Assembly: GCA_021737865.1 (NCBI GenBank)
Contig: JAIPDC010000007.1
Coordinates: 1 to 39,160, forward strand
Length of the DNA: 39,160 bases
Direction of reading: 5' to 3'
Source: Rhodoferax sp.
GTDB taxonomy: Bacteria > Pseudomonadota > Gammaproteobacteria > Burkholderiales > Burkholderiaceae_C
Positions 1-39,160 of the stretch are shown piece by piece. The notes beneath the pieces were generated by a model that saw only the letters and a program-made list of their open reading frames with translations, made no database searches and had not been told where the DNA came from. Within the stretch, counting starts at the first letter, position 1. Each line of letters opens with the position of its first letter. Made by a program: the position numbers and the translations under genes.

Positions 1-1598
1 GTAGCGAGAGCACACTTTTACGACTGACCCGCGAAGAGCTGATGCGCCACGAGGCCGCAGGCATCACCACCGCATCCTTCCCCAAGACCATACGCCTTGG
101 TGGCGTGGACTGCGCGGCCACCTATTTGCACGAGCCCGGCGACCCGCGCGACGGCCTGACCGTGACGGTACCGCTGTTTGTCCTGAACCAGGTGAACGAC
201 GAACGCTGCGAGTGGCTGGTGCCCGGCATGTTGAAAGACAAGGTGCAGGCCCTGCTCAAAACCCTGCACCAGCGCCCGCGCTCGCGACTGGTGCCACTGC
301 CCGACACTGCCAGCAAATTTGCCGAGGTGTTGAACGCACCCGAGCGCTTTGGCCACAGTGCGCTGATTGATGCCGTGTTGAAGCTGGTGCGCGAAGCCAC
401 TTCGCTGGACATCGCACGCGCCGACATCAAGGCCGACATGCTGACACCGCACTTCTTCATGAACTTACGTGTCGTGGACGAGCATGGCCGCCAGTTGGGC
501 CATGGCCGCAACCTGGGAGCGCTCAAGGCCGAGCTGGGCGCGCAGGCGCGCGGCGCATTTCAGGCGCTGGCGGGGATCAAGCTGGCGCAGGTGGGTGGGG
601 CCAGCGCTCCCATGCCAAATTTAGCATCAAATGTGGCTCTAGCCCCCGTGGAACTTGCGCAAGTAGCTATTAAAACAGGAGCAAAAAAGACCGCCTCTGC
701 TGCTCCCAAGCCGGGTATCACCGAACAGCGCCACACTGCCTGGACCTTTGGCGAACTGCCCGAACTGCTGGAAATTCGCAAGGGCGGACAAACGCTGATC
801 GGTTTTCCAGCGCTGATCGACCAGGGCGATGCCGTTACGATCGAGGTGTTTGACGAACCCGAGGTGGCCGCAACAAAGCACCGCGCCGGCCTGCGCCGCC
901 TGTTTGCACTGCAGATCAAGGATGCACTCAAGTATCTGGAGAAAAACATCCCCGACTTGCAGAAGATGGCTGTGGCGTATATGCAGGTCGGCAGGGCAGA
1001 AAATGGAACGGGTGGAGGCACGGTTGAAGAACTGCGCGACCAAATCATCGCCGTGGCGCTGGAGCGGGCTTTCTTGCTGGACCCGCTGCCGACAGACGAA
1101 TTTGCCTTCAAGCGCCGGGTGGAGGAGGGTCGTGGCCGCCTGACGCTGATCGCCAACGAAGTGGCGCGCCTGGCCAGCACGATTTTGCTGGAGTACGCCA
1201 TTGCGGCGCGTAAGATCAAGGACACTAAGAGCGCCCCCGACGCCGTGGCAGATTGTGCGCAGCAGATCAGCCGCTTGGTGCCCAAACGTTTCTTGCAGGC
1301 GGCCCCCTGGCCGCGGCTACAGCATCTGGCACGCTACCTCAAAGCCATCACCCTGCGATTGGAAAAGTACCGTGCGGACCCGGCCCGCGACTTCGCGCGC
1401 CTGAGCGAACTGCGTCCGTTGGAGCAACGCTACTGGCGTCTGGTGGCCGAGCGCAAGGGCGCTGTGGACGAGCGCATGCAGGAGTTTCGATGGTTGATGG
1501 AGGAGTTGCGGGTGAGCTTCTTTGCGCAGGAGTTGCGCACGCCGCAGCCGGTGAGCGTGAAACGGTTGGATAAAGCCTGGGTCCAGTTGAACGGATAA
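1..1598 (+). CDS. hrpA: ATP-dependent RNA helicase HrpA, C-terminal part (5' truncated by window)
   Basis: The frame is open from the first full codon at base 3, so the gene begins upstream of the window and about 531 residues are visible. Motifs such as LTREELM, FPKTIRLGG and VTVPLFVLNQV, then a long helical C-terminus ending LDKAWVQLNG, match the C-terminal DUF3418 region of HrpA-type DEAH-box helicases; the helicase core itself lies outside. HrpA proteins act on RNA, and the E. coli protein is linked to mRNA processing and stalled-ribosome rescue (family knowledge). A 48-bp interspersed repeat at 635-682 is read through in frame and adds visible residues 212-227. The gene ends with TAA and converges on ppsR across 35 bases that hold a fragment of another repeat. 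Identification is firm; the start cannot be seen. Confidence 0.9.
   Translation, partial: SESTLLRLTREELMRHEAAGITTASFPKTIRLGGVDCAATYLHEPGDPRDGLTVTVPLFVLNQVNDERCEWLVPGMLKDKVQALLKTLHQRPRSRLVPLPDTASKFAEVLNAPERFGHSALIDAVLKLVREATSLDIARADIKADMLTPHFFMNLRVVDEHGRQLGHGRNLGALKAELGAQARGAFQALAGIKLAQVGGASAPMPNLASNVALAPVELAQVAIKTGAKKTASAAPKPGITEQRHTAWTFGELPELLEIRKGGQTLIGFPALIDQGDAVTIEVFDEPEVAATKHRAGLRRLFALQIKDALKYLEKNIPDLQKMAVAYMQVGRAENGTGGGTVEELRDQIIAVALERAFLLDPLPTDEFAFKRRVEEGRGRLTLIANEVARLASTILLEYAIAARKIKDTKSAPDAVADCAQQISRLVPKRFLQAAPWPRLQHLARYLKAITLRLEKYRADPARDFARLSELRPLEQRYWRLVAERKGAVDERMQEFRWLMEELRVSFFAQELRTPQPVSVKRLDKAWVQLNG
635..682 (+). repeat. 48-bp interspersed repeat, copy 1 (inside hrpA)
   Basis: First of six gap-free 48-bp copies. 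It has GGCT at positions 1-4, AGCCCCCGT at 7-15, TGCGC at 22-26 and GCTA at 32-35, and ends GAGC where most copies have TAGC. In the hrpA frame it encodes ALAPVELAQVAIKTGA. The two other forward frames contain stops (TAA and TAG). The left flank ATCAAAT resembles that of the copy in rlmD. Confidence 0.8.
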
Positions 1599-1602
1599 CG
1601 GC

Positions 1603-1634
1603 CAGCGACCCGCGCAGCGGTGGAGCGTGGGGGC
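1603..1634 (+). repeat. Probable fragment of the thrC-type repeat at the hrpA/ppsR junction
   Basis: The stretch CAGCG..CGCGCAGCG, ending GAGCGTGGGGGCT, resembles the 3' half of the element inside thrC, which ends AAGCGTGGGGGC. Its last bases (CTA on the + strand at 1634-1636) form the TAG stop of ppsR. The similarity is short, so the assignment is tentative. Confidence 0.45.
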
Positions 1635-2455
1635 TAATATTCCAGCCGTTCCGGGTGGATTTCCTGCAGGATGGTGGTGGCGATTTCCTCGATCGACTTG
1701 GTCGTTGTGGAAAGCCAGCGTATGCCGGCTCGCCGCATCATGGCCTCTGCCTCGTTGATTTCCATTCGACAGTTTTCTATCGAGGCGTACTTGGAATGGG
1801 GCCGCCGCTCGTTGCGGATCTCACTCAGCCGTTCGGGCTGAATGGTCAGGCCGAAGATCTTGGCCTTGTGGTGCAGCAAAGCCGGGGGCAACTGTCGGCG
1901 CTCAAAGTCCTCTGGAATCAGCGGGTAGTTGGAGGCCTTTAGCCCGTACTGCATCGCTAGATAAAGCGAGGTGGGCGTTTTTCCACTGCGGCTCACCCCC
2001 ACCAGAATCACATCGGACTGCTCGAGGTCACGGTTGCTTTGACCGTCGTCATGGGCCAGGGAAAAGTTGATGGCTTCGATGCGGCTCTGGTATTCCTTGC
2101 TCTTGCTGGCATCGCTGAAGCGGCCGATGCGGTGGTTGGACTTGAGTTTGAGTTCCTGCTCAAGCGGGTGCACAAACATGCCAAACATATCGAGCAGCAT
2201 GCCCTGGCAGTCGTCCTGAATGACCTTGAGCACATCCATGTTGACCAGCGTGGTGAAAACGATGGGCCGATGGCCGTCAACCAGCGCCGAGTGGTTGATT
2301 TGACGCACCGCCTGGTGCGCTTTGTCCACCGTGTCGCAAAAAGGCAGACGCACATGGCGCGCCTTGGCTTCAAATTGGGCCAGGATGGCGTTGCCAAAGG
2401 TTTCGGCGGTGATGCCTGTTCCATCGGATACAAAAAATACGGTACGGTTTGTCAT
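1634..2455 (-). CDS. ppsR: PEP synthase regulatory protein (bifunctional kinase/pyrophosphorylase)
   Basis: The 273-residue product is full length for the DUF299/PpsR family. It starts [19 protein letters not shown] and has the family P-loop GVSRSGKT at residues 153-160, used for ADP/Pi-dependent chemistry. Family members inactivate PEP synthase by ADP-dependent phosphorylation of a threonine beside the catalytic histidine, and reverse this by phosphorolysis with Pi. The target gene ppsA lies immediately divergent, which supports the assignment: the modifier and its substrate share one 229-bp control region. The TAG stop lies at the edge of a repeat fragment shared with the hrpA end. The start ATG at 2455 fits the conserved N-terminus. 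Confidence 0.95.
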
Positions 2456-2628
2456 GGTGTTGGATGGCCCGGTTGTCAGTTTTCTGCAAGCGCAGAGTGA
2501 TCACTGTTGCCACAGATTTGGGTGTGCGGCCCCTACAATCGCGCTAATTGATGCATTTTCTCATTCCCCGCAGTCCCCCAATAGCAACAATATCGGGCTG
2601 AAGAGGAATGATCGCTGCTGGCTTGGCG

Positions 2629-2640
2629 CGGCACGTGCCG
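2629..2640. promoter_or_regulatory. 12-bp perfect palindrome in the ppsR-ppsA divergent region
   Basis: CGGCACGTGCCG is an exact palindrome about 45 bases upstream of the ppsA start and within the only DNA shared by both divergent genes. It could be an operator for a dimeric regulator. No binding protein can be named from sequence, and a GC-rich 12-mer could be palindromic by chance. A possible -10 element, TACAAT at 2534-2539, lies further upstream. Confidence 0.35.
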
Positions 2641-2684
2641 GTGCAGGGCGCAGCGAAACGGTTTTTAACTTCCGGAGCTTAGCC

Positions 2685-5078
2685 ATGTCAACATTATTTA
2701 GCCAGACCGATCTGGTCGTACCTTTTGAGAGTCTGCGCATGACCGACGTCGAGTCGGTCGGCGGCAAGAATGCCAGCCTGGGCGAGATGATTTCTCATCT
2801 GCCGTCAGGGGTCAAAGTACCGACCGGATTTGCCACCACGGCCCATGCCTTTCGTGAGTTTCTGAAATTCGACGGCTTGACCGACAAGATCAATGCCAGA
2901 CTGCAGAAGCTCGATACAGAAGATGTTCGCGCGCTGGCCGAGGCAGGGGCTGAAATTCGTGCGCTTGTCGAAGAGCAGCCTTTTCCTCCGGCGCTGGAGC
3001 AGGGCATTCGCGATGCGTTCAAAGTCCTGAGTGCGGACAATGCAGACGCGACTTTTGCCGTTCGTTCATCTGCCACGGCGGAGGATTTGCCGGACGCGTC
3101 TTTTGCCGGTCAGCAGGAAACGTTTCTCAATGTGCATGGCATAGAGGACATCCTGCACAAAATTCGGGAAGTGTTTGCTTCGCTCTACAACGACCGGGCC
3201 ATCAGTTATCGTGTGCACAAGGGTTTTGCACACGAGCATGTGGCTTTGAGCGCCGGCATCCAGCGCATGGTGCGCTCGGATATCGGTGCGTCCGGTGTGA
3301 TGTTCACGATCGACACCGAGTCCGGTTTCTCGGACGTGGTTTTTATTACGTCAAGCTATGGCCTTGGCGAAACCGTGGTGCAGGGCGCCGTCAATCCGGA
3401 CGAGTTCTATGTTCACAAGCCGATGCTCAGGGCAGGCAACCGCGCCGTGATCCGGCGCAGCCTGGGCTCCAAGCTGATCCAGATGCAGTTCACCACCGCC
3501 GAGGAGAAGGCGCCTGGCGGAAAACTGGTCAAGACCATCGATGTGCCCACTGAATTACGCAACCGCTATTCCCTGACCGATGCTGACGTGGAGCAATTGG
3601 CGCGTTATGCGCTGGTGATTGAGGAGCATTACGGCAGGCCCATGGACATCGAGTGGGGCAAGGATGGAATCGACGGTGAGCTTTACATTCTCCAAGCCCG
3701 TCCCGAAACCGTGAAAAGTCAGGCCGTGAACCAGGCGGAATACCGTTACAAGCTCAAGGGTTCTGGCACCGTACTGGTTGAAGGGCGCGCCATCGGTCAG
3801 AAAATTGGAACGGGCCCGGTGCGCATCGTGCACAACACCGCAGAGATGGACAAGGTTCAGGCTGGCGACGTCCTGGTAACGGACATGACCGATCCCAACT
3901 GGGAGCCGGTGATGAAGCGTGCCGCGGCCATCGTGACCAATCGGGGCGGGCGCACCTGCCACGCGGCCATCATCGCGCGTGAACTGGGTATTCCCGCTGT
4001 CGTCGGATGTGGCCACGCCACCGAGGCCTTGAAAGATGGCATGTTGGTCACGGTCAGTTGCGCGCAGGGTGACACAGGGTTTATTTATGACGGATTACTG
4101 GAAACCGAAGTGTCCGAAGTTCAGCGCGGCACCATGCCCGAGAGCCCGGTCAAGATCATGATGAATGTGGGCAATCCGCAGCTGGCCTTTGACTTTTGCC
4201 AATTGCCAAACGAAGGCGTTGGCCTGGCGCGCCTGGAGTTCATCATCAACAACAACATCGGTGTGCACCCCAAGGCGATTCTTGACTACCCGAATGTGGA
4301 TGCAGACCTGAAGAAGGCGGTCGAGTCGGTGGCGCGCGGCCATGCTTCACCCCGGGCGTTCTATGTCGACCGGGTAGCCGAAGGCGTTGCCACCATTGCT
4401 GCAGCCTTTTGGCCTAAGCCGGTCATTGTTCGGCTGTCCGACTTCAAGAGCAATGAGTACCGCAAGCTTATCGGCGGCAGCCGTTACGAGCCGGAAGAAG
4501 AAAACCCCATGCTGGGTTTCCGTGGGGCTGCTCGGTATGTGAGCGCAGAATTCGGTGAAGCGTTTGCGATGGAATGCGAGGCCCTGAAGCGGGTCCGCAA
4601 CGACATGGGATTGAATAATGTACAGGTCATGGTGCCATTTGTCCGGACTCTGGGTCAGGCTAAAAAGGTGACCGAATTGTTGGCTCGCCATGGTTTGAAG
4701 CGCGGTGAAAATGCGTTGAAGCTGGTGATGATGTGTGAGATACCGAGCAATGCCATATTGGCCGATCAGTTCCTCGAGCACTTCGATGGCTTCTCGATCG
4801 GGTCCAATGACCTGACTCAACTCACCTTGGGCCTTGACCGTGACTCGGGTCTGGAACTGCTGGCGGCTGATTTTGACGAGCGCGACCCTGCCGTCAAGGC
4901 TTTAATCAGTCTGGCGATTGCCGCATGCAAGCGCCAGGGCAAATACATCGGCATATGCGGGCAGGGACCCAGCGACCATCCGGACTTCGCCCAGTGGCTC
5001 GTAGGCGAGGGCATTTCTTCCATTTCGCTTAACCCGGACTCGGTTATTTCTACCTGGCAGAAGCTCGCCGCACAATGA
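2685..5078 (+). CDS. ppsA: Phosphoenolpyruvate synthase
   Basis: The 797-residue enzyme converts pyruvate, ATP and water to PEP, AMP and Pi, the entry step to gluconeogenesis. The N-terminal ATP-binding domain begins [11 protein letters not shown]. The swivelling phosphohistidine domain has GGRTCHAAI, with catalytic His426 and Thr424, the residue PpsR-type regulators phosphorylate. The C-terminal PEP-binding barrel has [23 protein letters not shown] and ICGQGPS. The reading frame is open upstream to 2322, but that part overlaps ppsR and has no family similarity. ATG 2685 ([14 protein letters not shown]) follows a CCGGAG ribosome site and gives the usual length. The stop overlaps the next start (ATGA), implying co-translation with the symporter. 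Confidence 0.96.
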
Positions 5079-7369
5079 CGCAGTCAGCGACCAAACGCCG
5101 GTGGAGCCTGCATGCAGGTTTGCTGGCGCTTTGGTTTGCGGCGTCCTTTGGGTTGGTTTTTTTTGCCAATGACCTCCAGATGGTGGTGGCCAACTGGCCG
5201 GTAGGGTTTTGGTTTGCGGCACAGGGCTCGGTACTGGTCTTTATTGTTATTGTTGCAATCTTTGCCTGGGTCGCCAATGGTCGCGAGCCCCCACAGGCAG
5301 GCTTTGATTCGGTCACCTATGCCGTCTATGCGCGTACCCTGCATCGCCGCTTTGCCTGGTATGTGGTTTGCCTGCTTTTCTTCCTGCTGGCATTGGCGTT
5401 CGCCGAGCGCATGGGCATGTCGAAAGTCTGGGTCGCAGGCACGTTTCTCTCGGCAACCCTGGTTCTGTATGCGGTGATTGGGGTGTACGGGCGAACGGCG
5501 GAGGCATCTGAATATTACGTGGCCGGGCGGCGTGTTCCTGCGGTCTACAACGGAATGGCCACGGCCGCCGATTGGATGAGTGCCGCATCGTTTATCAGTT
5601 TGGCCGGGGGCTTGTATTTGCAGGGCTTTTCCGGCGTCACCGGTGAGGCTGGCGGTCTGGCCTATGTTCTGGGGTGGACCGGGGGGTTTTGCCTCGTTGC
5701 GCTTTTTGTAGCACCGTATTTGCGGCGAATGAATCTATACACCGTTCCGGACTATTTTGCGGTTCGCTTTGGTGGGCGTTGGCCTCGCATCATCGCAGCC
5801 CTGGCGGCGGTTTTGTGCTCCTTCACCTATGTGGTTGCCCAGATTTATGGTGTGGGACTGATCACCTCCCGTTTGACTGGTGTGCATTTTGAAATCGGCA
5901 TTTTGCTTGGGCTGGGTGGTGTGCTGGTGTGTTCATTTTTAGGCGGCATGAGGGCGGTGACTTGGACCCAGGTGACGCAGTATGTGGTCATTATTCTGGC
6001 GTTTTTAATCCCGGTTTCGTGGTTGTCGTACAAGCAGATGGGAAATCCGCTGGCGCCACTGGCCTACGGTCAGCAACTGCAGAAGATTGCCGCCATGGAA
6101 CTGGAGTTGCGCGATTCCCCAGTTGAAAAGCAGGTGATCGCGGAGTATGCCAAACGCGCACGCGCCTATGAGAGCAAGCTCAAGGATGTCGATGGCGCGC
6201 TGCAGGCAGAGCGTCAGGAATTGCGCCGCAAATTGCGCGCATTGGGTGATTTGAGGGCCGATGACGAGCGCGCAGTGGCATTGCGCCGGGATCTGGTCGC
6301 GGTACCCAAGGATGCCAACGCTGCCCGTGAGTTGTGGACTCGAGCAATGGCGGAAAACTGGGCGCGCGCCAAGCCGCTGGGCGGCATGCCGATGCATTCA
6401 AACCCGTTTTCAGGTGACCCAGTCGGTTCGGCTGACCAGAAGCAGGAGTTTGAGACCTCCCGAATGAATTTTCTTGCCTTGATGTTTTGCTTGATGGTCG
6501 GCACAGCCGGTTTGCCACATTTGTTGACGCGTTTCTACACAACCCCGACGGTTGCCGAGGCGCGCAGTTCGGTGGCCTGGTCCTTGTTTTTCATCGCATT
6601 GCTCTACCTCTCCGCCCCCGCGTTGGCTGTTCTTGTGAAGTATGAGGTCATGGCCCATTTGGTTGGCCAGCCATTTGATAGTTTGCCTGCGTGGGTCGGG
6701 CAGTGGGCCCGCGATCCCAGTCTGCTGGTGGTGTCTGATGTGAACGGCGATCACATACTGCAATTTGCCGAATTGAAAATTGGCGCCGATCTGGTCATGC
6801 TGGCAACCCCTGAAATCGGCGGGCTACCCTATGTCGTCTCTGTTTTGGTTGCCGCCGGAGGGTTGGCGGCGGCTCTCAGCACCGCGGATGGGCTGCTCCT
6901 GACGATCGGCAATGCCTTGGCCCACGACGTCTACTTTGAGGGCGAGAGCGACAAGGCTCAGGCCATGCGCCGGGTGATGTGGTCGAAGTTCGCTTTGTTG
7001 GTGGTCGCACTGATCGCGGCGTACGCTGCGGCGCAGCGGCCGGCCGGCATTTTGTATTTGGTGTCGGCCTCGTTTTCGCTGGCTGGCGCTGCCTTTGTGC
7101 CAGCCATGGTTCTGGGCATATTCTGGCAGGGTGCCACGCGCGCCGGCGCAGTCAGTGGCATGCTGGCTGGCTTGAGCGTCACCATCTACTACATGGCGAT
7201 TAATTTTCCGGCAGTGCGGTCAGCACTTGGATTGGCCGGGGACGGTCTTTGGTGGGGCATACAGCCGGTGTCCGCGGGTGTTTTTGGCGTGACAGCAGGT
7301 CTGGTTACGACCGTGCTGGTCAGTCTGGGTTCGCGACCTCAGCCGACAGGCTTCACCGAGGTTGCATGA
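5075..7369 (+). CDS. Sodium/solute symporter (SSS family, VC_2705-like) with fused DUF4212-type N-terminus
   Basis: The 764-residue inner-membrane protein has many hydrophobic segments. Residues about 5-75 ([31 protein letters not shown]) resemble the separate small subunit DUF4212. The remainder is a sodium:solute symporter with [32 protein letters not shown] and [14 protein letters not shown]. Related proteins carry acetate or other short organic acids with Na+; the substrate here is inferred. Residues about 325-460 form a charged hydrophilic insert, partly coiled-coil-like ([14 protein letters not shown]). Residues 555-566 ([12 protein letters not shown]) fit an EF-hand calcium loop. The ATGA overlap with ppsA suggests that uptake and PEP synthesis are expressed together. 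Confidence 0.85.
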
Positions 7370-7391
7370 CGTCTCCAATCTAGGCTAGAAT
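7362..7391 (+). promoter_or_regulatory. Candidate sigma-70 promoter for rpsF-priB-rpsR-rplI
   Basis: TTGCAT (7362-7367) and TAGAAT (7386-7391) are separated by 18 bp and lie about 85 bases before rpsF. The -35 box overlaps the symporter stop. A start near 7398 would put the hairpin at 7407-7436 at the head of the mRNA. Inferred from motif and position only. Confidence 0.45.
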
Positions 7392-7406
7392 CGAGGGCTT
7401 CGCCTT

Positions 7407-7440
7407 GCCGCACCTCAATTAGACGCTGAGGGCGGCTTTT
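7407..7440 (+). terminator. Hairpin plus T-run in the rpsF leader: terminator or attenuator
   Basis: GCCGC (7407-7411), one bulged A, CCTCA (7413-7417), a nine-base loop, TGAGG (7427-7431) and GCGGC (7432-7436) form a ten-pair stem followed by TTTTCTT. It could end the ppsA-symporter transcript. It also lies between the candidate promoter and rpsF, so it could act as a leader attenuator. Known rpsF leaders bind the S6:S18 complex, but I cannot match that consensus here. Confidence 0.6.
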
Positions 7441-7475
7441 CTTACCCCCTGAGGGGATATCCAAAAGGAGTATCA

Positions 7476-7841
7476 ATGCGTCACTACGAAATCATTCTCA
7501 TGATCCATCCGGATCAGAGCGAACAAGTTCCAGCCATGCTGGAGCGCTACAAAGGCATGATCACTGCCGGCGGTGGAAAAATCCATCGCGTGGAAGATTG
7601 GGGTCGTCGCCAGTTGGTCTACATGATCAACAAACTTGCCAAGGCCCACTACCTGTGTGTCAACATTGAGGCAGACCAAGCCGTCATGTCGGAACTCGAA
7701 CATGCGTTCAAGTTCAACGATGCCGTGCTCCGTCACCTGACCGTGTCGAAGAAGAAGGCTGATACAGGCCCTTCTTCCATGATGAAGACCGTTGAGCGCG
7801 AAGAGACGCGCAAGACCCAACAGGCTGAATACAACGCTTAA
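7476..7841 (+). CDS. rpsF: 30S ribosomal protein S6
   Basis: The 121-residue product starts [19 protein letters not shown], has the S6 core motifs [20 protein letters not shown] and [10 protein letters not shown], and ends in a charged tail. S6 binds 16S rRNA in the small-subunit platform as a pair with S18, encoded two genes downstream. AAAGGAG lies just before the ATG. It is the first gene of the conserved betaproteobacterial order rpsF-priB-rpsR-rplI. Confidence 0.97.
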
Positions 7842-7862
7842 CGACTACTTTGTTGACGGAGA

Positions 7863-8156
7863 GTGCCTGCCAATTCACTTGTTTTGAGCGCATGCATTGC
7901 AGAGTTAGAAGCACTGCGATACACGCCTGCTGGAATTCCCGCTTTGAATTTACGACTCGAGCACGAGTCGGAAACACAGGAAGCGGGGCAAGTCAGGCAA
8001 ATCAAGGTGGCAGTGAAGGCGGTGGCTTTTGGTTCATTGGCTGAGCGGCTCGTAAAGCAGGCTATTGGCAGTGTTTGGAAGTTTCACGGTTTTTTAGGCA
8101 ATACCCGTCACGGTAAAAGTATCGTTTTGCATATTCAAGAATTTTCGCAAGATTAG
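7863..8156 (+). CDS. priB: Primosomal replication protein N (PriB)
   Basis: The 97-residue single-strand-DNA-binding OB-fold protein participates in PriA-dependent replication restart. It begins at GTG 7863 after a GGAG site. The first residues, MPANSLVLSACIAELEALRY, followed by TPAGIPALNLRLEHES and FHGFLGNTRHGKSIVLHI, match the PriB family at full length. It sits between rpsF and rpsR as in other Burkholderiales, 21 bases after rpsF. An ATG-initiated frame at 7850 on the same strand is a shadow in another phase. Confidence 0.92.
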   Translation: MPANSLVLSACIAELEALRYTPAGIPALNLRLEHESETQEAGQVRQIKVAVKAVAFGSLAERLVKQAIGSVWKFHGFLGNTRHGKSIVLHIQEFSQD

Positions 8157-8174
8157 TTTTTTTAGGAGGCCCAT

Positions 8175-8456
8175 ATGGCCACGTTCAAAAAATTCAATAA
8201 AGACAAGCGCCCCAAGCGCCCCGCACAGAATCTGCTGTTCAAGCGCAAGCGTTTTTGCCGCTTCACAGTGACCGGCGTCGAAGAAATTGACTACAAGGAC
8301 ATCGACACGTTGCGTGATTTCATTGCTGAAAACGGCAAGATCATTCCTGCACGATTGACCGGAACCCGCGCAATTTTCCAGCGCCAGCTCAACACTGCTA
8401 TCAAGCGTGCGCGTTTCCTCGCCATGCTGCCGTATAGCGACCAGCACAAGATCTAA
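8175..8456 (+). CDS. rpsR: 30S ribosomal protein S18
   Basis: The 93-residue product has the S18 signature around [39 protein letters not shown] and the tail [14 protein letters not shown]. It partners S6 on the small subunit. A strong TAGGAGG ribosome site precedes the ATG. It is 18 bases after priB and 11 before rplI, so co-transcription is very likely. Confidence 0.97.
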
Positions 8457-8467
8457 GGAGTACGACC

Positions 8468-8920
8468 ATGCAAATTATTCTGCTCGACAAGGTCGTGAAC
8501 CTGGGTAACCTGGGCGATATCGTCAAAGTTAAAGATGGCTATGCTCGCAATTTCTTGATTCCTTCTGGCCGTGCACGTCGCGCCACAGAAGCCGCCAAGG
8601 CTTTGTTTGAAACCAAACGCGCTGAGCTGGAGAAATCCGCCGCTGCCAAGCTTGCCGAATGCCAGGCGCTGGGTGAAAAGCTTGCTGGTACGACCATCAA
8701 ACTGACCCAAAAGGCCGGTGTGGACGGCCGTTTGTTTGGTTCAGTGACCAATGCGGACATCGCCGAAGAACTGGTCAAGAATGGCTACAAAGTGGTCAAA
8801 TCCCAGATTCGCATGCCCAATGGCCCGATCAAGACCGTGAGCGAGACATCGGTGGCAGTTGCTCTGCATACCGATGTGGTGGTCGATATCAACGTGTCTG
8901 TGTACGGTGAAACTGCCTAA
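8468..8920 (+). CDS. rplI: 50S ribosomal protein L9
   Basis: The 150-residue product has the L9 N-terminal 23S-binding domain ([29 protein letters not shown]), a connecting helix rich in Ala/Lys/Glu and a C-terminal domain with [17 protein letters not shown]. It is preceded by AAGGAG and is the last gene of the ribosomal cluster, followed by a clear intrinsic terminator at 8976. Confidence 0.97.
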
Positions 8921-8975
8921 AGCAAGTGCTTTTTCCAGGACCTGATGGCAGGTTTCTGGTTGTAGATGAATAACG

Positions 8976-9004
8976 GCCGCCAGGGTTGCCCCTCGCGGCT
9001 TTTT
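8976..9004 (+). terminator. Intrinsic terminator after rplI
   Basis: GCCGC (8976-8980) pairs with GCGGC (8995-8999), and AGGG (8982-8985) with CCCT (8990-8993), leaving a TTGC loop and one C-C mismatch. TTTTT follows directly. It separates the ribosomal cluster from dnaB. Confidence 0.85.
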
Positions 9005-9132
9005 CATTTTGAGATCCAGTTATTCATTGATTTCCACAGTTTGTACACACGATTTTCCTGACTTGTGCCCAGCTATTCACTCGACACAAACGGGGTAGCC
9101 GCGTAGCATCCAACAATCAACCCGAGCACACC

Positions 9133-10536
9133 ATGTCCGCCGTACTTTCTGCCGTAGATGAATACGGTCAAGACCGCCAGATTGCGCAACTGCGAGTGCC
9201 ACCGCACTCCATTGAGGGCGAGTCCAGCGTGTTGGGTGGCCTGCTGCTGGACAACAGTGCCTGGGATCGGGTTGGCGACATCTTGATGGATGGAGACTTC
9301 TATCGATACGAGCATCGGTTGATCTATGCAGCCATTGGTGCACTGGTCAACGCCAGTAAACCGGCCGACGTAATCACTGTGTTTGAACACATGCAAAACC
9401 AGGGCAGAGCGGAAGAAATCGGCGGCTTGGCCTATCTGAATTCGCTGGCACAGTACGTACCCAGCGCCAGTAATATCCGCCGCTACGCAGAAATAGTTCG
9501 CGATCGCTCGCTATTGCGCAAACTGGTCAGTGCCAGCGATGAAATCGCGACCAACGCATTCAATCCTAAGGGCCGTCCGGTTGCCGATATCGTGGACGAG
9601 TCGGAACAAAAAATCTTCAACATCGGAGAGCAGGGCAAGCGAAACAACCAGGGCTTTCAGGCCATGGACTCGTTGGTAGTGAAGCTACTCGATCGCGTGC
9701 AGGAGATGGCCGACAACCCAAATGACGTGACGGGAGTGCCCACGGGTTTTTACGATTTGGATCGCATGACGGCAGGCTTTCAAGCCGGCGATCTGATTGT
9801 GCTGGCGGCCCGTCCATCCATGGGCAAGACGGCGCTGGCAATCAATATTGCGGAACATGTTGCTTTGAATGAAGGCTTGCCTGTGGCAGTTTTTTCCATG
9901 GAAATGGGGGCAGCTCAGCTTGCAGTGCGCATTGTTGGCTCCATCGGTCGTATTGATCAGGGGCATCTGCGTACGGGCAAGCTGACCGATGACGAGTGGC
10001 CACGATTGTCGGAGGCAATTGAGAAACTTCGCACCATTTCGCTGCACATCGATGAGAGCGCCGGTCTAACCTCCAGCGAGCTGCGGGCCAATGCGCGCCG
10101 TCTGGCGCGCCAATGTGGTCAGCTGGGTTTGATCGTGGTCGATTATTTGCAGTTGATGAGCGGCTCAAGCAGTGACGGCGAAAATCGGGCGACTGAGCTC
10201 GGTGAAATTTCCCGGGGCCTGAAAATGCTGGCACGCGAACTGCAGTGTCCGGTGATTGCACTTTCTCAGTTGAACCGAAGCGTGGAACAGCGCCCCGACA
10301 AACGCCCGATGATGAGTGACTTGCGCGAGTCCGGTGCCATCGAACAGGATGCCGACATCATCATGTTCATTTACCGCGATGAGTACTACACCAAAGACGC
10401 TTGCAAGGAGCCGGGAGTGGCCGAAGTCATCATCGCCAAGCAACGAAACGGGCCAACCGGAACCGTGAAGTTGGCCTTCTTGAAACCCATCACCAAGTTC
10501 GAGAGTCTGGCGTCGGGCGGCGGCGGAGACTATTAA
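9133..10536 (+). CDS. dnaB: Replicative DNA helicase DnaB
   Basis: The 467-residue protein is full length. The N-terminal collar domain begins with PHSIEGESSVLGGLLLDN. The RecA-like ATPase has Walker A RPSMGKTALA (Lys232), the Walker B region GLIVVDYLQLMSG and the DnaB motifs ALSQLNRSVEQRPDKRP and SDLRESGAIEQDADIIMF. As a hexamer it unwinds DNA ahead of the replisome. The gene follows rplI after 212 bases containing a terminator, so it probably has its own promoter. Its stop overlaps the end of the converging phoH-like gene by four bases. Confidence 0.97.
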   Translation: MSAVLSAVDEYGQDRQIAQLRVPPHSIEGESSVLGGLLLDNSAWDRVGDILMDGDFYRYEHRLIYAAIGALVNASKPADVITVFEHMQNQGRAEEIGGLAYLNSLAQYVPSASNIRRYAEIVRDRSLLRKLVSASDEIATNAFNPKGRPVADIVDESEQKIFNIGEQGKRNNQGFQAMDSLVVKLLDRVQEMADNPNDVTGVPTGFYDLDRMTAGFQAGDLIVLAARPSMGKTALAINIAEHVALNEGLPVAVFSMEMGAAQLAVRIVGSIGRIDQGHLRTGKLTDDEWPRLSEAIEKLRTISLHIDESAGLTSSELRANARRLARQCGQLGLIVVDYLQLMSGSSSDGENRATELGEISRGLKMLARELQCPVIALSQLNRSVEQRPDKRPMMSDLRESGAIEQDADIIMFIYRDEYYTKDACKEPGVAEVIIAKQRNGPTGTVKLAFLKPITKFESLASGGGGDY

Positions 10537-12212
10537 AGGACTTCACTCGCAAAATCGGCTAGACGCGAACGCTCGCCGCGCGCCAGGGTGATGTGCCCGC
10601 CATGTGGCCAGCCCTTGAACCGGTCGACTGCAAACGTCAGGCCCGAGGAGCCCTCTGTTAAGTAGGGTGTGTCGATCTGGGCCAGGTTGCCCATGCAGAT
10701 AATTTTGGTCCCGGGCCCCGCCCTGGTGATCAGGGTCTTCATCTGTTTGGGGGTCAGATTTTGAGCTTCATCGATGATGACGTATTTGTTCATGAATGTG
10801 CGACCACGCATGAAGTTCATGCTTTTGATTTTGATACGGCTGCGGATCAATTCATTGGTTGCCGCACGACCCCATTCACCTGCGCTGGTATCGGTCTTGC
10901 CGAGCGCCTCCAGGTTGTCGTCCAGCGCGCCCATCCAGGGACCCATTTTTTCTTCTTCAGTGCCGGGGAGAAAGCCGATGTCTTCACCCACGCTGACGGT
11001 GGCGCGGGTGACGATGATTTCGGTGTAGCGCCGGTCGTCCAGCACTTGCGTAAGTCCGGCGGCCAATGCCATCAGGGTCTTGCCTGTGCCTGCGGTGCCG
11101 GTGAGCGTTACAAAATCGATTTCGGGATCCATCAGCAGATTCAACGCGAAGTTCTGTTCGCGGTTGCGTGAGGTGACGCCCCACACCGCGTTCTTCAGGT
11201 GGGTGAAATCGCGAAGTGTCCTGATGACCGCTGTGCTGCCCCGAATTTCAGTCACACGGGCATACAGGCTGGGCTCTCCGGGGGATTCAAAATACACGAA
11301 CTGGTTGATGAGCATGCTCGGCACAACGGGACCTGTGATTTTGTAGAAGGTGTGCTGGCCTTGCTGCCAACTTTCCACGGTTTGGCCATGGGTGGCCCAG
11401 AAATCTGAGGGCAGGGCAAGGGAGCCGGCGTACAGGAGGTCGCCGTCTTCAAGCGTTTTGTCATTCTGGTAATCATCGGTTGCCAGACCGAGGGCGCGAG
11501 CCTTGACCCGCATGTTGATGTCTTTGGACACCAGGACCACCTCGCGCGGTGCCATGACCTGGCGCAAGGCCTCCACCACTCCCAGGATTTGGTTGTCCGC
11601 TTTGCCTTGCGGCAGACTGGTGGGCAAGGCGTAGTTCAGGGGCTGGGTTTGGAATAGCAGCTTGCCCCGTGCATCACGGTGTCCGGTACTGGAGAGTTGA
11701 AAACCTGCAGCAATGTCAGCGCCGGGTGCGCCAGCCAATGCGTCCAGCGTACGGCTGGTTTGGCGTGCATTGCGGGCAACTTCAGTCATGCCCTTTTTGT
11801 GACCGTCCAATTCTTCCAGAACGATCATGGGCAGATAGATGTCGTGTTCCTCAAAACGAAACAATGACATCGGGTCGTGCAACAGCACGTTTGTATCGAG
11901 GACAAAGAGCTTGGTCGGGCCACTTCGCGCGGCCTTGCGGGCGCGGGTTGGTGTGCGGTCGGTTGCGGGTGGCGTCGCAACTGCGGCAATCGCTACTGGT
12001 GCAATGGGGGCGGAATTCATTGAGGCGACTGGCGTCTTGCGCGGGGCTTCCCTGGCTGCCCTCTTGTTGACACCAGGTTCCGCCGCGACTGACCTCTTTG
12101 CCGGAACTTCCTCGGTTTGCGACAACGGGCGATTGGCGCTGCGAACAGTCGCTGCAAAGGCTTTGGGGGGCAGCCGGTCAGCAGGTTTTGTGGGGGCAGG
12201 TGGCAGGGGCAT
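10533..12212 (-). CDS. PIN domain-PhoH ATPase protein (PhoH2-like)
   Basis: The 559-residue protein has three parts. The first hundred residues are rich in Ala, Pro and Lys, without visible fold. A PIN nuclease-type domain begins FVLDTNVLLHDP (Asp106) and includes IVLEELDGHKKG. A PhoH ATPase domain has Walker A GTAGTGKTLMALAAG, Walker B YVIIDEAQNLTPKQMKTL and a terminal GLTFAVDRFKG. PIN-PhoH proteins are described as RNA helicase/nucleases related to toxin-antitoxin PIN proteins. No Shine-Dalgarno is evident before ATG 12212, and Met65 is an alternative start that would drop much of the low-complexity leader. The bcp gene upstream is separated by a terminator, so this gene is probably expressed independently. 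Confidence 0.88.
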   Translation of the reverse strand: MPLPPAPTKPADRLPPKAFAATVRSANRPLSQTEEVPAKRSVAAEPGVNKRAAREAPRKTPVASMNSAPIAPVAIAAVATPPATDRTPTRARKAARSGPTKLFVLDTNVLLHDPMSLFRFEEHDIYLPMIVLEELDGHKKGMTEVARNARQTSRTLDALAGAPGADIAAGFQLSSTGHRDARGKLLFQTQPLNYALPTSLPQGKADNQILGVVEALRQVMAPREVVLVSKDINMRVKARALGLATDDYQNDKTLEDGDLLYAGSLALPSDFWATHGQTVESWQQGQHTFYKITGPVVPSMLINQFVYFESPGEPSLYARVTEIRGSTAVIRTLRDFTHLKNAVWGVTSRNREQNFALNLLMDPEIDFVTLTGTAGTGKTLMALAAGLTQVLDDRRYTEIIVTRATVSVGEDIGFLPGTEEEKMGPWMGALDDNLEALGKTDTSAGEWGRAATNELIRSRIKIKSMNFMRGRTFMNKYVIIDEAQNLTPKQMKTLITRAGPGTKIICMGNLAQIDTPYLTEGSSGLTFAVDRFKGWPHGGHITLARGERSRLADFASEVL

Positions 12213-12261
12213 GGGTATGGCTTACAAAAAGGAAAAGAGTGTGGTCGTGCATAGCAAAAGC

Positions 12262-12293
12262 AAAAAAGCCACCTTGACCCAAGGTGGCTTTTT
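12262..12293 (-). terminator. Bidirectional intrinsic terminator downstream of bcp
   Basis: GCCACCTT (12268-12275) and AAGGTGGC (12281-12288) form a perfect eight-pair stem with a five-base loop. It is flanked by AAAAAA on the left and TTTTT on the right, so it works in either direction. By gene orientation it ends the leftward bcp transcript. Confidence 0.85.
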
Positions 12294-12388
12294 GTCGGCG
12301 CGCGGTTGCGATGTTCAACGGCATTGGATCATTATGCATGAGCCGTGTGACACCACCGTCCCGCAGTGTGTCAAAACAACGGTAAGTA

Positions 12389-12865
12389 TCAGGCCGCCTT
12401 TTTCAGCGCCTTCACTGCCTTGAGGACATCGTCCACATGGCCGGGCACCTTGAGGCCGCGCCACTCTTCTTTTAGCATGCCATCGGCACCGATGAGGAAG
12501 GTGCTGCGTTCAATGCCCTTGACTTTCTTGCCGTACATGATCTTGTTCTTTACCACGCCAAACATATGGCACATTTTTTCTTCGGTATCGGCAATGAGTT
12601 CGAAGGGGAGTTCAAGTTTGGACTTGAATTCATCATGCGACTTCATGTTGTCGCGGGAAACTCCGAACACGGTGGCCCCAGCCTTGACAAAATCCTTGTA
12701 CTTATCCCGAAACTGCATGGCCTCAGTGGTGCACCCAGGGGTATTGTCCTTGGGGTAAAAATACAACACCATGGTTTTTCCGACATGGGTAGTATTGCTA
12801 ACTTTGATGCCGCTGGTAGCATTGGCTTCAAATTCGGGTAGGGGCTTGTTGACAATGATCGCCAT
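12389..12865 (-). CDS. bcp: Thiol peroxidase, Bcp/PrxQ-type peroxiredoxin
   Basis: The 158-residue thioredoxin-fold enzyme reduces hydrogen peroxide and organic hydroperoxides. The peroxidatic Cys45 lies in YPKDNTPGCTTEA. The resolving cysteine that E. coli Bcp carries five residues later is Met50 here; Cys99 (EEKMCHMFGV) is the only other cysteine. It may therefore resolve through Cys99 or act with an external thiol (inference). Motifs FGVSRDNMKSH and FELIADTEEK support the family. The upstream 136-bp gap holds the terminator of the Mth938-like gene; no convincing promoter was found. Confidence 0.93.
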   Translation of the reverse strand: MAIIVNKPLPEFEANATSGIKVSNTTHVGKTMVLYFYPKDNTPGCTTEAMQFRDKYKDFVKAGATVFGVSRDNMKSHDEFKSKLELPFELIADTEEKMCHMFGVVKNKIMYGKKVKGIERSTFLIGADGMLKEEWRGLKVPGHVDDVLKAVKALKKAA

Positions 12866-12967
12866 AGGGTACTTTTAGTCTCGCGTTCTTAGGTGTCAGT
12901 CAAAGTTAAGGCATCCAAACGTGACAGCGTTTATTCAACCTGGACTGCAACCCACGAGTTTACTCTG

Positions 12968-12989
12968 AAAAGCACTCTCTCCGAGTGCT
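12968..12989 (-). terminator. Probable intrinsic terminator of the Mth938-like gene
   Basis: On the minus strand AGCACTC, a five-base loop and GAGTGCT form a seven-pair stem followed by TTTTC, starting 13 bases after the stop of the leftward Mth938-like gene. Confidence 0.65.
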
Positions 12990-13001
12990 GGACGCGCGCG
13001 C

Positions 13002-13367
13002 TTACAACAAAAGGGCTGCGACAACCTTACGACCTTCACTGGCAAGAAAATTGTAGGTTCTGCAAGCAGCGTGTGTGTCCATGGTTTCAACGCCGATTTT
13101 GCGTGCGTAGAGCGCCTGTAGAAGTTCAGGCTTGGGGAACCGCAGGCGTTCCCCACTGCCGAAAATAATCAGATCAGCGTCCATCTCGGCCAGACGATCA
13201 AAGTGACTGGTCTGCAGCTCGTCAAACGTCGCGCAGTTCCACTCAAAACGCTCTCCCCCGGCGCTGAAAACCAGGCTGGTGGAGAATCTTTCTCCATTGA
13301 TTTCCACCCACCCGGGGCCGTAACCGGTGACTGTAGGCCCGTAAGTTGCGTCTGGGTGAAGTTTCAT
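13002..13367 (-). CDS. Mth938-like domain protein (DUF498)
   Basis: The 121-residue protein has features of the Mth938/NDUFAF3-like family: a beta-rich start (MKLHPDATYGPTVTGYGPGW), the central LIIFGSGERLRFP and a C-terminal ETMDTHAACRTYNFLASEGR. The molecular role in bacteria is not established; the mitochondrial relative NDUFAF3 assists complex I assembly. It stands alone, divergent from alaA and followed by its own terminator. Family assignment is good, function unknown. Confidence 0.85.
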   Translation of the reverse strand: MKLHPDATYGPTVTGYGPGWVEINGERFSTSLVFSAGGERFEWNCATFDELQTSHFDRLAEMDADLIIFGSGERLRFPKPELLQALYARKIGVETMDTHAACRTYNFLASEGRKVVAALLL

Positions 13368-13472
13368 AGTTTGCCTTGGGTGAAATTTGAATGCTGCAGC
13401 GCACTAAGTGTGTGCGGAACTGTGGTCAAATTATAGGTTTCGCCCTGTGATCCTGATTTTTCCGGAGGCTCT

Positions 13473-14750
13473 TTGAGAACCATTCAAAAATCTGCCAAGT
13501 TGGCAAACGTGCTCTATGACATTCGCGGCCCCATCATGGATGCGGCTCGCCAGATGGAGGATGAGGGCCAGAAGATCATCAAGTTGAACCTCGGCAACCT
13601 CGCGGTTTTTGGTTTTGATGCGCCCGAAGAAATCCAGCAGGACATGATTCGCAACCTGCCCAACTCGGCCGGCTATTCGGACAGCAAAGGCATCTTCGCT
13701 GCACGCAAGGCGGTGATGCACGAGACCCAAAAGCAGGGTATTGCCGGCGTCACGCTAGACGATATCTACTTGGGTAATGGCGCCAGCGAGTTGATCACCA
13801 TGGCGACCAATGCGTTGCTTGACAACGGCGACGAACTGCTGCTGCCCATGCCAGACTACCCGCTGTGGACCGCTGCGACCAGCCTGTCGGGCGGCACGCC
13901 GGTGCATTATCTGTGCGACGAGGCGAATAACTGGATGCCCAATCTGGACGATATCCGCGCCAAGATCACACCACGGACCAAAGGCATCGTCGTGATCAAC
14001 CCCAATAACCCCACGGGTGTGATGTATTCCGATGCCTTGCTAAAGAGCATTGTCGAGATCGCCCGTGAACATGGTCTGGTGATCATGGCCGATGAGGTGT
14101 ACGACAAAGTTTTGTACGACGGCGTCAAGCACACCGCGCTGGCATCCCTTTCCACCGATGTATTGACGCTTACCTTCAATTCGCTGAGCAAGAGCTACCG
14201 TTCCTGCGGCTACCGGGCCGGCTGGATGGTGGTGTCGGGCAATAAGAAGACCGCGGCTGACTACATCGAGGGGCTGAACATGCTCTCGAATATGAAGTTG
14301 TGCTCGAACGTGCCCGGGCAGTGGGCTATTCAGACGGCTTTGGGCGGCTACCAGAGCATCAACGATCTGGTGTGTGAAGGTGGTCGCCTGCGCCGCCAGC
14401 GTGACCTGGCATATGAGCTGATCACTGCAATTCCTGGTGTTACCTGCGTCAAGCCCAGCGCGGCTTTGTATATGTTTCCCAAGTTGGACCCCAAGGTTTA
14501 CCCGATCAGCGATGACCGCCAGTTCTTCCTGGAACTCCTGAAGGCAACCCGCGTGATGCTGGTTCAGGGTACGGGCTTCAACTGGAAGCAGCCTGACCAT
14601 TTCCGCATCGTGTTCCTGCCCCATGAAGACGACTTGCGGGAGGCCATTTCGCGTATTGCCAAATTTTTGGAAAGCTACCGCAAGAGCCACGGAACCCAAG
14701 ATGCCCAGACACCGTCGTCTGCTATTAAATTGGTAGCTGCTCGCGCTTAA
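13473..14750 (+). CDS. alaA: Glutamate-pyruvate (alanine) aminotransferase AlaA-type
   Basis: The 425-residue PLP-dependent class I/II aminotransferase closely follows E. coli AlaA as I recall it: MRTIQKSAKLANVLYDIRGP, NPNNPTGVMYS, ADEVYDKVLYD and the PLP-lysine motif SLSKSYRSCGYRAGWMV. It makes alanine from pyruvate and glutamate. The start is TTG at 13473, five bases after a strong GGAGG, and the N-terminus aligns with AlaA from the first residue. The C-terminus is unusual: after the helix FLESYRKSHG a tail ending SSAIKLVAARA is encoded by an interspersed 48-bp repeat in reverse orientation, which also supplies the TAA stop. The hom gene follows 38 bases later. Confidence 0.93.
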   Translation: MRTIQKSAKLANVLYDIRGPIMDAARQMEDEGQKIIKLNLGNLAVFGFDAPEEIQQDMIRNLPNSAGYSDSKGIFAARKAVMHETQKQGIAGVTLDDIYLGNGASELITMATNALLDNGDELLLPMPDYPLWTAATSLSGGTPVHYLCDEANNWMPNLDDIRAKITPRTKGIVVINPNNPTGVMYSDALLKSIVEIAREHGLVIMADEVYDKVLYDGVKHTALASLSTDVLTLTFNSLSKSYRSCGYRAGWMVVSGNKKTAADYIEGLNMLSNMKLCSNVPGQWAIQTALGGYQSINDLVCEGGRLRRQRDLAYELITAIPGVTCVKPSAALYMFPKLDPKVYPISDDRQFFLELLKATRVMLVQGTGFNWKQPDHFRIVFLPHEDDLREAISRIAKFLESYRKSHGTQDAQTPSSAIKLVAARA

Positions 14751-14768
14751 TTTACGGGGGCTGCAGCC
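14721..14768 (-). repeat. 48-bp interspersed repeat, copy 2 (end of alaA)
   Basis: Reverse orientation. Read on the minus strand it begins GGCTGCAGCCCCCGTAAA and carries AGCGC at 22-26, GCTA at 32-35 and TAGC at 45-48. The last nine residues and the stop codon of AlaA lie inside it, and the rest covers part of the gap before hom. Confidence 0.8.
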
Positions 14769-14788
14769 CTCTTTTACCTAGAGAATTT

Positions 14789-16135
14789 ATGAAACCGATA
14801 CAAGTAGGCCTGCTGGGCATTGGCGTTGTTGGCGCCGGCACTTTCAACGTACTGAAACGCAACCAGGAGGAAATCCAGCGCCGTGCCGGCCGCGGCATCG
14901 AGATCACCATGGTGGCCGATCTGGACGTGGCCCGCGCCCAATCGATCGTCGGCGCTGGCGTGCAGGTGGTGAATGACGCGCGCGCCATCATTGCCAACCC
15001 CGACATTGACATCGTCATTGAGCTCATTGGTGGGTACGGCATCGCCAAGACCCTGGTGCTCGAAGCGATTGCGGCAGGCAAGCATGTGGTTACGGCCAAC
15101 AAGGCTTTGCTGGCAGTGCACGGAACCGAAATTTTTGCTGCAGCCTCTGCCAAGGGGGTGATGGTGGCGTTTGAGGCGGCCGTGGCCGGTGGCATCCCGA
15201 TCATCAAGGCTTTGCGTGAAGGTCTGACGGCCAACCGCATTCAGTGGATTGCCGGCATCATCAACGGCACGACCAACTTTATCCTGAGCGAGATGCGCGA
15301 CAAGGGCTTGGACTTTGCCGTGGTGCTCAAAGAAGCTCAGCGCCTGGGCTATGCCGAGGCCGATCCGACATTCGACATTGAAGGCGTGGATGCCGCACAC
15401 AAGGTCACGCTGATGTCGGCTATTGCGTTTGGCATCCCCGTTCAATTTGACAAGGCCTACGTCGAAGGCATCACCAAGCTGGGCGCGGCCGACATCAAAT
15501 ATGCCGAACAATTGGGCTATCGCATCAAATTGCTGGGCATTACCAAGCGCCGCGAAGCCAATGCGGCCAAGGGTTACTCGGCGGGCATTGAACTGCGGGT
15601 GCACCCCAGCCTGATCCCGTCCAAGCGCCTGATCGCCAATGTTGAGGGCGCCATGAACGCCGTTGTCGTCAATGGTGATGCGGTTGGCAACACCCTGTAC
15701 TACGGCAAGGGCGCAGGCTCCGAGCCAACTGCCAGTGCCGTCATTGCCGACCTGGTCGACATCACCCGCTTGCATACCGCTGATCCGCTCAACCGCGTGC
15801 CGCATCTGGCATTCCAGCCCGGCTCCATGAGCGACTTGCCGATATTGCCCATGGGCGACGTGGTGACCAGCTATTACCTGCGTTTGCGCGTGGCCGACGA
15901 GGCTGGTGTGTTGGCTAAAGTTACCGGCATCCTGGCCAGTGCCGACATCAGCATTGATGCCGTGCTGCAGCGCGAAGCCGACGAGGTGGGCGGCGAGGGC
16001 GCAACCCAGACAGACGTCATCATCCTGACGCACGACTGTCAGGAGGCCCGCATGAACCACGCCATGGCGCTGATGCAGGCCCTGCCAACCGTGCTGCAGC
16101 CCATTGTGCGCATCCGCAAGGAAGAGTTGGCCTGA
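14789..16135 (+). CDS. hom: Homoserine dehydrogenase
   Basis: The 448-residue enzyme reduces aspartate semialdehyde to homoserine, the branch to threonine and methionine. The Rossmann start GLLGIGVVGAGTFNVL binds NAD(P)H. The catalytic domain has GIINGTTNFILSEM and EADPTFDIEGVDAAHK. A C-terminal ACT domain (YYLRLRVADEAGVLAKVTGI) suggests allosteric control, probably by threonine. The stop overlaps the thrC start by one base (TGATG), so the two are translationally coupled. A 459-residue open frame on the opposite strand is a codon-bias shadow. Confidence 0.96.
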   Translation: MKPIQVGLLGIGVVGAGTFNVLKRNQEEIQRRAGRGIEITMVADLDVARAQSIVGAGVQVVNDARAIIANPDIDIVIELIGGYGIAKTLVLEAIAAGKHVVTANKALLAVHGTEIFAAASAKGVMVAFEAAVAGGIPIIKALREGLTANRIQWIAGIINGTTNFILSEMRDKGLDFAVVLKEAQRLGYAEADPTFDIEGVDAAHKVTLMSAIAFGIPVQFDKAYVEGITKLGAADIKYAEQLGYRIKLLGITKRREANAAKGYSAGIELRVHPSLIPSKRLIANVEGAMNAVVVNGDAVGNTLYYGKGAGSEPTASAVIADLVDITRLHTADPLNRVPHLAFQPGSMSDLPILPMGDVVTSYYLRLRVADEAGVLAKVTGILASADISIDAVLQREADEVGGEGATQTDVIILTHDCQEARMNHAMALMQALPTVLQPIVRIRKEELA

Positions 16136-17652
16136 TGAAGTACCTCTCCACACGGGGAAACCCCGAGCGCAAGCGCTTTTGCGAAATTCTGCTCGAAGGC
16201 CTGGCGCCCGATGGCGGTTTGTACCTGCCAGAGAGCTATCCGCAGGTCAGCGACGCCACCTTGAGCCACTGGCGCACGGTTTACCACACACAGGGGTACG
16301 CGGCGCTGGCGTTCGAGATTTTGTCGCTTTACATCGACGACATTCCCGCAGCCGACTTGCGCGCCATCTGTGAGAAGACCTACACCGCCGAAGTGTTTGG
16401 CACCGGCGAAATCGTGCCCCTGCGCCATCTTGAAGACGGCCTGTGGCTGGAAGCCCTGTCCAATGGCCCCACCTTGGCCTTCAAGGACATGGCCATGCAG
16501 TTGCTGGGCAATCTGTTCGAGTTTGAGCTGGCCCGCCGTGGCGAAGAACTCAATATTCTGGGCGCCACCAGCGGCGACACCGGCAGCGCCGCCGAGTACG
16601 CCATGCGTGGCAAAAAGGGCGTGCGTGTCTTCATGACCAGCCCGTATGGCCGCATGAGCGCCTTCCAGCAGGCGCAGATGTTCAGCCTGATGGACGCGAA
16701 TATCTACAACATCGCCGTCAAGGGCGTGTTTGACGATTGCCAGGACATGGTCAAGGCCGTGTCCAACGACCTGGAGTTCAAGCGCAAGTACCGCATCGGG
16801 ACTGTCAACTCGATCAACTGGGCACGTCTGCTGGCGCAGGTTGTTTACTACTTCGCGGGCTACATACAGGCCACTGAGCCGGGAGCAGGGCAATTTTCCG
16901 CTGGGCCGCCCCAAGGAAAATTAGCCCCCTCGGGGGGCAGCGCAGTACGCGAAGCGACAAGCGTGGGGGCACGGTTCGTCAGCTTCACCGTACCCAGCGG
17001 CAACTTTGGCAACGTTTGCGCGGGCCATGTGGCGCGCATGATGGGCCTGCCGATTGCGCAACTGGTGGTCGCCACCAACGAAAACGACGTGCTCGACGAG
17101 TTCTTTCGTACCGGCGTCTACCGCGTGCGCGGCAGTGCGGATACGCACGAGACATCGAGCCCCTCGATGGACATTTCCAAGGCGTCGAACTTCGAGCGCT
17201 TTGTGTTCGATTTGCTGGGACGCGATGGCGCGCGTACCTCTGATCTGTTTGGCGCCCAACTGTCAAAATCTGGCCGGTTTGACCTGAGTGCCGACCCGGC
17301 CTTTGCAGACTGCGCTCAACGCTACGGCTTTATCAGCGGCAAGAGCTCCCACGCCGACCGTCTGGCGACGATACGCGACACCTGGCAGCGCCATGGCGTG
17401 ATGATTGACACCCATACCGCTGACGGCGTCAAGGTGGCCATGGAGCACCTGCAGCCTGGCGTGCCCATGCTGGTGCTGGAAACGGCCCTGCCGATCAAGT
17501 TCGCAGAAACCATTGTTGAAGCCCTGGGGCGTGAACCCGAGCGGCCGGCCAAGTTTGTGGGAATCGAGTCCCTGCCCAAGCGGGTGCGGGTGATGGAGGC
17601 TGATGTTGCCGCCGTCAAGGCCCTGATTGCCGGTGAATGCACCATTTCTTAA
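16135..17652 (+). CDS. thrC: Threonine synthase with in-frame repeat insertion
   Basis: The 505-residue PLP enzyme converts O-phosphohomoserine to threonine. The N-terminus MKYLSTRGNPERKRFCEILL is typical, the PLP lysine is Lys117 in TLAFKDMAMQ, and GATSGDTGSAAEYAM and FTVPSGNFGNVCAGH bind cofactor phosphate and substrate. Residues about 248-280, between YYFAGYIQAT and VSFTVPSGN, are an extra Gly/Ser/Ala-rich stretch (GPPQGKLAPSGGSAVREATS) encoded by a palindromic genomic repeat. I expect homologues to be about 30 residues shorter here. The frame is kept and both flanking motifs are intact, so the enzyme is probably functional. It overlaps hom by one base. Confidence 0.95.
   Translation: MKYLSTRGNPERKRFCEILLEGLAPDGGLYLPESYPQVSDATLSHWRTVYHTQGYAALAFEILSLYIDDIPAADLRAICEKTYTAEVFGTGEIVPLRHLEDGLWLEALSNGPTLAFKDMAMQLLGNLFEFELARRGEELNILGATSGDTGSAAEYAMRGKKGVRVFMTSPYGRMSAFQQAQMFSLMDANIYNIAVKGVFDDCQDMVKAVSNDLEFKRKYRIGTVNSINWARLLAQVVYYFAGYIQATEPGAGQFSAGPPQGKLAPSGGSAVREATSVGARFVSFTVPSGNFGNVCAGHVARMMGLPIAQLVVATNENDVLDEFFRTGVYRVRGSADTHETSSPSMDISKASNFERFVFDLLGRDGARTSDLFGAQLSKSGRFDLSADPAFADCAQRYGFISGKSSHADRLATIRDTWQRHGVMIDTHTADGVKVAMEHLQPGVPMLVLETALPIKFAETIVEALGREPERPAKFVGIESLPKRVRVMEADVAAVKALIAGECTIS
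16892..16970 (+). repeat. Palindromic interspersed element inserted in thrC
   Basis: The element starts with AATTTTCC (16892-16899), which pairs with GGAAAATT (16915-16922). A second hairpin GCCCCC-TCG-GGGGGC spans 16924-16938, and the end is GCGTGGGGGC. It is translated in frame in thrC. I recognise this style of element as common between genes in Comamonadaceae; a fragment appears at 1603-1634. Confidence 0.75.
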
Positions 17653-17660
17653 CAAAAAGT

Positions 17661-17708
17661 GCCACTAGCCCACGTCAAATAAGCGTTGCAAGCTATCAAT
17701 AATATAGC
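17661..17708 (+). repeat. 48-bp interspersed repeat, copy 3 (thrC-moeA gap)
   Basis: Forward copy filling most of the gap between thrC and moeA. It begins GCCACTAGCCCACGT, has GCG at 23-25, and ends with an inverted pair GCTAT/ATAGC at 32-48 that can fold as a small hairpin just before the moeA ribosome site. Confidence 0.8.
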
Positions 17709-17725
17709 AATCGGAGACCCAGTGC

Positions 17726-18979
17726 ATGACAGTCCCACAGCGTCCCCCCCTGTTGCCACTCGATGACGCGTTGTCCCGTCTCTTGTCATTTGCCGACCCT
17801 GCACTGAGCCCCGAATCGGTGCCCGTGGGAGACGCCGATGGCCGTGTCCTGGCACAGGACGTGGTGTCCGCACTGCACGTGCCACCGCACGACAACAGTT
17901 CCATGGACGGCTATGCCCTGCGCTGTGCGGATGCGGCTGTGCCAGGGGTGCAATTGCCGGTTGCGCAGCGCATTGCGGCCGGGTCCAGCGGGACGCCGCT
18001 GCAAACCGGTACCCTTGCGCGCATCTTCACTGGTGCGCCGGTGCCTCTGGGTGCTGATGCCGTGGTGATGCAAGAGGAGTGCCTTGTGTTGCCGAATGGA
18101 CAGGGCGATGCTGATCGGCCTCAGGTTCAGATCAACGCGCAGCCCACACCCGGTCAAAACATCCGCCGCGCAGGCGAAGACGTTGCCCGCGGCGACGTGG
18201 TTTTATCGCGCGGACAGCGCCTGGGCCCAGCCGAACTGGGCCTGGCAGCCAGTATTGGCATGGCTTCGCTGACCGTTGCCCGTCGGCCCCGCGTGGCCCT
18301 GTTTTCCACCGGTGACGAGTTGGTCATGCCAGGCAGCGTGGCGCCGCAGGACATGCCGCCAGGCGCTATCTACAACTCCAATCGATTCTTCCTGCGCTCG
18401 CTGTTGCGTCGCATGGGCTGCGTGGTGAGCGACCTCGGTATCGTGCCCGACCAGCGTGAAGCGACGGTACAGGCGTTGCGGGAGGCTGCGCAGGCGCATG
18501 ACGTCATTCTTACCAGTGGTGGTGTCTCGGTTGGGGAAGAAGACCATATCAAGCCGGCGGTGCAGTCCCTGGGAACGCTCGATCTATGGCAGATTGCGAT
18601 CAAGCCCGGCAAGCCCTTTGCACATGGTCGTATTGGTGATGCCCATTTTCTCGGCCTACCCGGCAACCCGGTGTCCAGCTTCGTGACTTTTCTGGTGCTG
18701 GTGCGGCCGTTTCTGTTGCAGTTGCAGGGCGCGCGCAATGTCGCCATGACAACCGTGGCGGCTCGCGCCGACTTCACCTGGGCCAAACCCGACAAACGTC
18801 GCGAGTTCCTGCGTGCGCGGCGCAATGCGAACGGTGGGTTGGACCTGTTTCCCAACCAGAGCTCCGGCGTGCTGACTTCGGCGGTCTGGAGTGATGGCAT
18901 GATCGACAACCCGCCTGGATGCGCCATTGCACCGGGTGACGCGGTACGTTTTGTGCCATTTTCGGAAGTGCTAGCGTGA
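17726..18979 (+). CDS. moeA: Molybdopterin molybdotransferase MoeA
   Basis: The 417-residue enzyme inserts molybdate into adenylated molybdopterin, the last common step of Mo-cofactor synthesis. Family motifs are PPHDNSSMDGYALR, RIFTGAPVPLGADAVVMQE, TSGGVSVGEEDH and FLGLPGNPVSSFVTF, with the small C-terminal domain ending in PPGCAIAPGDAVRFVPF. The ATG follows CGGAG at 9 bases. The stop overlaps the moaD GTG start (GTGA), indicating coupled translation. The cofactor could serve the molybdenum formate dehydrogenase encoded 4 kb downstream. Confidence 0.96.
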   Translation: MTVPQRPPLLPLDDALSRLLSFADPALSPESVPVGDADGRVLAQDVVSALHVPPHDNSSMDGYALRCADAAVPGVQLPVAQRIAAGSSGTPLQTGTLARIFTGAPVPLGADAVVMQEECLVLPNGQGDADRPQVQINAQPTPGQNIRRAGEDVARGDVVLSRGQRLGPAELGLAASIGMASLTVARRPRVALFSTGDELVMPGSVAPQDMPPGAIYNSNRFFLRSLLRRMGCVVSDLGIVPDQREATVQALREAAQAHDVILTSGGVSVGEEDHIKPAVQSLGTLDLWQIAIKPGKPFAHGRIGDAHFLGLPGNPVSSFVTFLVLVRPFLLQLQGARNVAMTTVAARADFTWAKPDKRREFLRARRNANGGLDLFPNQSSGVLTSAVWSDGMIDNPPGCAIAPGDAVRFVPFSEVLA

Positions 18980-19227
18980 AAGTTCAGATCAAATACTTTG
19001 CCTCCATTCGTGAGGCCGTGGGCAGCGGGGCCGAAACACTCGATACCAGTACGTTGACCGTTGCGGCCCTGCGCGACCAACTGATTGCCCGGGGCGGCGC
19101 CTACGCCGAATCCCTGGCACGCGGAAGAGCAGTGCGCGTGGCGCTCAACCAGACGCTGAGCGATGAATCCGCTGCGTTGGCAGAGGGTGCAGAAGTCGCC
19201 TTCTTCCCACCGGTTACCGGTGGATGA
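18976..19227 (+). CDS. moaD: Molybdopterin synthase small subunit MoaD
   Basis: The 83-residue ubiquitin-like sulfur carrier begins at GTG 18976 (MKVQIKYFASIREAVG) and ends in the diagnostic GG (FFPPVTGG), whose terminal glycine is thiocarboxylated and donates sulfur to precursor Z within the MoaD-MoaE complex. It overlaps moeA by four bases. The gap to moaE is almost filled by a 48-bp repeat. Confidence 0.95.
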   Translation: MKVQIKYFASIREAVGSGAETLDTSTLTVAALRDQLIARGGAYAESLARGRAVRVALNQTLSDESAALAEGAEVAFFPPVTGG

Positions 19228-19239
19228 TGCGGTAAGTAT

Positions 19240-19287
19240 GCTATGTTTTTTGTAGCTACTTGCGCAGTATTGGCGAGGGTTGGAGCC
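19240..19287 (-). repeat. 48-bp interspersed repeat, copy 4 (moaD-moaE gap)
   Basis: Reverse orientation inside the operon. On the minus strand it begins GGCTCCAACCC, carries TGCGC at 22-26, GCTA at 32-35 and ends TAGC. Its right edge (GGAG on the + strand, 19282-19285) lies where the moaE ribosome-binding site would be, ten bases before ATG 19295. Confidence 0.78.
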
Positions 19288-19294
19288 ACTTTTC

Positions 19295-19789
19295 ATGCAT
19301 AAAAATCCCCGTGTTTCGATTCAGACGGCTGACTTCGACGTCGCCACCGAAATTGCTGCGCTGCGCGCCGGCGACCACCGCGTTGGTGCGGTTTGTAGCT
19401 TCATCGGTACCGTGCGGGATAGAAATCAGACCAGCATTGACCCGGCGGGCTCGGTGCAGTCCATGGAACTGGAGCATTACCCGGGCATGACCGAGAAGGC
19501 CATTGAGGCCATGATCGATGACGCCCACCGCCGGTTTGACATCTTCGCAGCCCGTGTGATCCACCGCATCGGCTTACTGCAACCACCCGATCAAATCGTT
19601 CTGGTTGCCGTCACCTCTGCCCACCGGGGCGAGAGTTTCAAGGCTTGTGAATTTCTGATGGACTACCTCAAAACCCAGGCCCCGTTCTGGAAAAAAGAGC
19701 AGACCGCGGCAGGTGCCCATTGGGTCGATGCGCGGGTGAGTGACGATGCCGCTTTGGCCCGGTGGGGCATTCAGTCCAGCAACGCGTAG
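19295..19789 (+). CDS. moaE: Molybdopterin synthase catalytic subunit MoaE
   Basis: The 164-residue subunit converts precursor Z to molybdopterin using sulfur from MoaD. Motifs are GAVCSFIGTVRDRN, MELEHYPGMTEKAIE, RVIHRIGLLQP and FWKKEQTAAGAHWVDAR. I chose ATG 19295 (MHKNPRVSIQTADF) because the in-frame TTG 15 bases earlier lies in repeat sequence; the N-terminus then fits the family. It ends seven bases before the converging hypothetical gene, with no terminator visible. Confidence 0.94.
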   Translation: MHKNPRVSIQTADFDVATEIAALRAGDHRVGAVCSFIGTVRDRNQTSIDPAGSVQSMELEHYPGMTEKAIEAMIDDAHRRFDIFAARVIHRIGLLQPPDQIVLVAVTSAHRGESFKACEFLMDYLKTQAPFWKKEQTAAGAHWVDARVSDDAALARWGIQSSNA

Positions 19790-19796
19790 GGCACAC

Positions 19797-20405
19797 TCAA
19801 TTCAAATAGGTTGGCCGGGTTGCATCCGGGCTCATGTCAACCTCGTCACCCACATCGTTCATCACGCTGGGCGCGGCCGTTAGCGGATCGCGCGCTATCT
19901 CCCACTGGGATTGATCCAGCGCCTGTTTGAGCAGGTTGATGACACCAAAGACCAGGTCCGCGGGCATGTTGAGCTGAAAGCCGCGGTTTGCCGACGACTC
20001 TTGCAGCGTCTCTTTGAAGTTCATCTGCATTTGTCCGTTGCCGTGGGGCGTCAGGTTCACCTCTGTTACCAGCAGCGGTGCTTCACCCAGCGGTCGATTC
20101 GCAGGCTTGCCTTGGTACGGTGTGGCAAAGTCTGTCGACGCTATCACTTCCTGTTGTCGCATCTCGGCCAGCAATTCGCGGGTTTTGGAGCCCATGGCTG
20201 CCAGATCCACGTAGCCGTCGGTGTTGGCATCCGGCGGAATGGCCAAGTGGTCGATCACGATCCGGTTGATCAACGGCCACAACCGCATGGTCATGCGCCG
20301 GGTGAGCCACATTTGCACTTCTTCACTTGCAGTTGTGCTGATGCATACCAGGATGCGATCCTGATCTGCGTGGTACCGGACCGAGAGTTGACGGATGTCC
20401 ATCAT
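19797..20405 (-). CDS. Conserved-looking protein of unknown function
   Basis: The 202-residue soluble protein is not one I recognise. It begins [20 protein letters not shown], has a basic helix [18 protein letters not shown] and a beta-rich region ([20 protein letters not shown]), and ends with an acidic tail. There is no signal peptide, membrane segment or cysteine-rich motif; the repeated hydrophobic strands suggest a compact cytoplasmic fold. It is antiparallel to moaE (7-bp gap) and divergent from clpB. ATG codons at 20405 and 20402 are equally possible, and neither has a clear ribosome site. Coding is supported by length, codon pattern and tight fit between neighbours. Confidence 0.7.
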
Positions 20406-20439
20406 TTGATTTTAGTCAGGTGCCATTCACGCACCAGCC

Positions 20440-20467
20440 CTTGAAATTAATGCGTTGGTCCCAAGTT
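20440..20467 (+). promoter_or_regulatory. Sigma-32-type heat-shock promoter of clpB
   Basis: CTTGAAA (20440-20446), a 13-bp spacer and CCCAAGTT (20460-20467) match the RpoH consensus CTTGAAA / CCCCATNT, perfectly in the -35 box and at most positions in the -10. It lies 21 bases before the clpB ATG, where a heat-shock gene is expected to have it. Confidence 0.7.
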
Positions 20468-20488
20468 CTTAGCCAACCGGAGATTTAT

Positions 20489-23095
20489 ATGCGAATTGAA
20501 AAACTCACAACCAAGTTTCAGGAGGCGTTGGGCGAGGCGCAGACGCTCGCTCTGTCGAACGACCACGCCTACATCACGCCGGCCCACGTGCTGGTGGCCA
20601 TGTTGCGGCAGGAAGACGGTCCCAAGGCGCTGTTGCAGCGCGCCGGCGTAAACATTGCGCAGTTGTTGAGCGCAGCTGAGACCTACATGAAGAAGCAGCC
20701 CCAGGTTCAAGGGCAGGAGCAAATCTCGGTCGACCGCGATATGGGGATTCTTTTGCAGGCTGCCGAGAAGGAATCCATCAAGCGTGGTGACCAATTTGTG
20801 GCGGGCGAGTTGTTCTTGCTGGTGTTGTCAGACAGTAAGGCGGAAGTGGGCAACATTGTTCGCGCCAATGGCATGACGCGCAAAAGCCTGGAGAGCGCTA
20901 TTGACGCCGTGCGGGGCGGCCAAAATGTCAACAGTGCCGATGCTGAAGACCAGCGCGAATCGCTCAAAAAGTATTGCATTGACCTGACCGAGCGCGCCCG
21001 GATGGGCAAACTTGACCCGGTGATTGGCCGCGACGATGAAATCCGCCGTGCCATTCAGGTGCTACAGCGCCGCACCAAAAACAATCCGGTGCTGATCGGC
21101 GAGCCCGGCGTCGGCAAGACTGCCATCGTCGAAGGCTTGGCGCAGCGCATTGTGGATGGTGCGGTGCCCGATTCCTTGAAGGGCAAGCGTGTGCTCAGTC
21201 TTGACATGGCCGCGTTGCTGGCCGGTGCCAAGTTCCGTGGTGAGTTTGAAGAGCGCCTGAAAAACGTACTCAAAGACCTGGCCAAGGACGAGGGCCAGAC
21301 CATCGTTTTTATCGATGAGTTGCACACCATGGTGGGCGCCGGCAAGGCCGAAGGTGCCATGGACGCGGGCAACATGCTCAAGCCCGCGCTGGCGCGTGGC
21401 GAATTGCATTGCGTGGGTGCCACGACGTTGGATGAGTACCGCAAATATATCGAGAAGGACGCCGCACTGGAGCGCCGATTCCAGAAGATCTTGGTGGGCG
21501 AGCCTACGGTGGAAGCCACCATTGCCATCCTGCGTGGCCTCAAAGAACGCTATGAAACCCACCACGGCGTGCAGATCACCGACCCGGCCATTGTGGCCGC
21601 CGCCGAACTGTCTAACCGTTACATCACTGACCGCTTTTTGCCGGACAAGGCGATTGACCTGATCGATGAGGCGGCCAGCAAGATCAAGATCGAGCTCGAT
21701 TCCAAGCCCGAGGTGATGGACAAGAAGGATCGCCGCCTGATCCAGTTGCAAATCGAGCGTGAAGCCGTCAAGCGTGAAAAGGACGAAGCCTCGCAAAAGC
21801 GACTGGAACTGATCAACGAAGAGATCAACGCCCTGCAGAAAGAAATCGCCGATCTGGATGAAATCTGGAAGGCCGAGAAGGCCCAGGCCCAGGGCTCCAA
21901 GACCATCATGCAAGAGGTCGAGAAGCTGCGTTTCCAGATCAAGGAGCTGACCGACAAGGGTGACTTCAACAAGGCCGGTGAGTTGCAGTACGGCAAGCTG
22001 CCCGAGTTGGAAAAGCGCCTGAAAGACGCCCAGGCGCAAGAGGCAGGAAAGGCAAAAGATGCGAAGGACGGTGGCCGCGCACAGCTGCTGCGTACCATGG
22101 TCGGCGCCGAGGAAATTGCAGAAGTCGTCAGCCGCGCGACCGGCATTCCGGTGGCCAAGATGATGCAGGGCGAAAAAGACAAGCTGCTACAGATGGAAGC
22201 CAAGTTGCACGACCGCGTGATCGGGCAGAACGAAGCCATTGCCGCCGTGGCCAATGCCATTCGCCGTTCGCGTTCGGGCTTGTCCGACCCGAATCGCCCG
22301 ACCGGCTCCTTCCTGTTCCTGGGCCCCACCGGTGTTGGCAAGACTGAACTGTGCAAGGCGCTGGCGGGTTTCCTGTTTGACAGCGAAGAACACCTCGTGC
22401 GCATCGACATGAGTGAATTCATGGAGAAGCATTCGGTGGCCCGTCTGATTGGCGCGCCCCCCGGATATGTTGGCTACGAAGAGGGTGGCTACCTCACCGA
22501 AGCCGTGCGCCGCAAGCCCTACGCCGTGCTGTTGCTCGACGAGGTCGAGAAGGCCCACCCGGATGTGTTTAATGTGCTCTTGCAAGTGCTCGACGATGGC
22601 CGCCTGACCGATGGGCAGGGTCGCACGGTGGACTTCAAGAACACCATCATCGTGATGACCAGCAACATCGGCTCGCAGATGATACAGAGCATGGTCGGGC
22701 AGGATTATGAGGACATCAAAGATGCCGTCACGGGTGAGTTGAAGAACCACTTCCGCCCCGAATTCCTGAACCGCATCGACGAGACGGTGGTGTTCCACTC
22801 GCTGGACGCAACCCACATCGCCAACATTGCCAAGATTCAGCTGGCGGTGCTGATGGCACGCTTGGCCAAAATGGACTTGGGTTTGGTGGTGTCCGATGCG
22901 GCAGTGGCTGAACTGGCCAAGGTCGGGTTCGACCCCGTCTTTGGCGCGCGGCCGCTCAAGCGTGCAATTCAGCAGCGCATCGAGAACCCGCTCTCCAAGC
23001 TGCTGCTGGAGGGAAAGTTTGCCCCCAAGGACACCATCAGCGTGGGGGTGGACACGATTCAGGCGCCGGGGCAGTTCAGTTTTTCACAGGGCTGA
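20489..23095 (+). CDS. clpB: ATP-dependent disaggregase ClpB
   Basis: The 868-residue Hsp100 chaperone rescues aggregated proteins with DnaK. The N-domain has [18 protein letters not shown] and [19 protein letters not shown]-1 has Walker [14 protein letters not shown] (Lys210). The long coiled-coil middle domain (about residues 410-530) is rich in Glu/Lys and distinguishes ClpB from ClpA. AAA-2 has Walker [15 protein letters not shown] (Lys618) and a sensor-2 region [14 protein letters not shown] 20489 follows CCGGAG and gives the standard N-terminus; the frame open to 20420 upstream covers the promoter. A sigma-32-type promoter precedes it. It converges on fdsA with a 19-bp gap. Confidence 0.97.
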
Positions 23096-23114
23096 GGCCC
23101 GGGGCCTGAACTTG

Positions 23115-25967
23115 TTATGTTTTTATGTAGCCGCAGGAGGGCGACAGCGTTCCGCCCCGCTGGATGGCCACGGCGCAATATTTGAACTCGGGGATCTTGC
23201 CAAAGGGGTCCAGCGCGGGGTTGGTCAGCAGGTTAGCGGCGGCTTCGTAGTACGCAAAGGGGATGAATACGGCACCGGTCGGGGTGCCATCGTCCTGGCG
23301 CACCTGTAGCGTGACCTGGCCGCGGCGAGAGCGCACGGTCATGACGTCACCCGGGTCCAGCCCCAGCGCTTGCAGGTCTGCACCGCACAGGCAGGCAGTG
23401 GCGGTTGGCTCGAGCGCGTCCAGCACGGCGCTACGCCGGGTCATGCTGCCGGTGTGCCAGTGCTCCAGTTGGCGCCCGGTGATCAGCACAAAGGGGTAGT
23501 CGGCGTCGGGTCGTTCGTTGGCTGGAATGATGTCGGCTGGCACCAGGTGGATGCGCCCGTCCGTTGTGGCAACACGGTCCTTGAAGACTGTGTGCTCGCC
23601 GGGGTCGTCTGCGCTGTGACAGGGGTAGGTGACGCTGGATTCGCGCTCCAGCCGTTCCCACGTAATGCCTCCAATGGCGGCGTGCATGGCCTGGCGCATT
23701 TCTTCATAGACCGAGGCTACGCCATGGTGATCCCCTGGGTAGCTCCATTGCACTCCCATGTGCCGGGCGATTTGCTGAATGATCCACAGGTCAGCCCGCG
23801 CCTGGCCGGGCGGGTCGATCGCCTGTAGGCCCAATTGCACCATGCGGTCGGTATTGCTGACGGTGCCGGTCTTCTCGGGCCATGCGGTGGCTGGCAGCAC
23901 CACGTCCGCGAGCCACGCGGTTTCGGTCATGAAGATGTCCTGCACCACCAAATGCTCCAAATTGGCCAGCGCATGGCGCGTGTGGTTCAGGTTGGGGTCA
24001 CTCATGGCCGGGTTTTCGCCCATGATGACCATGCCGCGCACCTTATGCGGATCACTGTCTGGCGCCAGGATCTTGTGCATGATCTCGACAACCGTGTAGC
24101 CGGGCTGGTTGTCCAGCTTGGTATCCCAAAATTTCTCAAACCAGTCCTGCACGGCAGGGTCGGCGACGCGCTGGTAGTTGGGGTACATCATGGGTATGAG
24201 ACCGGCGTCGCTGGCGCCTTGAACATTGTTCTGGCCGCGCAGCGGGTGCAGGCCGGAGCCTGGTTTTCCCAGTTGCCCGGCCACGGTAGCCAAAGCGATC
24301 AGACAGCGCACGTTGTCGGTGCCGTGCACATGTTGACTGACGCCCATGCCCCACAAAATCATCGCGCTCTTGGCAGTGGCGTAGGCACGAGCCACCTCGC
24401 GCAGCGTGTCAGCGGGTATGCCGCAAATGGGTGCCATCGCCTCCGGGCTGTAGTCTTTGACGTTTTCCTTCAATGCTTCGAAATTAACAGCGCGCTGCGC
24501 AATGAATTCGTGGGCTACAAGGTCTTCTTCAATGATGGTGTGGATCAGTGCATTGAGCATGGCGACGTCGGTGTCGGCCCTGAACTGCAGGGTGCGCCAG
24601 GCGTGTTTACCCAGATCGGTGACGCGCGGGTCTGCCAGCACAATCTTTGCGCCCTTTTTGGCCGCGTTCTTCATCCAGGTGGCCGCTACAGGGTGGTTGT
24701 TGCTGGGGTTGGATCCAATCACAAAGATGAGGTCCGAGTGCTCCACGTCGTTGACCTGATTGGTGACCGAGCCCGAGCCCACGCCTTCAAGCAGTGCCGC
24801 TACGCTGCTGGCATGGCACAAGCGCGTGCAGTGGTCGACATTGTTGGAGCCAAAACCGGTGCGCACCAACTTCTGGAACAGGTAGGCCTCTTCATTGCTG
24901 CCCTTGGCCGAACCAAAGCCTGCGAGCGATTTTGGGCCGTGGGTGTCACGCAAGGTCTTGAGCGGGCCAGCTGCCAGCGCCAGCGCTTCGTCCCAGGTCG
25001 CTTCGCGGAACACCGCGGACCAGTCGGCCGTGTTGCGGTTCAGGTGTTGCAGGGCCGCCGGGTCCTTGGGCACACCGGCCTTGCGCACCAGCGGCACCGT
25101 CAGGCGCTGCGGGCTGTGGGCGTAATCAAATCCAAAGCGCCCTTTGACGCACAGGCGGCCACGGTTGGCCGGGCCGTCGCGCCCATCCACGCTGACGATT
25201 GCGTTGTCCTTGACGTTGTAGGTGATCAGGCAACCCACCCCGCAAAACGGGCACACCGAGTCCACTTTTTTATCTACCGCCTGCGAGCCGATCTGCGTCT
25301 TCGGGCTCAGCGCACCCGTCGGGCAAGCCTGCACACACTCGCCGCAGGCCACGCAACTGCTGGCTCCCATGGCATCGTTCAGGTCAAACACGATGGCGCT
25401 GTGCGCGCCGCGATGGGCGTAGCCGATGACACCGTTGACCTGCTCCTCGCGGCAGGCCCGCACGCAGCGCTTGCACTGGATGCAGGCGTCGAGGTTGACC
25501 GCCATGGCTGGGTGTGACACGTCAGCCTTGGGTTGTTCGCGGCGTAGCGCCCTCAGTGCAGGTCGAACGGTGACGCCCATGCGCGCGGCCCAGTCGCTGA
25601 GTTCCCCGTGCTGCCCCATTGGTGCAGCAGCGCCAGAACCAACGTCAGAGTCATTCCACTTGTATCCCACATCGGGCATATCGGACAGCAACATCTCCAT
25701 CACCATGGCCTGGCTCTTCAACGCACGCGGGTTTGTGGCCTTCACATCCATGCCCGCTGTAACGCTGCGGCAGCAACTGGGCGCCAGAGAGCGCTCGCCG
25801 TCAATCTCGACCACGCAAGCACGGCAGTTGCCATCAGCGCGCAGTCCATCTTTAAAGCACAGGTGGGGAATATCGACCCCATGACGCTGCGCGGCTTTGA
25901 GGATGCTTTCGCCGGCATGGGCTTGGGCTGGCTTTCCATCCAGCGTGAATGCAATGGGTGTGCTCAT
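23115..25967 (-). CDS. fdsA: NAD-dependent formate dehydrogenase, molybdenum catalytic subunit
   Basis: The 950-residue enzyme oxidises formate to CO2 at a bis-MGD molybdenum site. An N-terminal 2Fe-2S domain has Cys37, 48, 51 and 65. Two 4Fe-4S motifs follow (Cys162/165/168/172 and Cys205/208/211/215). The MopB domain has CPFCGVGC (Cys239/242/246) plus Cys273. The Mo ligand is Cys384 followed by His385 (CTRLCHASS), a cysteine rather than selenocysteine enzyme. The His/Cys3 cluster motif of NuoG-like domains is not visible between residues 67 and 155. I chose ATG 25967 (MSTPIAFTLDG), which overlaps the fdsB stop as ATGA; the frame extends upstream without homology. No fdsC or fdsD follows. 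Confidence 0.93.
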   Translation of the reverse strand: MSTPIAFTLDGKPAQAHAGESILKAAQRHGVDIPHLCFKDGLRADGNCRACVVEIDGERSLAPSCCRSVTAGMDVKATNPRALKSQAMVMEMLLSDMPDVGYKWNDSDVGSGAAAPMGQHGELSDWAARMGVTVRPALRALRREQPKADVSHPAMAVNLDACIQCKRCVRACREEQVNGVIGYAHRGAHSAIVFDLNDAMGASSCVACGECVQACPTGALSPKTQIGSQAVDKKVDSVCPFCGVGCLITYNVKDNAIVSVDGRDGPANRGRLCVKGRFGFDYAHSPQRLTVPLVRKAGVPKDPAALQHLNRNTADWSAVFREATWDEALALAAGPLKTLRDTHGPKSLAGFGSAKGSNEEAYLFQKLVRTGFGSNNVDHCTRLCHASSVAALLEGVGSGSVTNQVNDVEHSDLIFVIGSNPSNNHPVAATWMKNAAKKGAKIVLADPRVTDLGKHAWRTLQFRADTDVAMLNALIHTIIEEDLVAHEFIAQRAVNFEALKENVKDYSPEAMAPICGIPADTLREVARAYATAKSAMILWGMGVSQHVHGTDNVRCLIALATVAGQLGKPGSGLHPLRGQNNVQGASDAGLIPMMYPNYQRVADPAVQDWFEKFWDTKLDNQPGYTVVEIMHKILAPDSDPHKVRGMVIMGENPAMSDPNLNHTRHALANLEHLVVQDIFMTETAWLADVVLPATAWPEKTGTVSNTDRMVQLGLQAIDPPGQARADLWIIQQIARHMGVQWSYPGDHHGVASVYEEMRQAMHAAIGGITWERLERESSVTYPCHSADDPGEHTVFKDRVATTDGRIHLVPADIIPANERPDADYPFVLITGRQLEHWHTGSMTRRSAVLDALEPTATACLCGADLQALGLDPGDVMTVRSRRGQVTLQVRQDDGTPTGAVFIPFAYYEAAANLLTNPALDPFGKIPEFKYCAVAIQRGGTLSPSCGYIKT

Positions 25968-27796
25968 GCGGCACCACCAATCTCGTGCGCAAAGTATTTT
26001 TGAACCGAACGCACAACGTTGGGCGCCGCCTGACCCAGCCCGCAAATGGAAGCGTCCACCATCACCTGGCTCAGGTCTTCCAGTGTGGTTTGGTCCCAGA
26101 CGCTGGCTTGCATCAAAGTGGCGGCCTTAGCCGTACCCACACGACAGGGTGTGCACTGCCCGCAACTCTCCTCTGCGAAGAAGCGCATCGCATTGAGCGC
26201 CGCATCGCGCGCACGGTCATGCTGACTGAGCACGATGACCGCCGCTGAACCGATGAAGCAGCCGTAGGGCTGCAGGGTGTCAAAGTCCAGTGGAACCTGG
26301 TTCAGGCTGGCGGGCAGAATGCCGCCGGATGCGCCACCGGGCAGGTAGGCATACAGCGTGTGGCCTTCAGCCATGCCGCCGCAGTATTCGTCAATCAGCT
26401 CCTGCACCGTGATGCCGGCGGGCGCGAGTTTGACGCCCGGGTGTCTCACGCGGCCACTCACGCTGAAGCTGCGCAACCCTTTGCGGCCGTGGCGGCCAAA
26501 GTTTGTGAACCATTGAGGACCTTGTTCGACAATGTCGCGCACCCAATAAAGGGTCTCAAAGTTGTGTTCCAGCGTCGGGCGGCCAAATAGGCCGACTGCG
26601 GCGATATAGGGCGGGCGCATGCGGGGTTCGCCGCGCTTGCCTTCAATGCTCTCAATCATGGCGGACTCTTCACCGCAGATGTAGGCCCCTGCGCCACGGC
26701 GCAGTTCAATCTGGGGTAGCGGGCAGGGCGGGTCGGCCTGCAGCCGGGCGAGCTCTGCCTGCAGCAAGGCGCGGCAGTCATGGTATTCGTCACGCAAATA
26801 GATATAGCAGGCCTCGGTCCCGGTAACCTGGGCGGCGATGAGCATGCCCTCCAAAAAGCGGTGCGGGTCACGCTCCAGGTAGGTCCGGTCCTTGAAGGTG
26901 CCGGGCTCGCCCTCGTCAATGTTGACTGCCATCACGCGCGGGGCAGGTTGCTCGCGCACGATGCGCCATTTGCGCCCGGCCGGAAAGCCCGCGCCCCCCA
27001 GCCCGCGCAGACCGGAGTCTTCCATGGCGGCAATCACCTCCAAGGGGTCCATTTCGTTTTGCACCAGGGCGGCGGCCAGGTTGTAGCCGCCGTTGGCGCG
27101 GTAGGTGGCATAGTCCGTGGCCGCAGTGGGCTCTGACTGCTGGCCAGCAGCTGGTGTGACACTGCGCTGAGCAAGGTCAGGTGCTACAAAATGAATAGCT
27201 GTCTGCGCAGGTAATTCGGGGGCTACAGTCGGATTTTGCTTGAATTTTGTAGCTGCAGCGGCGATCAGACTGGCCGTGGTGCATGCCAGCGCGCTGTGGT
27301 GCACAGCGGCGGCTGGTGCCTGTTCGCAACGGCCCAGGCAGGGCGCTGCAAGCACCCGGATGTCGGCTGTTTCCAAGAGCGCAGGCAGGCGCGCCAGAAT
27401 GTCCTTGGCACCGGCCATCTCGCAGGCCAGCCCGTCGCACACGCGCACGGTCAGACCGGGCGCACTGGCGTTGTCTGGCAGGACTTCAAAGTGGTGGTAG
27501 AACGAGGCCACCTCAAAGACCTCGGCCATGGGGATGTTCATCTCATGGGCCAGTGCGACCAAATGGCGTTCAAACAACGCGCGGTAGTGGTCATTGAGGG
27601 TGTGCAGGTGTTCAATCAACAGGTCACGGCGGTGGCCATCTGCGGGTTTTTGGCCAATCAGGGTACGCACTTGCTCCAATGCCTCGGGGGTGACCTGCCG
27701 ACCCTTAAGCTGGCTGCGACTTTTTCGCAGACTCTGGCGCAGATCGTCCGGGGTTCCCAAAGGCTGGTGCGGGCCGTGTGAAAGAGCGTCGTTCAT
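25964..27796 (-). CDS. fdsB: Formate dehydrogenase diaphorase subunit, fused NuoE-like and NuoF-like domains
   Basis: The 610-residue protein passes electrons from the formate dehydrogenase catalytic subunit to NAD+. Residues 1 to about 180 are NuoE/FdsG-like, with 2Fe-2S ligands in VRVCDGLACEMAG and APCLGRCEQAPA. Residues about 235-610 are NuoF/FdsB-like, with GLRGLGGAGFPAGRKWR for NADH, GAGAYICGEESAMIESIEG for FMN and 4Fe-4S motif CGQCTPCRVG. In classical fds operons these are two genes; here they are one. The linker contains a 48-bp repeat translated in frame as residues 190-205 (TVAPELPAQTAIHFVA). The gene sits 71 bases after the quinone-oxidoreductase-like gene, and translation is coupled to fdsA. 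Confidence 0.9.
   Translation of the reverse strand: MNDALSHGPHQPLGTPDDLRQSLRKSRSQLKGRQVTPEALEQVRTLIGQKPADGHRRDLLIEHLHTLNDHYRALFERHLVALAHEMNIPMAEVFEVASFYHHFEVLPDNASAPGLTVRVCDGLACEMAGAKDILARLPALLETADIRVLAAPCLGRCEQAPAAAVHHSALACTTASLIAAAATKFKQNPTVAPELPAQTAIHFVAPDLAQRSVTPAAGQQSEPTAATDYATYRANGGYNLAAALVQNEMDPLEVIAAMEDSGLRGLGGAGFPAGRKWRIVREQPAPRVMAVNIDEGEPGTFKDRTYLERDPHRFLEGMLIAAQVTGTEACYIYLRDEYHDCRALLQAELARLQADPPCPLPQIELRRGAGAYICGEESAMIESIEGKRGEPRMRPPYIAAVGLFGRPTLEHNFETLYWVRDIVEQGPQWFTNFGRHGRKGLRSFSVSGRVRHPGVKLAPAGITVQELIDEYCGGMAEGHTLYAYLPGGASGGILPASLNQVPLDFDTLQPYGCFIGSAAVIVLSQHDRARDAALNAMRFFAEESCGQCTPCRVGTAKAATLMQASVWDQTTLEDLSQVMVDASICGLGQAAPNVVRSVQKYFAHEIGGAA
27183..27230 (-). repeat. 48-bp interspersed repeat, copy 5 (inside fdsB)
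   Basis: Forward relative to the minus-strand gene. It begins GACTGTAGCCCCCGA, has TGCGC at 22-26, GCTA at 32-35 and TAGC at 45-48. It encodes TVAPELPAQTAIHFVA in the same phase as the copies in hrpA and rlmD, and falls in the linker between the NuoE-like and NuoF-like domains. Confidence 0.8.
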
Positions 27797-27867
27797 GCGC
27801 AGAGCATACCCACTGAAGTAGGGCTGGATAGCCCCAACGTGTCACATTTTTGCGATGTTTCAAGAAA

Positions 27868-28842
27868 TCAGTTCACCATTACCAGTTTGCCCATCACTCC
27901 CCGTGAGCCCATATGGGCGTAGGCGGCTTTGAGTTCAGCCATAGGCATGGTGCGGTCGATAACGGGCTTGATCTTGCCCTGTCCATACCACTGCGCCAGT
28001 TCACCCATCATCGCGGCATTGGCCTTGGGTTCGCGTTTGGCAAAGTCACCCCAGAAGACGCCGACGATGGACGCGCCCTTCAGCAGTGCCAGGTTGAATG
28101 GCAGGGCCGGTATGGGGCCGGACGCAAAGCCCACCACCAGATAGCGACCGCGCCAGGCGATCGAGCGGAACGCCGGCTCGGCAAAATCACCCCCCACGGG
28201 GTCATAGATCACGTCAGGACCTTTGCCATCGGTAAGCGCTTTGAGTGCGTCACGCAGGTTCTCGGTGGTGTAGTTGATGGTGGCATCGGCGCCAATTTTT
28301 CTGCACAGGTCGCACTTCTCCTGGGTGGAGGCGGCCGCGATCACCTTGGCGCCTACAGCCTTGGCAATCTGGATGGCCGAGGTGCCCACACCGCCCGCGG
28401 CACCGAGCACCAGCACGGTTTCACCGGCCTTGAGCTGTGCCCGGTCTACGAGTGCGTGGTGCGAGGTGGCGTAAATCATGATGAAGGCCGCAGCGTCGAC
28501 CATGGGAAAGCCTGGTGGCAAAGGCATACACAACGCGGCTGGGGCGAGCGTGTGCGTCCCAAAGCCGCCGGTGCCACTGAGGCAGGCCACGGCCTGACCC
28601 ACTTTCAGATGCGATACGCCTGCCCCGACTGCCTGCACCATGCCGGCATATTCGGAGCCTGGTACAAAAGGCAGTGCGGGTTTCATCTGGTACTTGTTTT
28701 GCACGATCAGGATGTCCGGAAAATTCAGGCTAGCGGCCTTGATCTCGATCAACACCTCACCGGCCTTGGGCTCGGGGGTGGGCAGTTCCTTCCAGTTCAG
28801 GGAGTCGATACCGGTGGGGTTCTCACAAAGCCAAGCGTGCAT
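27868..28842 (-). CDS. NADPH:quinone oxidoreductase-like protein (zinc-free MDR family)
   Basis: The 324-residue medium-chain dehydrogenase/reductase has a GroES-like N-terminal half (AASLNFPDILIVQNKY, PFVPGSEYAGMVQAVG) and a Rossmann domain with LGAAGGVGTSAIQIAK at about 146-161. No structural or catalytic zinc cysteine cluster is seen, placing it near QOR, crotonyl-CoA reductase-like and similar NADPH oxidoreductases. Substrate is unknown. It lies upstream of fdsB on the same strand with a 71-bp gap that contains a small GGGCT/AGCCC hairpin without a T-run, so co-transcription is possible. It is divergent from surE. Confidence 0.88.
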   Translation of the reverse strand: MHAWLCENPTGIDSLNWKELPTPEPKAGEVLIEIKAASLNFPDILIVQNKYQMKPALPFVPGSEYAGMVQAVGAGVSHLKVGQAVACLSGTGGFGTHTLAPAALCMPLPPGFPMVDAAAFIMIYATSHHALVDRAQLKAGETVLVLGAAGGVGTSAIQIAKAVGAKVIAAASTQEKCDLCRKIGADATINYTTENLRDALKALTDGKGPDVIYDPVGGDFAEPAFRSIAWRGRYLVVGFASGPIPALPFNLALLKGASIVGVFWGDFAKREPKANAAMMGELAQWYGQGKIKPVIDRTMPMAELKAAYAHMGSRGVMGKLVMVN

Positions 28843-29010
28843 GGTCGATCCTAGTCAGTTGGGGGCAAACCGGACAGCCTGTCCCACAAGGGTTAAATCG
28901 CAGGATCATAGGGCCTGCGCGCGGCGCAAATAGTCTCTGGAGTGACCCGGGCGTGACCGGGGCGCATACCGGAGCGGCCCCTACAATGGCCCTTCAACCC
29001 CCTTCAGATT

Positions 29011-29790
29011 ATGAAAATTCTTATTTCCAACGACGACGGTTACCAGGCGCCCGGCATTGTGGCGCTGTACGAGGCCTTGAAGGATGTGGCCGAGGTCGAA
29101 GTAATTGCGCCCGAGCAGAACAACAGCGCCAAGTCCAACGCGCTGACCCTGCATTCACCCATGTACGTAACCCGAGCGGCCAATGGCTTCCGTTATGTCA
29201 ATGGCACCCCTGCCGATTGCGTGCATATCGCCCTGACCGGGCTACTGGACTACCGGCCGGACCTGGTGGTCTCCGGTATCAACAACGGTGCCAATATGGG
29301 GGACGACACCATTTACTCCGGCACCGTGGGGGCGGCCATGGAGGGCTTTCTATTCGGCATACCGGCCATCGCGTTTTCGCAGGTCGAGCGCGATTGGCAC
29401 CACCTGGACGCCGCCGCCCGCAAAGTCCGCGAGCTGGTGCAGTCCATGGCGCAGCAGCAGCTGATTGGGCACAGCCCCTATTTGCTGAATGTGAATATTC
29501 CCAACTTGCCGTATGAGCAGATTGGCGCCCTGAAGTTGTGCCGATTGGGCCGCCGCCATGCTGCAGAAAAAGTGATTCAGCAGGTTAGCCCGCGCGGTGA
29601 GACGATGTACTGGATTGGTGCTGCCGGCCCGGTCAAAGATGACGCTGACGGCACCGATTTTCACGCTACCGCCCAGGGCCATATTTCGATGACGCCGCTC
29701 AAGGTGGACTTGACTGACCATGATCACCTGAGCTACTGGGCGCAGACGGCTTCGCGTCTGGCTGCCAAGGCACACATCACTGCACCATGA
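29011..29790 (+). CDS. surE: 5'/3'-nucleotidase SurE
   Basis: The 259-residue stationary-phase survival protein is a metal-dependent nucleoside monophosphatase. The N-terminus [16 protein letters not shown] supplies metal ligands Asp8 and Asp9. [20 protein letters not shown] and [10 protein letters not shown] are family motifs. No ribosome site is obvious before ATG 29011; a -10-like TACAAT at 28982-28987 would give a very short leader. Its stop overlaps the pcm start (ATGA). It heads the conserved surE-pcm-nlpD-rpoS operon. Confidence 0.96.
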
Positions 29791-30614
29791 AGCAGCGGCC
29801 ATCCTTTCCCGCCAAATTGGACTCCACGCTGGCCAGAAACCGGCCCAATACCGTTGGCGTGAATGCGCCCGCGATGGCCAAGCCGGCAGTGACCGCATCG
29901 CCAGCTACTCCATCCGAGCGGGTCAGGCCTGTGGCGGTTGCGCAGGTTTCGCAGGGACATGGCATGGAGTCGAGCGCGGTGCGTGCCCGGATGGTGCAAA
30001 AGCTGGCCGGGCAGGGAATTACTGACCCGCACGTGCTGGGTGCCATGGGCTCGATTGAGCGCCATCGCTTTGTCGACAGTGCTCTGATCAATCAGGCCTA
30101 TGAGGACACCAGTCTGCCCATCGGACTGGGGCAAACCATTTCGAAGCCGGGAGTCGTGTCCCGCATGGCCGAGTTGCTGCGTAACGGGCAGGTCGGCAAG
30201 CTGGGCCGTGTGCTGGAAATTGGAACGGGGTGCGGCTACCAGGCAGCCGTGTTGAGCCTGCTGGCCACGGAGGTTTACAGTATCGAGCGTCTGCGCGGTC
30301 TGCATGACCGGGCGCGCGAAAACCTGCGCCATTTGCGACTGGCAAATCTGCATTTGCTGTTTGGTGATGGTATGGATGGGTATGCCAAAGGAGCCCCTTA
30401 TGCGGCCATCATTGCCGCAGCAGGGGGTGAGGCGGTGCCCCAGGCATGGGTGGATCAGCTGGCGATGGGCGGACGACTGGTGGCTCCTGTGGTGACGGCA
30501 GGCGCATCGGGTGGTGCACAGGCGCTGTTGGTGCTGGATAAAACGCCGCAGGGCGTGCGCCAGACCCTACTGGAGGCGGTGCACTTTGTCCCCCTAAAAT
30601 CAGGGATTGCTTGA
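29787..30614 (+). CDS. pcm: Protein-L-isoaspartate O-methyltransferase
   Basis: The 275-residue SAM-dependent methyltransferase repairs isoaspartyl residues in damaged proteins. Catalytic-domain motifs are [19 protein letters not shown], the SAM-binding [19 protein letters not shown] and [21 protein letters not shown]. The N-terminal 55 or so residues are Ala/Pro-rich and exceed the usual Pcm length of a little over 200, so a later start (for instance before [17 protein letters not shown]) is possible. ATG 29787 is supported by its overlap with surE. The next gene begins 12 bases after its stop. Confidence 0.94.
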
Positions 30615-30625
30615 AGGAAGTGTTT

Positions 30626-31489
30626 ATGACTGGTCGTTTGCGTTCGGGTTGGTGGTTGGCAGGTGTCGCCGTGGTGCTGTTGTCGGCTTGCGGCTCCAAG
30701 CCCATGAGCCGTGCGCCGGTTGAAGACCGTGCTTCCGTGCCTGCACGCGTGGAACTGTCTGCGCCCACGGCCCCGGTCAAGCAACCGCCCGGTTTTGAGA
30801 ATGCTGGCAAGGCGGGCTACTACACGGTCAAACCCAAAGACACCCTCATCGGCATTGGTCTGGAAACCGGGCAAAGCCACAAAGACATAGCGCGCTGGAA
30901 TAGTCTGGAGAACCCCAACCGCATTGAAGTGGGCCAGATATTGCGGGTTGTGCCACCGGTAGCCGAAAGTGTTGCCGTGACCAAGGCCGTTACCGCAGGG
31001 ACCGCGACCGCTACCCCCATCGCGGCGGGTTCGGCAAAGCCATCTTCAGCACCGGCCTCTGCCCCTGCGACGACAGCCCCGTCCACAGCACCCGTTGCGG
31101 TCGCCGCCGCGACCCCGGAGGACGATATCGGCTGGATCTGGCCCAGCAACGGAACGGTGTTGGCAGGATTTGACGAAGCGAAAAACAAAGGCTTGGACAT
31201 TGGTGGTGTCGCCGGCGAACCGGTTTTGGCGTCTGCTGACGGCAAGGTGGTGTATGCCGGTGCAGGATTACGGGGCTATGGCAACCTGATCATCCTTAAA
31301 CACAACAATGTGTTCTTGACAGCGTATGCGCACAACCAGTCCCTTCTGGTCAAGGAAGACCAGTCGGTCAAGAAGGGGCAGAAGATTGCGGAGATGGGAA
31401 ATACCGATGCCGACCGTGTCAAATTGCACTTTGAGGTGCGTCGCCAGGGCAAGCCGGTTGACCCGGCCAAGTACCTGCCGTCCCGCTAG
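30626..31489 (+). CDS. nlpD: Lipoprotein NlpD, LysM-LytM murein hydrolase activator
   Basis: The 287-residue outer-membrane lipoprotein begins with a signal peptide and lipobox LLSAC (Cys22). A LysM domain ([18 protein letters not shown], about 69-113) binds peptidoglycan. An Ala/Thr/Pro-rich linker leads to a C-terminal M23/LytM domain. The zinc motif is degenerate: NKGLDIGG replaces H-x-x-x-D and KLHFEV lacks the first His of H-x-H, as expected for an amidase activator rather than an endopeptidase. I chose ATG 30626, which follows GAAGGAAG; an in-frame TTG five codons earlier overlaps the pcm stop. In other proteobacteria nlpD contains an rpoS promoter, which may apply here. Confidence 0.92.
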
Positions 31490-31499
31490 CATCCTTACC

Positions 31500-32537
31500 A
31501 TGAGCACGCCTTTCACGGATGGTTTTAACGGCGTGCCGGCGATGCCAGGGCTGACTGATCAGCCCTCTGAAGCAGATGAGTCGATACCCCTCGTGGAGTC
31601 CGACTCTCATGCAATTGAGTTGGTAGCAATCGAGGGGCTCGATCGATTGTTGGCAGGTGATGGGACGACGCACTCGCTGGCCGATGAGTCAGCCGACGCG
31701 CTGTCACTGTATTTGCGCGGTGTGCGCCGCACCGAATTGTTCACCCCCGAACAGGAGTTTGAGTGCGCCACCCGCGCGCGGGCCGGCGATTTCGCAGCGC
31801 GCCAGAGCATGATTGAGCACAATTTGCGCCTGGTCGTGAGCATTGCCAAGGGTTATATGGGCCGTGGAGTGCCTATGGCCGACCTGGTGGAAGAGGGCAA
31901 CTTGGGCCTGATGCACGCCATCGACAAGTTTGAGCCCGAACGGGGTTTTCGGTTTTCTACCTACGCCACCTGGTGGATACGCCAGTCGGTAGACCGTGCG
32001 TTGATGTATCAGGGCCGGGCCGTGCGATTGCCGGTAAACGTCGTTCGCGAACTGCAGCACGTATTGCGTGCCCGGCGCATGCTGGAGAACGATGGGGAAC
32101 TGGTCGCCCGGCGACCTGAAGGCATTCGGGTAGAAGACATTGCGGCACTGCTTGGACGCGAACCCAGTCATGTGGCAGATTTGTTGTCCATGGCCGAGAC
32201 CCCTCGCTCACTGGATGCCTCCCTGGATCGCAATGACGGAGATCTCAGCCTGGGGGATGGTTTGGTGGACCATCTGACACTGGGACCTGAAGATGTGACG
32301 CTATCCCATGAGATTGATCAACTGTTGGAGGAATGGATTTCCACCCTTACCCCGCGTGAGCGTGAGGTGCTGGAGGGCCGTTTTGGCTTGCACGACCATG
32401 ACCCCGAAACGCTTGACACCCTGAGCCTGCGCCTGGGGCTGACACGCGAGCGCGTGCGGCAGGTGCAGAACGAAGCGCTGGTCAAGCTCAAGCGCTACTT
32501 GAGTCGCAGGGGCATCACCCGACATTCCGTGATCTGA
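31500..32537 (+). CDS. rpoS: RNA polymerase sigma factor RpoS
   Basis: The 345-residue stationary-phase sigma factor has a divergent acidic N-terminus, region 1.2/2 ([60 protein letters not shown]), region 3 and a region 4 helix-turn-helix ([20 protein letters not shown]). ATG 31500 gives [16 protein letters not shown]; upstream codons in the same frame overlap nlpD and have no family similarity. There is no Shine-Dalgarno in the ten bases between nlpD and this ATG, so translation may depend on coupling or a longer mRNA from within nlpD. Confidence 0.96.
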
Positions 32538-32573
32538 GTTCGCACGGTTGCCGGGACCTGAGACAATCCCGGT

Positions 32574-34034
32574 ATGACTGACACGCATTCGACCGAAAAG
32601 CAACTGCCCGAGGGCTGGCTACAAGTGAAATCCCTGGACCTGGAAGCTCAGGGGGTCGCCCACAAGCCGGACGGCAAGGTGGTATTTATTGATGGCGCAC
32701 TACCCTTTGAGGTGGTGAGTGCCCAGATACATCGCTCCAAAAGCAGCTTCGAAAAGGGCACTCTGACCGAGATTCACCGGGAGTCGTCTCAACGTGTGCG
32801 CCCCGAATGTCCCCACTTCGGTTTGCATGAGGGAGCCTGTGGCGGTTGCAAGATGCAACACCTGCATATTGGTGCGCAGGTGGCCGTTAAGCAGCGTGTG
32901 CTGGAAGACAATTTGTGGCACATCGGCAAAGTCAAGCCCGACAACATCCTGCGTGCCATCGAGGGCCCGGCCTGGGGCTACCGCTATCGGGCCAGGTTAT
33001 CGGTTAAGCACGTGCGCAAAAAGGGTGCGGTCCTGGTGGGTTTTCATGAGCGAAAGAGCCGCTACGTGGCTGACATGAAGGAGTGCCGGGTGCTGGCACC
33101 GCACGTCAGCGATCTGCTGCTGCCGCTGCGTGAACTGATTGCCTCCATGGAGGCGGTTGAGGCGTGTCCACAGATCGAACTGGCGGTGGGCGACATGGAG
33201 GGCAAGGGGGGCGTGGGGGATGTGACCGCCATGGTGCTGCGCCATTTGACACCCCTGTGCGATGCGGACCTGAATCGTCTGCGTCAATTTGCAGTGGCGC
33301 ACCCCGGCGTGCAATGGTGGCTGCAACCCAAGGGTCTGGATACCGTTCACCGACTGGACGAATCGCCCGGCCACGAGACGGCGCAACTGGCCTACGTCTT
33401 GCCCGATTTTGGCATCATCATGCCGTTTCGCCCGACCGATTTCACCCAGGTCAACCCCCACATCAACCGGGTGCTGGTGTCTCGCGCCTTGGGTTTGTTG
33501 AAGGTCAATAGCGGCGAGCGGGTGATTGACTGGTTTTGCGGACTGGGTAACTTCACCCTGCCTTTGGCCACCCAGGCGCGCGAAGTGCTGGGTGTCGAGG
33601 GTGCCGAAGCGCTGGTCGAGCGATCACGGGAGAATTTTAAGTCAAATCAGGCTGCAGCCCCCGTAAAACGTGCGCTAGCTGCTACTAAGTTTGTAGCAAG
33701 AAATTTGTTCGAGATGACGCCCGAAGTGCTGGTTGCCGATGGTACGGCAGAGAAGTGGCTGGTAGACCCTCCGCGTGAAGGCGCTTATGCCCTGGTCCTG
33801 GCCATGGCCGGCGTGCGCCAGCGCATCGATGAAGGAGTGGCCAGCGCCGCCGAACAGCAGTGGACGCCGCCCGGGCGCATTGTGTATGTCAGCTGCAACC
33901 CGGCCACCCTGGCGCGTGACGCCGGCGTGCTGGTGCAGCAGTGCGGCTACCGTTGCTCGGCGGCCGGTGTGGTCAACATGTTTCCCCACACCGCGCACGT
34001 GGAAAGCATCGCCGTGTTTGATTGGGTCGGCTGA
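32574..34034 (+). CDS. rlmD: 23S rRNA (uracil-1939-C5)-methyltransferase RlmD
   Basis: The 486-residue enzyme methylates U1939 of 23S rRNA. A TRAM-like N-terminus carries an Fe-S cysteine set ([16 protein letters not shown]). The SAM domain has [17 protein letters not shown], and the nucleophile and base lie in [12 protein letters not shown] 48-bp repeat is translated as residues 360-375 ([16 protein letters not shown]), between the helix after motif I and the strand ending ARNLFE, where E. coli RlmD has a short loop. It sits 36 bases after rpoS; those bases hold an inverted repeat CCGGGA/TCCCGG at 32551-32572 directly before the ATG. The stop is two bases from the converging lipoprotein gene. 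Confidence 0.95.
33650..33697 (+). repeat. 48-bp interspersed repeat, copy 6 (inside rlmD)
   Basis: Forward copy starting GGCTGCAGCCCCCGTAAA, with TGCGC at 22-26, GCTA at 32-35 and TAGC at 45-48. It is read as [16 protein letters not shown] in the same phase as copies 1 and 5. The other two forward frames contain TAA stops. Confidence 0.8.
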
Positions 34035-34036
34035 GG

Positions 34037-34432
34037 TTAGTGGGCTGCCTTGTCGGCCGCCTTGGGCTTGGGCTTGGCTTTGGCGTCTGATGCCGCAGCC
34101 TTGTCCTTGGGCACGCTGTCGCTGGCCTTTTCATCGATGATCTCTTCGGCTGGCGTGGCGGGCTTGGTCCCCTTGGATGCAACACCGTCGATCTTGTTGT
34201 CGCGCATGTACTGGTCCATCTCCTTCCAACCGTCAAACACAGAGGCTTTGGAGGCCTTCTCGTTGAGCGCGTAGCAATCCTCAATGCTGCGCATGCCGTA
34301 CCGGCAGGCGCTGCCGATGGCCTTGGAGTCGGCTATGCGCTGGGCGACCTTGGGGTCGGCCATGAGGGCTGCGATGTTGTCGCAGCCCGCCAAAGACAGC
34401 GTCATCGCAAGAAGAAGCAGGCGTGCAATCAT
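34037..34432 (-). CDS. Small putative lipoprotein of unknown function
   Basis: The 131-residue protein has a short signal peptide with lipobox SLAGC (Cys17). A compact middle (ADPKVAQRIADSKAIGSACR, YGMRSIEDCYALNEKASK) contains two further cysteines that could pair in the periplasm. The tail is low-complexity Lys/Ala/Pro/Asp (DAKAKPKPKAADKAAH). I cannot name a family. The ATG at 34432 lacks a clear ribosome site; AT-rich TATATA sequence 15-25 bases upstream could be a -10 region. It stands alone between the end of rlmD and the terminator of the YccA-like gene. Confidence 0.75.
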   Translation of the reverse strand: MIARLLLLAMTLSLAGCDNIAALMADPKVAQRIADSKAIGSACRYGMRSIEDCYALNEKASKASVFDGWKEMDQYMRDNKIDGVASKGTKPATPAEEIIDEKASDSVPKDKAAASDAKAKPKPKAADKAAH

Positions 34433-34510
34433 GAAATATTCGGCTTATATATGGTTGATCTATCGGCAAATTGAATCATCCACTGAATGATCGCGCCGAT
34501 ATGACGAGAA

Positions 34511-34535
34511 AAAGGCCCATTGAGGGCCTTTTTTT
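34511..34535 (-). terminator. Bidirectional intrinsic terminator downstream of the YccA-like gene
   Basis: AAAGGCCC (34511-34518), loop ATTGA and GGGCCTTT (34524-34531) form a perfect stem with a T-run on the right and an A-run on the left. It serves the leftward YccA-like gene, whose stop is 34 bases away. Confidence 0.85.
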
Positions 34536-34568
34536 AGGGTTAGGGACCCGGCGCCGGGACGCGATACC

Positions 34569-35264
34569 TTAGTCGCGCTCACCGCCCATGATTCCCAGCA
34601 GGGCCAGCAGGCTCTGAAACACGTTGATGATGTCCAGGTACAGGGCCAGCGTGGCGCTGATGTAGTTGGTCTCACCGCCATCAACGATCTGCTTGAGGTC
34701 ATACAGCATATAGGCGCTGAACACCCCAATTGCGGCCACCGAAATGGCCAGCATGCCGGCCGTTGAGCCCACAAACACATTGATGATGCCGCCCACCATA
34801 ATGGCCAGGGCACCAACAAACAGCCACTTTCCCATGCCCGACAGGTCGCGCTTGATGACGCTGGACAATGAGGCCATCACAAAGAATACGCCAGCGGTGC
34901 CACCAAAGGCCGTCATGACCAAGTCAGGGCCGTTCTTGAAGCCCAGCACCATCGCAATCATTCGGGAAAGCATCAGCCCCATAAAGAACGTGAAACCCAG
35001 CAGCACGGGGACGCCCATGGCCGAATTCTTGGTCTTCTCAATGGCGTAGATGAACCCGAAAGCACCTCCCAGAAACAGGATCATGCCCAAGCCACCGCCC
35101 AGTGATTGGGTGATGCCGGTGGCAACACCAATCCATGCACCCAACACGGTGGGCACCAGGCTCAAGGCCAGTAGCCAGTAAGTGTTGCGCAGAACCTTGT
35201 TGCGCTCGGCGCCGGAGGCAGCATAGCCCTGGTTAAGGTCCAAAGTAGTGATGCGGTCGGTCAT
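34569..35264 (-). CDS. Bax inhibitor-1/YccA family inner-membrane protein
   Basis: The 231-residue protein consists mostly of hydrophobic segments, about seven, typical of the BI-1/YccA family (NTYWLLALSLVPTVLGAWIG, SAYMLYDLKQIVDGGETNYI, LALYLDIINVFQSLLALLG). E. coli YccA is a substrate and modulator of the FtsH membrane protease. I chose ATG 35264 (MTDRITTLDLNQGY), which follows AAGGAG; an in-frame ATG at 35321 would place coding sequence over the promoter. A sigma-32-type promoter just upstream suggests heat-shock control, consistent with a role in membrane-protein quality control (inference). Confidence 0.9.
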   Translation of the reverse strand: MTDRITTLDLNQGYAASGAERNKVLRNTYWLLALSLVPTVLGAWIGVATGITQSLGGGLGMILFLGGAFGFIYAIEKTKNSAMGVPVLLGFTFFMGLMLSRMIAMVLGFKNGPDLVMTAFGGTAGVFFVMASLSSVIKRDLSGMGKWLFVGALAIMVGGIINVFVGSTAGMLAISVAAIGVFSAYMLYDLKQIVDGGETNYISATLALYLDIINVFQSLLALLGIMGGERD

Positions 35265-35294
35265 ATAGATAACTCCTTCTGTGTCTGCAGGTGC

Positions 35295-35322
35295 AGATGG
35301 GGAGATTCTAGGGTTTCTCAAG
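35295..35322 (-). promoter_or_regulatory. Sigma-32-type promoter of the YccA-like gene
   Basis: On the minus strand CTTGAGA (35322-35316), a 13-bp spacer and CCCCATCT (35302-35295) match RpoH consensus at six of seven -35 bases and completely in the -10. The spacer equals that of the clpB promoter. It lies about 30 bases before the ATG, with AAGGAG between. Confidence 0.75.
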
Positions 35323-35454
35323 CCGCAACCTTTGAATATTTCTCTGTATTAACCACATATTTGCAAGGGTGTTGTGTGGAGAGAGACGGATTAAACAGCA
35401 GGGGCAGGTGGCGTTATGCTTGCGTCCTACAACCACCCGGAGCATTTTCCAAAA

Positions 35455-35862
35455 ATGAAAACCAAATCTGTTCTCGAATTTTCCGATGTAAAAGCAATGG
35501 CAGCGGCCGCAGAGGCCGAGGCAATGAAGCACAACTGGGCGGTCAGTATCGCCATCGTGGATGACGGTGGTCACTTGTTATGGTTCCAGCGGCTCGATGG
35601 CGCGGCCCCGATTTCTGCCTCTATCGCGCCCGGCAAGGCCCGTACGTCCGCCATCGGTCGGCGCGAGAGCAAGGTCTATGAAGACATGATCAACGGCGGG
35701 CGTGCTTCGTTCTTGAGCGCTCCCGGTCTTGACGGTATGCTGGAAGGAGGCGTACCCATTCTGAAAGACGGCCATTGTCTGGGCGCCATAGGGGTGAGTG
35801 GTGTCAAGTCCAGCGAGGATGCGCAAATTGCCAAGGCGGCAGTGGCGGCTTTGCCCAACTGA
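35455..35862 (+). CDS. GlcG/HbpS family (DUF336) protein, putative heme binder
   Basis: The 135-residue protein has the family pattern: AEAEAMKHNWAVSIAIVDDG, LLWFQRLDGA, SIAPGKARTSAIGRRES and EGGVPILKDGHCLGAIGVSG. HbpS of Streptomyces binds heme and tunes a two-component system; GlcG is a glycolate-operon protein of unclear role. There is no signal peptide, so it is probably cytoplasmic here. The chosen ATG 35455 (MKTKSVLEFSDVKA) fits the family; an in-frame ATG at 35416 would add 13 unrelated residues. It is 13 bases upstream of a receiver protein gene with a strong ribosome site, suggesting co-transcription with the chemotaxis genes. Confidence 0.85.
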   Translation: MKTKSVLEFSDVKAMAAAAEAEAMKHNWAVSIAIVDDGGHLLWFQRLDGAAPISASIAPGKARTSAIGRRESKVYEDMINGGRASFLSAPGLDGMLEGGVPILKDGHCLGAIGVSGVKSSEDAQIAKAAVAALPN

Positions 35863-35875
35863 AGGAGTAAACCGA

Positions 35876-36265
35876 ATGTCCCAAGAGGAAGTGTCATTGG
35901 CTCGTAAGCTGCTGATCGTGGACGACAGCAAGGTCTCGCGAATGCGCATCAGGGCATTCTTCACCTCCCATTGCCCAAACTGGACGATTCAGGAAGCCGG
36001 TTCCGGGGATGAGGCGATTGCGATGGCTGCCGGTGTTCCTCCTGATTTCGTGACGATGGACGTCAACATGCCTGGCATGAGCGGCTTCGAGACGGCTCAG
36101 CTCATGCTGGTGCGAAATCCTGATATTCGCGTGGTCATGCTGACCGCGAATATTCAGGAAGGTAGCCGCAAGACAGCAGAATCACTGCAAATCCATTTCG
36201 TGGCCAAACCGGCAACGGAAGCATCCCTGCAACAGGCGCTGGACTATCTGCTGGCTCCCCGATGA
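35876..36265 (+). CDS. Single-domain response regulator (CheY-like)
   Basis: The 129-residue receiver-only protein has the acidic pair Asp16-Asp17 (LLIVDDSKVSRMRI), phosphoacceptor Asp62 (VTMDVNMPGMSGFE), Thr90 (VVMLTANI) and Lys111 (HFVAKPAT). No output domain is present, so it probably signals by protein contact like CheY. ATG 35876 follows GAAGGAG. The stop overlaps the next start (ATGA), coupling it to a CheC-like phosphatase that is likely to act on it. Confidence 0.92.
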   Translation: MSQEEVSLARKLLIVDDSKVSRMRIRAFFTSHCPNWTIQEAGSGDEAIAMAAGVPPDFVTMDVNMPGMSGFETAQLMLVRNPDIRVVMLTANIQEGSRKTAESLQIHFVAKPATEASLQQALDYLLAPR

Positions 36266-36882
36266 TCGAACTCCATGATTTGGAGCAGGACGCGCTGACC
36301 GAGATATTCAACATCGGCGTCGGCATCGCCGCCGACGCGCTTTACCAGATGGTGGGCGAACAGGTTCCATTGTCGGTACCCGTCGTTGAATTGACCAGCC
36401 ACAACGCTGCAAGGACGCGGCATCTCGATCAGGGGCACCGATCCCTGTACGCGATTCGGCAAACCTACTGTGGCGAGATCACCACCGATGCCGTTTTGAT
36501 GTTTCCCGAAGAGAGCAGCGCGGCGCTGGTGCGCATGATGGTGGGTGGCGACCTGCCCCAGGATGAACTGGCCGGGGTGACAAATGATGCTCTCGGCGAG
36601 TTGGGAAACATTATTTTGAATGCCGTGATTTCAGAGCTGGCATCGGCGTTGGCGATGCGGCTCGAGGGCTCTTTGCCCGAGGTGAGCATCGTCAATTCAG
36701 AAGCCATCTTTGATCAGCCGGGCGGCCATGGCGACCATGCATCGGAGTCGCCCGTACTGGTTTTGATGATCGATTTCGAGTTGAGCACCCAGCGGGCGCA
36801 AGGCTATTTGGCATTCATGCTGGACACTGCCTCGACAGAAAATCTCGTCGGCCGGCTGACGCAGTACGTGAACGTTTCCTGA
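36262..36882 (+). CDS. CheC-like chemotaxis phosphatase
   Basis: The 206-residue protein has two copies of the CheC/CheX/FliY phosphatase signature: Asp10-Glu14-Asn17-Pro40 (DALTEIFNIG) and Asp109-Glu113-Asn116-Pro139 (DALGELGNIILNAV). Two sites indicate CheC rather than single-site CheX. CheC dephosphorylates CheY-P and in Bacillus binds CheD, which is encoded next. Translation overlaps the response regulator by four bases. No CheA, CheW or receptor gene lies in the window, so its upstream kinase is unknown. Confidence 0.9.
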   Translation: MIELHDLEQDALTEIFNIGVGIAADALYQMVGEQVPLSVPVVELTSHNAARTRHLDQGHRSLYAIRQTYCGEITTDAVLMFPEESSAALVRMMVGGDLPQDELAGVTNDALGELGNIILNAVISELASALAMRLEGSLPEVSIVNSEAIFDQPGGHGDHASESPVLVLMIDFELSTQRAQGYLAFMLDTASTENLVGRLTQYVNVS

Positions 36883-36893
36883 TCAAGGCAAAT

Positions 36894-37436
36894 ATGCTCA
36901 TTGAACGCCGCAAAGCATCGATCCCGAGTTCCGGGTTCAAGGCTGCTGCCACTGAACTGATGCCGGGTCATGTGGTGCTCGGGCGCGCGGGTGATCAGCT
37001 AAAAACCCTGCTTGGATCGTGTGTCAGTGTCATCCTGACGGACCCCAGGCGCACGGTCGGTGTCATGTGTCACATCGTGCATGTCGGCCGCCCCACGGCG
37101 GCGAATGCCCATAACACCGCTTATGGGGAGGTTGCCATGCAGGAGATGTTTGACCTTCTGATTGACGTCGCAATCCCTCCTGGGCGTTGCCATGCTTTTG
37201 TTTATGGCGGCGGCAATATGTTCCCGCACATGTTTACCACCACCCACGTGGGAGCCAACAATGCCAACTGGGTCATGAATTACCTGCATGACTGCGGCAT
37301 CACGGTGATTGATGAATCCTTGGGTGGAAATGGATACCGCAAGGTGGCCTGGACGGTTGGGCGAGAGATGCCGTTCGTAGAGACTGTTCTGTCTGACATG
37401 GCGCCGGCTAAGCTGCCCGGCACATCCGCACGGTAG
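36894..37436 (+). CDS. cheD: Chemoreceptor glutamine deamidase CheD
   Basis: The 180-residue protein has the CheD catalytic core: TLLGSCVSVIL with nucleophile Cys43, GVMCHIVHVG with His60 (the same 17-residue spacing as Cys27-His44 of Thermotoga CheD) and FVYGGGNMFPHM. CheD deamidates glutamines in chemoreceptors and is regulated by CheC. It follows the CheC-like gene by 11 bases. A weak AAGG precedes the ATG. The C-terminal twenty or so residues are Pro/Ala-rich and probably flexible. Confidence 0.93.
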   Translation: MLIERRKASIPSSGFKAAATELMPGHVVLGRAGDQLKTLLGSCVSVILTDPRRTVGVMCHIVHVGRPTAANAHNTAYGEVAMQEMFDLLIDVAIPPGRCHAFVYGGGNMFPHMFTTTHVGANNANWVMNYLHDCGITVIDESLGGNGYRKVAWTVGREMPFVETVLSDMAPAKLPGTSAR

Positions 37437-37479
37437 ATCAGGCAGCACCCCGCTTCGCGAGGCATGCGGCGCTTGCGAA

Positions 37480-37498
37480 TCATCAATTGCCTTGATGA
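37480..37498. promoter_or_regulatory. Perfect inverted repeat between cheD and hsp20
   Basis: TCATCAA (37480-37486), loop TTGCC and TTGATGA (37492-37498) form a seven-base perfect inverted repeat. There is no T-run, so it is a poor terminator. A -10-like TATAGT follows at 37508-37513, which makes an operator upstream of hsp20 possible. Confidence 0.4.
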
Positions 37499-37592
37499 CC
37501 CGGGTCCTATAGTCAATCCGGTACACGCGTAGCGGGGGCTTGGCGCCAACGCTGTGCGCCACTAGCGACCCCTTTGCGAGGAAGGATTCACC

Positions 37593-38096
37593 ATGCTTGA
37601 TTCCCTGAAACAAACCGGAAAGACTATCGGTCGTGAGATCAGTCGCGCCTGGGAGGGGCTTTCGGACGGCTGGCGCGAGTTGCTTAGCCGCAGCAGCAAT
37701 GCATTGACCCACTTTGGCCGCCATAAGGAGCAGGTTGCGCAAGAGGGGGGCGCACTGGCTGCGTTCCCGAGTTGGAGCCTGTTGGCCGGCGAGGTGGAGG
37801 AGACATCGAGGGACATCGTGGTCCGGGTCGAACTACCTGGCATGAACAAGGAAGACTGCCAGATCACCATTGACGGCAACATGTTGCATGTGACGGGCGA
37901 AAAAGCGTTCGAGCGGGACACCGGGGACAGCACATACCATGTCATGGAACGCGCATATGGCGCCTTTCAGCGTTCCATTGCACTGCCGCGCAATGTCAGT
38001 GTCGACAAGGCCGAGGCGCGTTACAGCAATGGTGTGCTGACGGTTCGGTTGCCCAAGGTGGGGTCAGACACGGCCCGATCGATTCCGGTGGACTGA
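37593..38096 (+). CDS. Small heat-shock protein (Hsp20/alpha-crystallin family)
   Basis: The 167-residue holdase chaperone has an N-terminal amphipathic region (REISRAWEGLSDGWRELLSR) and an alpha-crystallin domain from about residue 70 (VVRVELPGMNKEDCQITID, HVTGEKAFERD, ERAYGAFQRSIALPRNV, YSNGVLTVRLPK), ending in a short SIPVD tail with the I-P-V motif used for oligomer contacts. ATG 37593 follows GAGGAAGG. Three bases after its stop begins an Hsp70-like fragment and then a Lon-like protease gene, a proteostasis cluster. Unlike clpB, no sigma-32 consensus was found upstream. Confidence 0.93.
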   Translation: MLDSLKQTGKTIGREISRAWEGLSDGWRELLSRSSNALTHFGRHKEQVAQEGGALAAFPSWSLLAGEVEETSRDIVVRVELPGMNKEDCQITIDGNMLHVTGEKAFERDTGDSTYHVMERAYGAFQRSIALPRNVSVDKAEARYSNGVLTVRLPKVGSDTARSIPVD

Positions 38097-38099
38097 AGC

Positions 38100-38186
38100 A
38101 TGAATACCATCGGAATCGATCTGGGCACCTCCAACTCGAAAATTGTTGCGAGGGGCAGCAACCATCCGGTCCGCAGGGCAAGGTAG
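38100..38186 (+). pseudogene. N-terminal remnant of an Hsp70 (DnaK-like) gene
   Basis: The 28-codon frame MNTIGIDLGTSNSKIVARGS... begins with the Hsp70/actin phosphate-1 motif (IGIDLGTSNS) exactly where an Hsp70 protein starts, then diverges after KIVA and stops at TAG (38184). It starts three bases after hsp20 and is in the same frame as the following Lon-like gene, only TTG separating its TAG from that gene's ATG. I infer that an hsp70 gene between hsp20 and the Lon-like gene lost all but its start by deletion. It is too short to be a functional chaperone. Confidence 0.6.
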
Positions 38187-38189
38187 TTG

Positions 38190-39160
38190 ATGCCCAGTAC
38201 CGTGAAACCAGCTGACCCCGACATCCTGCCGCTGGAGCCGCAACAACTCCACCATGCATGTGACACGTCGCAGTTCAGCTTTCAGACGACTGCTGAACTC
38301 GACGGGTTGACCGAGTTGATCGGACAGGTGCGCGCCATGGACGCCGTGCGGTTTGGAGCAGGCATTCGTCGCGATGGTTACAACATCTACGTGCTGGGAC
38401 CATCAGGCATGGGCAAGCGCAGCATGGTGCAGCAGTTCTTGTCTCGAAAAGCTGCCGAAGAAGCCGGATCCTTTGACTGGTGCTATATCAACAACTTCAC
38501 CCACCCGCACCAGCCTCAGGCGATTCGGCTGCCATCGACCCGCGGCGCACAACTGCAGCAGCACATGGCGCGGGTGGTCGATTATTTGCGCACGGCCATA
38601 CCGGCCCTGTTTGAAAGTGACGATTACCACGAGAAGACCCAGGTCATCCAGCAGGAATTCAACAAGCACCAGGAGGCCGCTTTTAAACAGTTGGGCGAGG
38701 AGGCAGGCAAGAATCACATGGCGCTGCTGCGCACGCAGGGTGGCTTTGCCTTCGCACCGGTGCGCAACGACGAGGTGATTCCGCCCGATGAGTATGCCAA
38801 GCTGTCGGACGAAGAGCGTGAGCAGATCACTACCACCATTGCCAATTTGCAGGAACGGCTGGAAGCGATCCTCAAGCAAATTCCTCAGTGGTGGAAGGAG
38901 CGCAGTGAACGCATCATGCAACTCAACCGGGAGACGACGCAACTGACCGTCAATCATGTCATTGACGAGTTGCGCACCCATTTTTTGGATCTACCGGAAG
39001 TTCTACAGTACCTCGATGCGGTGCAGAAGGACATGATTGACAACGCGGACGATTTTCGCAAGCAGGAGGAATCCACCAGTCTGTCGGGCATTACGGTCGT
39101 TACACGGGAGAGTTTCCACCGATACCAGGTTAACGTGCTGGTGACCAATGGCAAGCAGAC
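38190..39160 (+). CDS. Lon-like AAA family ATPase/protease (LonB/YcbZ-type), 3' truncated by window
   Basis: About 323 residues are visible and the frame is open to the window end. It begins MPSTVKPADPDILPLEPQQL, with a DFSTT-like region (CDTSQFSFQTTAELDG) and a P-loop GPSGMGKRS (Lys76). A long charged helical insert (about 150-300) follows, as in the AAA_32/LonB-like family that ends in a Lon-type Ser-Lys protease domain; that domain would lie beyond the window. AGGGCAAGG precedes the ATG. It follows hsp20 and the Hsp70 remnant, suggesting a role in protein quality control. Full identity needs the missing C-terminus. Confidence 0.85.
   Translation, partial: MPSTVKPADPDILPLEPQQLHHACDTSQFSFQTTAELDGLTELIGQVRAMDAVRFGAGIRRDGYNIYVLGPSGMGKRSMVQQFLSRKAAEEAGSFDWCYINNFTHPHQPQAIRLPSTRGAQLQQHMARVVDYLRTAIPALFESDDYHEKTQVIQQEFNKHQEAAFKQLGEEAGKNHMALLRTQGGFAFAPVRNDEVIPPDEYAKLSDEEREQITTTIANLQERLEAILKQIPQWWKERSERIMQLNRETTQLTVNHVIDELRTHFLDLPEVLQYLDAVQKDMIDNADDFRKQEESTSLSGITVVTRESFHRYQVNVLVTNGKQ

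Follow-up and report, generated by a model that had tools for sequence, protein, structure and literature searches.

A dispersed Comamonadaceae DNA repeat that often takes the place of native sequence inside genes

The 39,160-nucleotide stretch of Rhodoferax sp. DNA analyzed here (the window) carries five strong copies of a short repeat, three in the sense orientation of hrpA, an fdsB-like gene, and rlmD, and two opposite in sense to the neighboring gene (Table 1). An nhmmer search of the window, using an HMM derived from these same five copies, gave E-values of 2e-15 to 3e-18 for the three gene copies, while the top score in 20 shuffled windows was 9.8 bits. The hrpA, fdsB, and rlmD copies score 52 to 61 bits, belong to one repeat family, and share orientation and phase. 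The gene identities are backed by NCBIfam for RlmD, for the C-terminal part of HrpA, and for the NuoE- and NuoF-type halves of FdsB. A sequence-only reading had already placed the repeat in these three genes in one orientation and phase, and the nhmmer and covariance-model footprints locate it there, with the peptides as claimed. The 48-bp intervals given in that reading had the right phase, but the codons begin at the second base of the interval and codon 16 ends 1 base past it. As it had also stated for two copies, the other two forward frames of the hrpA and rlmD copies contain stops; in the fdsB copy, one other forward frame is open. The FdsB peptide (approximately residues 190 to 205) had been assigned to the space between two domains, in agreement with the stretches on either side of it (residues 26 to 180 and 223 to 603) that match PDB 7e5z. 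The copy lying over the 3′ end of an ORF provides that ORF's final codons, AIKLVAARA, plus the stop.

Table 1. Copies of the repeat and weaker matches in the window
Feature	Position	Strand	Context
hrpA repeat copy	627..684	+	ORF 3-1598 (+), phase +1, peptide ALAPVELAQVAIKTGA
Repeat copy across the 3′ terminus of ORF 13473-14750 (+)	14719..14776	-	Antisense to the ORF
Weak copy (22 bits), probably decayed	17654..17712	+	Flanked by ORFs 16135-17652 and 17726-18979
Repeat copy that overlaps the beginning of ORF 19280-19789 (+)	19238..19295	-	
Weak match (17 bits), possible decayed copy	24472..24519	-	In frame within ORF 23115-26045 (-), reads LVAHEFIAQRAVNFEA
FdsB-like gene repeat copy	27181..27238	-	ORF 25964-27796 (-), phase +1, peptide TVAPELPAQTAIHFVA, between two domains
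rlmD repeat copy	33642..33699	+	ORF 32574-34034 (+), phase +1, 16-residue peptide

The assembly to which the window belongs (G000; 3.52 Mb, 79% complete, 259 contigs) holds at least 150 copies, every one with an E-value below 1e-11 against a covariance model built from 33 copies. The modeled core spans 48 to 58 bp, with a GC content of 51% in G000, and most copies are single and scattered. The set examined comprises 166 distinct copies (from the window and loci L001 to L158), eight of which score below 25 bits. A survey of the Comamonadaceae found repeat matches (E-value of 1e-6 or better) in 44 of 120 genomes, G000 included; in 26 of the 44 matched genomes, 42 to 46 of the 46 candidates that were scored matched. 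Genome G007 has at least 150 copies (150/150 scored) and G175 at least 149 (149/150 scored). Among named genomes, the exact core pattern was present in 60 stretches, and it was found in Polaromonas, Rhodoferax, Acidovorax, Curvibacter, Comamonas, and Hylemonella as well as in bins whose labels were broader or odd. The consensus has slight structure: RNAalifold predicted 5 pairs (-1.58 kcal/mol), none with two-sided covariation, and thus no palindromic structure in the repeat consensus. One end of the repeat carries (G/A)TAGC without a supported stem-loop. Rfam returned zero matches for the window and three loci, and an RNA element was rejected on this absence together with the little consensus structure. 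Replication-strand bias was likewise dropped as a candidate, being absent in G007 (permutation p 0.46, n = 114 copies from the 150 matches listed) and nominal in G175 (p 0.013, n = 36 copies from the matches listed), in both cases without a located origin. Among the matches listed from open-licence PMC text, queried also with core sequence strings, there was no account of this repeat besides a possible one, that of the BRE considered below.

The gene context of the copies was assigned with a codon-usage model, for which 231 long open frames from the same sequences, some of them perhaps spurious antisense frames, served as training data; 165 of the 166 copies had enough flank for classification. 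In total, 53 of the 166 copies lie in frame inside genes, i.e., flanked on either side by coding sequence in a single open frame. The number of true in-frame sites is approximately 51, as L047 (a 19-residue open stretch) is probably false and L071 and L116, located at two contig ends, share their flanks. Genes with no relation to one another read through the repeat in frame, as is the case for Rickettsia palindromic elements (RPEs). In G000, frames +1, -0, -1, +0, -2, and +2 were used 29, 18, 3, 2, 1, and 0 times, compared to 10.7, 18.0, 1.2, 13.7, 8.5, and 0.9 expected by openness. The reference for openness was the 67 copies coding on one side, on neither side, or on opposite strands, among which the same frames were open 35, 59, 4, 45, 28, and 3 times. 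Since the observed and expected counts differ (Monte Carlo p ~1e-5), stop avoidance alone does not explain the frame preference. Frame +1 is favored over +0 (p 6e-9) and -0 over -2 (p 0.012), and the picture was unchanged over six classifier settings. Among the 35 and 92 copies classified in other genomes, nine were in frame in +1, three in -0, two in +0, and one in -2, with p 0.07 for the +1/+0 contrast in these genomes alone. The two main frames are usually stop-free and encode alanine-rich peptides, xLAPVEYAQAAIxFVA in sense +1 and ATKxIAACAYSTGARGQ in antisense -0. The sense phase that the sequence-only reading had called the tolerated one is truly preferred (29/31 sense copies in G000 and 9/11 in the other genomes), yet one antisense phase is common too. 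A fixed orientation does not hold: 22 of the 53 coding copies run antisense, with 18 of these in one phase, and frame is biased while orientation is not (31 sense versus 22 antisense, p 0.27).

The same reading had proposed that the element adds a 16-residue linker, a claim that bears on protein length. Fragments around 49 of the 53 in-frame copies were taken (4 were left out), and 46 of them, after three were dropped for length, were queried in two batches of 23 against five repeat-free genomes from other genera, with 30 loci and 40 stretches, a part of the matches listed, retrieved per query. Nothing in these outgroups scored above 6.5 bits for the repeat (140 loci, 278,545 bases). At the 37 sites (19 + 18) where an outgroup covered both sides, the commonest net length change was zero, contrary to an added linker. 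The median change was within 1 residue at 12 sites, a gain of 3 to 5.5 residues at 9, of 7 to 9.5 at 5, and of 12 to 22 at 5; at the remaining 6, the protein was shorter than the outgroups by 4 to 36.5 residues, mostly in badly aligned stretches, and alignments are often uncertain both at these 6 sites and at the 14 gaining 3 to 9.5. With only five sites gaining 12 or more residues and 12 within 1, an RPE-like insertion adding approximately the length of the element was not seen at most of the 37 sites. ThiL, DapE, L137, L099, and L057, where the median rises by 12 to 22 residues, gain nearly a whole element and look like insertions.

All outgroup rows gave a net change of zero for MutL (5 rows), HscA (5), LpxB (6 rows, 5 genomes), and L021 (5), a histidinol-phosphatase-like protein. 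MutL aligned to PDB 1b63 and LpxB aligned to PDB 5w8s, both of which we take to be the E. coli proteins, run ungapped through the repeat; TruB exceeds its PDB homologue by 4 residues, and GcvP differs from its own by at most 2. Host proteins were named by NCBIfam, and L012 matched no family. At five low-net sites, PSSM scores were +34 to +59 in G000 versus -35 to -91 in the outgroups, with a gap of at least 76 bits between occupied and outgroup sites. According to the same PSSM, the outgroup DNA at low-net sites was not clearly repeat-like beforehand, MutL alone ranking high, and homology-seeded conversion was supported at MutL only. Inside genes, the repeat thus often occupies the place of native sequence, and a zero net length change points to replacement. 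No recent copying or insertion event was caught.

RlmD, FdsB, and HrpA were compared in 61 genomes, with 30 loci read for each and 20 stretches from other families. Over 29 congener loci, RlmD occupancy grades from 48 bits to nothing, with at least 25 bits in 10. Congener RlmD proteins without the repeat are of equal length or within 2 residues and have similar residues, and one carrier group is 4 residues longer; compared to three repeat-free genera of the same family, the protein of the repeat copy gains 7, 7, and -2 residues. The sequence-only reading had named, as evidence against itself, orthologues with the same residues but without any repeat DNA, and such a case exists for RlmD in G061, whose locus is free of the repeat and whose protein has similar residues at the site and 2 residues more than that of G000. 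RlmD of other families has approximately 9 residues fewer, and RumA in PDB 1uwv, presumably from E. coli, has 8 fewer. FdsB of G000 exceeds most congeners by 5 residues, and the HrpA site is a linker that varies in length among congeners with the repeat present or absent. Linker sites (HrpA and the second MutL copy) do differ in length among congeners.

The coding copies are old. Orthologous coding copies are present in congeners, the HrpA, ThiL, and GcvP sites are also occupied in G175, which is labeled as another genus, and the FdsB, PrmB, and TrpF sites are also occupied in Polaromonas-named contigs. A synonymous comparison with G000 as partner was set aside for ascertainment bias, and congener-congener pairs were used instead, with sites picked by their G000 copy and members gathered by protein similarity; the pairs behind the cross-genus sharing have the same bias and were used only to show shared sites. 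The L063/L440 pair, a low-complexity protein, was not counted. Over ten sites and 50 congener pairs, amino acid identity was 0.66 in the element versus 0.90 in the flanks, whereas the same codon was used for the same residue in 0.74 versus 0.57, an effect observed at 7 of the 10 sites and not at 3. Stratification by amino acid with sites weighted equally (twelve sites) gave a codon difference of 0.14 (bootstrap, 0.07 to 0.20), with Leu, Thr, and Phe running in the opposite direction. For 542 rlmD/hrpA pairs, the codon effect was absent or reversed (0.41 versus 0.48); it was back in the 48 pairs both carrying the repeat (0.66 versus 0.52) and absent from the 127 pairs both without it (0.38 versus 0.49). 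For rlmD and hrpA, the stratified and column analyses included only congeners with at least 14 bits. Identity at coding sites rose and fell with column conservation among the non-coding copies (Spearman 0.63; 10/12 sites, Wilcoxon p 0.002), and third-position identity was 0.67 at conserved columns, 0.47 at variable columns, and 0.55 in the flanks. Non-orthologous copies agreed at 0.83 in conserved and 0.36 in variable columns. At the MutL site, amino acids are conserved like the flanks (0.96 versus 0.91). These results show that orthologous coding sites keep the DNA motif more strictly than the encoded peptide, and the synonymous conservation indicates that the DNA is what matters. Peptide selection as the main force is unsupported, since residues change faster, and synonymous codons slower, than in the flanks.

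The information content of the repeat is 51.9 bits per site, whereas simple arithmetic gives approximately 15 bits as the amount required to pick out 166 sites from 3.52 Mb; an excess of this size suggests that the copies arose by copying. Y1_Tnp was found in 15 of 15 repeat-rich genomes, in congener G001 (in which repeats were not counted), and in 12 of 16 repeat-free genomes, and none was found in the 79% of G000 that is covered. Among 27 Y1 loci read, 24 were without repeat in the flanks taken and three, all from repeat-rich genomes, had weak matches of 19 to 26 bits (on both sides in L539 and just after the ORF in L543); no strong copy lay beside any of these Y1 genes. A Y1 tree was left unused because the choice of ORF was crude and some tips were probably the wrong ORF. 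Mobilization of the repeat by a RAYT is possible but not established, and the Y1_Tnp survey of genomes and of the 27 loci identified no mobilizing enzyme.

The repeat shares features with several known systems, which are compared here with excerpts of the cited sources. RPEs are integrated elements of ~150 bp (PMC10969869, excerpt), and they resemble the present repeat in being dispersed, in lying in frame within genes unrelated to each other, and in encoding a conserved peptide. In contrast to the palindromic, ~150-bp RPEs, however, the repeat described here measures ~48 to 58 bp, has little structure, and often brings no net insertion. REPs form palindromic stem-loops, and those with a GTAG tag frequently lie close to RAYT genes; like the present repeat, GTAG- and CGTC-tagged REPs are short and dispersed, with some lying wholly within ORFs (PMC3733652, excerpt). 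The present repeat differs from REPs by its 5 RNAalifold pairs without two-sided covariation and by the absence of a strong copy next to any of the 27 Y1 genes read. BRE (Coutte et al. 2011) measures 75 to 91 bp in Bordetella, with 69% GC and sometimes in tandem, and has been reported from the Comamonadaceae, with Polaromonas and Rhodoferax among them (R. ferrireducens T118 has 4 copies and Polaromonas JS666 has 29), usually in intergenic regions but with some copies wholly in coding sequences (PMC3110155, excerpt). Compared by description, the repeat reported here, with its core of 48 to 58 bp, 51% GC, and at least 150 copies, does not have the size or GC content of the Bordetella BRE. The cores of USS/DUS are 9 to 12 bp long. 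These uptake sequences occur in hundreds of copies, many in genes, with one orientation commoner in the reading frame (PMC2346458, excerpt). The present repeat also has many copies, many of them in genes, but contains ~52 bits and looks copied.

We interpret the family, with middling confidence, as a dispersed non-autonomous Comamonadaceae DNA repeat that was copied long ago, largely by replacing resident sequence. The family would have spread through copying, for the most part by a short-patch, conversion-like recombination of repeat DNA over the sequence already present, and the likeness among copies could since have been upheld by repeated conversion or by selection on the DNA motif. The encoded peptide would be a tolerated by-product. 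A more specific form of this proposal, which we advance only tentatively, is that the repeat overwrites ~50 resident bases, in conserved genes included, with length unchanged, and that re-copying upholds the motif past the divergence of genera, with the protein adapting to its presence.

The main rival to replacement is insertion followed by trimming, because five sites resemble near-full insertions. A mobile repeat of ~50 to 66 bp would insert, and in-frame survivors would lose adjoining native residues until the ancestral length was restored, similarly to Rickettsia palindromic elements and possibly before the genus radiation. The spread of intermediate gains, in addition to the five sites with 12 to 22 extra residues, is consistent with such a process, and other small repeats have been reported in frame in ORFs (PMC3733652 and PMC10969869, excerpts). 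However, it fits poorly with zero as the commonest net change, with ungapped alignments through the repeat in the conserved MutL, LpxB, and HscA, and with the lack of a clean full-length presence/absence difference among congener rows, and it leaves the slower synonymous change unexplained; we therefore consider it rather unlikely. Less probable still is a functional DNA motif built in place by selected point mutations, in the manner of DNA uptake sequences, with genes accepting it in tolerated frames. It would account for the unchanged length at many sites, the preferred frames, and the synonymous conservation at motif columns, and uptake sequences do have a preferred orientation in reading frames (PMC2346458, excerpt), but ~52 bits per site and a distance of at least 76 PSSM bits between occupied and outgroup sites argue for copying instead. 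We know of no function or binding protein for the repeat. Finally, a repeat-derived 16-residue linker selected as a peptide, suggested by the single phase in three proteins, the FdsB copy between domains, and the HrpA copy at a linker of variable length, may yet apply to individual linkers but is very improbable for the family, where most of the 37 sites show little or no net addition, element residues are less and codons more conserved than in the flanks, copies also occur within conserved domains, and 18 of 53 encode the unrelated antisense peptide. As a whole, the sequence-only interpretation is partly supported.

The usual explanation for in-frame repeats is insertion with the addition of a peptide. 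If the replacement reading is true, replacement within conserved domains such as those of MutL, LpxB, and HscA, combined with upkeep at the DNA level, would represent a second route by which repeats spread and reshape proteins. This reading predicts testable patterns of length, codon usage, and frame. With ~150 or more sites in each genome that was searched in depth, and with many genera carrying it, the repeat would also provide a system in which selection on DNA may be told from conversion.

Among the repeat copies listed, many share approximately 12 more AT-rich bases upstream of TCAAAT and of element column 1, and the full element may therefore be nearer 66 bp. An exact core match was also detected at locus L480, in a contig labeled Omnitrophota, a label that is most likely a binning error. 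In the repeat-rich genome G074, we found 20 Y1 transposase matches, several of which score identically, a pattern expected of an active insertion sequence. A Y1 transposase-like gene is flanked on both sides by weak repeat matches at locus L539, while at L543 a weak match lies directly after such a gene, and these two loci provide the sole hint of a link between the repeat and a Y1-type enzyme.

Paired repeat copies were present at loci L091, L152, L156, L135, and L243. Two copies were observed within the PurL gene, within the MutL gene (in opposite orientations), and within HrpA of one congener; L135 carries copies in two ORFs, and the neighboring genes DapE and PrmB each contain one.

Repeat matches within or over ORFs of the window
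Feature	Position	Relation to ORF	Basis
Repeat copy	14719-14776	antisense to ORF 13473-14750	position over ORF end
Possibly decayed repeat copy	24472-24519	in frame within ORF 23115-26045 (-)	17-bit repeat match

The weaker match encodes LVAHEFIAQRAVNFEA. The antisense copy supplies the final codons (AIKLVAARA) and the stop codon of the ORF that it overlaps, and thus protein ends, too, can be altered by this repeat family.
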